From: a virus
Length of the DNA: 42,025 nt
Strand: one strand, 5' to 3'
IMG/VR virus record: IMGVR_UViG_3300044568_001534
Location: 1-42,025 of that record
Both the position numbers and the translations under genes were made by a program. The notes beneath the pieces are model-generated. The model saw only the letters and a program-made list of their open reading frames with translations. It was not told the origin of the DNA and made no database searches. Numbering within the stretch: the stretch's first letter is position 1; each line of letters opens with the position of its first letter. Positions 1 to 42,025 of this stretch are shown here, piece by piece.

Positions 1-1022
1 ACGTTGCAACTTTAAACCGCGTGATTTTACCAGTAATCCGTCGTGTAATGCCAACCGTTATTGCTAACGAATTAGTTGGCGTACAACCAATGACTGGTCC
101 AGTTGGACAAATTCATACATTGCGTGTGCGTTATGCAGATAATTCAAACAGCACAGTAGCTGGTGAAGAAGCATTAAGTCCATTCAAAATTGCAGAAAGC
201 TATTCAGGTAACGATGTAGCCTTATCGTCAGCTGCTAAAGCTGCTTCAACTGCAACTTTAGAAGGACAAGCAGGCAAAAAAATGAGCATTCAAATCTTGA
301 AACAAACAGTTGAAGCTAAAACACGTAAGTTGTCAGCTCGCTGGACATTCGAATCTGCTCAAGACGCTCAAGCACAACAAGGTATTGACGTAGAAGCAGA
401 AATTATGGCTGCTTTAGCTCAAGAAATTACTGCTGAGATTGATCAAGAAATTATTGCTTCATTGTTAACTTTAGCTGGTTCAGACGTTGAAACTTATAAC
501 CAAGCTAACGTTTCTGGTACAGCTACATTTGTAGGTGACGAACATGCTGCATTGGCTGTTCAAATCAACCGCGTAAGTAACTTAATTGCACAACGTACAC
601 GTCGTGGCGCTGGTAACTATGCTGTTGTATCTCCATTTGCATTAACAATTTTACAATCAGCTACTACTTCAGCGTTTGCTCGTACAACTGAAGGTACTTT
701 TGAAGCTCCAACTAACACAAAATTTGTTGGTACATTAAACAATTCATTGAAAGTGTATGTTAACAGCTATGCACAAGACAGCACTTCAATCTTAATTGGT
801 TACAAAGGTGGTTCAGAATCAGACGCTCCTGCGTTTTATTGCCCTTACATTCCTTTGATGTCTTCAGGTGTTGTTTTAGATCCATCAACATTTGAACCAG
901 TTGTATCGTTTATGACACGTTATGGTTATGTTGAACTTTCTAACACTGCGTCATCTTTAGGTAATGCTGCTGACTATTTAGGTCGTGTTGGTATCACTAA
1001 CGGTAACGTTAAATTTAGCTAA
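1..1022 (+). CDS. 23: Major capsid protein gp23-like, C-terminal part (5' end outside window)
   Basis: The reading frame is already open at base 3 (VATLNRVILPVIRRVMPTV), so the apparent GTG start at base 21 is internal and the gene begins upstream of the window. About 340 residues are visible, against 521 in T4 gp23. The segment 'GVQPMTGPVGQIHTLRVRY' corresponds to the conserved T4 gp23 stretch around MSGPTGLIFAMRARY. It is followed by a long helical region (AEIMAALAQEITAEIDQEII) and the segment RRGAGNYAVVSP, as expected for HK97-fold T4-type capsid proteins. The protein would form the hexameric shell of the head. A vertex paralogue (gp24) is the main alternative, but the strong terminator directly after it fits a very highly expressed major capsid gene. 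Confidence 0.93.
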   Translation, partial: VATLNRVILPVIRRVMPTVIANELVGVQPMTGPVGQIHTLRVRYADNSNSTVAGEEALSPFKIAESYSGNDVALSSAAKAASTATLEGQAGKKMSIQILKQTVEAKTRKLSARWTFESAQDAQAQQGIDVEAEIMAALAQEITAEIDQEIIASLLTLAGSDVETYNQANVSGTATFVGDEHAALAVQINRVSNLIAQRTRRGAGNYAVVSPFALTILQSATTSAFARTTEGTFEAPTNTKFVGTLNNSLKVYVNSYAQDSTSILIGYKGGSESDAPAFYCPYIPLMSSGVVLDPSTFEPVVSFMTRYGYVELSNTASSLGNAADYLGRVGITNGNVKFS

Positions 1023-1046
1023 GGTTTACTTAACTTTATTTTACAC

Positions 1047-1072
1047 AAAGGGCTCTTAGGAGCCCTTTTTTT
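1047..1072 (+). terminator. Rho-independent terminator after gp23
   Basis: AAAGGGCTC (1047-1055) pairs with GAGCCCTTT (1060-1068) across a TTAG loop and runs into a T tract. It lies 25 bases after the capsid stop codon and would insulate capsid expression from the genes downstream. Confidence 0.93.
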
Positions 1073-1086
1073 ATGGTAAATACAAT

Positions 1087-1659
1087 ATGACTACACAATT
1101 TTATTATCCTAACGACGTAACAGAATATGGCGAACAACACGATTTAATTCAACCTTTAATAGAATGGAATATCAATGGTACAGTATCTCCAGATAATTGT
1201 ATTACTAGTAAGCAACCGTTGTACACTATTAGTGGTCTGTGGATGGAAAAATTCCTCAGTAATACTAACGAGTTATGGTGTTCTAGATTCAATATTCCAG
1301 ATACAGGATTACCTGTAACAGGAATAGAATTATATTTAGATATGAAAAGATTTTCAAGAACTGAAGATCTACGTATACAACTTAGATTAAATGACGAATA
1401 CATTGGAGACAACATAGCTAGTCCTGTTAATCCAGTACAAAGTAACATGTATACAGGTGAGAATAGTCCGTTGCTACCGATAATTGGCAATACAAATGTA
1501 TACGGCAGTCCTGTAGAACTTTGGGGAACTACTTTAACTAGCACAGATGTTTCAAACGAGTCGTTTGGAGTTGCTATTAGTTTTAGAAGTAATCAAGTAT
1601 ATCCACATCGCGATCTAGTTATTGTAAATCAGATAGGAGTAGGTATCACCTACGGATAA
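1087..1659 (+). CDS. Hypothetical virion-type protein, 190 aa
   Basis: I do not recognise a named family. The 190-residue product has no signal peptide or membrane segment. It is rich in Asn, Thr and Tyr with alternating hydrophobic residues, and ends in a beta-rich segment (SFGVAISFRSNQVYPHRD), so a beta-sandwich structural protein is likely. It lies between the gp23 terminator and a late-promoter motif that overlaps its own stop codon. The ATG follows TGGTAAATACAAT and has no clear Shine-Dalgarno sequence, though GGTAAATA at 1075-1082 may be a weak late-promoter variant. Its position suggests a head or tail accessory protein, which is an inference from context only. The antisense frame across 1149-1544 is a shadow. 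Confidence 0.72.
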   Translation: MTTQFYYPNDVTEYGEQHDLIQPLIEWNINGTVSPDNCITSKQPLYTISGLWMEKFLSNTNELWCSRFNIPDTGLPVTGIELYLDMKRFSRTEDLRIQLRLNDEYIGDNIASPVNPVQSNMYTGENSPLLPIIGNTNVYGSPVELWGTTLTSTDVSNESFGVAISFRSNQVYPHRDLVIVNQIGVGITYG

Positions 1660-1663
1660 ATAC
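1655..1663 (+). promoter_or_regulatory. Candidate T4-type late promoter GATAAATAC
   Basis: GATAAATAC overlaps the TAA stop codon of the preceding gene and resembles the T4 late consensus TATAAATA, which is read by a gp55-type sigma factor. The same nonamer recurs at 8600-8608. It is about 80 bases upstream of the start at 1742. Confidence 0.6.
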
Positions 1664-1673
1664 TTTGTCAAAT

Positions 1674-1713
1674 AAGTGTTGCACTTGCAAACTTATGCAG
1701 TACCCACTGCGTA
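1674..1713 (+). promoter_or_regulatory. Two-hairpin 5' leader of the 313-aa gene
   Basis: Between the late promoter and the start codon there are two hairpins. AAGTG-TTG-CACTT lies at 1674-1686. TATGCAGT-ACCC-ACTGCGTA lies at 1694-1713 and includes one G-T pair. The ribosome site follows at 1728. The leader may stabilise the message or tune its translation; its function is not known. Confidence 0.5.
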
Positions 1714-1727
1714 TGACATAAAACGTC

Positions 1728-1734
1728 AAAGGAG
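1728..1734 (+). promoter_or_regulatory. Shine-Dalgarno AAAGGAG that sets the start at 1742
   Basis: AAAGGAG lies 7 bases before ATG 1742. The frame stays open upstream to an ATG-less TTG at 1676, but that region holds the leader hairpins and has no ribosome site. The gene is therefore read from 1742 (MGRPLNKKYFG). Confidence 0.8.
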
Positions 1735-1741
1735 AAATCAA

Positions 1742-2683
1742 ATGGGACGTCCATTAAATAAAAAATATTTCGGTAACCGTAACACCGGTTCAACAATCAC
1801 AGCTGCAGATGATGGCATCGGCGGTAAAGGACTAGCTAGCGTACCAGTAACAACTGTTGGTGCATATACTACTCGTCCTACAATTTCATTTACAGGTACA
1901 CCTAATTTATTAAGCGGTCAATCACCAACTGCAACTATTACATCTGAAGCAGCATCTGCTGCAGTAAGTGGCACACAAACTGGTACTTACGTTGTTGGTG
2001 ATTTACTTACTATAACAACTTCAGGAGGTTCTGCAGTTGCTCGAGTTGCTACATTATCAGGTAGTGCAGTAGCATCTGTAAGTTTTACAGGTACCGGAGC
2101 ATCACGTGGTAGTTTTCAAGCGTTAACATCAGCTACTACTACAGGCGGCAGTGGTGCAGGTGTAGTATTAACACTTACATATCAAGCTAAAGAAGTTTTA
2201 GTAACTGATTCAGGTTCTGGTTATACAACAACTGTTCCTGTAGCAACTGCATCAGGCGGTGGCGTAGTACTCGGAACATCAGTTATGACAAGTCCAGTTG
2301 CTAATACAGCACCTGCTGGTTCAGGGTTTAACCCAGAAGCTGCAATTATTGCTCAAGCATATACTGGTTCAAGTGTTAAACAAGCTGATATTGTTAAACA
2401 AGTTTCAAAAAATCGTTATAAAATTAACACATCTGATACAGCCGGGACACCTATTGTTGCAACACTGAAATCTAGTATTGCTACACAGGTTGGCGACATG
2501 ACTATTACTGCTACTGATTTTACAGGAAGTACATATTATGTTACTAAATTAACAGGACATAAAGCTACATTATCGCGTAACGCATCAGCTGGTGCAGGTT
2601 ATGAATTTGCAGAAGGATCACAAATTCAATGGACATTTGGTGCTGCAGCAACAGGTGTTTCTGTAACAATCGATAACGGTTAA
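1742..2683 (+). CDS. Conserved T4-like marine phage structural protein, 313 aa
   Basis: The protein starts MGRPLNKKYFGNRNTGS, an N-terminus I associate with a conserved structural protein of T4-like marine phages. It then becomes a Gly/Ala/Ser/Thr-rich beta protein. Internal repeats of the form SVPVTTVGAYTTRPTISF and VLVTDSGSGYTTTVPVATA (around residues 35-60 and 155-180) belong to the same 'GSGYT..PTV' module seen in the blade insertion of the 3188-aa protein. A charged C-terminal domain follows from about residue 220 (SSVKQADIVKQVSKNRYKI onward). The start at 1742 is chosen from the AAAGGAG site. The gene is flanked by a late promoter and a strong terminator, so it is probably a monocistronic late transcript. 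The exact role (head decoration, fibre or tail) is unknown. Confidence 0.82.
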   Translation: MGRPLNKKYFGNRNTGSTITAADDGIGGKGLASVPVTTVGAYTTRPTISFTGTPNLLSGQSPTATITSEAASAAVSGTQTGTYVVGDLLTITTSGGSAVARVATLSGSAVASVSFTGTGASRGSFQALTSATTTGGSGAGVVLTLTYQAKEVLVTDSGSGYTTTVPVATASGGGVVLGTSVMTSPVANTAPAGSGFNPEAAIIAQAYTGSSVKQADIVKQVSKNRYKINTSDTAGTPIVATLKSSIATQVGDMTITATDFTGSTYYVTKLTGHKATLSRNASAGAGYEFAEGSQIQWTFGAAATGVSVTIDNG

Positions 2684-2698
2684 TATAATCAACATAAT

Positions 2699-2720
2699 GA
2701 GGGCCGCAAGGCCCTCTTTT
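2699..2720 (+). terminator. Rho-independent terminator with GCAA tetraloop
   Basis: GAGGGCC (2699-2705) and GGCCCTC (2710-2716) enclose the GNRA-type loop GCAA and are followed by TTTT. It separates the head-type genes from the 32 kb fibre block. Confidence 0.95.
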
Positions 2721-2731
2721 AAGGAATATAA

Positions 2732-3838
2732 ATGTCAAAAATATTAAAAGTTAGCGAAGGTGATTATAGAGTAACAGTGCCAGCCGGTAACTCTATTGTT
2801 TTAGATACTGGTGCATTATCAGGGTCAGTAATTATTACAGGCGATCTTGATGTACAAGGCCTAACTACTACTATTGAATCAATTAATGCTACTGTTAAAG
2901 ACAATATAATAGTTCTAAATAACGGAGACCCTGGGTTATCTGGAATTTCCCCTCGCACTGTTAACAGTGTTATTACAAGAACATCAGGAATTGAAATTGA
3001 TAGAGGACGAATTAATACTCAAGTAGCATCGGCATCGATTTTATTTGACGAAGAGGTTCCTCATTATAACACAACATCAACTAATTATGATAATGGAACA
3101 TTTGCATTAAGAACAAAATATAATACTACTGTTGCGTTATCAAGTTTGCAATTAGCCGGTATTGAAGTTACTTCTATTTCAAATAACGGAATTGTTGATA
3201 TTCAATTTAATTTGCATAATTCTAATACGTATTTGTCTCTTGTTAATTCAACACATGGCGGATTAAGTTACGAAGATCGATTAATTGCAGGTAATTCTAA
3301 TCCAATACATGCAACTAATAACAGTCTTACTACTAAAAAATACGTTAACACATATGTCCGCGCAGGTAATCTAAAAGCAGGAATGGCAGATGTTGATACC
3401 ATTTATTCAACATTAGCCGGTGACATAGTTTCAATGGTTGAGACAACTAATGCATCGATAATAAACTTTAAAATTAATACAAACCAGCGGGCAACTATAA
3501 CAACTTCCGGGTTAAGTGTTGACACTATTAACTTATTTGGTAACATTATTAAAAATGTTGGATCGGGCTCTCCAGTAGTTCAATCTCCTTTAATTTTACA
3601 ATCAGATGCTAATTTAGTTGAAATAAATGCCATACTAACATTAAACGATCAAACACCTAACAATACAATTGAAACAACATCAATACCAAATAAAACTAAG
3701 ATATATTCAAAGGATACTGAAGGTCCTGGACGAACAGGAATATATTTTACAAATAACAATACCTACGGTTCAAACTTGTATAATAACGATGAATTAGTAA
3801 GTAAAAATCGAGCAGTACTTTTAAGTATGCTTTTTTAA
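2732..3838 (+). CDS. Tail-fibre-like virion protein, 368 aa
   Basis: The ATG is preceded by AAGGA (2721-2725). Residues 30-75 contain the segment VIITGDLDVQGLTTTIESIN followed by VKDNIIVLNNGDP. This pattern is typical of T4-like marine phage fibre proteins, where a short beta repeat (GDL.V.G.TTTI.S) leads into a shaft. The rest is Asn/Thr/Ser-rich beta sequence with no Cys cluster and no membrane segment. A TTKKYVNTYVRAGN segment near residues 200-215 resembles the 'TNK.YVD' linker common in phage fibres. It is the first gene of the long plus-strand fibre block, and a 113-aa protein follows 9 bases later. It probably acts as a fibre or baseplate-attached adhesin. The assignment rests on composition and motifs, not on a characterised homologue. 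Confidence 0.75.
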   Translation: MSKILKVSEGDYRVTVPAGNSIVLDTGALSGSVIITGDLDVQGLTTTIESINATVKDNIIVLNNGDPGLSGISPRTVNSVITRTSGIEIDRGRINTQVASASILFDEEVPHYNTTSTNYDNGTFALRTKYNTTVALSSLQLAGIEVTSISNNGIVDIQFNLHNSNTYLSLVNSTHGGLSYEDRLIAGNSNPIHATNNSLTTKKYVNTYVRAGNLKAGMADVDTIYSTLAGDIVSMVETTNASIINFKINTNQRATITTSGLSVDTINLFGNIIKNVGSGSPVVQSPLILQSDANLVEINAILTLNDQTPNNTIETTSIPNKTKIYSKDTEGPGRTGIYFTNNNTYGSNLYNNDELVSKNRAVLLSMLF

Positions 3839-3847
3839 GGATAACAC

Positions 3848-4189
3848 ATGGCAATTTCAAATATAGAAATTAACGCAACAACGCCAGCAGCAATTTATAC
3901 TAGTTCTGGTAATAATGCTATTACTACTATTATTGTATGTAATAAAGTTACATTTAATCCAGCTGATCCATTAAATGGACAAACAAATTTATACTTGTAT
4001 GCAATACCTGCAGCCGACGGAACTACTATACAAGATAAACATTTAATAGTCAATGGTTTACCTATTCCAGCTGGTGAAACTGTATCGTTTGATCAAGAAA
4101 AAATGGTACTAGCAAACAATGATAAACTTTATGCAAAAAGCGATAGTCCAGCCAATTTAGTAGTAACATTAAGCACATTGGTGGTATAA
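3848..4189 (+). CDS. Small beta-sandwich virion protein, 113 aa (family member 1 of 3)
   Basis: This all-beta protein has the run ITTIIVCNKVTFNPADPLNG, then a polar middle and a PIPAGETVSFDQEKMVLANN segment before a final KLYAKSDSPANLVVTLSTL. The pattern (an N-terminal strand pair, a 'P..ES/GE.v.f....L...d.iya.s....lvv..s' tail, and about 110 residues) recurs in the products of 12734-13066 and 30690-31010. All three sit directly behind a larger fibre gene. AGGATAACAC precedes the start, and the next gene begins one base after the stop, so translation is probably coupled. It may be a fibre tip, a collar or an assembly partner; nothing in the sequence proves which. Confidence 0.72.
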   Translation: MAISNIEINATTPAAIYTSSGNNAITTIIVCNKVTFNPADPLNGQTNLYLYAIPAADGTTIQDKHLIVNGLPIPAGETVSFDQEKMVLANNDKLYAKSDSPANLVVTLSTLVV

Positions 4190-4190
4190 C

Positions 4191-5222
4191 ATGAGATATT
4201 TACGTAAACAAGTAATTAATCGCAGAGCACCATATGATCAACGACTCTCTGTTGACATTAATAATGCGGTAGTTATGACTACTACAAATAACTTAACGTT
4301 ACCGAGTGGTACTACTGCACAACGTCCAGTTGCTGCAATTACAGTAAACGGAATGATAAGGTATAATACTACGCTTGATGAGATTGAAGTTTATCAAGCT
4401 AATAACTGGCGTAGTTTAAGATTTAAAGAACCTGCGTTAATTACTCAACAAAGTTTAGGTGCAGGCGATAGTACTAATGTATACTTTGGACCATTAAATC
4501 CTGCACCTGTATTACTTGCACAAAGCGGCGGCACTTGGGATTTACCTCAAATTGCTAAAAATATTACAGTTGTAGTTGAAAATGTTCTTCAACTTGCAAT
4601 AACAAATTATACAGTTGTACAAGATCCTCCAGCTCCTACTGAAACATATACTTCGACTACGAGTTACATATCACCCGAAGGAACATCGACTATATATTTT
4701 AATAGTCATCTATTAGGAACAAGTGCAAGTTGGTCAGCTAACACAGCAACATTAACGTTTTCATCAACTCCGACATTAGCTCAAACTCCATTTGCAGTTG
4801 GCACAACTATTGTAGTAACTGGGTTTATGCCAACTGCGTATAATGGAACATGGACAGTAACTGCATCGTCTAATAGTTCAGTTAGTTTTACATTAGGGTC
4901 TGATCCGGGCGTGTCAACAGTAGCAGGACAAATTAAAAGTTCTAATGCAGTTTATACATCAATAGACATTATTGGAGCATCTATTAGCGGTCATGCTAAT
5001 ATTCAAAACGGTAGTACAATTATATCAGCAATATCTGAACCAACTACTGATGCATTGATAAGCGTTGTAATTAGTTTACCGATACAAAACGGTACGTTAC
5101 CTTCACCGCAACAACTTGCAATTTCGAACAGTGTGCAACCGCCGTCGGGATATTATGTAAAATTTAGTTCGCCTGTGCCATTAGGCAAAGTAGTCACAGT
5201 CTTACACGGCTTTGACAAGTAA
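4191..5222 (+). CDS. Tail-fibre-associated protein with GTT-RP/RYN motif, 343 aa
   Basis: The N-terminus is basic (MRYLRKQVINRRAPYDQR). Around residues 35-80 it carries 'LPSGTTAQRP' followed by GMIRYNTTLDEIEVYQANNW. This motif (P.GTT..RP ... RYN ... E.Y....W) is repeated in the C-terminal parts of the 1120- and 1339-aa fibres and is common in phage fibre proteins. Residues 95-150 form a strand-rich segment (SLGAGDSTNVYFGPLNPAP, then NITVVVENVLQLAITNYTV). Residues 180-250 add a further module containing GTTIVVTGFMPTAYNGTWTV. The start ATG lies one base behind the upstream stop codon. It is likely a connector or fibre component of the virion; no enzymatic motif is seen. Confidence 0.72.
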   Translation: MRYLRKQVINRRAPYDQRLSVDINNAVVMTTTNNLTLPSGTTAQRPVAAITVNGMIRYNTTLDEIEVYQANNWRSLRFKEPALITQQSLGAGDSTNVYFGPLNPAPVLLAQSGGTWDLPQIAKNITVVVENVLQLAITNYTVVQDPPAPTETYTSTTSYISPEGTSTIYFNSHLLGTSASWSANTATLTFSSTPTLAQTPFAVGTTIVVTGFMPTAYNGTWTVTASSNSSVSFTLGSDPGVSTVAGQIKSSNAVYTSIDIIGASISGHANIQNGSTIISAISEPTTDALISVVISLPIQNGTLPSPQQLAISNSVQPPSGYYVKFSSPVPLGKVVTVLHGFDK

Positions 5223-5235
5223 TTAAGGAACTGTT

Positions 5236-8200
5236 ATGGGTATTGAAATGGGTAGAGTTAGTGGTCCGTTACTCTCTGAAAATTTATTAAGAAACGGTGA
5301 AGATTTAGCATTTGAAACTGATTTATTATACTTAGATGTAATAACCGGCAAAGTCGGCATACGAAATTCTGCTCCTCAATTTGATTTATTTGTTAACAAT
5401 TTTATCAAATCAACAAATTTAATTGTCGATACGCAACTTAGTTTTTCGTCAAATTATGTTGTTAATACAGATAAAATCCAAAATATACTTGGCTCTATTA
5501 TTTTTACTCCTGATCAATCTTCTGACCCTAAAGTCGTTGCTGCAGGTTTAGGAATTGCAAATTTAACAATATCTGCAGGAAAAAATATTACAAATATTGT
5601 CTCCGATGATGTTATTAATTTAAATCCAAACGGAACTGGTATTGTTCATTTTACTACTGATACTGTTAATGTTAATGGTAATTTACATTCTACCGGAACA
5701 ATTACTGCTGATGGAAATATCATTATCGGTAATGAAACAACAGACAGTGTTATTTTTAATGCGTTAGTTGATACTACCTTAGTACCTATATTACATAATA
5801 CACATAATTTAGGATCACTTAGTAAACGCTGGAAAACAATATACACTTCGGATATTAAAGGTACTAGTACATTATTAGCACTAAATGATATTATTTTAGA
5901 TAACACTAGATTAGCAACTACAACCGGTAATATGATCTATGTTTCTATAAATGGAGTTGATACTAACCTCGGTTATCATAAACGTTCTCCATTTAAAACA
6001 CTTAAACATGCGTTAAGTGTTGCTACTACCGGATGTCAAATTTTTATTAACTCTGGAACTTATGTTGAAGATTTTCCATTATTAATACCTCAAGGTGTTA
6101 ATGTTACAGGGGAAAGTATTCGTTCGGTAACTATTAAACCATCTATTGCAACTAATACTAATGATGCATTTTTATTAAATGATGAAACATCAGTTTCTTC
6201 TTTAACTATTCAAGATTTCTTTTACAACAGTGCAACTAACACAGGTTATGCATTTAAATTTGCACCTGGATATAACTCAACTTATAAAAGCCCGTATATA
6301 CAAAACATTACAGTTATTACAAAAGGATCTGTAACTTCATTAGCAGATCCATTAGGGTTCTTACAAGGAGACGCTGGAGCAGGTATTTACTTAGACGGCT
6401 CAGTTGCTGCGCCAACATCAAATACACCGTCTTGTTTATTTAATACAGTTACATTAATTACTCCTAATCAAAATGCCATAACTGCTACTAACGGTGTACG
6501 AGTAGAGTGGATAAACTCGTTTACATATTATGCAAAACGTGGTATATTTTTAATTAACGGTATTGAAGGGTTTGCAAGTATTGGTAATACAGCTGCAGGT
6601 TATGATAGTATTGTTGGGTTTTATGGACAATCTGGAATTACTTTAACTGGACCTAACGCTAAAACAGTTACAGTTAATGTTTCAAATATCGGATTAATTA
6701 CAATCGTTAATATTTCATCTAATGCAGAATCCGGGATATACATTTCTCCCGGAGGAACACGATGGATTATTAATTTAGGAAAATTTGGTGCAGAATTCCG
6801 TGGTATTAATAGTGCTAACATCTATGGTACGTATGGTATTATTGCAGACGGCCCTGACACACTAGCATATATTTGTGGACATAACTTTGGTTATATTGGT
6901 TCTGGGGCAAACTCGTTAAATGATCCTAGCACTACGGACAGTACTAATGAGGTAATATCGTTAAACTACGGTGTTATATATTACGATAGTGTCGATCATA
7001 ACGGCAACTATCAAATTGGTGATGTTTTATATATTAATCAAAAAACCGGACAAGTATTGTTTGATGCACGTAGCATGCATTTTAACGAAGACGGTAATAT
7101 AACACTTCAATCAGATAGCCACCTTACTGTTGTTGATTTTTTTAAAATACAAACTGGTAACATTAAGATATTTAACAATACAATATCATCGATTGTAGGC
7201 GAGATTTCTCTTCATGCAGTTTCAGATATTAGATTAAATACGAATATTTTTGTTACTGGATCTTTAGGAATTTCAGATGATTTAACAGTTGCAGGTAATG
7301 TATATGTTGGAAACGAATTAGTCGACACTACTGCTATATCGGCAAACTTTGTTTCATCTATTATACCTAATACTAACAACACTTATACATTAGGTACAAA
7401 TTTACTTAGATGGGACGTGTTACGTTCTCAAATAATACATATTGATAGTATTCTTATTACAGATAACACAGTAACTACTAGTGTACCAGGTACTGATTTA
7501 GAACTATTTGCGTCTAATACTGGTCGTATATATGTACCGTTAAACGATGTACAAATTGATAATAACTTAACAGTTGAAAATAACACTACAGTTACCGGTA
7601 ATACTTCATTACAAGATGTTGAAATTACCGGAACTACTACGTTAACTGGGAATATTACTCAAACCGGCAATATTGATATTACCGGTAACCTTATAAATCA
7701 AGATAATATTATTCAAGATGGTGTAGGTTTATTTTTAGATATTCCTAATATAACAATACAAGATAACCTAATTACACCGATTACTTCAGGATCAGATTTA
7801 GTTATTTACGGCGGAGTTTTACAAGGCGCAATTTTAGAAAATTTAAAAATTACTAATAGCATACTTGAAAATATATGGCAAAATGCATCTACTGATTATG
7901 AAAAAAGTATTGTGTTTACTCCAATTGGAACAGGTAATGTTGTTATCAATTCAAACAAATCAATAATACTTCCAATTGGCACTAATTCTACACAACCGCT
8001 ATCAAACGCTGGTGAAATACGATTTAACTCCGATACAACGTTGTTTGACGGTTATCTTCCGTCCGGTATGGTTAGTTTTTATAGCTTATTTGATACTGAT
8101 CGAAACACTTATATCACACCTGAATTAACGCCAGGAACTAATGACAACATATTTAGGTTTGCAACTAACGGAACAGTTAAAGCAAAAATTACTGCAACTG

Positions 8201-8598
8201 AATTGTATAGTAACTCATTTCATATTTCTAATGTTAAAATATTAGGAAACACAATTGGCACAGTTAACACTAGCAATGATTTATTAATTCAACCTACCTC
8301 GGGTATACTAACAGTTAACGATATTCATTTTTCATCAAATTACATTACTAATACATTAAATGATGTAATTCACTTACCTACAATTAAATTTACTGGAGGA
8401 GCAACCGGCATGTTAGTTCCACAAGGTACTGATTCTCAACGTCGTAACGTTCCAAATGTTGCTGAGTTTCGATATAATACTGAACAACATTTATACGAAG
8501 TATATGACGGCATACAATGGATTCCACAAGGCGACAACCCATTATTAATGTCAACAGTAGACGAAGAAATTACTCTTTGGGCTATTCTGCTTGGATAA
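5236..8598 (+). CDS. Large tail fibre with beta-helix domain, 1120 aa (pair A, copy 1)
   Basis: Residues 5-50 (MGRVSGPLLSENLLRNGEDL and FETDLLYLDV) form a conserved attachment-type N-terminus shared with the next fibre. Residues 233-305 (MIYVSINGVDTN, then FKTLKHALSVA, INSGTYVEDFPL, GVNVTGESIRSVTIKP) are a pectate-lyase-like beta-helix entry of the kind found in tailspikes. The helix continues to about residue 560 (IYGTYGIIADGPD). A 'D.NGNYQIGDV..INQKTG' module lies near 588-610. The shaft then repeats GNLTV/TGN.. units (690-840), and two GT-RP/RYN motifs occur near 915 and 1060. ATG 5236 is chosen over ATG 5248 because AAGGA lies six bases upstream of it. Depolymerase activity is possible but no catalytic residues can be assigned. 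Confidence 0.85.
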   Translation: MGIEMGRVSGPLLSENLLRNGEDLAFETDLLYLDVITGKVGIRNSAPQFDLFVNNFIKSTNLIVDTQLSFSSNYVVNTDKIQNILGSIIFTPDQSSDPKVVAAGLGIANLTISAGKNITNIVSDDVINLNPNGTGIVHFTTDTVNVNGNLHSTGTITADGNIIIGNETTDSVIFNALVDTTLVPILHNTHNLGSLSKRWKTIYTSDIKGTSTLLALNDIILDNTRLATTTGNMIYVSINGVDTNLGYHKRSPFKTLKHALSVATTGCQIFINSGTYVEDFPLLIPQGVNVTGESIRSVTIKPSIATNTNDAFLLNDETSVSSLTIQDFFYNSATNTGYAFKFAPGYNSTYKSPYIQNITVITKGSVTSLADPLGFLQGDAGAGIYLDGSVAAPTSNTPSCLFNTVTLITPNQNAITATNGVRVEWINSFTYYAKRGIFLINGIEGFASIGNTAAGYDSIVGFYGQSGITLTGPNAKTVTVNVSNIGLITIVNISSNAESGIYISPGGTRWIINLGKFGAEFRGINSANIYGTYGIIADGPDTLAYICGHNFGYIGSGANSLNDPSTTDSTNEVISLNYGVIYYDSVDHNGNYQIGDVLYINQKTGQVLFDARSMHFNEDGNITLQSDSHLTVVDFFKIQTGNIKIFNNTISSIVGEISLHAVSDIRLNTNIFVTGSLGISDDLTVAGNVYVGNELVDTTAISANFVSSIIPNTNNTYTLGTNLLRWDVLRSQIIHIDSILITDNTVTTSVPGTDLELFASNTGRIYVPLNDVQIDNNLTVENNTTVTGNTSLQDVEITGTTTLTGNITQTGNIDITGNLINQDNIIQDGVGLFLDIPNITIQDNLITPITSGSDLVIYGGVLQGAILENLKITNSILENIWQNASTDYEKSIVFTPIGTGNVVINSNKSIILPIGTNSTQPLSNAGEIRFNSDTTLFDGYLPSGMVSFYSLFDTDRNTYITPELTPGTNDNIFRFATNGTVKAKITATELYSNSFHISNVKILGNTIGTVNTSNDLLIQPTSGILTVNDIHFSSNYITNTLNDVIHLPTIKFTGGATGMLVPQGTDSQRRNVPNVAEFRYNTEQHLYEVYDGIQWIPQGDNPLLMSTVDEEITLWAILLG

Positions 8599-8599
8599 A

Positions 8600-8608
8600 G
8601 ATAAATAC
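8600..8608 (+). promoter_or_regulatory. Candidate T4-type late promoter GATAAATAC
   Basis: This is identical in nine bases to the candidate at 1655-1663. It starts two bases after the upstream stop codon and leaves a leader of about 100 bases before the 1339-aa fibre. Confidence 0.62.
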
Positions 8609-8710
8609 ATATACTGCTGGGAGTAGACCAAAAAATCCCACGAGACGAAACTGTGGTAAACCCGCAATGTAAGGTGGTTAGCCGTGAAACACGGTGGTTA
8701 AGGAGAGAGT
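8609..8710 (+). promoter_or_regulatory. Structured, relatively GC-rich 5' leader of the 1339-aa fibre
   Basis: This non-coding gap is visibly richer in G and C than the coding DNA around it. TGGGA (8618-8622) can pair with TCCCA (8636-8640). GCCGTG-AAA-CACGGT forms a tight hairpin at 8681-8695. The octamer GGTGGTTA occurs on both sides of that hairpin (8673-8680 and 8693-8700), followed by AAGGAGAGAG and ATG. This suggests translational control or message stabilisation. It matches no riboswitch class that I recognise. Confidence 0.5.
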
Positions 8711-11700
8711 ATGGCAATTGGTCGAATTTCAGGTCCACTCTTAAAGGCAAACCTTCTTCGCGACGGTGTGAATTTAGCTTTTGAGACTGACTTATTATAT
8801 TTAGATGTTATAAATGGCCGAGTTGGTATCAAAACCGCCAATCCAACTCATGACTTAACTGTTGCTGGTACTACACGTACTACTAATCTTGAAGTTACAA
8901 CTCAAATTGATTTAGCAACGTTTTCAATTAATAACAACACAATCTCAAGTTCATCGTCTACAATTAACTTAGTACCATCCGGTTCTAACCCAATTGTTTA
9001 TCAATCTAAATTAATTGTTGACAATTTACAACTTTCAACAAACACAATTCAAGTTACTGAAACTAATAGTAACTTAAACATTACTACAACCGGATCCGGT
9101 CAAGTTAATGTTAATTCTAATATGCTCGTTAGTGGTAACTTACACGCAACTGGTAACATTACAGCAGATGGTGATATTTTATTAGGAAATGCACCAACTG
9201 ATAGTGTAACCTTCAACGCTGATATTGCTAGTAATATTGTTCCGGATGTAACAAATACATATACGTTAGGTACTGATCCAGCAGCTGGCGGCAACGCATG
9301 GGCTACTGCGTACATACACGATATTACTACCGATACTATTACATTAGATACTGCATCTATCAATAACATAAATCTTGTATTACCACAAGGTAACGTCATT
9401 TATGTTGCTACGACAGGGTTAGATACTAACGGCGGTGTTCATGAACACAACCCATTCTTAACTATTAAACACGCATTGAGTGCTGCAACATCGGGCACTA
9501 CTGTATACATTTATCCAGGTACATATTCTGAAATATTTCCGTTAACTATTCCTACAGGAGTAACAGTTAAAGGCGTTGGACTTAGATCAGTTATAGTTCA
9601 ACCAACTATCGGCACAATAGATAAAGACGCATTTTTAGTAAATGGTGAAACTACACTTGAAGATTTAACCATTACTGGATTTAGATTTAATAGTACAAGT
9701 GATACAGGTTATGGTATTCGGTTAGCAACTAACTTTACAGTTACTTCTAGAAGTCCTTATATTAGAAATGTAACAATCATTACTAAAGGATCTACAGTAA
9801 GTGCTAGCGACCCATACGGGTTTGATAGTAATGATGCTGGTAAAGGGGTATTTGCAGACGGTAGTGTTGCTAATATATCAAGTAACGAAGTTACTATTTT
9901 AATGCACACTGTTACATTTATTACACCAAATCAAGAAGCAATAACTGCAACTAATGGTGTTAGAATTGAGTTAATTAACTCGTTTACATACTTTGCTGAT
10001 AAAGGCATGCATGTATATTCCGGTACTTCTGGGTTTGCAGGTTCAGGTTTAACACGATTAAAGATACCTAATAGAACTGGAACCTGGGAAGTAGGTAACA
10101 CTGTTAATTATTATGGAACAAACGGAACCACCATACTTGCTAGTGGTACAATTGCTAGTGTAGATGCTAACTATGTAAACATTACAGGAAAGCAACTTGG
10201 CTTTGAATCAATTGGCGATCGTTTAAAAAAAATAATTTATGCTAACGGCAATGCTAAGATTTCAACAACCCAATCGAAATTTAGTGGTTCAAGTTTATAT
10301 TTAGATGGTACAACTGACTTTTTACACATTGTTACTCAACCTGATTTTAACTTTGGCACGGCTGATTTTACTATTGAACTATGGGTGTATCGTGTAGGAA
10401 ATCCAGGGACACTTCAAATATTAGTTGATATGCGTACTTCAACACCTGCAGTTTCACCAGTTTTATATCTTAACACAGGCAATCAAATAAGTTATGTCGT
10501 TAATGGTGCAACTGTCATTACTGGCGCAATTATACAACCTACTACATGGACACATATTGCACTAGTTAAACATAATAATATTACTAAAATTTATTATGAC
10601 GGTAATCAAACCGGTGCATCATATGCAGATACAAATAATTATATACAAGGTCCTGTTAGAATTGGCGCAAGATTTGATGCAACGACTGGATTTAACGGTT
10701 ATATTGATGATGTAAGGATTTGCAAAGGCGTTGCAAAATACACATCTACACCATTTCAGATTCCTACAGTTGCATTAACGAGCGATGCATCAACTGTATT
10801 GTTGTTAAATTTTGCCGGAACTAATAATTCTCAAATTATTTTAGACAACGGGTTAACTTTACAGGATCTTAGATCATCAGCAGGCGGTACTGCAAACAGT
10901 ATTACCTTTACTAACTATTCTGACTTTGGCGTAGAAGTTCGAGTAATTGGTTCTGCAAACGTATATGGTAATTATGGAATATATGGAGACGGTGATGGGA
11001 TTAATGTTGTATTAATTAGTCACAACTTTTCATACATCGGATCTGGAAAAAACGGTACAAATGATCCAACCTTACGTATAGACGAAAATGAAGTTGTAGA
11101 ATTAAATCGTGCATTAATTAATTTTACCTATATTGATAACGAAGGTAATTTTAATGTAGGTGATTACTTTTCAGTTAATCAAAAAACAGGTGCAGTAACA
11201 TTTAATGGTACTACTGCTAATTTTGCGTTAACAAATGGTATAACATTTACTGATGGTGTCTATACTACACTAATAAATGCAGCTGATATTATAACTGGTA
11301 ATATTAAAATTTATGACAATAATATTGATTCGTTAACTGGCGATATTAATATTTCGGCTGCAAGTGGCTCAATTAATCTACAAAACAATACACTTATTAC
11401 CGGCAATTTAGATGTTACTGGAGATGTAACGATTGGCGGCAACATTACTATCGGTAATCAACCATCAGATACTATTAGCTTTGTTGCAAAAGTTGATAGT
11501 GATATTGTACCAACTACAAATATAACATACGATTTAGGTACTGCTGCATTAACTTGGAAAAATACCTATTTAAATCGTATTGAGATTGATAAGTTAGTAA
11601 TTGATAATAACACTATTAGCACAACTAATGCAAATAATGATTTAATTTTAACAGCAAGTACAACTGGTAGAATTTATATTCCATCAAACAACGTACAGAT

Positions 11701-12730
11701 TAATAATAATTTAACTGTAACAAATAATTTTACAGTTACAACCGGTACTTCCTATTTAAAGAATACTACAATCGTTGGTGATATTACACAAACTGGTAAT
11801 ATTAACCAAACTGGTACATTAACTACTATCGGTGATACTACAGTTATTGGTAACATTACAACTACCGGCTATATTCAATTACCTAATATTTTATTATCCG
11901 GAAATACAATATCAACACATACTACTAATACAGATTTAAGTATTCAAAGTAATGGCACTGGTAACGTTATTGTAGAAGATTTACAATTTAAAGATAACAA
12001 CATTACAAGTGTTGGAACAAATACGAACATTATTTTAACACCGCAGAGTACCGGTAGCGTTATTATCAACTCTACACAAAGTTTGCAAATTCCAGTTGGT
12101 ACTACATTAGAACGCCCGACTGGTGCAAATGGTATGATACGTTACAACAGTACGTTAAGTAGATATGAAGGGTGGAACGGTACCTACTGGTTAAAGTTGA
12201 GCGGCATACAAGATTTAGATGGCACTACGTATATAACTGCTGAAAATACTCCAGGGGCTAATGATAACGTATTAAGATTTTATGTTGATAATGCATTAAG
12301 AGTTACTATCGACAGCACTAAGTTATATACACCTACTGTACAAACAGATTATATTACAATTACTAATAACACAATTAGCCCAATTAGTGCAAATAGTAAT
12401 CTTAATTTTACAACTACCGGTACCGGTGGTGTTCAATTTGGCAATTTAAAAATTAGAAACAACACAATCACAAACATAGTACCAAATGCAATTACTGAAA
12501 TTGTACAAACAGGTACAGGATATGTAAAAATTAATGGCACCGAGGGTGTAGTTATACCATACGGTACAACGAGTAACCGACCAGGAAATGCAACGTTAGG
12601 CATGATGCGATTTAACACAGACCTAGATGCAATAGAGATTTACAATGGTTCACTATGGATATCTGGTGCAGGTATAACATTTTTAAATGCGTCTGATATT
12701 GGTATCAGTTCAGCATTATTATTTGGATAA
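8711..12730 (+). CDS. Large tail fibre with beta-helix and inserted LamG-like domain, 1339 aa (pair A, copy 2)
   Basis: This is a paralogue of the 1120-aa fibre. It has the same N-terminus (MAIGRISGPLLKANLLRDGV) and the same beta-helix entry at about 229-300 (VIYVATTGLDTN, then FLTIKHALSAA and IYPGTYSEIFPL). It also shares the 'D.EGNFNVGDYF.VNQKTG' module near 815-835 and the GT-RP/RYN motifs near 1130 and 1280. Unlike its partner, it has a concanavalin/laminin-G-like segment inserted at about 512-700 (KFSGSSLYLDGTTDF, FTIELWVYR, TTWTHIALVK, NGYIDDVRICKGVAKYT). That is the classic Laminin_G_3 signature, usually carbohydrate-binding. A late promoter and structured leader precede it. Its likely role is recognition of a different surface glycan from that bound by copy 1. 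Confidence 0.87.
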   Translation: MAIGRISGPLLKANLLRDGVNLAFETDLLYLDVINGRVGIKTANPTHDLTVAGTTRTTNLEVTTQIDLATFSINNNTISSSSSTINLVPSGSNPIVYQSKLIVDNLQLSTNTIQVTETNSNLNITTTGSGQVNVNSNMLVSGNLHATGNITADGDILLGNAPTDSVTFNADIASNIVPDVTNTYTLGTDPAAGGNAWATAYIHDITTDTITLDTASINNINLVLPQGNVIYVATTGLDTNGGVHEHNPFLTIKHALSAATSGTTVYIYPGTYSEIFPLTIPTGVTVKGVGLRSVIVQPTIGTIDKDAFLVNGETTLEDLTITGFRFNSTSDTGYGIRLATNFTVTSRSPYIRNVTIITKGSTVSASDPYGFDSNDAGKGVFADGSVANISSNEVTILMHTVTFITPNQEAITATNGVRIELINSFTYFADKGMHVYSGTSGFAGSGLTRLKIPNRTGTWEVGNTVNYYGTNGTTILASGTIASVDANYVNITGKQLGFESIGDRLKKIIYANGNAKISTTQSKFSGSSLYLDGTTDFLHIVTQPDFNFGTADFTIELWVYRVGNPGTLQILVDMRTSTPAVSPVLYLNTGNQISYVVNGATVITGAIIQPTTWTHIALVKHNNITKIYYDGNQTGASYADTNNYIQGPVRIGARFDATTGFNGYIDDVRICKGVAKYTSTPFQIPTVALTSDASTVLLLNFAGTNNSQIILDNGLTLQDLRSSAGGTANSITFTNYSDFGVEVRVIGSANVYGNYGIYGDGDGINVVLISHNFSYIGSGKNGTNDPTLRIDENEVVELNRALINFTYIDNEGNFNVGDYFSVNQKTGAVTFNGTTANFALTNGITFTDGVYTTLINAADIITGNIKIYDNNIDSLTGDINISAASGSINLQNNTLITGNLDVTGDVTIGGNITIGNQPSDTISFVAKVDSDIVPTTNITYDLGTAALTWKNTYLNRIEIDKLVIDNNTISTTNANNDLILTASTTGRIYIPSNNVQINNNLTVTNNFTVTTGTSYLKNTTIVGDITQTGNINQTGTLTTIGDTTVIGNITTTGYIQLPNILLSGNTISTHTTNTDLSIQSNGTGNVIVEDLQFKDNNITSVGTNTNIILTPQSTGSVIINSTQSLQIPVGTTLERPTGANGMIRYNSTLSRYEGWNGTYWLKLSGIQDLDGTTYITAENTPGANDNVLRFYVDNALRVTIDSTKLYTPTVQTDYITITNNTISPISANSNLNFTTTGTGGVQFGNLKIRNNTITNIVPNAITEIVQTGTGYVKINGTEGVVIPYGTTSNRPGNATLGMMRFNTDLDAIEIYNGSLWISGAGITFLNASDIGISSALLFG
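10241..10810 (+). other. LamG-like (Laminin_G_3) domain inserted in the fibre beta-helix
   Basis: Residues about 512-700 of the 1339-aa fibre carry the hallmark order SLYLDG, FTIELWVY, WTHIALVK, YYDGNQTG, GYIDDVRI. The flanking beta-helix sequence aligns with the 1120-aa paralogue, which has only a short linker here, so the domain is an insertion. Confidence 0.8.
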
Positions 12731-12733
12731 AAT

Positions 12734-13066
12734 ATGGCTACATTATTTAGAAACGTATTACAAACAGGTATTGGTACAACTGAAACATTAGTACTGACTA
12801 CTTCATCAAACGCACATAGTACAGTAATTGGATTTAGTTTATCAAATTTAACCAATAGTATAGTGCTGGCATCTGTTAGAATTTCAGATACTCAATCATT
12901 AACTAGTGCTTTTTTTTTAAAAAACGTAATTTTACCACCTAATCAAAGTTTACGAGTAGTTAACGGTGGTGAAAAATTGGTTTTAGGACCATCAACAGAA
13001 ATTTACATACAATCAAATACAGACGATAGCTTAGATTTAGTTATGAGCTATATTGACGTAATATAA
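12734..13066 (+). CDS. Small beta-sandwich virion protein, 110 aa (family member 2 of 3)
   Basis: It is similar in size and strand pattern to the products of 3848-4189 and 30690-31010. The segments are TTETLVLTTSSNAHSTVIGF, then FFLKNVILPPNQSLRVVNGG, then a final EIYIQSNTDDSLDLVMSYI. There is no signal peptide or membrane segment. The gene begins three bases after the fibre stop codon, and its start lies close behind GGATAAAAT. It probably works with the 1339-aa fibre as an accessory or tip protein; this is inferred from position only. A T8A6 run inside the gene (12911-12924) is read without interruption in frame. Confidence 0.7.
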   Translation: MATLFRNVLQTGIGTTETLVLTTSSNAHSTVIGFSLSNLTNSIVLASVRISDTQSLTSAFFLKNVILPPNQSLRVVNGGEKLVLGPSTEIYIQSNTDDSLDLVMSYIDVI

Positions 13067-13076
13067 GGAAACAACA

Positions 13077-13451
13077 ATGACATATTATGTAGGCAGCGAT
13101 GTTAATCAAACAGACTTATTAGGTGCAAATAATCCTCGCTATTTCTTAGCATTACGTAGAACAGATGACGGTACTTTATACTTTGCAAAAATAGATCAAA
13201 TTACAGATACCGATTCAGTTGTAATTAATGAACCTGGATTAGCTAATCAAGATTATCAAGAATTTGATTACGGTGTTGATTTCTTTGATGGTCGCGATGA
13301 AATAACCCATGCAAGAAATTATAAAAATTTAAAATGGGATCAATATAGATGGGATACTAAAAATATTTTTTATTATATTGACGAACAAGGCAACTTTGTA
13401 GTTCGCATTAATCAAGAATATTCGTATCCGGCTGGATCTCAAATAGGATAA
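13077..13451 (+). CDS. Conserved T4-like marine phage hypothetical protein, 124 aa
   Basis: The product starts MTYYVGSDVNQTDLLGANNP and is acidic and aromatic-rich (FDYGVDFFDGRDE, KWDQYRWDTKNIFYYIDEQG). I recall this type of small protein next to the 'MAEFK.GR..F.W' giant fibres in T4-like marine phages, but I know no assigned function. AAGGAAACAACA precedes the ATG, and the 2523-aa fibre follows after 32 bases. The absence of transmembrane segments and its setting between fibre genes suggest a virion component or a fibre assembly factor. Confidence 0.75.
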   Translation: MTYYVGSDVNQTDLLGANNPRYFLALRRTDDGTLYFAKIDQITDTDSVVINEPGLANQDYQEFDYGVDFFDGRDEITHARNYKNLKWDQYRWDTKNIFYYIDEQGNFVVRINQEYSYPAGSQIG

Positions 13452-13455
13452 GTAC
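13446..13455 (+). promoter_or_regulatory. Weak late-promoter variant GGATAAGTAC
   Basis: GATAAGTAC differs by one base from the GATAAATAC nonamer at 1655 and 8600. It overlaps the stop codon of the 124-aa gene and sits 29 bases before the giant fibre start. Low confidence. Confidence 0.3.
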
Positions 13456-13483
13456 AACAATATGAATTTAATAGGATTAAAAA

Positions 13484-16400
13484 ATGGCAGAATTTAAAAT
13501 TGGCAGGTTCAAATTTGCATGGTCGGGCGCATGGCAAACTAATTATACCTATATCCGAGATATGGTTGTACAATTTAATGGTAAAACATATGTTTGTATA
13601 GTTCCACATACATCGGACGACTTTAACCAAGATATAGTACATTACACACCTGACGGAGAGTTTACTCCATATTGGTCGTTAATGATTAACGGTAATACCT
13701 GGGTAGGCCCATGGGAACCAACTACTAGTTACGGCACTGGTAACATTGTAATCTTTGGCGGGTATGTTTACTTGTGTAATACACCTCACACATCTAATAG
13801 TACTTTTAGTGATGACAATTGGGATATTTTTGGTCAGTTTACTGTATGGAAAGGCAACTGGGCGGTTAGTACATTATACGGTATTGGTGACATTGTTAAG
13901 TATGGCGGTATGAACTATATATGTTCTGTTACACATACCTCTGCATCAACTATTGATATTGGATTAGAAGCTAATATCGCATCATGGGCAATTTTTAATA
14001 AAAGTGTTCAATATAAAGGATCTTGGACAGCAGCATATAGATACAAATTAAATGACGTTGTTAAAGTTGGTTCTAATTTGTGGATTAGTACCGGTGGACA
14101 TAGTTCAGGTTCTTCATTTTCTGAAACTAATTGGACCTTATGGTTAGCTGGGTTAGAGTATAACTCTGTATGGGATAATGTAACTACGTATGATAAAAAT
14201 GATACTGTTAGATATGGTGGATACTTATATGTTAATAAAACATCAAACAACATTGGAAATGCACCATCGATTGAATCAGCTAATTGGACATTATTAACGA
14301 CTAGTTATGAAATTAAAGATGATTGGAGTACTGCTGTTTCCTACAAAATTGGTGCAGTTGTACGATATCATGGTCGCGTATATTCAGCTATTGCCAATAG
14401 CACTGCGCAAAATCCAGTTGCATTTGCAATATCAACAACATATACTGCTAGTGGAAGTTTAGGTACAACTCTTAAAGTTAATAGTTCTGCAGGTATTACA
14501 ATTGGCATGAACGTCATCGGTGCAGGGTTTACCCGTGGTCAGACTGTAGTTTCAATTATAGATAATGTTACTGTACAACTCAATGAAGAACCAGATGATG
14601 CAGTTGTTAATGCACAACCATTAACATTTAGTGGTGTTAATTACATTTTTTGGAAACTAATAATACCAGGTATTAATTGGACTAATAGATGGATTAGCAA
14701 TACCGAGTATGCAGTTGATGATCTAGTACGATGGAACCAAGGCGTATTCCGTTGTATTTCAAATCATAGTTCTACTATTTTAAATTCTCCAAATTTAGAT
14801 ACATCAAATGCATTATGGGTGTTGTATATACAAGATGATATTTACAACGGTACAAATAATCCTGGTGAATTTTTAACACGTAATAACGGAGTAAACGTTG
14901 CATTACCAATTGGTGCGTCTACAAATGTATTAAAAACTGTAGATTCTACACCAACGTGGTCAAACATCTTTACTACACCAAATGTATTTTATGTAGCAAC
15001 TAATGGCGAAGATTTACCAACTAGAGGTACTACATGGGACATTCCATGGAAAACCGTTGCATATGCATGCCAACAAGTAGGCCTAGGAACATTAAATCCA
15101 ACTGCAAGAGCATTATTATTAAGTAATGTTGAATTTTTAGTTACAGATACATATCAATGGATGTTATTTCAAAAATATAATAATTATGCTCCGTTTTCAT
15201 CATCTACTGTCATTGACCAAACTAAAACACTACGTGATGCTAGGTTTATTGTAGCCGCATTTATATATGATATTTCTCGAGGTGCAAATAGTCAAACAGT
15301 TGCAGCAACATTTACATTTTTTTCAAAAGAAAAAAATAATGCGTTTGTTACTGCTGGTGTTGCAGCTAATATGCCAATATTCATTGAAGCATTATCAAGA
15401 TTATTTACAGTAATTAATTTAGTAATGTCTAATACTGCGTTACCGACTAATAACAACTACCAATTAATTAATGCTGTTCCGGCACCGATTACTCAAACAA
15501 TTTTTCCAAATCAATTAATTGAAACGACTGCAGTTTCTAAATTAATAACATTGCAAACTATTATTTCTACTGCATTGTTAAATCAAGATACTTCATTAGT
15601 GCCGTCGCCTAACCAAGGGTTAGCAGCTACTATTTTTGTAAAATCTGGAACGTATTCTGAATTGTTACCAATTACTATATCTGCAAATGTTACACTAATG
15701 GGAGAAGAACTTAGGAGTACAGTTGTGCAACCTATAGATGCCATTAACACCTTGTGTACGCATACTGATGATGACCAGAATTTATTTACAGTTGGCACTA
15801 CAGTTCATATGGCAGATGGTACTCCTATACAGTTTGTATCAATAAATCCAGTAGGTGAATTAAGTACTATATTAGGCGGAGTAACTCCTGGGCAAACATA
15901 TTATGTAATTGGCAATTCTATTACAGAAACATCGTTTGCAGTAAGTTTAACAGCAGGCAGTGTTACTCGAGTTACACTTACAAGAAATACAGGATTTATG
16001 AATGTATATGGTGGCAACGCATTAAACGATATGTTTTATGTAAGAAATGGCACTAGTATACGAAATATGACACTTACCGGGTTGTTAGGAACGTTAACTG
16101 CTCAAAATCAATATTTAACACGTAGACCAACAGGCGGCTCGTATGTTAGTTTAGATCCCGGTGCAGGTCCTGATGATGTAAGTGCGTGGATTTTTAGAAA
16201 ATCGCCATATGTGCAAAATGTTACTACTTTTGGAACAGGTGTTACTGGTTTAAAAATTGATTCAACCTTGCACAATGGCGGAAATCGATCAGTAGTATGT
16301 AATGATTTTACACAAATTATTTCAGATGGTATTGGCATATGGTGTTATGGCGGTAATGCACTTGTCGAAGCAGTATCAGTGTTTTCGTATTATGGATACG

Positions 16401-19400
16401 CAGGATACATGGCAGAAAATGGTGGTAAAATCCGTGCAACAAATGGTAATAGTTCTTACGGTACTTATGGTGTTATATCAGAAGGTTATGATAATTCTGA
16501 ATCTCCAATAATTGGAACAGTTAATAATCGTGCTACTCAAGCAACTGCTAGTGTAGTAAGTTCATTAGGAGCAAATTCTAATATTTTAAAAATTCAATAC
16601 GATCATGCAGGCAGCAATTACAATAATCCTGTAACTAATCTTATTAAGAACAGCAATAACTTCCTTACCAATTGGAATATTGATAATTTTGTATCTATTG
16701 CGCAAAATACTATTTCACCTTCCGGATTATCAGATGGGTGGATGTTAACTACTACATCATCTGCATACGATGCAGGACAAGTAGCACAGCAAATTTCAAT
16801 TCCACCATCAGGAAAGGTGTTTACAAATATTAGCGGAACAAATATTAGCGGTTCGGGGATTGGTGCAACGTTTAATGTTACAGTTACTTCTGCAGAATAC
16901 GTAGTATCTGTAAATTTACCAGGTTCGGGCTATGTTGTAAATAACACTATTTCTATTCCTGGCAATTTAGTAGGCGGCAATGCTGGTACAAATGATATTA
17001 CCATAACTGTTCAATCATTAACAGGAACTGGTATTCAAACTGTAATGTTATCAGGAATTATACCATCTAATACAATAGTACCATATACTTTAAGTATATA
17101 TTGCAAAAAAGGTAATGCAGCAGCAATTTCACTATATGCATTTTTCTTAGGTTCATCTACAAAAGGTAGTCAACTTACATATAATTTTAATTCTAACACA
17201 GCAACTGTTAGTAGCGAAGATGGCGGCGGCGTAGTTCCTACACAATACTCAGTTATTCCAATAACAAATGGGTGGTATCGTATTTCATTTACTGTATATG
17301 ATATATTAGCACTAAACACAACTTTAGAATTTAGAATTTACCCAAGATCTCGAGCAGGTGGTACTACTGGATATACATATGTATACGGTGCGCAAGTTGA
17401 ACGAGCATCAACTGCGTCATTCTATTTAGAAACGTCAACTCAACGATATTGCAGTTATGCTAATTATAGAATTACTGGAGCAGGAACCGGAGTTGTAGTT
17501 GAAGGTAACGAAATTAGATCTAATGCAGTATTTCAAGCACGCATTTTTGATACCGGATTAGGGTTAGGAGGATCTGGTTATATAAATTCATCTAATAATG
17601 CCCAAGGTGGCACATCAACATATATTACATTAGCACAATCTGATGTTAACGTTGCTAATAACTATGTTGGTATGCGATTATTTGTTAATAGCGGTACGGG
17701 AGCCGGCCAATATGGTTACATTGCAGCATATGATACAGTAAGTAAAAATGCGTATGTATTAAAAGAATCTATTACACCGTTAGCTATTACAAATACTACA
17801 AGTGGAACTAATTTAATAACACTAAATTCGTCTGCAGATGTTACAACCTTATATGTAAATCAGCCAATTCAATTTATTCCGGCAACGTTTACTACATCAA
17901 TAACTTCTGTTGGACAAGATCAAATAACTGTAAGCGTAGCAATTGGTGGACTTATAAACACATTAACTGTTAGTTCTACTGCTAAATTACGAGTTGGTAT
18001 GGCTATAACGTTTACCGGTACTACATTTAGTAATATAACACCTAATTTCTCTTATTATATTGTTAGTATTATTGATACTGCAACAATTAATATTTCGACT
18101 TCAAATGGCGGTGTTGTATTAGGATTAGTTTCTGCAATTGGATTAATGACATTAAATTATCCAAATTCTACAAGTTATATAATTGGTCCAACAACCAACA
18201 TGGTTGTAAACTATGCAATCCAGTATACTGGTGCTACAATGGCCGGTATAAAAGTTGGTACCACATATTATATACAAGATGTTATTGATTCTACTAATTT
18301 TACAATGGCATCGTCATTAGTAAGTATAATTGCAAATGCTACTAGTAGTATTGATAATTCGTTAACAATTGATACATCAGTAAATTTAAAACCATTTACA
18401 CCAATTATATTTACAGGTACTACATTTGGCGGAATCGTTGTACATACAAAATATTATATACACAAAATTCCTACCGTAACTAGCATTACATTAACTAGCT
18501 CATTACTTTTAAGAACTGCAACTGCAACAACCGAAGTAAGCAATCTAATTACAGTTGATTCAACTGCTGGATTTGTAGTAGGCAATCCGATTATATTTGT
18601 TGGGCCAGCATTTGGCGGAATTACTAGTGAACAAATATATTATATTCAAGTAGTAAATGATGCAGTATCATTTACTATTTCAACTACTACATCCGGAGCA
18701 GCATATAATCTATCTAGTGCAACTGGCTCACTAATTGTTAAAACTGCTAATGGAACAGTGTCATTATCTACAGCAAGTGGTACAATGGTTGGCACAAGTA
18801 CATCGCCTAAATTAACATTATCGGCAGCATCTGGCAGCATGGTTGGCACATTTAGTGCTCCGTTATTTGGTGGAGTTACTTCAGGTACTATATATTATGT
18901 AAAAACAATTAATGTTGGATCACCCAACACTATTACAATAACTGCTACATCAAATGGATCAACTGCAGTGTCAGTAACTACTGCAGTAGGTCTAATGCAA
19001 ATTGGTGAAGTTGGTTGGGATCATATTAATGCAGGTACTCCGATAGTTACTAATTTTGATTCATCTAGTGTATACTTTATAGAACCTAAAATTACAAGTT
19101 CTTTACCTAATTTTGAAATTGCATTATCAGTTGCACCATTTGCTAGTGCAATAGGAATTGCGTATGGTAACAACACATTTATTGCAATTCAAACATCTAG
19201 TCAGACTGCATATGCATCTACTAATGGCGAAGTATGGACTAATTTAACTTTACCAGTAGTTGCAACATGGACTGATATTGCATATGGTAACACATATTGG
19301 GTAATTATTTCAAGTGCAGGCACAGGAAGTGGGTCAACTGTATTAGTATCTACAACTAATGGAGACTCATGGAAAACTGCATATTTACCATCAATTAGTA

Positions 19401-21055
19401 CGTGGTCTGATCTAGTATACGGTAATGGAACATTTGTTGCTATTACTAGTTCAACAGCAAATGTTGCATATTCTACAGATTTTGGATCAACATGGGTATC
19501 AGGATCAGGGTTATCAAGTACTACATGGTCAGATATTGCATATGGCGCTGGTATCTTTGTTGCAGTTGCAACAGGTGGTACTACTGCGGCGTATAGCACA
19601 ACCAATGGAGCAACATGGACAGTAGTAGTGTTACCAGTATCCGGAAATTGGTCATCTATTGCGTTTGGTAATGGTCGATTTGTTATAGTGTCGAGTACGT
19701 CTGCAACACCATTATACAGTTTTAATGGGTCAACTTGGTATGCATCACCTTACGCAATTGCATCATCAATTCTTAGATACGGTGACGGTGTTTTTGTTGC
19801 AGTAAGAGAATCATTATCTAGTTACACAAGCGAAAGTGGTATTATATGGTCATCAAAATACCCGTTACCAACTGCTGGAATACGTACCGATATGGCATTT
19901 GGCTATAATAGTGCTAACGCTGGGAAATTTATATGTATTTCGGCTAATTCATATGTTAGCATAATTTCTGCAGGGTGCTGCATGCAAGCACGGGCTATTA
20001 CAAAAGATGGTGCAATTTCCAAATTAAGTATATGGGAGCCAGGATCAAATTATATAAATGCTCCAACAATCGTAGTTGCTGATCCGAATAATACAAATGA
20101 AGTATCAATAACATTACGTACTGGTTCAGGAGTACTAGCTAGCCCAACATTTGTTAATCGAGGTTCTGGTTATAATACATCATCTACGTTAATATCAGTA
20201 GTTGGTAACGGATATGCTGATGATTATCAACTTGGTATATCGTTATATTGTACTAATTTAACATCATTACCTGCACCTGGCGATAATTTAACAATTAATG
20301 GAAACTCACAAACGTACAAAGTGGCATCATCGACTATATTAAACGGCACAACAGCTCCAAATCTTAGTGCATTGTTAACAGTGTCACCTGGATTTACAAT
20401 AACTACTTCTCCTAACCATGGAGCATCGTTTATAATTCGAGAAAAATATAGTCAAGTACGATTAACAAATCATGACTTTTTAAATATAGGGTACGGCAAT
20501 ACATACCAATCGAGTTACCCAGGATTACCAAGTGAAACCGGATTAATGCCGCAAAACCAAACAGTTGAAACAAATAATGGTAGGGTGTTTTATTCGTCAA
20601 CTGACCAAGATGGTAACTTTAAAGTTGGTGAATTGTTTGCAGTAGAGCAAGCAACTGGTATTGTTACATTAAGTGCATCGCAATTTGGATTGCAAGGATT
20701 ATCACAATTGAAAATAGGTGGTGTTGCTGTTGGTGCATCTGCGGTAGTAATTGAACAATTTAGTACTGATCCGACATTCTTAGCTAATTCAAATTCAATT
20801 CTTCCTACGCAACGAGCAATTAAAAGTTATCTAACAGCAAGATTGTCACAAGGTGGATCAAATACATTTACTGGACAATTAATAGCAGGTACTGTAGTTG
20901 TCGGTGGCGCTAATAAAATTGGAAGTACACTCGGTGAAGGAAATAGCGGATGGCTAGTTAAAATGACAAATAAAGTAAACATACAAGGCCAATTTGGCGG
21001 TGTGGATGGAGATTTAGCAGCACTAAGTTTCTTTATAAAATCATGGAAACGTTAA
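13484..21055 (+). CDS. Giant modular tail fibre/adhesin, 2523 aa (pair B, copy 1)
   Basis: Domain order by residue: N-terminus MAEFKIGRFKFAW. About 11-450: seven CBM5/12-like repeats (W....Y...D.V...G..Y.C...HTS...W). About 505-1020: pectate-lyase-like beta-helix entry (NVFYVATNGEDLPTRGTTWD), one LRDARFIVAAFIYDISRG helical unit at 584, then IFVKSGTYSELLPITI and the core RATNGNSSYGTYGVISEG. About 1052-1319: a phage carbohydrate-binding-like jelly roll (FLTNWNIDNF, NGWYRISFTV, YVYGAQVE) split by an 80-aa module at 1112-1191. About 1490-1830: tandem 'FTGT.FGGI...YYI' units. About 1885-2165: a 7-bladed propeller of 'W.DIAYGNG.FVAV...STNG..W' repeats. C-terminus: DQDGNFKVGELFAVEQATG and FSTDPTFLANSNSILPTQRA. 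It is a virion receptor-binding protein; no catalytic residue is assigned. Confidence 0.88.
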   Translation: MAEFKIGRFKFAWSGAWQTNYTYIRDMVVQFNGKTYVCIVPHTSDDFNQDIVHYTPDGEFTPYWSLMINGNTWVGPWEPTTSYGTGNIVIFGGYVYLCNTPHTSNSTFSDDNWDIFGQFTVWKGNWAVSTLYGIGDIVKYGGMNYICSVTHTSASTIDIGLEANIASWAIFNKSVQYKGSWTAAYRYKLNDVVKVGSNLWISTGGHSSGSSFSETNWTLWLAGLEYNSVWDNVTTYDKNDTVRYGGYLYVNKTSNNIGNAPSIESANWTLLTTSYEIKDDWSTAVSYKIGAVVRYHGRVYSAIANSTAQNPVAFAISTTYTASGSLGTTLKVNSSAGITIGMNVIGAGFTRGQTVVSIIDNVTVQLNEEPDDAVVNAQPLTFSGVNYIFWKLIIPGINWTNRWISNTEYAVDDLVRWNQGVFRCISNHSSTILNSPNLDTSNALWVLYIQDDIYNGTNNPGEFLTRNNGVNVALPIGASTNVLKTVDSTPTWSNIFTTPNVFYVATNGEDLPTRGTTWDIPWKTVAYACQQVGLGTLNPTARALLLSNVEFLVTDTYQWMLFQKYNNYAPFSSSTVIDQTKTLRDARFIVAAFIYDISRGANSQTVAATFTFFSKEKNNAFVTAGVAANMPIFIEALSRLFTVINLVMSNTALPTNNNYQLINAVPAPITQTIFPNQLIETTAVSKLITLQTIISTALLNQDTSLVPSPNQGLAATIFVKSGTYSELLPITISANVTLMGEELRSTVVQPIDAINTLCTHTDDDQNLFTVGTTVHMADGTPIQFVSINPVGELSTILGGVTPGQTYYVIGNSITETSFAVSLTAGSVTRVTLTRNTGFMNVYGGNALNDMFYVRNGTSIRNMTLTGLLGTLTAQNQYLTRRPTGGSYVSLDPGAGPDDVSAWIFRKSPYVQNVTTFGTGVTGLKIDSTLHNGGNRSVVCNDFTQIISDGIGIWCYGGNALVEAVSVFSYYGYAGYMAENGGKIRATNGNSSYGTYGVISEGYDNSESPIIGTVNNRATQATASVVSSLGANSNILKIQYDHAGSNYNNPVTNLIKNSNNFLTNWNIDNFVSIAQNTISPSGLSDGWMLTTTSSAYDAGQVAQQISIPPSGKVFTNISGTNISGSGIGATFNVTVTSAEYVVSVNLPGSGYVVNNTISIPGNLVGGNAGTNDITITVQSLTGTGIQTVMLSGIIPSNTIVPYTLSIYCKKGNAAAISLYAFFLGSSTKGSQLTYNFNSNTATVSSEDGGGVVPTQYSVIPITNGWYRISFTVYDILALNTTLEFRIYPRSRAGGTTGYTYVYGAQVERASTASFYLETSTQRYCSYANYRITGAGTGVVVEGNEIRSNAVFQARIFDTGLGLGGSGYINSSNNAQGGTSTYITLAQSDVNVANNYVGMRLFVNSGTGAGQYGYIAAYDTVSKNAYVLKESITPLAITNTTSGTNLITLNSSADVTTLYVNQPIQFIPATFTTSITSVGQDQITVSVAIGGLINTLTVSSTAKLRVGMAITFTGTTFSNITPNFSYYIVSIIDTATINISTSNGGVVLGLVSAIGLMTLNYPNSTSYIIGPTTNMVVNYAIQYTGATMAGIKVGTTYYIQDVIDSTNFTMASSLVSIIANATSSIDNSLTIDTSVNLKPFTPIIFTGTTFGGIVVHTKYYIHKIPTVTSITLTSSLLLRTATATTEVSNLITVDSTAGFVVGNPIIFVGPAFGGITSEQIYYIQVVNDAVSFTISTTTSGAAYNLSSATGSLIVKTANGTVSLSTASGTMVGTSTSPKLTLSAASGSMVGTFSAPLFGGVTSGTIYYVKTINVGSPNTITITATSNGSTAVSVTTAVGLMQIGEVGWDHINAGTPIVTNFDSSSVYFIEPKITSSLPNFEIALSVAPFASAIGIAYGNNTFIAIQTSSQTAYASTNGEVWTNLTLPVVATWTDIAYGNTYWVIISSAGTGSGSTVLVSTTNGDSWKTAYLPSISTWSDLVYGNGTFVAITSSTANVAYSTDFGSTWVSGSGLSSTTWSDIAYGAGIFVAVATGGTTAAYSTTNGATWTVVVLPVSGNWSSIAFGNGRFVIVSSTSATPLYSFNGSTWYASPYAIASSILRYGDGVFVAVRESLSSYTSESGIIWSSKYPLPTAGIRTDMAFGYNSANAGKFICISANSYVSIISAGCCMQARAITKDGAISKLSIWEPGSNYINAPTIVVADPNNTNEVSITLRTGSGVLASPTFVNRGSGYNTSSTLISVVGNGYADDYQLGISLYCTNLTSLPAPGDNLTINGNSQTYKVASSTILNGTTAPNLSALLTVSPGFTITTSPNHGASFIIREKYSQVRLTNHDFLNIGYGNTYQSSYPGLPSETGLMPQNQTVETNNGRVFYSSTDQDGNFKVGELFAVEQATGIVTLSASQFGLQGLSQLKIGGVAVGASAVVIEQFSTDPTFLANSNSILPTQRAIKSYLTARLSQGGSNTFTGQLIAGTVVVGGANKIGSTLGEGNSGWLVKMTNKVNIQGQFGGVDGDLAALSFFIKSWKR
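13514..14838 (+). repeat. Seven CBM5/12-like repeats in the 2523-aa fibre
   Basis: Each unit is about 50-65 aa: W..tt.Y..gDiV.ygG..Y.C...HTS..(..)W. Examples are GNWAVSTLYGIGDIVKYGG and GSWTAAYRYKLNDVVKVGS. The repeats resemble chitin/cellulose-binding modules and probably bind polysaccharide. Confidence 0.78.
19151..19990 (+). repeat. Seven-bladed BNR/kelch-like propeller in the 2523-aa fibre
   Basis: Seven approximately 40-aa units of the type TWSDIAYGAGIFVAVATGG, then AYSTTNGATW, are visible. The S.NG.(T/S)W part resembles the sialidase Asp-box. Seven units fit a complete propeller. Confidence 0.7.
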
Positions 21056-21070
21056 ACGTGAGTAATGCGG

Positions 21071-21079
21071 GATAAATAT
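21071..21079 (+). promoter_or_regulatory. Candidate T4-type late promoter GATAAATAT
   Basis: GATAAATAT lies between the two giant fibre genes, 29 bases before the next ATG. A TTGGAGT ribosome site is at 21096-21102. Confidence 0.58.
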
Positions 21080-21107
21080 ATGATAATATACATAGTTGGA
21101 GTATTAA

Positions 21108-24100
21108 ATGGCTGAATTTAAGTTAGGTAGAATTAGATTTGTATGGCAAGGTCCTTGGACTACCGGAACATCTTACATAGTTGACGACGTGGTAAACAGG
21201 GGTGGTAAAAGTTATATTTGTGTAGTAAATCATACGGCTGCGGCTAGCTTTACTACTGATATTTCTACAATACCGAGTAAATGGAATTTAGTTGCAGATG
21301 GCACAAGTTGGAGGGGCGATTGGCTTCCATCTACAGCGTATGAAGCAGGCGATCAAGTAAAAAATGGCGGTATTGTATATATTTGTTCAACAGGTCACAC
21401 TTCTGCAACTTATGTAACTCCTACATATTTAGGGTTAGAATATGATTTTTCAAAATGGACTGTATTTGCATCTTCATTTAATTGGACAGGCGAATGGGCA
21501 CCTAATAGTAGATACAAATTAAATGATTTAATAAAATATAGTGGTATTACATATATTTGTAATTTAAATCATATTAGTAGTGCCAGTACAACACTTGGAT
21601 TAGAACCTGATTTATCAAAATGGTCTGTGTTTAGTGATGGTATTTCATATGTTGGAATGTGGACTACATCTACAAGATATAAATTAAATGATGTAGTAAA
21701 ATATGGTGCAGATTTATGGATCTGTACATTGTTTCATACATCATCTACTTTTATTGATGATTCAAGCAATTGGAGTATATTTGTTGCAGGTATTCAATTT
21801 GAAAACTCATGGAACAATGGAACAACGTATCAAGTAGGTGACATTGTTACTTATGGTGGTTATACGTATGTTGCAAAAACAGTTCATGAAAACAAAGCAC
21901 CGATAGCTAATCCTAACGATTGGGATGTATTTACTACTGGTTTTAATTTTAGAAGTGATTGGGATAGTACAACTGCATATAAGATCGGTGATGTAGTAAG
22001 ATTGCATGGATATACATATGTAGCACTATTTGATAGCACTAATGATTTACCTCCTAGTATAGTATGGAGTAAATTAAATTCTGGTATTTCATGGACAAAC
22101 AATGCACAAACGTATACATCAGTATCTGGTACTAACGTAACAGGTTCTGGTACCGGGGCACAATTTAACATTGTACGTTCTAAAACTGTATATACAATAA
22201 CTGTAACTTCAGGTTATGCAGGTACTAGTTATGTTACTGGTAATACTATTAAGATATTAGGTTCAGCAGTAGGCGGTCTATCACCAGTAAACGATATTCT
22301 TATTACAGTTACTGCTACATCTGGTGAAATAACAGATATTACATGGACTGGTAAATCAGTAACTTGGACATTGGGTATTTCTTATTCTCTAGGTGATGTT
22401 GTAACGTTTGGTGCAAACAGTTACATTTGTTCACTTACTCATACTGCAGTACCTAGTAATAGACCGGATAACGACACCTCTGGCACAAATTGGAATGCAT
22501 TAGCATTAGGATCTGATGTTAACGCATTGACAACTCAAGGCGATATGTTATATTATGGCCAAACTGGTCCTACTAGATTGCCAGTCGGTATTGAAGGCCA
22601 AATTCTGCGTGTTACTAATGGTTATCCAACATGGTCAAATTATGGATTAATTAATAATTTAGTGTATGTAGGGCCATTAGGATCTGATGTTGCTGCTCCT
22701 CAGGCAGGATTAACTATTGATAAACCGTGGAAATCAGTTAGGTTTGCATGTCATCAGATTGAACATGGATATCAAAATCCAAATGCTAAATCATTAATAC
22801 TAAGAAACAAGCAATTTATTATTAAAGAAGTTAATAATTTTTTATCGTATACATATAAAGTTTCAATTACTGGTACATCAGGCGGCGCGTTAACCTCACC
22901 TAATACAGCAATGCTATCTGTAAATATGCCAATTCGTTTTGCAAATACAACTGGTAACGTGTCAATATCTACGACGTATTATGTTAAACAGATTCTTAGT
23001 TCAACATTATTTACTATTTCGACAGCAGTTGGTGGAACTGCATTTACTGCAAGTGGTTCGGGAACAAATACCGGTACATTTTATTACGATCAAACAAAAG
23101 CTGAACGTGATGCAGGTATTATCGTTGAAGCAGTTGCACATGATTTAAGTAGATTGGGTACACAAAAAACTACTGCTGCTGCATTAGCATATTTTAATAC
23201 CGCCGGTACAACTTATATTACTACAACTACTGGATATGAAGTATTACAATTTACCAGTGCTGTAAATTATTTGTCAACATTATTAGGAAATGTATTAACC
23301 AATACTATTCCAACTTTTAATTATCAAATATTAAATGGTGCAAGCGTTACTGCTGCACAAATTACTGATTTAACAATTACTGCAGAAACTGGAGTTGTTA
23401 GTACTGCACAGAATTTAGTTTCAATTGTTACTACTGGTCTTACTTCAGGATCTGCAGCTGCAGTACCAACTGCAATTGTTCCAAATACAACAATATCAGT
23501 TAAGACTGGAACATATACTGAAATTTTACCAATCGTGCTACCTGCAAATACTGCAATCGTAGGCGATGAATTACGTAATACTGTAATACAACCTGCACTT
23601 GCTAATCCTAATATAGCAACATCTGCATTAAAAACACAATTAGCACTAACACGGTTTAAAACAGTAATTCCAAATTTAATTGCAAATACTACAATTACAC
23701 CTACTAGTGGAAATACTACTGCACAAGTTACAACATTACCTGCAGGTAGCACAGGGTCGTTGACTGCAATTAGTAATTTAAAAACTAGTTTTGATATTGT
23801 ATACGGCTTAGTAGCAAACGGTTTGGGTGGAGAATCAAGTATTGTCCGTCCATTGCCGACTGGCTATAATACCACATTAATAAATGTTGCGTATAGCGCA
23901 AGTGGAAATTTAACAGGTAACACTACCGGTTACGGAGATGCAATTACACAAATTCAACAAAACTATGCGTTTATTGCAGCTGAGATTTCAGCAGTTATCG
24001 TTGGTCAAGGAACTGTTACATCTGCATTTGATGCAAAAGGATATCGAGATACTTCTTATATTTTAGATTCATTAATTTATGATTTAACATATGGTGGTAA

Positions 24101-27100
24101 TTCTCAAAGTAACATTGCAGGTAGTTCGTATTATTCGTTGTATGTATTAAGCATTTTATCAGTTGACAAAACACCATTTGTTACTGCAATTACTCGATTA
24201 AAAACTATCATTTCGCCAATCATACAACAAACAGTACTTTCTACTGCACAATTTATTATTACACAAAATGTATCAGGAACTGCAGGTTCTGTAAATGCTG
24301 GAAAATTTGCAGAAGAAAGATTACAAAATATTATTAATTGGATTAATAACGGAACTAGTGATACAGGAGTTGCACCATATACTGGTTGGACTAGTTCTGA
24401 ATTACAAACTGCTTATAATGCGTTAATTAGCCAATCTAGCAATATCCAATCAGATGCAGTATCTTGGTGCCAGAAATATTTTCAATCTATACCATTTAGT
24501 ACTACATTGGCATATCGTGATGCTGGTTTAATAATTAATAATTTAGCATATGATATGATTTTTGGTACAAACTTTAATGCAATCCAAACAGGTCGTTTAT
24601 ATAATAGAGCAACTACACGTGAAATTGCATTAAGATCTACTAATGAATTAAAATTAACACTTGGTTCAATTAACTTTATGTATTATAAAGCTAAACAAAT
24701 TGCTGCAAGTGGTGCATCTGTTCAACTACAAACAACAATTGATGATATTAGTAATTTCTTAACAGGTGGTGCGTCACCTCCAAACATTACAATGCCACAA
24801 CCGGCATTACCTGCATCATCATATACTGGTGTACCAGGTACTGTAATATCAGGAGGTGGTGATGGATTCGCTGCATTTACTATAAACAGAATTACTAATA
24901 CCAATGGATATTATGCATACACGGTTACACCAACATCTGCTGGGGCAAATTATACTACTTCTAGTAAAATAAAAATATTAGGCACTAGTATTGGTGGCGC
25001 AACTCCGGTAAATGATATTGTTCTTAATGTAACACGAGTTACAACAGGCGGCGTAGTTGCGGCTACGTATTCTGATGCAATTGCAGCAGCTGGTTTAATT
25101 GAATCAAATAGACAATTTGTATTAGCTGAAATTATTGCATATATTGATACAAACTATTCATCAATTACTACCGATTCTACATATTCTGTTACAAAAACAC
25201 AACGAGATGCTAGCTATATATTAGATGCAATTAAATTTGATTTAATGTATGGAGGTAATTGGGCGTCTCAGAACGCAGGAATGTCATACTATTCGGCACT
25301 ATATGGTACACAAATAACATCAGGGTTTACTACTGCATTTGTTAATACTGTTGGGTATATTAGTACACTATTACAATTGATTGTAATAGGTAACACCGTT
25401 AGTAGTCCGCTGCAAGTTGTTATACCGCAAGTTGTTCCGCCTATTACACAAATAGTAGGAGCACTAAAAGATGCTACTCAAATTGCTGCATTAACTACGA
25501 TAATTACTAACTTTATCACTAATGGTTTAACTAACGGTGCTCCTGTAGTTACAGTAACTACTATTGCAACACTTGATACATTTACATCAAACGGACACGG
25601 TTTAAATAATGGCGACATTGTTATACCACAAGCAACTTCAAACGGATTAGTTTCAACTGTTATTGGATATGGTACACAATATTTTGTAGTTTCGTCTAAT
25701 ACAAATACATTTAAATTATCAGCAAGTTACAATGGCGCTGCATTAACTACATTTACAAATGGTACTGGATTATCGATTAAACTTCAAAAAATTGTTATGC
25801 CAAGTTTAACATGGGTTAACTCGACTGGTATTGCTGCGTATACTGCAGTTACTTCTCTAATATCAACATATCAAACATCAGTTGTTACATATTTAACTAC
25901 TAATTTTTCAGCGTTGCAATACCTTTCATTATACGTATCGCGCGATGTGAATAGTGTAGTAATTGCAACACTGTTAGATATGCTGTTAGGTAGTAATTAT
26001 GCAGGAATACACACAGGCCGTGCATATAACAGACTACAAGATTACAAAGTACAAGGATATGAAAAAACTGCAACGATTGCATCATTAAATTATTTAGAAA
26101 CATTACTTTCTAGTACATTATCTAGTTCAGTTTATTCGTCTCAGTTGTCTAGAATAGATACTTCAATTTATTTAATTATTAAAATGTTAGAATTTGGTTC
26201 AGGAATTTTACCTGAAATCAACGGAACTGTAACATATAATAATAATTTAGGTATAATTAAAGGTTCAGAGATTTTACGTGCAAATATTCCATTTCTTACA
26301 GCAGAAGCAGTTGCGTTGTATAAAACTAGATTTGGTGGTAATGTTACTACAACTACTACCGGGTCTAATGAAATTACAACAAGTGCAGCTCATAATTTTG
26401 TAGTTAACGATCCGGTAGTATTTTCCGGTGTAAGTACAAGTGGACTAGTTGTTAACACTACCTACTATGTATTAACTGTTACGTCGCCTACTACATTTAC
26501 TGTTACTGCAGTTGCAGGGTATTTAAACAGTAATCAAGGTACAGTATATCCTCCAGTATCTGTAACTAGCTCATCTCCTACGGGATTTACAGTTGCATAC
26601 TCATTTAGTCCTAATAAAGTTATTACTGATCTTACATATTTGTTAAATGGTATTGTATATGATTTACAATATACAGGTAACTATAAAAGTTTAAGATATG
26701 TCGAATTGTTTAAAAATGAAATTAATGGATCACAAGCAAGCAACATGCTTTTAGTACGGAATGGTACTGGTTTAAGAAATTTAACAACTAGTGGTTTAGT
26801 TGGAACATTAACTAATCCAAATGCATACGGCACTAAACGTCCAACTGCAGGTGCATATGTGTCACTTGATCCAGGGTTTGGACCAAATGATTCAAATAGC
26901 TGGATCATAACTAGATCACCATATGTACAAAACGTTACTACGTTTGGTACAGGATGCGTAGGTTTAAAAATTGATGGCGCGTTACATAATGGTGGTAATA
27001 GATCTGTAGTTGCTAATGATTATACACAAGTGTTATCAGATGGTATTGGTGTATGGTGTACAGGTAATAATTCACTTACTGAATTAGTATCAGTGTTCTC

Positions 27101-30100
27101 ATATTACGGGTATTCTGGTTATTTGGCAGAATTAGGTGGACGGATTCGTGCAACAAATGGTAATAGTTCATACGGTACTTGGGGTGTTATTGCCGAAGGA
27201 ACTGATGTAACTGAATTGCCAATCACTTGTATTTTAGATAATCATTCACAACAAGCACAAATTTCCAATGTATTTACAGATGGAACAAATAAAGTGTTAC
27301 GTCTTGAATATAGTAATGCTGGTAGCAATTATACAAATACTGTAATGACAATTAGTGGTTCTGGATATAATATTGCAGCAACAGCTGACGAATTCCGTGA
27401 TGCTGCTGTATTTGAAACTAGAATTATTGATTTAAATGATGGTAACGGGTATGGTGGTACTAATTATGGTACTGCAATCAACGCTGCTCAAAATGGTACA
27501 TCTACCTATATTACTATTGCAGCTACTGATATTGCGTTGAGCACTGCATATACAGGTATGAGAATACAACTTACAGCAGGTTCAGGTGTTGGCCAATATG
27601 GTAATATTTTATCATATAATAATGGTACAAAAATTGCATTAGTATATAAAGATAGCTTTACTAATTTAACAGTAACCGCAACTGCAATTACAAATAATTT
27701 GTTAACTGTTGCTAGCACTGCTAAGATGTATGTAGGAATGCCAATTTATTTAAACACTACTGGTAATGGGTTAACTGCTAATACGTTATATTATGTTATT
27801 GCTGCAAACTTTTCAAGTACACAATTTGCAGTAAGCACTGTATTAGGTGGATCTGCAGTTACTATTACAGCAACTGGATCAGGATTAACCGTTACATTAT
27901 ATGCTGCAGGATGGGATCATGTAGTTGCAGGAACTGCTATTGTATCTACGTTAGATTTAACTACTCAATATAGTATTGAGCCAAGAATTAGTTATACTGA
28001 TCCGGGGTATGCTGCAACGGCAAGAACCTTATCAACAACCGGTACTTGGGGTGCTGCAACTTACGGTAATAGTCGTTATATTTCTATTGCTACTGCTACT
28101 AGTAATTTAACACAGTATTCAAATGATGGCAAAACATGGGCTGCAGGAGGAACATTACCGTCATCTGCTAACTGGGCTAATGTAGTATATGGCGGCGGAC
28201 AAGGTGCTACTGCGTATGCAGTTATTGGTGGTCTAGGCGGTTCTGGCGCAATTCTTACAGCAGTATTAGGTAGTGCAAACAGTGTTGGTGCACCGGGTGC
28301 AGATCAAGTATTAAGCGTAACTATTGTTAATGGCGGTGTTGGGTATTACACAGCGCCAACTATTGTCTTTACTCCAGTAAGTGGTGGAACTGGTGCAATT
28401 GCAACTTGCGCAGTATTAAATGGTTCAATTACTAGTGTAACAATTATAAGCAACGGTACTGCATATGCAGTAGCTCCTACTATATCTGCTGCAACTGATA
28501 GAGTTACAAAACTTGTAGTTACTGCATGGGGTACTGGTTATACATCAGCACCGACTGTAACATTATCAGGTGGCGGCTCTAGTAATCAAGCAACTGGTAC
28601 TGCAGTGTTAACTAATAATGGTGTTAGTAGTATTACAATAGGAAATAATGGCGGAAGCGGTTATACATCTACTCCGACTGTATCTTTTGTTGATCCTACT
28701 GCAAAATATGTTACTATTGCGTCTAATGTAGCAGCTGCAGCGTTTTTATCTGCATCATCGACTGCAACTACTAACTGGACTGCTAGTACAACAGTTCCTC
28801 AAGCGTATGCAGATATTGCATATGGTAATGGGGTGTACGTTGCAGTTGGAGGCACATCGGGTGCAGCATCAACCACTGATGCAGTTACATGGGTTTCGCG
28901 TACAATTCCAACATTAGGCGCAGGTACATATTCTGCTGTTGCATATGGTAATGGATACTTTGTTGCAATTTCGACAGGAAACTTAGTTACTGCAATTTCA
29001 ACAAATGGCTTATCGTGGAGTGCAGGCGGTAGTTTACTATCGAATACAACATGGACAAGTGTTACATACGGTAATGGTAGATTTGTTGCAGTTGCAAGCG
29101 GCGCAAGAGTTACTGCATTTAGTATTGATAACGGTACTACTTGGACAACTTCGGCCAGCTTACCACCTGGTGGTAATGCTTGGTCAACTATTAGATATGG
29201 ACAAGGTGTGTTCTTTGTAATTGCACAATCATCTACATCTGCAGCTACTAGCCCAGACGGTATTAACTGGACTTTAAGAACAATGCCAGGTACAAGTACA
29301 AATTGGAAAGGTTTAGCATTTGGTAGCATTTCAAGAAATCCGTTATGGGTTGCAACGTCAGCTACTTCAGGTACAACTGCAGCTTCGATTCGTACTGGTG
29401 CGCAAACACTAGGCAGAATGAAAGCATTATCAGGCATATTAAGCGAAATACGAATAATTGAACCTGGTTCAGGTTATCCAAAGGGTACAGTAACTGCATC
29501 AACAATAACTACAAACTTAATTACTGTTGATAATACAGAGAACTTAATAGATAGGCAACCTGTAGTATTTACAGAGACTGGTGCTAGTGGATTAACTGCA
29601 GGTGTTACATACTATGTAATTGGATCAACTATTACAAGTACACAATTTAAAGTTAGTGCAACTGCAGGTAGTGCAACTGCGATAACATTAATTAATTCTA
29701 CGTTAACTGGTACATATAGAGCAGGACCTATATTAACACAAACTGATCCTAATAAAGTAATTACTGCAGCGTTAACTGTTAGGACAGGCGACGGTGCATT
29801 AGGTAATCCATCGTTTAGTAATAGAGGTACTAGCAACACAACAGCAACTGCAATTACATTAGGTGACGGATATGCTGATTTATATCAACCGAGCACATAT
29901 ATTACAGTTAACAATTTGTTTTCAGTACCACAAGCTGGATCAAATATATCGTTCGCGTCAATACCTAACACATGGTATAAATTAGTATCTGTTGGTAATG
30001 TATTAGGAAACGCTGGAGAATACAGTGCAACGTTCCAGATTAGTCCAGGACTTAGTGTATTACTTGCACCGGCATACGGTGATACGATTACAACAACGAA

Positions 30101-30674
30101 TAAATATAGTCAAGTACGGTTAACAGGACATGATTTCTTGTATATCGGAACAGGTAACCAATCAACTACTAACTTCCCATATGTAATTCCAACAACTGCA
30201 GATATTGCAAAACAAGAATTAGCAAGTGGCGGTGGTCGTGTGTTCTTTACGAGTACAGATCAAGATGGTAACTTTAATGTAGGTAACTTGTTTGGCGTGC
30301 AACAATCAACAGGTACTGCAACATTAAATGCTAGTGCATTTAATTTATCAGGACTACAAAGTTTGCAATTAGGTTCAGTATCATTAGGAATTGGAAGTGC
30401 AGTAATTACGCAGTTCTCAACAGATCCGTATTTTACTGCAAATAGTGATAGTATTTTACCTACACAACGAGCAATTAAATCATATATTACATCACAAATT
30501 GGTGGCGGTTTAAGTTCATTAAACGTAAATACATTAACAGCTGGTGTTGTGTATATTGCGAATAATACAATATCGACTACTAATGGTGGTCAAATAAACG
30601 TAACAGCTAAGATGAATTTCACAGGCGGCATTGACGGCGCGCCAGTTGCACTTTCATTCTTTATGCAACGATAA
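21108..30674 (+). CDS. Giant modular tail fibre/adhesin, 3188 aa (pair B, copy 2)
   Basis: This is a paralogue of the 2523-aa protein with the same frame of domains. N-terminus: MAEFKLGRIRFVWQGPW. About 11-470: seven CBM5/12-like repeats, with an 80-aa module wedged between repeats 6 and 7. About 520-890: beta-helix entry (LVYVGPLGSDVAAPQAGLTI, SVKTGTYTEILPIVLP). About 666-1860: six helical 'RD..YIL..I.YDL.YGGN' units, only one of which exists in copy 1. About 1885-2030: beta-helix core (RATNGNSSYGTWGVIAEG). About 2310-2770: a 7-bladed propeller interrupted in blade 2 by a 'GSGYTS.PTV' insert (about 2375-2545). C-terminus: DQDGNFNVGNLFGVQQSTG, FSTDPYFTANSDSILPTQRA. At 9.6 kb it is one of the largest fibre genes I would expect in a T4-like phage. 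It probably serves as a long fibre subunit. Confidence 0.88.
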   Translation: MAEFKLGRIRFVWQGPWTTGTSYIVDDVVNRGGKSYICVVNHTAAASFTTDISTIPSKWNLVADGTSWRGDWLPSTAYEAGDQVKNGGIVYICSTGHTSATYVTPTYLGLEYDFSKWTVFASSFNWTGEWAPNSRYKLNDLIKYSGITYICNLNHISSASTTLGLEPDLSKWSVFSDGISYVGMWTTSTRYKLNDVVKYGADLWICTLFHTSSTFIDDSSNWSIFVAGIQFENSWNNGTTYQVGDIVTYGGYTYVAKTVHENKAPIANPNDWDVFTTGFNFRSDWDSTTAYKIGDVVRLHGYTYVALFDSTNDLPPSIVWSKLNSGISWTNNAQTYTSVSGTNVTGSGTGAQFNIVRSKTVYTITVTSGYAGTSYVTGNTIKILGSAVGGLSPVNDILITVTATSGEITDITWTGKSVTWTLGISYSLGDVVTFGANSYICSLTHTAVPSNRPDNDTSGTNWNALALGSDVNALTTQGDMLYYGQTGPTRLPVGIEGQILRVTNGYPTWSNYGLINNLVYVGPLGSDVAAPQAGLTIDKPWKSVRFACHQIEHGYQNPNAKSLILRNKQFIIKEVNNFLSYTYKVSITGTSGGALTSPNTAMLSVNMPIRFANTTGNVSISTTYYVKQILSSTLFTISTAVGGTAFTASGSGTNTGTFYYDQTKAERDAGIIVEAVAHDLSRLGTQKTTAAALAYFNTAGTTYITTTTGYEVLQFTSAVNYLSTLLGNVLTNTIPTFNYQILNGASVTAAQITDLTITAETGVVSTAQNLVSIVTTGLTSGSAAAVPTAIVPNTTISVKTGTYTEILPIVLPANTAIVGDELRNTVIQPALANPNIATSALKTQLALTRFKTVIPNLIANTTITPTSGNTTAQVTTLPAGSTGSLTAISNLKTSFDIVYGLVANGLGGESSIVRPLPTGYNTTLINVAYSASGNLTGNTTGYGDAITQIQQNYAFIAAEISAVIVGQGTVTSAFDAKGYRDTSYILDSLIYDLTYGGNSQSNIAGSSYYSLYVLSILSVDKTPFVTAITRLKTIISPIIQQTVLSTAQFIITQNVSGTAGSVNAGKFAEERLQNIINWINNGTSDTGVAPYTGWTSSELQTAYNALISQSSNIQSDAVSWCQKYFQSIPFSTTLAYRDAGLIINNLAYDMIFGTNFNAIQTGRLYNRATTREIALRSTNELKLTLGSINFMYYKAKQIAASGASVQLQTTIDDISNFLTGGASPPNITMPQPALPASSYTGVPGTVISGGGDGFAAFTINRITNTNGYYAYTVTPTSAGANYTTSSKIKILGTSIGGATPVNDIVLNVTRVTTGGVVAATYSDAIAAAGLIESNRQFVLAEIIAYIDTNYSSITTDSTYSVTKTQRDASYILDAIKFDLMYGGNWASQNAGMSYYSALYGTQITSGFTTAFVNTVGYISTLLQLIVIGNTVSSPLQVVIPQVVPPITQIVGALKDATQIAALTTIITNFITNGLTNGAPVVTVTTIATLDTFTSNGHGLNNGDIVIPQATSNGLVSTVIGYGTQYFVVSSNTNTFKLSASYNGAALTTFTNGTGLSIKLQKIVMPSLTWVNSTGIAAYTAVTSLISTYQTSVVTYLTTNFSALQYLSLYVSRDVNSVVIATLLDMLLGSNYAGIHTGRAYNRLQDYKVQGYEKTATIASLNYLETLLSSTLSSSVYSSQLSRIDTSIYLIIKMLEFGSGILPEINGTVTYNNNLGIIKGSEILRANIPFLTAEAVALYKTRFGGNVTTTTTGSNEITTSAAHNFVVNDPVVFSGVSTSGLVVNTTYYVLTVTSPTTFTVTAVAGYLNSNQGTVYPPVSVTSSSPTGFTVAYSFSPNKVITDLTYLLNGIVYDLQYTGNYKSLRYVELFKNEINGSQASNMLLVRNGTGLRNLTTSGLVGTLTNPNAYGTKRPTAGAYVSLDPGFGPNDSNSWIITRSPYVQNVTTFGTGCVGLKIDGALHNGGNRSVVANDYTQVLSDGIGVWCTGNNSLTELVSVFSYYGYSGYLAELGGRIRATNGNSSYGTWGVIAEGTDVTELPITCILDNHSQQAQISNVFTDGTNKVLRLEYSNAGSNYTNTVMTISGSGYNIAATADEFRDAAVFETRIIDLNDGNGYGGTNYGTAINAAQNGTSTYITIAATDIALSTAYTGMRIQLTAGSGVGQYGNILSYNNGTKIALVYKDSFTNLTVTATAITNNLLTVASTAKMYVGMPIYLNTTGNGLTANTLYYVIAANFSSTQFAVSTVLGGSAVTITATGSGLTVTLYAAGWDHVVAGTAIVSTLDLTTQYSIEPRISYTDPGYAATARTLSTTGTWGAATYGNSRYISIATATSNLTQYSNDGKTWAAGGTLPSSANWANVVYGGGQGATAYAVIGGLGGSGAILTAVLGSANSVGAPGADQVLSVTIVNGGVGYYTAPTIVFTPVSGGTGAIATCAVLNGSITSVTIISNGTAYAVAPTISAATDRVTKLVVTAWGTGYTSAPTVTLSGGGSSNQATGTAVLTNNGVSSITIGNNGGSGYTSTPTVSFVDPTAKYVTIASNVAAAAFLSASSTATTNWTASTTVPQAYADIAYGNGVYVAVGGTSGAASTTDAVTWVSRTIPTLGAGTYSAVAYGNGYFVAISTGNLVTAISTNGLSWSAGGSLLSNTTWTSVTYGNGRFVAVASGARVTAFSIDNGTTWTTSASLPPGGNAWSTIRYGQGVFFVIAQSSTSAATSPDGINWTLRTMPGTSTNWKGLAFGSISRNPLWVATSATSGTTAASIRTGAQTLGRMKALSGILSEIRIIEPGSGYPKGTVTASTITTNLITVDNTENLIDRQPVVFTETGASGLTAGVTYYVIGSTITSTQFKVSATAGSATAITLINSTLTGTYRAGPILTQTDPNKVITAALTVRTGDGALGNPSFSNRGTSNTTATAITLGDGYADLYQPSTYITVNNLFSVPQAGSNISFASIPNTWYKLVSVGNVLGNAGEYSATFQISPGLSVLLAPAYGDTITTTNKYSQVRLTGHDFLYIGTGNQSTTNFPYVIPTTADIAKQELASGGGRVFFTSTDQDGNFNVGNLFGVQQSTGTATLNASAFNLSGLQSLQLGSVSLGIGSAVITQFSTDPYFTANSDSILPTQRAIKSYITSQIGGGLSSLNVNTLTAGVVYIANNTISTTNGGQINVTAKMNFTGGIDGAPVALSFFMQR
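21138..22521 (+). repeat. Seven CBM5/12-like repeats in the 3188-aa fibre
   Basis: Units include GDWLPSTAYEAGDQVKNGG, GMWTTSTRYKLNDVVKYGA and VTWTLGISYSLGDVVTFGA. Repeats 6 and 7 are separated by an unrelated 80-residue module (about 22110-22360). Confidence 0.78.
23103..26710 (+). repeat. Six dispersed alpha-helical RD-YIL-YDL repeats
   Basis: The unit is R-D-x-x-Y-I-L-x-x-I-x-Y-D-L-x-Y-G-G-N, seen at residues 667, 980, 1137, 1366, 1612 and 1841 (the last as TDLTYLLNGIVYDLQYTGN). These are amphipathic helices in an otherwise beta-rich protein, separated by variable insertions. Copy 1 of the pair has only one unit, at its residue 584. Confidence 0.7.
28041..29410 (+). repeat. Seven-bladed propeller with an insertion in blade 2 (3188-aa fibre)
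   Basis: Blades such as AYADIAYGNGVYVAVGG and TTWTSVTYGNGRFVAVASG are visible. Bases 28219-28800 interrupt blade 2 with three 'G.GY..(A/T)PT(V/I)' units and then return to the propeller. Confidence 0.68.
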
Positions 30675-30689
30675 TGGAGAAATAAATTA

Positions 30690-31010
30690 ATGGCAACAGG
30701 AAGACTTAGCAATTTTGCAATTGCTGCAACAACTAATACAACAGTGTATACCGTACCAACCGGATATTACACTGTTTGTAATGTATCGTTAACAAACAGA
30801 AATGCAACTGCAATTAAAATAAGAGTAGCAATTGCATCAATTGCTACTCCTAACGTACAAGAATGGATTGAATATGACACAGTAGTTGTTCCTAATGGTG
30901 TGTTTGAAAGAACAGGTTTAGTGCTAAATGCTGGACTAAATATAGTAGTATATTCAGATACCGCAGGTGTTGGTTGTACAGTATACGGTATTGAAACATC
31001 AACTACGTAA
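30690..31010 (+). CDS. Small beta-sandwich virion protein, 106 aa (family member 3 of 3)
   Basis: The product reads MATGRLSNFAIAATTNTTVY, then TVPTGYYTVCNVSLTNRNAT, a conserved-looking 'N-R-N-A-T-A-I-K-I-R-V-A-I' strand, and ends LNIVVYSDTAGVGCTVYGIE. Length, strand order and location (15 bases behind a large fibre gene) match the products of 3848-4189 and 12734-13066. No signal peptide is present. ATGGAGAAA precedes the start. It is probably a small virion protein that works with the giant fibres. The function is unproven and the family is known to me only as phage hypotheticals. Confidence 0.74.
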   Translation: MATGRLSNFAIAATTNTTVYTVPTGYYTVCNVSLTNRNATAIKIRVAIASIATPNVQEWIEYDTVVVPNGVFERTGLVLNAGLNIVVYSDTAGVGCTVYGIETSTT

Positions 31011-31029
31011 ATATTAGAGAGATAAAGAT

Positions 31030-32352
31030 ATGGCAAGATTTAATACAGCAGCACCGTCGTTAAGTGTTACTGGTGCAATTGTTTTCACATATGCATTCAC
31101 ATCTGGGTTAATAACACTAAGCGGAACTTCTGGTTATACTGTAACACTCGCTAGCCCTGTAGCAGTCCCAGGAACAGTGCAGACATTTTACAACGCAACG
31201 GGTGGTAACGTAACAATTTCTACCCCAAATGGCAATATTATTGGTAATGGGTTAACTGCTGCAACTTCGCAAACATTGCCAAATGTTTCTACTTTTGGCT
31301 TGCAATCGGATGGTACAAATTATGTATTAACTGATAACCAAGGCGGTCCAGTGGCAGTAACTACGTTTACTGCTAGTGGTAACATTAGTGCAATTACTAG
31401 TAATCAAACAGTTACATTAAGTCCAACTGGAACAGGCACTGTTACAATTAGTCCAGCAGGTGCAACTACATTAGGTACCGCTAGCATTACTACTAATTTA
31501 TATGGTAACATTAGTGCAATTACTAGTAATCAAACAGTTACATTAAGTCCAACTGGAACAGGTACTGTTACAATTAGTCCAGCAGGTGCAGTTACTATAG
31601 CACCTACTACTGTTGGTAGCATCAATAATATAAATATTGGTGCTAGTACACGAGGTTCTGGAGCATTTTCAACATTAGGTGCAAACAGTACTGTTACATT
31701 TACTGGTGCAATTTCTGCAGATACTGGAACTAATAATCAAAGTATTACTACAACTGGCGCCGGTACTATAACAATTACATCAGGTACAACCGGTAATATT
31801 AATAATATGAATATCGGTGCTACTACTGCAGGTACAGGTAGATTTAGTACAGTAACATCGACAATTGCTACTGGTACTGCTCCATTTACTGTTACATCAA
31901 CAACTAATGTTGCTAATTTAAATGCTAGTTCGTTAAATGGAGCAACATTTGCTGCACCTGGATCAATCGGTTCAACTACTGCAAGTTCTGGAGCATTTTC
32001 ATCATTATCTGCTAACAACGGGTTAACTGTTTCTGCTGGAACATCAACATTTTCTGCAGCAGTATCTGTTCCTACTCCTACAGCCGGCGGCCATGCAGCA
32101 AATAAAACATATGTAGATGCTGCAAATCCAACCCCAACTAAAGCTATCTCGTCATATGTTACGTTTTATACAACTGGTGTATATACCGGATTAGTATCAA
32201 CAGAAGTTGATGGTGCAGTTAGTAGATCAAATTTTACATATGATACACAAAAAAGAGTAACTAGTTACAGTGAATTATATAACAGTGTAACTAAAACAGT
32301 AACTATAACGTATGCAGCAGCAGGCGGTATTTCAACAGTAACTGCAGTATAA
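31030..32352 (+). CDS. Repeat-rich tail-fibre protein, 440 aa
   Basis: This fibre shaft is very rich in Thr, Ser, Gly and Ala. Residues about 117-187 hold two copies of a 29-aa unit (GNISAITSNQTVTLSPTGTG then TVTISPAGA). After that come TTGAGTITITSGTTGNINNM and a 'STIATGTAPFTVTSTTNVAN' segment. That last segment, together with LNASSLNGATF, closely resembles the generic phage fibre motif 'APF.V.S...V.NLNA..L.G'. Near residues 355-365 the linker AANKTYVDAANP is the 'A.NK.YVD' hinge of many fibre proteins. The C-terminal 70 aa (VSRSNFTYDTQKRVTSYSEL) form a distinct end domain. GAGAGATAAAGAT precedes the ATG. It is likely the distal shaft or carrier for the downstream Cys-rich adhesins. Confidence 0.82.
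   Translation: MARFNTAAPSLSVTGAIVFTYAFTSGLITLSGTSGYTVTLASPVAVPGTVQTFYNATGGNVTISTPNGNIIGNGLTAATSQTLPNVSTFGLQSDGTNYVLTDNQGGPVAVTTFTASGNISAITSNQTVTLSPTGTGTVTISPAGATTLGTASITTNLYGNISAITSNQTVTLSPTGTGTVTISPAGAVTIAPTTVGSINNINIGASTRGSGAFSTLGANSTVTFTGAISADTGTNNQSITTTGAGTITITSGTTGNINNMNIGATTAGTGRFSTVTSTIATGTAPFTVTSTTNVANLNASSLNGATFAAPGSIGSTTASSGAFSSLSANNGLTVSAGTSTFSAAVSVPTPTAGGHAANKTYVDAANPTPTKAISSYVTFYTTGVYTGLVSTEVDGAVSRSNFTYDTQKRVTSYSELYNSVTKTVTITYAAAGGISTVTAV
31378..31464 (+). repeat. 87-bp direct repeat, copy 1
   Basis: This copy differs from 31504-31590 only at a silent GGC/GGT codon. The two copies are offset by 126 bases (42 codons), so the reading frame is preserved. Confidence 0.95.
31504..31590 (+). 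repeat. 87-bp direct repeat, copy 2
   Basis: Second in-frame copy of the 29-codon unit at 31378-31464. It indicates a recent duplication in the fibre shaft. Confidence 0.95.
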
Positions 32353-32364
32353 GGATAACAACAA

Positions 32365-33444
32365 ATGACAATTGACGTTTTAACATTAAATGCGTATTTA
32401 GAAGAAAATCAAACATTATTAAATTCAGGCGAGTACACAGCTGCATACTCAGCTGCGTATGCAACTGCATACTCAAGTGGTTGTATAGCTGCAGCCAGTT
32501 CGTTCCTTCAATCGCAAATTAATCAAACACCGTGTAATGTATCATTATGGTGTTCTATTCCGATGATGACCGGTGGCGTGACGGGAACCGTATTAGTTTG
32601 CGATACAAGTGGCTATTTTCGATGTGGTGCATCGTGTTCGTGGACAGTACCAAACGGGATAACCTGCGCACAATTTCAAATGTGGGGTGCAGGCGGCGGC
32701 AGCAATGCCGGATGCTGTTGTGGTGGCGCAAACAATGGCGGAACAGGTGCGTATGTATCTGTTATTATGCCAGTTACTGCTGGTACTGTATATACATTAT
32801 GTGCAGGGTGTGCGACTTGCTGTTACCCAACACCCGGCAGTAGCTATTGCGGCCGCGGATGTGCATCCTATGTAACCGGTACTGGAATGTGTAATGTATG
32901 TGCCGAAGGTGGCGCCAATTTTCACTGGCAATCAATATTAGATCAAGGGTGTTACGGATCAGCTGGTGGCGGTTATTGGTGTACTATTGAATACTATCCA
33001 AATAGTGGTACTACTGCCGGCCCATGTGTTTGTGGTAGTAATAATTATTGCAGTAACTCATGCGCTACATGCGGCGAAGTCGTAGTTCATAGAAACTCAC
33101 TAGTTAATTTTTATGGATGTGCAACAAACGGAAAACTTATGGGCATTCCGGGACTACATGGTGGGTTATGTCTGGACACTAACCAATATGGACATTTTAC
33201 GAATCCGCCAGTAATTAATACAACGCATACCGGGGCATTTGACAGCGCGAGCAATTGCGGCTGTCGAGTATGTTTTACTAGTGAAAATAATTTAGGAGGC
33301 TGTCTATGCAGTGGCGGAATAAATGGTACGTCAGTTCAACAATTTCCCGGAGCAGGCGGTTTTGCGCATCATGCAATGGGCGGAAATACTACCGGCTGTG
33401 GCGATGCAGGGCGTATGGGTATGGTACGTGTTACTTACAGATAA
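32365..33444 (+). CDS. Cysteine-rich, glycine-rich adhesin-like protein, 359 aa (pair C, copy 1)
   Basis: I count 33 cysteines in 359 residues. Residues 1-45 are an Ala/Tyr-rich, probably helical tether (YTAAYSAAYATAYSS). The core from about residue 75 (VCDTSGYFRCGASCSWTVP, then FQMWGAGGG) matches the general pattern 'WTVP.GVT..Q..MWGAGGGG' of glycine-rich phage fibre-tip domains. Here, however, CCC, C..C and CC clusters are interspersed (AGCCCGG, CAGCATCC). The end is GCGDAGRMGMVRVTYR. No signal peptide is seen, so it would be made in the reducing cytoplasm. It probably forms a receptor-binding tip; the cysteines could make disulfides after lysis or bind metal. AAGGATAACAACAA precedes the ATG. 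Confidence 0.82.
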   Translation: MTIDVLTLNAYLEENQTLLNSGEYTAAYSAAYATAYSSGCIAAASSFLQSQINQTPCNVSLWCSIPMMTGGVTGTVLVCDTSGYFRCGASCSWTVPNGITCAQFQMWGAGGGSNAGCCCGGANNGGTGAYVSVIMPVTAGTVYTLCAGCATCCYPTPGSSYCGRGCASYVTGTGMCNVCAEGGANFHWQSILDQGCYGSAGGGYWCTIEYYPNSGTTAGPCVCGSNNYCSNSCATCGEVVVHRNSLVNFYGCATNGKLMGIPGLHGGLCLDTNQYGHFTNPPVINTTHTGAFDSASNCGCRVCFTSENNLGGCLCSGGINGTSVQQFPGAGGFAHHAMGGNTTGCGDAGRMGMVRVTYR

Positions 33445-33459
33445 AATATAGGAATAATA

Positions 33460-34116
33460 ATGAAACAGAAATTTACACAAAAAATACCAAACGAAATTTA
33501 TATCGATGACTTTTCAGATAATAAAGTTATGGAATTAGAATACAATGGACCAGATACACTGTTATTAGAAGTTGACGGTAATGGGACTGCATTTAAAATT
33601 GTTGAAGAAGCAAGACCGATGCTTGAACCGACATCATATATGTATCATATTGAATTAAATGCTGCAGATGCAATTGAAGCAGCACATTATATTTACACGC
33701 ATGCTGATGAGCATATTTATGAGAATATTGATATTCCAAATCCAGATGGGTCAATTTATATTGCAGTTTCAAATCCAAGAATTCAAGATTACTATCGATT
33801 AACTTATCAACCGGCTGGGTTAGATATGCCAGGAATTTGGCATTTTAATCTAATTACTAGAAGTATGCATTCAACTATCGAATTAAAAGTAATAAATGAT
33901 TATAACAATGCTAAGAAAAAATTATCACCGATTTTATTAACTGCCGAAACACAGACTGCGTTTGATGATTATACTGCAAAGGTAGAAGCATGGATTGCAG
34001 ATACAGCAGATTTATGTCCATGGAAATATATTGAATTTCCTGCAGGAGACATACCAAAATTACCATTAGTTCTTATTAGGTTAATTGCAGAATTAGATTC
34101 GTACGGGGTTGTATAA
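33460..34116 (+). CDS. Unknown protein between Cys-rich paralogues, 218 aa; candidate assembly factor
   Basis: Not recognised. The protein is acidic and has only one cysteine, in sharp contrast to its neighbours. Residues 20-60 are strand-rich (VMELEYNGPDTLLLEVDGNG). Residues 70-130 mix helix and strands (ADAIEAAHYIYTHADEHIY, SIYIAVSNPRIQDYY). The C-terminal third is helical (DDYTAKVEAWIADTAD, LVLIRLIAELDSY). The stop codon overlaps the start of the second Cys-rich gene (TAATG at 34114-34118), so the two are probably translationally coupled. Its position between two adhesin-like genes and its different composition suggest a fibre-specific chaperone or adaptor. No sequence motif proves this. 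AGGAATAATA precedes its ATG. Confidence 0.72.
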   Translation: MKQKFTQKIPNEIYIDDFSDNKVMELEYNGPDTLLLEVDGNGTAFKIVEEARPMLEPTSYMYHIELNAADAIEAAHYIYTHADEHIYENIDIPNPDGSIYIAVSNPRIQDYYRLTYQPAGLDMPGIWHFNLITRSMHSTIELKVINDYNNAKKKLSPILLTAETQTAFDDYTAKVEAWIADTADLCPWKYIEFPAGDIPKLPLVLIRLIAELDSYGVV

Positions 34117-35192
34117 TGTCTAGTGTATTAATATACAATGCAATCAAACAAAATTTTGCGTATAATCGATCAGCATCAACAGCTGCAATTACTACAATTG
34201 CACAATCTGCAGGTACTGCTGCAGGTATTGCTGCCGGCGGTGGTCCGTCAACATGCTTAACAGCAGCGAATGTGGGTAATCAAATTGGTTTCTCACCATC
34301 TACTAGTATAGAAACTTGGAAAACTATTCCACGGTTAGCTGGATATACTGGAAGCATAGCAGTATGTGATACAAGTGGCTATTTTCGATGTGGTGCATCA
34401 TGCACATGGACAGTACCTACAGGAGTAACATGTGCTGACTTTCAACTATGGGGACCTGGTAGTGGTACTGGTACTAATTGCTGTTGTGGCGGTGCACCGC
34501 ATGGCCCAACTGGCGCGTTTGCATCGGTTGTTATGCCAGTTACTGCTGGTTCTGTATATACAATATGTGCAGGGTGTGCGTATTGCTGTTATGCATCACA
34601 AACAACTCCAGGATTGTGTGGTGGACCATCATATGTAACTGGTCCAGGCCTAAATAATTTCTGCGCAGATTCCGGTATAAGTTGTGTATGTAATTGGCGG
34701 GCAAGTTTACCCGGTCCAGCTAGCGGAACACTAGGATGGGGATTAACATATCCAGGTGGCAGCGGTTGTCAATTCCCAAGTGGTAATAATTGTGGACCTG
34801 AATCATGCAGTGGATGGAATTTTTGTTGGGATAGTTTAAACGATTCAGTAACAATACAAGATTTTTCATTTAGTTGTGTAACAAGATTCTATGGTACTGC
34901 TACCGGTAGTTGTGTATACGGTTTAGCCGGAATGTATCCTAAGTTCATGATTAGTGAAACTATGTGCGGTATTTCAGTTGCAGCACCGGTCTATGGATTT
35001 GAAAATTCAACACAGTGTATATATTGTTGGAATGGAAACACTTGTGCAGGTTGTATGGCTGCTCCAATGTGCGGTTCTGGATTTCTAAGAAATCCAGGAA
35101 GTGGTGGTTATGCTAGTTCAGTATATGGCGGGTGTAATGCATGTTACGGTGATTCGGGGCGAATGGGAATGGTTTGCGTTAGATTCAAATAA
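34116..35192 (+). CDS. Cysteine-rich, glycine-rich adhesin-like protein, 358 aa (pair C, copy 2)
   Basis: I count 31 cysteines in 358 residues. It shares with copy 1 the core CDTSGYFRCGASC.WTVP.G, the CCCGG cluster, VMPVTAGSVYTICAGCAYCC and the C-terminal GDSGRMGMVCVRFK. The N-terminal tether (MSSVLIYNAIKQNFAYNRS) and residues about 180-330 are divergent. The start overlaps the stop of the 218-aa gene. A 32-base stretch (34368-34399) is identical to 32602-32633. This suggests a tip adhesin of alternative specificity, built on a conserved Cys-clustered scaffold. It is the last gene of the fibre block. Confidence 0.82.
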   Translation: MSSVLIYNAIKQNFAYNRSASTAAITTIAQSAGTAAGIAAGGGPSTCLTAANVGNQIGFSPSTSIETWKTIPRLAGYTGSIAVCDTSGYFRCGASCTWTVPTGVTCADFQLWGPGSGTGTNCCCGGAPHGPTGAFASVVMPVTAGSVYTICAGCAYCCYASQTTPGLCGGPSYVTGPGLNNFCADSGISCVCNWRASLPGPASGTLGWGLTYPGGSGCQFPSGNNCGPESCSGWNFCWDSLNDSVTIQDFSFSCVTRFYGTATGSCVYGLAGMYPKFMISETMCGISVAAPVYGFENSTQCIYCWNGNTCAGCMAAPMCGSGFLRNPGSGGYASSVYGGCNACYGDSGRMGMVCVRFK

Positions 35193-35216
35193 TTTTTTGA
35201 GGGATATACTTCACAA

Positions 35217-35225
35217 CTAAATAAC
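35217..35225 (+). promoter_or_regulatory. Possible late promoter CTAAATAAC
   Basis: CTAAATAAC lies in the 57-base gap before the glycosyltransferase-like gene and matches the TAAATA core only. It is weak compared with the GATAAATA sites. Confidence 0.35.
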
Positions 35226-35249
35226 AGAAACATTTAATGTAGGTATATT

Positions 35250-36242
35250 ATGAAAAAAGCATTTTTTATTAGCGGCGGAGCCGGAAGAGTATTATGTGCA
35301 ATCCCAGCACTTGAAAAGTTTGCAAAAACTAACCCAGAATTTATTATTGTTGCAGAAGGATGGCCTGAATGCTTTTCAGGCCATCCATTATTGCAAGACA
35401 AAGTTTTTAATGTTTCTCACAAAAATTTATTTGAACAACATCTAAAAGATTGTGAACTTATCACCCCTGAACCATATCGGTTAAATCAATATTTCACACA
35501 GCAATGTGATCTTATTCAGGCATTTGACATTTTAATAAATGGCGAATCATCAGATCCAACAACTTATAATATTACTATTGATCTAAGTAAAAAAGAACAG
35601 ATCACAGGTTATAATATTGTTGACGAGGTACGATCAGTTAAGAAAAAAGAAAAAGTCATTGTATTACAGCCATTTGGCAGTACTGCGCATCAACAAGGAA
35701 AATTTATTTTTGATACATCTGGTAGAAGTTTTGAATTATCAGACATTTATAAATTAATTGAATCATTAACAAAGAGCTATGCTGTTATTCTCATGTCCCC
35801 AATTGACATTCCGTCGACTACTGACTTAGGGATAGCACATCCTAAAAATTTAGATTTACGATCATGGATGGGCATTATTAATGCCGCTGATTATTTTATT
35901 GGTTGTGACAGTGTTGGTCAACACATTGCTTATGCATTAAAAAAACCAAGTACTATTGTTATCGGGGCTACATTTCCAGAAAACATTTCGTATCCTAAAT
36001 GTCCATATTTTACAATTGTTGATAATGGCATAAACAAAAGAAAATATTCTCCTATTAGGATTACAATGGATGAGTCAGGTGATCGTATAAATGAGAATCT
36101 AATGATTTTAGATAACGCAGTGTTTAGTAAAATTATCGATTCAGTAAACAAGAAATTATCTGTAAACAAAAAACCAAGTAATGTACAAGAGTTGCCTAGA
36201 CAAATAAACCCACCGTTTACAAAAAAAAAGTTGACAGCATAA
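35250..36242 (+). CDS. Family-9-like glycosyltransferase (heptosyltransferase-like), 330 aa
   Basis: The GT-B two-domain layout is visible. An N-terminal Rossmann entry, FFISGGAGRVLCAIPALEKF (residues 5-24), is comparable to the 'GD.l...PalralR' start of ADP-heptose transferases. A C-terminal sugar-nucleotide region carries GCDSVGQHIAYALKKPSTIV (about 218-237, with Asp220), comparable to the family 'G.DSG..HlAaAlg.P.v.lfG'. The length of 330 aa is normal for the family. The C-terminal tail is lysine-rich (KKKLTA), and its codons double as the -35 box of the next promoter. It would transfer a sugar to an acceptor I cannot name: host lipopolysaccharide, a virion protein or modified DNA. Its proximity to a carbamoyltransferase suggests joint action on one product. 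Confidence 0.72.
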   Translation: MKKAFFISGGAGRVLCAIPALEKFAKTNPEFIIVAEGWPECFSGHPLLQDKVFNVSHKNLFEQHLKDCELITPEPYRLNQYFTQQCDLIQAFDILINGESSDPTTYNITIDLSKKEQITGYNIVDEVRSVKKKEKVIVLQPFGSTAHQQGKFIFDTSGRSFELSDIYKLIESLTKSYAVILMSPIDIPSTTDLGIAHPKNLDLRSWMGIINAADYFIGCDSVGQHIAYALKKPSTIVIGATFPENISYPKCPYFTIVDNGINKRKYSPIRITMDESGDRINENLMILDNAVFSKIIDSVNKKLSVNKKPSNVQELPRQINPPFTKKKLTA

Positions 36243-36259
36243 GATAATAACTGTATAAT
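36231..36259 (+). promoter_or_regulatory. Perfect-consensus sigma70 promoter (TTGACA-N17-TATAAT)
   Basis: TTGACA lies at 36231-36236 and TATAAT at 36254-36259, with exactly 17 bases between them. The -35 lies inside the last codons of the upstream gene. Predicted transcription starts near 36266, about 18 bases before ATG 36284. This is the only consensus host-type promoter I found in the window. Confidence 0.85.
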
Positions 36260-36270
36260 AACAGTTTTTT
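36249..36270 (+). promoter_or_regulatory. Palindrome over the -10 box (operator or weak terminator)
   Basis: AACTGT (36249-36254), a six-base ATAATA loop and ACAGTT (36261-36266) are followed by TTTT. Read from upstream it could act as a weak terminator for the glycosyltransferase message. As DNA it could be an operator overlapping the -10 box. Confidence 0.45.
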
Positions 36271-36283
36271 ACAAGGATAAAAT

Positions 36284-38077
36284 ATGAATACAGGATACAT
36301 AGCTGGAATTTCCAGAGGACACAATAGCGGAGTATGTTTACTACATAATGGTAAAATCGTGTTTTCAATAGAAGAAGAACGATTATCACGCGTTAAATAC
36401 GACGGTAGTCCATTAGCTGCACTAACACTTATTAAACAATATACAGATACAATTGATTTTTTAGTAGTTGCACATACGTCATCGTTAGCGTCATCTTCGC
36501 CACAAATTGAATTTCAAAATGATGACATATATTCTGGATTAGCTAGAAAATTAGGATTAATTAGCCGCAATGTTTTTCCACCCGGCCAGCATCCTCAGGT
36601 AATTGATGTATCATCATTGCATCATAAAATGCATGCAGCCTGTTCATTTTATCGATCTGGATGGGATGATGCAGTTGCATTAGTAGTAGACGGTGCAGGT
36701 ACATCGTTTCCGTTTAAACTAGCTAATGGGGAGCCGACATGGTTTTGGGAAGTAGAATCAATTATAGACTGTTCATATCCGTTTGGATTTAAAACATTAT
36801 ATAAACATTATGCTACTCGAGAATCAGTTATTGGTGGTATTTCTCAAATACCATCTGATATGCTACATGAGTCAGGATCAACGCATACTGCATTAATTTC
36901 AGATACTGCAGGTATTACTAAAGTGTATGAAGCAGTTACTGAATACTGCGGCTTTGACGGAATTGATGCTGGTAAAACTATGGGATTGTTCCCGTATGGT
37001 AAACCTAATGAGTCAATACCTCCACTATTCAGTGACGCTACTGACGAACCATTATCAAACAGAAGTTTATTTATTCCTAAATATCCAGGAACTGCAACTG
37101 TTAATCAAAATATGTATAGTTTTTTAACAACTGACAATTCTGTAACTGAATTTACTACATTAGAAAATCGAAGAGATTTTGCATATGCATGTCAACTTGA
37201 AACACAACAACAAGTGTTACGATTAATTCGAAAAGCATGTGAGATGTCTGGTAAAAAACAAGTTGTTATTTCTGGCGGATATGGATTAAATTGCGTTGCA
37301 AATTATTTTTATTTAGATCAATTACGTGATGAAGGTATTGAAATATATGTAGAACCTATATCAAATGATGGCGGAACTGCGATCGGTGCTGCATTAATGC
37401 ACTGGTATCAAACTTCAGCTAGTATGGAAAAACAAGATCAATCAATATATCTCGGTCCGCATTATAATTATAGCACGGATGATATTAACGAGTTAGCTGT
37501 AAGTAATAATGGTACTATTATTGATGCAACCTACCGTGACATTGTTAAATTATTACGTGATAAACATATTGTAAGTATGTTTCAAGGTAGGTCAGAAAAT
37601 GGCCCGCGTGCATTAGGTAACCGATCTATATTGTTTGATCCAACATTTGAAGATGGTAAAGATTTTGTTAATAGCATTAAAAATAGAGAATACTTTAGAC
37701 CGTTTGCTGGCACAATCTTAAAAGAACATGTACATAAATGGTTTGATTTACGAGGTAAAGATGAGTCTCCACACATGATGTATGCAGTAAATTGCCAACC
37801 TGGAATAGCAGAAAAAATACCAAGTATTATTCATGTCGATGGCACTTGCAGAATACAAACAGTAACCGCTGACCAAAATACACACTTTTACAATCTAATT
37901 AATGAATTTTATAAAGAAACAGGTGTTCCTATTTTGTTTAATACGTCATTTAATCTTGGTGGCGATCCTTTGGTTGAAACCTTAGAAGATGCTATTGATA
38001 CATTAGTAAAAAGCAAAATTGAATATTTATATTTGCCTGAATATAACAAATTACTAACATTTAAAAATAATAATTAA
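36284..38077 (+). CDS. NodU/CmcH-type O-carbamoyltransferase, 597 aa
   Basis: This family makes carbamoyl-adenylate from carbamoyl phosphate and ATP and transfers the carbamoyl group to a hydroxyl, often on a sugar. All family landmarks are present. The N-terminal ASKHA-like start is GISRGHNSGVCLLHNGKI (residues 8-25), followed by EEERLSRVKYD. The metal-binding histidine motif LHHKMHA (H113, H114, H117) is followed by FYRSGWDDA and VVDGAG (D136). SGGYGLN lies at 330-336, GRSENGPRALGNRS at 435-448, and YFRPFAGTI and NTSFNLGGDPLVE from N553. The length of 597 aa is normal for full-length members. AAGGAT precedes the ATG. Expression from its own sigma70-type promoter indicates early synthesis, unlike the late structural genes around it. 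The substrate is unknown: a glycan, a nucleotide or a modified DNA base. Confidence 0.95.
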   Translation: MNTGYIAGISRGHNSGVCLLHNGKIVFSIEEERLSRVKYDGSPLAALTLIKQYTDTIDFLVVAHTSSLASSSPQIEFQNDDIYSGLARKLGLISRNVFPPGQHPQVIDVSSLHHKMHAACSFYRSGWDDAVALVVDGAGTSFPFKLANGEPTWFWEVESIIDCSYPFGFKTLYKHYATRESVIGGISQIPSDMLHESGSTHTALISDTAGITKVYEAVTEYCGFDGIDAGKTMGLFPYGKPNESIPPLFSDATDEPLSNRSLFIPKYPGTATVNQNMYSFLTTDNSVTEFTTLENRRDFAYACQLETQQQVLRLIRKACEMSGKKQVVISGGYGLNCVANYFYLDQLRDEGIEIYVEPISNDGGTAIGAALMHWYQTSASMEKQDQSIYLGPHYNYSTDDINELAVSNNGTIIDATYRDIVKLLRDKHIVSMFQGRSENGPRALGNRSILFDPTFEDGKDFVNSIKNREYFRPFAGTILKEHVHKWFDLRGKDESPHMMYAVNCQPGIAEKIPSIIHVDGTCRIQTVTADQNTHFYNLINEFYKETGVPILFNTSFNLGGDPLVETLEDAIDTLVKSKIEYLYLPEYNKLLTFKNNN

Positions 38078-38110
38078 TTATGGTTTATATCAAAACATAA
38101 CGGCTTTTAA

Positions 38111-38734
38111 TTACATATGAGAAACTTCTAAATACCAAATATCGTATTGAAATCTTTTACTTAATAAATGATTGCTGATTTTAAGATTATTATCAGCAAT
38201 CATCTTTTCAAATGTCGTTACTCCTGATCCCCAAATATTTTCAACTAATAATATTTTTCCATCATCTGCTAAAAACGGTTTTACATTATTAAAAAAATCA
38301 TGATGAGTTGCCCAGTCTGTATCTTTATAACGACGTTGATCTGTTAATAATGGAGCATACGGATCGCAGTTAAAATGCGGTGGATTTGCGATAATTAGAT
38401 CAAATTTTGTGCCAGTTGGAATTGATTTAAAATTATCTGAAACATAAAATTTCACACAGTCTTCTAAGTTATTATCTTGTATAGTTTTGTTAACTATTTC
38501 TTTAGCTGGTTCATATATATCAGATAGATGCAATGTGTTGCACAACTGATTGCCTAGCACTGCAAACCCTAAAAATCCTGGTCCAGAACACCACTCTAAA
38601 CAATTATTAAATACCCTATTTGGATACAATGTTTGTATTACTTCTACTAATTCTTTATTTAAGATATCTCCGGAGCCATTTAGCTCGTGTGTAAATGATA
38701 TCGAAATTCCGGGTACATTATGTGTTAAAATCAT
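38111..38734 (-). CDS. Class I SAM-dependent methyltransferase with NPPH motif, 207 aa
   Basis: Motif I is LEWCSGPGFLG (residues 46-56). An acidic post-I residue follows in HLSDIYEPA (D72), and motif IV is LIIANPPHFN with NPPH at 117-120. N-P-P-Y/H methyltransferases modify planar nitrogens in adenine, guanine or glutamine. The compact size and 'NPPH' place this one nearer PrmC/RsmC-type enzymes than sequence-specific DNA methyltransferases. No target-recognition domain is visible. The substrate may be a ribosomal or release-factor protein, an RNA or a nucleotide derivative. The start ATG is 9 bases after the Nudix stop codon with AAAGAGG just upstream, so it belongs to the gp14-gp15-Nudix transcript. 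It converges with the carbamoyltransferase across a 33-base gap without a clear terminator. Confidence 0.82.
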   Translation of the reverse strand: MILTHNVPGISISFTHELNGSGDILNKELVEVIQTLYPNRVFNNCLEWCSGPGFLGFAVLGNQLCNTLHLSDIYEPAKEIVNKTIQDNNLEDCVKFYVSDNFKSIPTGTKFDLIIANPPHFNCDPYAPLLTDQRRYKDTDWATHHDFFNNVKPFLADDGKILLVENIWGSGVTTFEKMIADNNLKISNHLLSKRFQYDIWYLEVSHM

Positions 38735-38743
38735 TTAGCCTCT

Positions 38744-39193
38744 TTAAATTAAATCAATTATGTCAATAACAGTTTGAATCTTAGTTTGAATAACTTTATT
38801 ACGCAAGCTAAGATTTAACCCGCGATGTATAGGTTTTGGAAGTGCAATTAGACTAAACCAACCCCAAGCAATGTGTTCATCACTTAAGGTTGGTACAAAT
38901 TCATTTTCCACTAAACAAAAATATGTATGAAAATTAAAGACACTATCGTTAGATACAAATTTTTCTAACGGTAGTGTTTTTTTAATGACTGGAAGAAATC
39001 CAATTTCTTCTTCTATTTCTCTAGTAAGACCTTGCCACGGGTTTTCGTTAGCTAAGTTAGTACCGCCAACTAATCCCCAAGTGCCTTGATGTTTACCTGA
39101 GGATTTTTGGATTAATAGAAATCTATGCGTAGATTGTGAATAGATTAATGCACCGCTACAAATTACTTGTTCTGTTATAGCTCTAGTCGCCAT
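38744..39193 (-). CDS. Nudix hydrolase, 149 aa
   Basis: A complete Nudix box lies at residues 44-66: G44, five residues, E50, seven residues, then R58-E59-I-E-E62-E63-I-G65-F66. The usual upstream beta strands (VICSGALIYS, FLLIQKSSGKHQGTWGL) are present. Such enzymes hydrolyse nucleoside diphosphates linked to another moiety: NTPs, nucleotide sugars, ADP-ribose or capped RNA. The SGK.QGTWGLVGG context resembles GDP-mannose or NTP-type members, but the substrate cannot be read from sequence. The gene starts 19 bases inside the 3' end of gp15 with AAGGTTGG before the ATG, indicating coupled late expression. It may clear modified or toxic nucleotides, or supply the neighbouring sugar-modification genes. 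Confidence 0.92.
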   Translation of the reverse strand: MATRAITEQVICSGALIYSQSTHRFLLIQKSSGKHQGTWGLVGGTNLANENPWQGLTREIEEEIGFLPVIKKTLPLEKFVSNDSVFNFHTYFCLVENEFVPTLSDEHIAWGWFSLIALPKPIHRGLNLSLRNKVIQTKIQTVIDIIDLI

Positions 39194-40650
39194 TTGCCAA
39201 CCTTATATATTCCTTCGAAACTTTTAACCCAATTTACGCCATTCCACATATATTGAATTCCAGAATCTGTATATGTGTTAGTTTGCCAAACAATTACGTC
39301 AGTTGTGTTTACTGAACTAAAAATTACATTCCATTTAGATCCATCCCATTCAACAATGTCATTCGCATGCGCAATTAAATCTTGTCCGCTAGTCCCTTTC
39401 CAACCAAGTGGGCCGTCTGTGTTAGTAACATCACCAATATCTTCTGTTAATAAATATCGTAAACCTTGAAAAACTGTATGATCTTTTGGATTAAATGTTT
39501 GCGGATTAATAACTGCATCAAATGTTCCTGGTGAATTAAGTATATTACTAATTCTATAATTTGGACCTGCATTGTAATTTGGATCATAATCAAAAAGACC
39601 TACACTATTAATACCAGTATTAGGATTAATAGTATCCCTGTCCCATACAACATTTAGTACTGCTTCATTTATTGGATCTCTTGATAAGATGCCATTAACT
39701 TCTGTGCCATCAATTTGCATTAAAAATATTCTTGCAATACCTGAGATAAACTTATTTGGGAACATGTCTAACAATAAATCCCATGACAATTCCTTGTTTA
39801 CTCGATCTGGCATGTTAAATGACAAATCATTTGATACTGCACCATTATGCGAATCTAACAACGTTATTTGATTATTAAACACTTCAATTACATAATCTTC
39901 TGTAACTGAAATAATCTCGGTCATTAGTGACGACGGAATACCATCAGGTATAAATGCATCATTGCCAAACCCAGAAATTAACGGTGAATATGCATCATGC
40001 AAACTTGTAATAATTTTTCTAATAATGCCTAATTGTTTAACTTTTACTGGCGGGCTAATCCATATCGGAGTAACTAGTGTTAGTGTTCCAATGTCAATAG
40101 GCGTGTCGTTACCTACTGGTATTGCTCTACTTGACCAGTTAACTGCATCTAGATACAACACAGAAATACTAGTCCAATCAACGTAGTTGTCGGTGGTTTG
40201 TATTTCTAAACTAGGATTAAAAATCATAAAGATCTGTTCCATAAGTTGTAACTTTTGATCAGTACTAGCAGTCCAAATGTCAACTTTCATAGTTAACTTA
40301 AATGGAGTTGGCATAATTTTTTCTACTGTATAATTTCTACCTAAGTTACTTGTGTATTGTCCATCGACAATTTCACGTTCTCTATACTGTTTTTTATTAA
40401 CAAATGTGGGATCTTGAATACGGTCACGATCTAATTCAATTGCGTGAATGTATACACTTATTTTTGGAATAGAGTTTACTGTATTTTCTGAATTTTGTCT
40501 TACAATAGTTGCAGCTTGTCTATCACTGTCACCATAAGATACCGGAACACGATGTAACGTTCCGTCACTATATCTAACAGTAAAGTTACTAAAGACTCTA
40601 ATTGTTTGGGTAACGTACCGTCTAATGGCTCCGTCATAAAAATGTTGCAT
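39175..40650 (-). CDS. 15: Tail sheath stabiliser and completion protein gp15, 491 aa
   Basis: The N-terminal 230 residues follow T4 gp15 (272 aa). FYDGAIRRYVTQTIRVFSNF matches T4 'FYNSSFRRYATLMGDLFSNI'. LHRVPVSYGDSDRQA matches 'FIRVPITYASKEHF', and IPKISVYIHAIELDRDR matches 'LPRINLHLVDFSYNA'. PTPFKLTMKVDIWTASTDQK matches 'PSPIKMIYELSIFTRYEDDM', and IWISPPV matches 'GWMYPPV'. In T4 a gp15 hexamer caps the tail and joins it to the neck. About 220 extra C-terminal residues include a lysozyme-free, aromatic 'W.G..W......Y.WNGVNW' region (EWDGSKWNV, MWNGVNWVKSF) that resembles small carbohydrate-binding repeats. A late promoter and AGGAG precede the ATG. gp14 lies directly upstream, in T4 order. 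Confidence 0.9.
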   Translation of the reverse strand: MQHFYDGAIRRYVTQTIRVFSNFTVRYSDGTLHRVPVSYGDSDRQAATIVRQNSENTVNSIPKISVYIHAIELDRDRIQDPTFVNKKQYREREIVDGQYTSNLGRNYTVEKIMPTPFKLTMKVDIWTASTDQKLQLMEQIFMIFNPSLEIQTTDNYVDWTSISVLYLDAVNWSSRAIPVGNDTPIDIGTLTLVTPIWISPPVKVKQLGIIRKIITSLHDAYSPLISGFGNDAFIPDGIPSSLMTEIISVTEDYVIEVFNNQITLLDSHNGAVSNDLSFNMPDRVNKELSWDLLLDMFPNKFISGIARIFLMQIDGTEVNGILSRDPINEAVLNVVWDRDTINPNTGINSVGLFDYDPNYNAGPNYRISNILNSPGTFDAVINPQTFNPKDHTVFQGLRYLLTEDIGDVTNTDGPLGWKGTSGQDLIAHANDIVEWDGSKWNVIFSSVNTTDVIVWQTNTYTDSGIQYMWNGVNWVKSFEGIYKVGKWRLEL

Positions 40651-40655
40651 ATAAT

Positions 40656-40660
40656 CTCCT
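40656..40660 (-). promoter_or_regulatory. Shine-Dalgarno AGGAG of gp15
   Basis: AGGAG lies five bases before the minus-strand ATG at 40650 and confirms this as the gp15 start. Confidence 0.8.
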
Positions 40661-40664
40661 ATCC

Positions 40665-40675
40665 GTTATTTATTG
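40665..40675 (-). promoter_or_regulatory. Candidate late promoter CAATAAATAAC (minus strand)
   Basis: Read on the minus strand, the gap between gp14 and gp15 holds CAATAAATAAC, matching the ATAAATA core of the T4-type late promoter. It lies 15-25 bases upstream of gp15. Confidence 0.55.
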
Positions 40676-40685
40676 TAGTAAAAAT

Positions 40686-42025
40686 TTACAAATCTGCTTT
40701 TGGTTTAAGCACTTGTGATAAACTTTGACGTTCTGCTTCTCTATGATTAAACAACATAACTCTCCATGCTCCGGCATACGGGATAGTAACTTGTGAATCT
40801 TCTACAATTGGTAATGTAACTTTAATTTTAGAAACTCCATCAACAGTATACGATTCAAATAGATCTGGATTATCAGCAACTACAAACTCTAAACGTGTAG
40901 TTGAGAATTTAATTACAAGGTATTTTGCAATAGTTGGATATGCAAATTCTGTATTAAACACAAAGTCTCCAACTGCTAATCTAACATAATCAACTGCAAG
41001 TTCTTCAGTGTACATAAATTTATTATTATTAATAAAGCTGGTTTTCAATGTTTGTCTATTATTAGTATTTGTCATAGTCATACGTATGTTATCTTCAACT
41101 TTTAGCCAACGTTGTCCGTTAAATTTAAATAATCGATTTGGTAAAAAATCAACTCTTAAATAAAAATCATTCTCTGCAGCGTTTTGCGGGAATCTAATTC
41201 CTGTTCCAAACACATATCCATTTGGCGGATATCCATCACCGAATAGGTAACCAGTATAACCAGTACGTAATGGTACTGCGTTAACACTGCTAACGTTAAT
41301 ATTTGATAATCCGTTAATAGATTGGCTACTGTAACTAGTATCAATTTCATCTGAATCGACTGTCATTAATATTTTATCACCTGTTTTTTCGTCAATTGCT
41401 AGTGTATAGAACTGTCTAGTTTCAAATCCGCTCATTGGCGAATCAAGTTCAGCTTGTCTTACAATTGCGTCAGTAATTTCAAGTTCTTTGTTGCGTGTAC
41501 TTAATAAATCACGAAGTGCATATGGTGCATCTTCTCCTGCAGGTTTGTCAAGTATATCAGAATATTGTTGTGTATCTGTTAATTTTTTAAGTTTTAATCT
41601 ATATAAATGTGGATACCATGTAGCACTATACCCTTCACTAGGACGATCTACTTCTTCAATAACAAAGAATCTAGGTACACTAAGATCTAAGTCGTTCAGT
41701 GCAAAATCATCTTTCAAATGAGGTAATTCCATAACGTCACCAGCAAGTGGTTTACGGCCTATTGTTGTGACTATGTCGTTAATGTGTACTGTCATAAACA
41801 CAGTATCATTATCAATAAACAAACCAAACTGGCTTAAATTGAAATTAAGATTTTGAAGTTGATAATGCCCGCGAATACGGTAAATTTCTGGTTCGTATTT
41901 ACGATCACGGTTTTCTAAGAATAATAAATCTTGAATATTTGTTTCTTTTATTACATCATATATTGGTTGATCAGCAGTTCCTTCTAACGGATTTTTAGGT
42001 CCTAAATATTTATGAACGTGAACAT
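40686..42025 (-). CDS. 14: Neck protein gp14-like (5' end outside window)
   Basis: The frame is open to the window edge: the sequence upstream of the TTG at 41822 reads VHKYLGPKNPLEGTADQPIY, ENRDRKYEPEIYRIRGHYQ and NLSQFGLFIDNDTV without a stop. The TTG is therefore internal and about 446 residues are visible. The block QFGLFIDNDTVFMTVHINDI, then GRKPLAGDVMELPHL and YPHLYRLKLKKLTDTQQYSD, parallels T4 gp14 'NFGMQVQDEVTLSINPGLF ... GKEPKEGDLIYFP ... DPFYQLGQNAIRKI'. The length exceeds the 256 aa of T4 gp14. In T4, gp13 and gp14 form the neck that joins head and tail. Adjacency to gp15 supports the call. The C-terminal 170 residues are a beta-rich extension (FPQNAAENDFYLRVDFLPNR). Confidence 0.8.
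   Translation of the reverse strand, partial: VHVHKYLGPKNPLEGTADQPIYDVIKETNIQDLLFLENRDRKYEPEIYRIRGHYQLQNLNFNLSQFGLFIDNDTVFMTVHINDIVTTIGRKPLAGDVMELPHLKDDFALNDLDLSVPRFFVIEEVDRPSEGYSATWYPHLYRLKLKKLTDTQQYSDILDKPAGEDAPYALRDLLSTRNKELEITDAIVRQAELDSPMSGFETRQFYTLAIDEKTGDKILMTVDSDEIDTSYSSQSINGLSNINVSSVNAVPLRTGYTGYLFGDGYPPNGYVFGTGIRFPQNAAENDFYLRVDFLPNRLFKFNGQRWLKVEDNIRMTMTNTNNRQTLKTSFINNNKFMYTEELAVDYVRLAVGDFVFNTEFAYPTIAKYLVIKFSTTRLEFVVADNPDLFESYTVDGVSKIKVTLPIVEDSQVTIPYAGAWRVMLFNHREAERQSLSQVLKPKADL

Follow-up and report, generated by a model that had tools for sequence, protein, structure and literature searches.

Predicted seven-bladed propellers as a cassette in two tandem giant tail fibres of a probable jumbo T4-like myovirus

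Beta-propellers have been described in several phage tail proteins. PMC4901313 presents the receptor-binding protein (RBP) of Staphylococcus phage phi11, which carries its propeller in mid-chain as do the fibres reported here, but has five blades and a helical stem and belongs to a Gram-positive siphophage. The same text presents PhiKZ gp131C (PDB 4GBF), a seven-bladed propeller at the baseplate periphery of a myophage, which is speculated to bind a receptor and which, unlike ours, is a C-terminal domain. A further seven-bladed propeller makes up the SU10 nozzle core, with nozzle domains located between blades 2 and 3 (PMC9509320). Fibres of similar layout are found in Kyanoviridae and in a Pelagibacter phage: S-CAM1 SXBG_00229, P-SSM2 PSSM2_301 and Mosig_00063, all tblastn relatives of our first fibre (P0001), show the same order of CBM5/12-like array, core and C-terminal module, the latter with RLTGHDF...STDQ or STDE as in our fibres. 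They differ in having 5, 5 and 6 CBM repeats, respectively, instead of seven, in the lack of a propeller and of RDA..YDL repeats, and in their length of 1090-1326 aa versus 2523 and 3188 aa. Two further seven-bladed proteins serve for comparison, Ycf48, which is non-enzymatic, and virginiamycin B lyase.

The original prediction for this locus called a complete BNR-like propeller inside a phage fibre of this size unusual. The phi11, PhiKZ and SU10 propellers (PMC4901313, PMC9509320) speak against this, and the design is common in uncultured phages. The propeller cassette of the giant fibres is a variation on the known propeller-fibre design and not a new kind of system. In the literature searched, mostly at the level of titles and abstracts, no description of this particular fibre architecture was found.

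The window, i.e. the whole stretch of DNA analysed here, is a virus record of 42,025 bases. Its first open reading frame (ORF) encodes a T4-type major head protein (phrog_138). The closest head protein, at 73.7% identity, is that of the 469-kb Sinorhizobium phage Phosso; Vibrio phage 2.275.O, with a genome of 349 kb, follows at 70.6%, and Pseudomonas phages in the range of 285-288 kb come next, e.g., PA5oct at 68%. Since the nearest capsid-protein relatives are thus phages of 285-469 kb, and the relatives of the fibres were found on contigs of up to 364 kb, the window probably represents part of the genome of a jumbo T4-like myovirus. The fibre genes are neighboured by genes for baseplate-wedge-like and tail proteins, a Nol-like carbamoyltransferase and a Nudix hydrolase. 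The baseplate-wedge-like protein at 8711-12730 carries an inserted lectin-like Laminin_G_3 domain (E 1.6e-19), perhaps another plug-in binding domain. Downstream of the fibres, two paralogous Cys- and Gly-rich proteins are encoded at 32365-33444 and 34116-35192 (33 Cys in 359 aa and 31 Cys in 358 aa; phrog_35878, whose function is not annotated), together with the carbamoyltransferase and other possible modification genes at 36284-38077, 35250-36242 and 38111-38734. A carbamoyltransferase is likewise located downstream of the fibre genes in P-SSM2 and S-CAM1.

The two fibre genes and their most conserved parts are located as follows:

13484..21055, + strand: giant tail fibre, first tandem copy (P0001, 2523 aa); open frame, phrog_9851 E 8.4e-135, copy-1 clade
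21108..30674, + strand: giant tail fibre, second tandem copy (P0002, 3188 aa); open frame, phrog_9851 E 3.1e-150, copy-2 clade
15995..16636, + strand: most conserved core segment of P0001 (residues 838-1051), the putative beta-helix of the original prediction
26709..27347, + strand: conserved core segment of P0002, which served as query for relatives
20447..21052, + strand: C-terminal module of P0001 (YSQVRL...DQDGNF...), among the most conserved fibre parts and with the highest mean identity in ortholog pairs
30105..30671, + strand: C-terminal module of P0002, from sequence comparison with P0001

Both ORFs are open and complete, both match the phrog_9851 (tail fiber protein) profile significantly, and their lengths bear out the predicted pair of related giant proteins differing by 665 aa. 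They are 62% identical in the core, 42% in residues 1-314 and 45% in the C-terminal module (P0001 residues 2190-2521). From these alignments, P0001 and P0002 are judged to be tandem paralogous tail fibres that were anciently duplicated. They share a layout of CBM5/12-like array, a middle part whose length largely depends on the number of RDA..YDL..GGN repeats, core, propeller in a fixed slot, and C-terminal module. When the whole fibres are compared with Pfam, the CBM repeats are the sole named part above cut-off; the core, part of the insertion in blade 2 of P0002 and the C-terminal module match no Pfam family at E<=1.

A relative of the core is encoded in 418 of 430 pattern-matched IMG/VR stretches. 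The relatives considered below stem from the best 80 of these 418 (71 distinct loci) and three further loci. They comprise 144 ORFs with matches, the two of the window included, of which 28 run off the locus end and 116 are complete; the latter still contain the window's own two and same-contig duplicates (L009 = L012; L011 = L027). Clustering at 90% identity leaves 77 non-redundant proteins.

The N-terminal arrays of both fibres hold seven repeats each:

13517..14836, + strand: seven CBM5/12-like repeats of P0001 (residues 12-451); Pfam PF02839 E 1.9e-28 and repeat HMM
14432-14635, + strand: insertion after repeat 6 of the P0001 array; coordinates by sequence
21141..22502, + strand: seven CBM5/12-like repeats of P0002 (residues 12-465); Pfam E 2.5e-35 and repeat HMM
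22098-22367, + strand: insertion between repeats 6 and 7 of the P0002 array; coordinates by sequence

The repeat HMM was trained on the window's own CBM repeats and finds seven per N-terminus; an eighth match in P0001 and P0002 falls on a propeller blade and reaches merely 2.7 or 7.0 bits. Pfam CBM_5_12 (PF02839) scores 98.6 bits in P0001 and 120.7 bits in P0002, against a cut-off of 26.2, over 6 and 7 stretches. The predicted repeat type and number are therefore in good agreement with both models. The further step, that a conserved number implies function, does not hold among relatives: at a threshold of 12 bits, 26 of the 77 non-redundant proteins carry seven repeats and 51 carry eight, and the S-CAM1, P-SSM2 and Mosig numbers lie lower still, which rules out strict conservation of seven. 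At 30 bits, where weak repeats drop out, the distribution is seven in 35, eight in 41 and four in one of the 77. One ORF among the complete relatives holds nine. Repeats 1-6 of P0001 best match repeats 1-6 of P0002, respectively, while repeat 7 best matches repeat 3 and not repeat 7. As the repeats are mostly positional orthologues, the equal number in both fibres goes back to descent from one array; seven is inherited. Two relatives, L029:764-6445 and L032:629-6445, are 92% identical and differ by 45 residues, approximately one repeat, within the array, which by its sequence is a recent repeat gain or loss.

These arrays might themselves be the main binders, attaching to glycans in a multivalent fashion and leaving the propeller an accessory. 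The Pfam score, which identifies true CBM_5_12 repeats, the C-terminal Trp that a loose pattern locates in 627 of the 674 unique repeats, and the presence of an array in all 77 non-redundant relatives at 12 bits all suit this idea. Tail fibres, however, usually attach to the virion by their N-terminus, which is where the array is located, and it is kept across distant phages, largely with its repeat order. Repeat 5 of P0002 also weakly matches All3326 in 7b5i (14.6 bits, E 0.11), the structure of an Anabaena contractile injection system. Overall, we rate arrays as main binders improbable. A structural role on the baseplate side or in the stalk appears at least as likely as multivalent polysaccharide binding, and the array would more probably serve near the virion, in the stalk or for docking, than as the principal receptor binder.

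The middle part accounts for most of the length difference:

15224..15409, + strand: single RDA..YDL..GGN repeat of P0001 (residues 581-642); own HMM, 43.0 bits
23097..26717, + strand: six RDA..YDL..GGN repeats of P0002 (residues 664-1870); own HMM, 20.7-69.2 bits

Approximately 60 residues of this repeat are recognisable, and the stretch has no Pfam match even at E<=10. Over the 116 complete relatives, its copy number correlates with protein length (r = 0.88). CBM number, with a negative correlation (r = -0.62), does not explain the length, and the number of blade matches (r = 0.42) does so only weakly. In proteins longer than 3,300 aa, 4 to 12 copies are present, and above four only even numbers occur (6, 8, 10, and 12 in the longest proteins). 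The gap of 665 residues between P0001 and P0002 thus appears to stem mostly from this repeat, with one versus six copies. Cyanophage proteins named "short tail fiber" or tail protein contain related stretches as well (46 records).

The propellers lie between the core and the C-terminal module:

19106..19972, + strand: seven-bladed propeller cassette of P0001 (residues 1875-2163, model range 33-321); AlphaFold2 (AF2) pLDDT 86.5, VIA Z 30.3 to 2z2o_D
19880-19963, + strand: degenerate seventh blade of the P0001 propeller; the other six found by the blade HMM
28002..29402, + strand: seven-bladed propeller of P0002 (residues 2299-2765, model range 33-499); AF2 pLDDT 72.9, VIA Z 32.5 to 2z2o_D
28191..28694, + strand: insertion of ~168 residues within blade 2 of the P0002 propeller (residues 2362-2529), from the alignment

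A blade HMM detects six clear blades in P0001 and five in P0002. The missing ones were found by eye: blade 7 is degenerate in both proteins, and in P0002 the insertion divides blade 2. The AlphaFold2 model of the P0001 propeller, built from an alignment of 27 rows, has a pLDDT of 86.5 and a pTM of 0.86, and 274 of 295 residues align with virginiamycin B lyase 2z2o_D (Z 30.3, rmsd 2.5), which is the top match among solved structures. The P0002 model is of moderate confidence (pLDDT 72.9, pTM 0.68; five models at 61.8-72.9) and aligns with the same chain over 281 of 295 residues (Z 32.5, rmsd 2.2) and with the 7-bladed designer protein 7big_A at Z 27.3. Since both models match a seven-bladed chain almost from end to end, closed seven-bladed rings are predicted for P0001 and P0002, as had been proposed from the sequence. 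The outcome that would have refuted the original prediction, a different blade number or an open ring, thus did not occur. A count of five or six, as the HMM gives it, is set aside by the models, the missing blades being degenerate or split. The model-based count covers the two proteins of the window; for relatives with 2-4 HMM blade matches, the cassette length fits seven.

In sequence, the best solved relative of the propeller profile in the PDB is Ycf48 (E 9.6e-10), followed by chains of BNR glycosyl hydrolase, GH74 (xyloglucan hydrolase, E 1.3e-4) and sialidase (exo-sialidase, E 3.5e-4), and Foldseek likewise ranks Ycf48 first (E 2.7e-10). The predicted BNR-like propeller thus stands in both fibres, as a closed, seven-bladed ring of Ycf48/BNR sequence type. 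Ycf48 differs in being a free-standing photosystem II assembly factor, whereas the domain of the window lies inside a phage tail-fibre gene. No curated family in Pfam, NCBIfam or PHROGs covers the P0001 propeller; the BNR repeat (PF02012) is below cut-off in the P0002 fragment (7.7 versus 27 bits) and is not listed for P0001, and EPTP exceeds its cut-off in the P0002 fragment (23.3 versus 21 bits) and in the relative L041 (31.9). Among the 50 matches listed in each of two fold searches, 4GBF is absent, and no sialidases are among the fold-search matches listed. A Foldseek search of a viral library (BFVD) with the P0001 model returned matching predicted propellers in two long proteins of uncultured Caudovirales, A0A6J7WDX3 (E 1.3e-32) and A0A6J7WHK8 (E 4.7e-19). 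Both entries carry automatic names, the latter for a ChiC_BD domain, and the comparison covers their propellers.

The propeller occupies a slot bounded by a GWDH...IEPR motif and a PGSGY motif. Among 49 non-identical slots found by pattern, the segment from IEPR to PGSGY measures 40-45 aa if empty (10 sequences) and 321-353 aa with a compact propeller (18 sequences), and 20 more exceed 400 aa; the slot of 78 aa in L033, a protein that has six blade matches, rests on a false landmark and was not scored as empty. The propeller is present in 56 of the 77 non-redundant proteins and absent from 21, in which the frame is otherwise continuous across the slot. This absence bears on the idea that the propeller is a structural hub in the fibre or baseplate, carrying inserted domains, and not a receptor binder. 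Such a hub would fit the position inside the chain and the large within-blade insertions of P0002-type propellers, and the SU10 nozzle core (PMC9509320) is an example. A part that is dispensable to the frame, and that evolves faster than it, makes a hub doubtful, although we accord it some weight.

For the history of the cassette, 30 non-redundant tandem pairs are informative: 11 carry the propeller in both copies, 14 in the first copy alone and four in the second alone, and one pair lacks it altogether. At least one copy is thus present in 29 of 30 pairs; as independence alone would leave approximately 2.5 of 30 without a propeller, the single pair observed is no proof that one is needed. A scaffold tree, with the propeller left out, was built from 43 proteins, which remained after dereplication of those where the core motif (located in 66) and the C-terminal motif could both be identified. 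It has several open forks and places copies 1 and 2 in separate groups, with at least 6 changes of propeller state. The tree of 34 primary-slot propellers, also with several open forks and with truncated ORFs assigned to copy 1 by position, contains one change of copy label, which speaks against swapping of propellers between the tandem genes. Since both trees separate the copies, the most economical history is vertical descent of an old cassette, which would have been present at or soon after the duplication and then lost several times.

A second slot is indicated by comparison with the relative L045:

20207..20323, + strand: hairpin region of P0001, corresponding to a second slot that is empty here (comparison with L045 copy 1); a probable second propeller is found there in two other lineages

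In eight copy-1 proteins (L045-L048, L050, L053, L058 and L075; e.g., L045:172-6240 and L053:1514-7201), a second blade cluster sits in this hairpin, which follows the propeller slot and precedes the C-terminal YSQVRL module. The second cluster of L045 has seven blades by eye, and a truncated ORF of L020 shows two clusters as well. Judged from their blade motifs, the two-cluster fibres probably hold two propellers.

In a tblastn search of 50,697 phage records, the P0001 propeller found no match at E<=0.01. The propeller of a canonical relative matches four other records of this set and 18 bacterial genome loci from unrelated groups (spirochaetes, Bacteroidota, Opitutia, Paenibacillus, actinobacteria and others). 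The domain type is thus so widespread that no donor can be named. In Synechococcus phage B23 (L086:6000-6800), a long open frame on the + strand contains several blade motifs at a place where the annotation has two hypothetical genes, gp328 and gp329, on the other strand. This frame is possibly a free-standing propeller gene overlooked by annotation.

With respect to function, sequence divergence points to the propeller. Across 19 ortholog pairs, which share members, mean identity is 82% in the CBM array, 83% in the middle, 76% in the propeller and 88% in the C-terminal module, and the propeller is the least conserved of these four modules in 14 of the 19 pairs, but not in the other five. Within the blades (12 pairs), divergence peaks in the B-C loop (0.42) and is lowest in the A-B turn and the B strand (0.23); strand A, which lines the channel, is strongly divergent as well (0.38). 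Among 27 aligned propellers (effective number 24.3), no Asp, Glu, His or Tyr is conserved outside the structural turns. Conserved charged residues are confined to the Asp-box and YG turns and their flanks, with the exception of two basic positions (0.70 and 0.68).

The original prediction held that the propeller may cleave sugars and named a conserved acidic or tyrosine active site as the feature to look for; no such site is seen in these 27 sequences. The active site of sialidases consists of a conserved arginine triad, an acid and a tyrosine, and no such conserved set occurs among the 27 propellers either. The title of PDB entry 2z2p names an inactive virginiamycin B lyase mutant, H270A, and the propeller alignment contains no conserved His that could correspond to this catalytic residue. 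A depolymerase or lyase that cuts host surface polysaccharide could still be argued from the structural match to virginiamycin B lyase, from the profile matches to GH74 and exo-sialidase given above, and from the phage set of DepoScope, in which n-bladed propellers are reported as the second commonest polysaccharide-degrading fold (119 of 984 hits). In view of the missing catalytic residues and of a best solved sequence relative, Ycf48, that is no enzyme, we consider a cutting enzyme hardly probable. The faster divergence, the pattern of the B-C loop and the confined charges together favour a ligand-binding, non-enzymatic domain that the fibre displays, in line with proposals for the phi11 RBP and PhiKZ gp131C (PMC4901313). 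For the propeller, the sequence evidence hence favours binding over cleavage, and contact with the host cell is probably made by this domain. The domain is interior to the chain and followed by a conserved module, and its divergence could reflect relaxed constraint instead of selection for binding.

Jointly, the observations seem best explained by duplicated T4-like fibres with a plug-in propeller that binds a host ligand without cutting it and thereby confers two partly independent specificities, a reading to which we give somewhat better than an even chance. The core and the C-terminal module would form the structural frame of the fibre. As the ring closes, the ends of the propeller would meet, so that the domain hangs off this frame as a plug-in, and one of its faces would bind a ligand of the host surface, either glycan or protein. 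With two fibres, either or both of which carry the propeller, the phage would have two binding specificities that are partly independent of each other.

More tentatively, and with rather less than an even chance, the slot may be a general socket for receptor domains, with the RDA..YDL repeat setting the reach of the fibre, so that reach and specificity are tuned separately in the two fibres. If this is true, a ring could be kept, lost or joined by a ring in a second socket without disturbing the frame, and the RDA..YDL number, which shifts mostly in pairs, would set the reach. Together, these data provide a testable map for a widespread but poorly annotated fibre family, in which the variable presence of the cassette, the additional slot and the repeat that sets fibre length would serve as natural experiments on host range versus reach.

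Follow-up and report, generated by a model that had tools for sequence, protein, structure and literature searches.

A conserved phage cassette of two cysteine-dense, glycine-rich putative fibre tips and a probable assembly chaperone

What role might be played by two neighbouring phage genes whose products consist of cysteine to about 9%? This question was raised by the window, the whole stretch of viral DNA analysed here (42,025 nucleotides; IMG/VR record IMGVR_UViG_3300044568_001534), in which a tandem pair of cysteine-dense, glycine-rich, adhesin-like genes had been predicted from the sequence alone. The pair is real. Gene A (32365..33444, + strand) encodes 359 aa with 33 cysteines (9.2%), and its paralogue, gene B (34116..35192, + strand), encodes a product with 31 (8.7%); the length of about 359 aa given for both thus holds for A, whereas B has 358 aa. 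The two are separated by gene X (33460..34116, + strand; 218 aa, one cysteine). Both A and B combine the motifs WTVP and WGAGGG with clusters of the C, CC and CCC type, and no signal peptide was seen at either N-terminus, in agreement with the original prediction. Other proteins of the fibre region of the window contain 0–0.9% cysteine (0–0.6% in most of the neighbouring fibre proteins), except for a 106-aa protein with two cysteines, and even with a generous background of 1.1% the binomial chance of the observed counts is 4e-20 for A and 3e-18 for B.

Profile searches and structure prediction had been proposed for both proteins; profiles were searched with A and B, and a structure was modelled for A. 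For both A and B, the profile of PHROG 35878 matches the entire protein (E 3e-64 and 2e-63, respectively). The AlphaFold model of A, built with 57 homologues (pLDDT 80.7, pTM 0.80), starts with two helices (residues 5–20 and 23–33); a beta domain comes next and, distally, a region of irregular structure. The helical region (approximately residues 5–33; 32377..32463, + strand) is a predicted docking or trimerisation segment, and its motif DVLxYNALxExN is common to A and B in the alignment. When the model was compared with the PDB by Foldseek, the fibre of phage Pam3 was the top match (7ypx, E 9e-6; TM-scores modest, 0.31/0.41), followed by the Bxb1 tail tip (9d93, E 4e-5) and a further Pam3 structure (7yfw, E 1e-3); the TNF-like and glycine-rich domains of ALK and LTK ranked after Pam3 (ALK at E 4e-3 and weaker). 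By this fold match, A and B are predicted to have a TNF-like beta-sandwich and a glycine-rich domain of the Pam3 gp24 type, together with an N-terminal helical domain for which docking is the predicted function. The Pfam family PF21722 (Gly_rich_2) matches nine of 57 family members (best 1.5e-5) and exceeds its curated cut-off in the S-CAM1 and S-SSM7 relatives; A and B of the window gave no match to it. Searching the PDB by sequence returned only the N-terminal helix against the geminin coiled coil, which is not significant (E 0.58), and S-SSM7 gave no match.

The fibre-like framework that had been suggested for the pair is therefore borne out by its motifs and by the match of A to the Pam3 fibre, and the comparison with known systems defines how far the likeness extends. 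In Pam3, gp24 consists of helical docking, TNF-like and glycine-rich domains and recognises the host by its glycine-rich loops; it is present in virions, where its chaperone gp25 was not reported (PMC9608196). Pam3 gp24 and gp25 (PDB 7YPX; PMC9608196) resemble the window in pairing a three-domain fibre with a neighbouring chaperone that has an N-terminal beta part and C-terminal helices. Unlike Pam3, the A/B cassettes contain two or three tips with 9% cysteine; A and B have no sequence-level match to Pam3, and X has no significant PDB match. Adhesins of the S16/T2-type gp38 likewise place a glycine-rich lattice at the fibre tip, with distal loops that vary (PMC9608196), but have no TNF-like domain, and cysteine density at the level of A and B is not a described feature of them. 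The gp38 structure (6F45) was absent among the best 50 Foldseek matches of A, and no PDB sequence match to gp38 was obtained. The Bxb1 protein, second-best fold match to A (PDB 9d93 chains Qa/Qb), is likewise a glycine-rich tip; from its size and composition it is probably gp33, which differs from A in having one cysteine and 30% glycine.

The closest known relatives are cyanophage proteins of PHROG 35878 and PHROG 4205, comprising PSSM2_304 and PSSM2_306 of P-SSM2, SSSM7_114-116 of S-SSM7, and proteins of Sf-FS3, S-CAM1 and S-CAM3, all annotated as "hypothetical". These direct homologues have the same cysteine density and occupy the same slot between a large fibre and GT9/Nol genes, but differ from the window proteins in their docking N-termini. 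Close cellular relatives were not found in GTDB genome contigs, since both single-protein scans were empty. Because fold, homology and gene position agree, the assignment of A and B as fibre tips is well supported and we hold it with high confidence, their presence in virions being deduced from these features. We found no virion proteomics for the A/B family in the literature; a published proteomics study used S-SM1, not P-SSM2, and the expressed P-SSM2 proteins in PMC3426561 are listed by GI number, PSSM2_224 being the one matched.

The gene between A and B had been described as unrelated. X indeed forms a separate family, but it appears to be functionally linked to its neighbours. In its AlphaFold model (pLDDT 91.6), beta structure at the N-terminus is joined to helices at the C-terminus, as in the two-part layout of Pam3 gp25. 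X matches PHROG 9740, and its model retrieved the counterparts from P-SSM2 (E 5e-15) and S-CAM1 (E 2e-6) in BFVD; against the PDB no match was obtained at E <= 0.001, and so none to the solved gp25 or TfaMu. Profile comparison identified the X genes of S-SSM7, Sf-FS3 and the S-CAM phages as homologues of X over its full length, approximately 180 columns (97% probability, E 1.4e-11). The S-SSM7 and Sf-FS3 homologues carry PF16778 (Phage_tail_APC; 1e-9 and 5e-11, respectively) and match several "tail fiber assembly" PHROGs, whereas X of the window has no Pfam match, PF16778 included. Because this family is reached through homologues only, we place X as a protein that works like a chaperone rather than as a Pfam member. 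The model layout, the homology to the S-SSM7, Sf-FS3 and S-CAM genes, and PF16778 in homologues together make a fibre-assembly chaperone for both tips the very probable role of X. We reject the reading of X as a passenger gene without relation to its neighbours, given this homology to PF16778-bearing genes, the gp25 layout, and its strict linkage to A and B.

This linkage was assessed by scanning viral contigs twice, once with B and once with the 57-member alignment. When P-SSM2, AG-345-F15 and the window were added to the results of these overlapping scans, the set comprised 118 loci on approximately 80 distinct contigs as judged by contig name. With HMMs for A/B and X, the order A-X-B was found in 107 of these 118 loci. 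It had been asked whether the pair always flanks a gene of the 218-aa type; it does in most of the set, while a few loci have a swapped head or a 146-aa gene instead. Six of the 11 exceptions end at contig edges (L016, L077, L093, L099, L108 and L116); in L037/L053 (one contig) and L106/L107, A is kept and a different head replaces B; and in L074, A and a B-like protein occur with a 146-aa gene at the place of X. In the window, B is followed by a gene with a weak match to glycosyltransferase family 9 (GT9-like, 35250..36242, + strand; PHROG 8954) and by a Nol-like carbamoyltransferase gene (36284..38077, + strand). Of 98 loci, 97 have a GT9-like gene within 1.5 kb downstream of B, and in every one of the 82 loci that extend far enough, the Nol-like gene is downstream of B as well. 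Upstream of A are a giant fibre gene (21108..30674, + strand) encoding 3188 aa with four CBM_5_12 stretches and a small fibre-related gene (30690..31010, + strand), whose 106-aa product matches PHROG 11338 "tail fiber protein" (E 1.4e-9). Large related fibres were identified upstream in 92 of 95 loci, and the giant fibre is a possible shaft for the A and B tips.

In P-SSM2, the cassette consists of PSSM2_304, 305 and 306, and the GT9-like and Nol genes come next; of these five, all except the Nol gene are annotated as hypothetical. In S-SSM7, Sf-FS3, S-CAM1 and S-CAM3, the slot contains three tandem cysteine-dense tips (24–36 cysteines each), rather than the two of the window, and then an X-like gene. 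The major capsid protein of the window is 68–74% identical to those of Phosso, Vibrio 2.275.O, PA5oct and GAP32, jumbo T4-like phages of proteobacteria, and its closest relatives are not from cyanophages. Among 30 cassette-carrying contigs in which the capsid type was looked up, the window type (76–100% identity to the window) was present in the window and five contigs, and also, by a fragment, in L057; a capsid at approximately 36% identity to that of the window was present in five of 30, and psbA in two of 30. Since both capsid types occur among cassette contigs, the cassette is present in two deep lineages.

Conservation of the cysteine clusters, judged over 57–92 homologues, was confirmed. 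Among 92 non-redundant A/B members (<85% identity), the cysteine content ranges from 6.1 to 12.3% with a median of 9.4%. In alignment A1, C91, C153, C179 and C223 are invariant, and C87, C118, C119, C146, C149, C152, C206 and C229 are kept in at least 90%; C91, C118, C119, C179, C223 and C229 occur in approximately 95% or more of the 92 proteins. The conserved core of A lies at residues 87–180 (32623..32904, + strand) and includes C87, C91, C117-119, C146, C149, C152, C153, C166 and C179. When the S-SSM7, Sf-FS3 and S-CAM tips were added, C91, C117 or C119, C146, C152, C166 and C179 recurred in most sequences, whereas the Bxb1 tip protein has none of these recurring core cysteines in the same alignment. 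Read by eye, the alignment places the core cysteines in two loops, one behind WGAGGG and one behind the strand that follows; at these places Bxb1 is glycine-rich. A and B are old paralogues, because their labels change only seven times on the tree, compared with 28–36 times in shuffles.

Two properties of the family bear on the chemistry of these residues. The first is parity: the number of cysteines is even in 45 of 92 A/B proteins. With no bias to even counts, the cysteines cannot all be in intramolecular pairs, and some are free, inter-chain or metal-bound. The second is coupling. Cysteines at 87 and 152 each change on seven branches of the tree, and five of these are the same branches (hypergeometric p 2.7e-7; approximately 3e-4 after correction for 1176 pairs, in a test that treats branches as exchangeable). 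Both residues are present in 75 of 92 proteins and neither in 13, while C87 occurs alone in four and C152 alone in none. None of the other pairs among the 1176 was significant after correction, and C236-C269 (p 1.1e-4) falls short. Joint gain and loss of C87 and C152 is what disulfide partners should show, and would not be expected from a four-cysteine metal site.

On these grounds we propose, with a probability of roughly 0.62, that A and B are trimeric tips assembled with chaperone X, whose cysteines would oxidise after release and staple neighbouring loops. The phage would be T4-like with a contractile tail, and A and B would serve as paralogous receptor-binding tips of its fibres. Each tip would start with helices for docking and trimerisation, continue with a TNF-like beta-sandwich and end in a glycine-rich domain, the stacked loops of which may form the host-contacting end of the virion. 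X would act on both tips as a chaperone of the Tfa or Pam3 gp25 type, as homology, architecture and strict linkage suggest. In the A/B lineage, cysteine occupies many of the loop positions in the glycine lattice. These residues would be kept reduced while the tip folds on its chaperone in the cytoplasm and would oxidise during or after lysis, and the resulting disulfides might turn thin, variable loops into a rigid, protease- and shear-resistant tip while leaving the loop ends free to vary. The best candidate for such a bond, from its co-change on the tree, is C87-C152. Disulfide stapling after release is the most likely chemistry, and intramolecular disulfides are probably the main role of the tip cysteines. 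Of the three explanations offered originally (oxidation-triggered hardening, metal binding, and thiol chemistry with the host surface), the first thus stands best, given the C87-C152 coupling and the precedents for virion disulfides in Milano (PMC10811340) and in the Pam3 fibres (PMC11821841). As is proposed for A and B, virion proteins of Milano are made in the cytoplasm and stabilised by many disulfides (PMC10811340); unlike in A and B, the parts bonded in Milano are the sheath, the tube, the baseplate and the bases of the fibres, and its structural proteins contain 2.1% cysteine, compared with 9% in the tips. No sulfhydryl oxidase (PF04777) was found in 15 phage records in a search run without a positive control, and glutaredoxin, present in nine of these 15, is too common to be informative.

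The same tips and chaperone might instead use their cysteines to bind metal (Zn, Fe or Fe-S), for example by the A-type CxC-x5-CxxxC-xx-C stretch, so that rigidity of the tip or contact with the host would be due to the metal. This would fit the close spacing of cysteines in C..C and CxC patterns (such as C146-C149-C152-C153 and C221-C223-C229-C233-C236), the reducing cytoplasm, and cysteine numbers without parity bias. We nevertheless consider it unlikely, because the sole strong coupling is pairwise (C87-C152) and not a four-residue block, the A-type motif is not conserved in B (C221 is present in 95% of A but 33% of B), and known metal-binding families gave no match. Slightly less probable again is that the key thiols are intermolecular, linking A to B, subunit to subunit, or tip to baseplate as in Pam3, or reacting with host-surface thiols as a covalent adhesion step. 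The fibres of Pam3 are disulfide-linked to the baseplate (PMC11821841), those of Milano are likewise disulfide-linked (PMC10811340), and odd cysteine counts are common; however, the linking cysteine of Milano lies near the fibre N-terminus (Cys38), whereas those of A and B crowd the distal TNF-like and glycine-rich part, and the docking helix is cysteine-poor in most members. It is very improbable that A and B are non-virion, intracellular or secreted host-directed proteins, such as thiol buffers or host-surface modifiers acting with the linked enzymes, for although the constant GT9-like and Nol-like neighbours would agree with this, the solved-fibre fold, the shared chaperone, the position directly behind tail fibres and the missing signal peptide all speak against it.

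Among the loci with a replaced head, L037 encodes behind X a protein that retains the docking helix of B (26 columns, E 1.2e-7) and has 24 cysteines in 232 aa; beyond the docking helix, its head resembles neither A/B nor any PHROG or Pfam family. A similar protein in L106 has 23 cysteines in 238 aa and is encoded directly behind A, and a head of the L037 type is found on another stem in Marine virus AG-345-P14. Because an unrelated head on the docking helix of B is again cysteine-dense, selection for cysteine density itself is suggested, independent of one fold. We tentatively extend this, at somewhat below even odds, to a dense and evolvable disulfide network that staples the glycine lattice of the receptor-binding tip and forms only outside the host. 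Such a network would be the phage counterpart of disulfide-rich binding scaffolds, and selection would have favoured it on two head types unrelated to each other and in two or more deep lineages of phages.

The original prediction also stated that no described phage receptor-binding system has this chemistry. This can be maintained for the cysteine density, but the architecture is that of Pam3 gp24-gp25 (PMC9608196), and thiol chemistry in phage tails generally has been described. In the open-access literature, we found no paper naming the P-SSM2 cassette genes or a cysteine-rich cyanophage fibre; the adhesin-chaperone architecture is thus known, and its cysteine-dense version is new so far as our literature search reached.

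Most receptor-binding proteins of marine cyanophages have yet to be characterised. The present analysis provides a probable role for three genes of the model phage P-SSM2 that have long been "hypothetical" and for their S-SSM7 and S-CAM counterparts, and predicts which of them encodes the chaperone. It also raises the question of whether host-contacting phage tips are hardened with disulfides after lysis; if so, maturation of the tip would include a step timed by redox state, and the tip itself would be a disulfide-rich scaffold for binding that has been varied by nature.

The genes of the paralogous Cys-dense tip proteins A and B resemble each other in their core DNA (window positions 32581-32833 in A and 34347-34599 in B), where stretches of 107 and 121 nt agree at 79-83% identity; within these, the CDTSGYFRCGASC coding stretch is near-identical. 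This likeness could reflect either recent gene conversion or strong constraint. A variant cassette is present in a related viral contig (L074:7062-8561), in which A is followed by a diverged B-like tip with an N-terminus different from that of B and then by a 146-aa gene, without a PHROG match, that takes the slot of X, the probable chaperone gene. A second Cys-dense head, unrelated to that of A/B and without a match in Pfam or PHROG, is encoded in L037 (7668-8366) and L106 (6947-7663), with 23-24 cysteines, and in L146 (5049-5897). It is carried either by the stem of the A/B cassette or by another, and its gene is followed by one of 122-124 aa.

Upstream of the tips, the region 8711-30674 encodes a pair of giant fibre proteins, of 2523 and 3188 aa, in which CBM_5_12 carbohydrate-binding modules occur. 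A further protein, of 1339 aa, bears a Laminin_G_3 lectin domain. Downstream (35250-38077) lie genes for a GT9-like protein (97 of 98 loci) and a Nol-like carbamoyltransferase (82 of 82), whose predicted products might modify the host surface or the virion.

The capsid protein (21-1022) resembles those of jumbo T4-like phages, with 68-74% identity to the counterparts in Phosso, PA5oct and GAP32, and the same window carries, with its linked genes (32365-38077), a tip cassette that cyanophages also have. This combination points to the exchange of modules between distant phage lineages.
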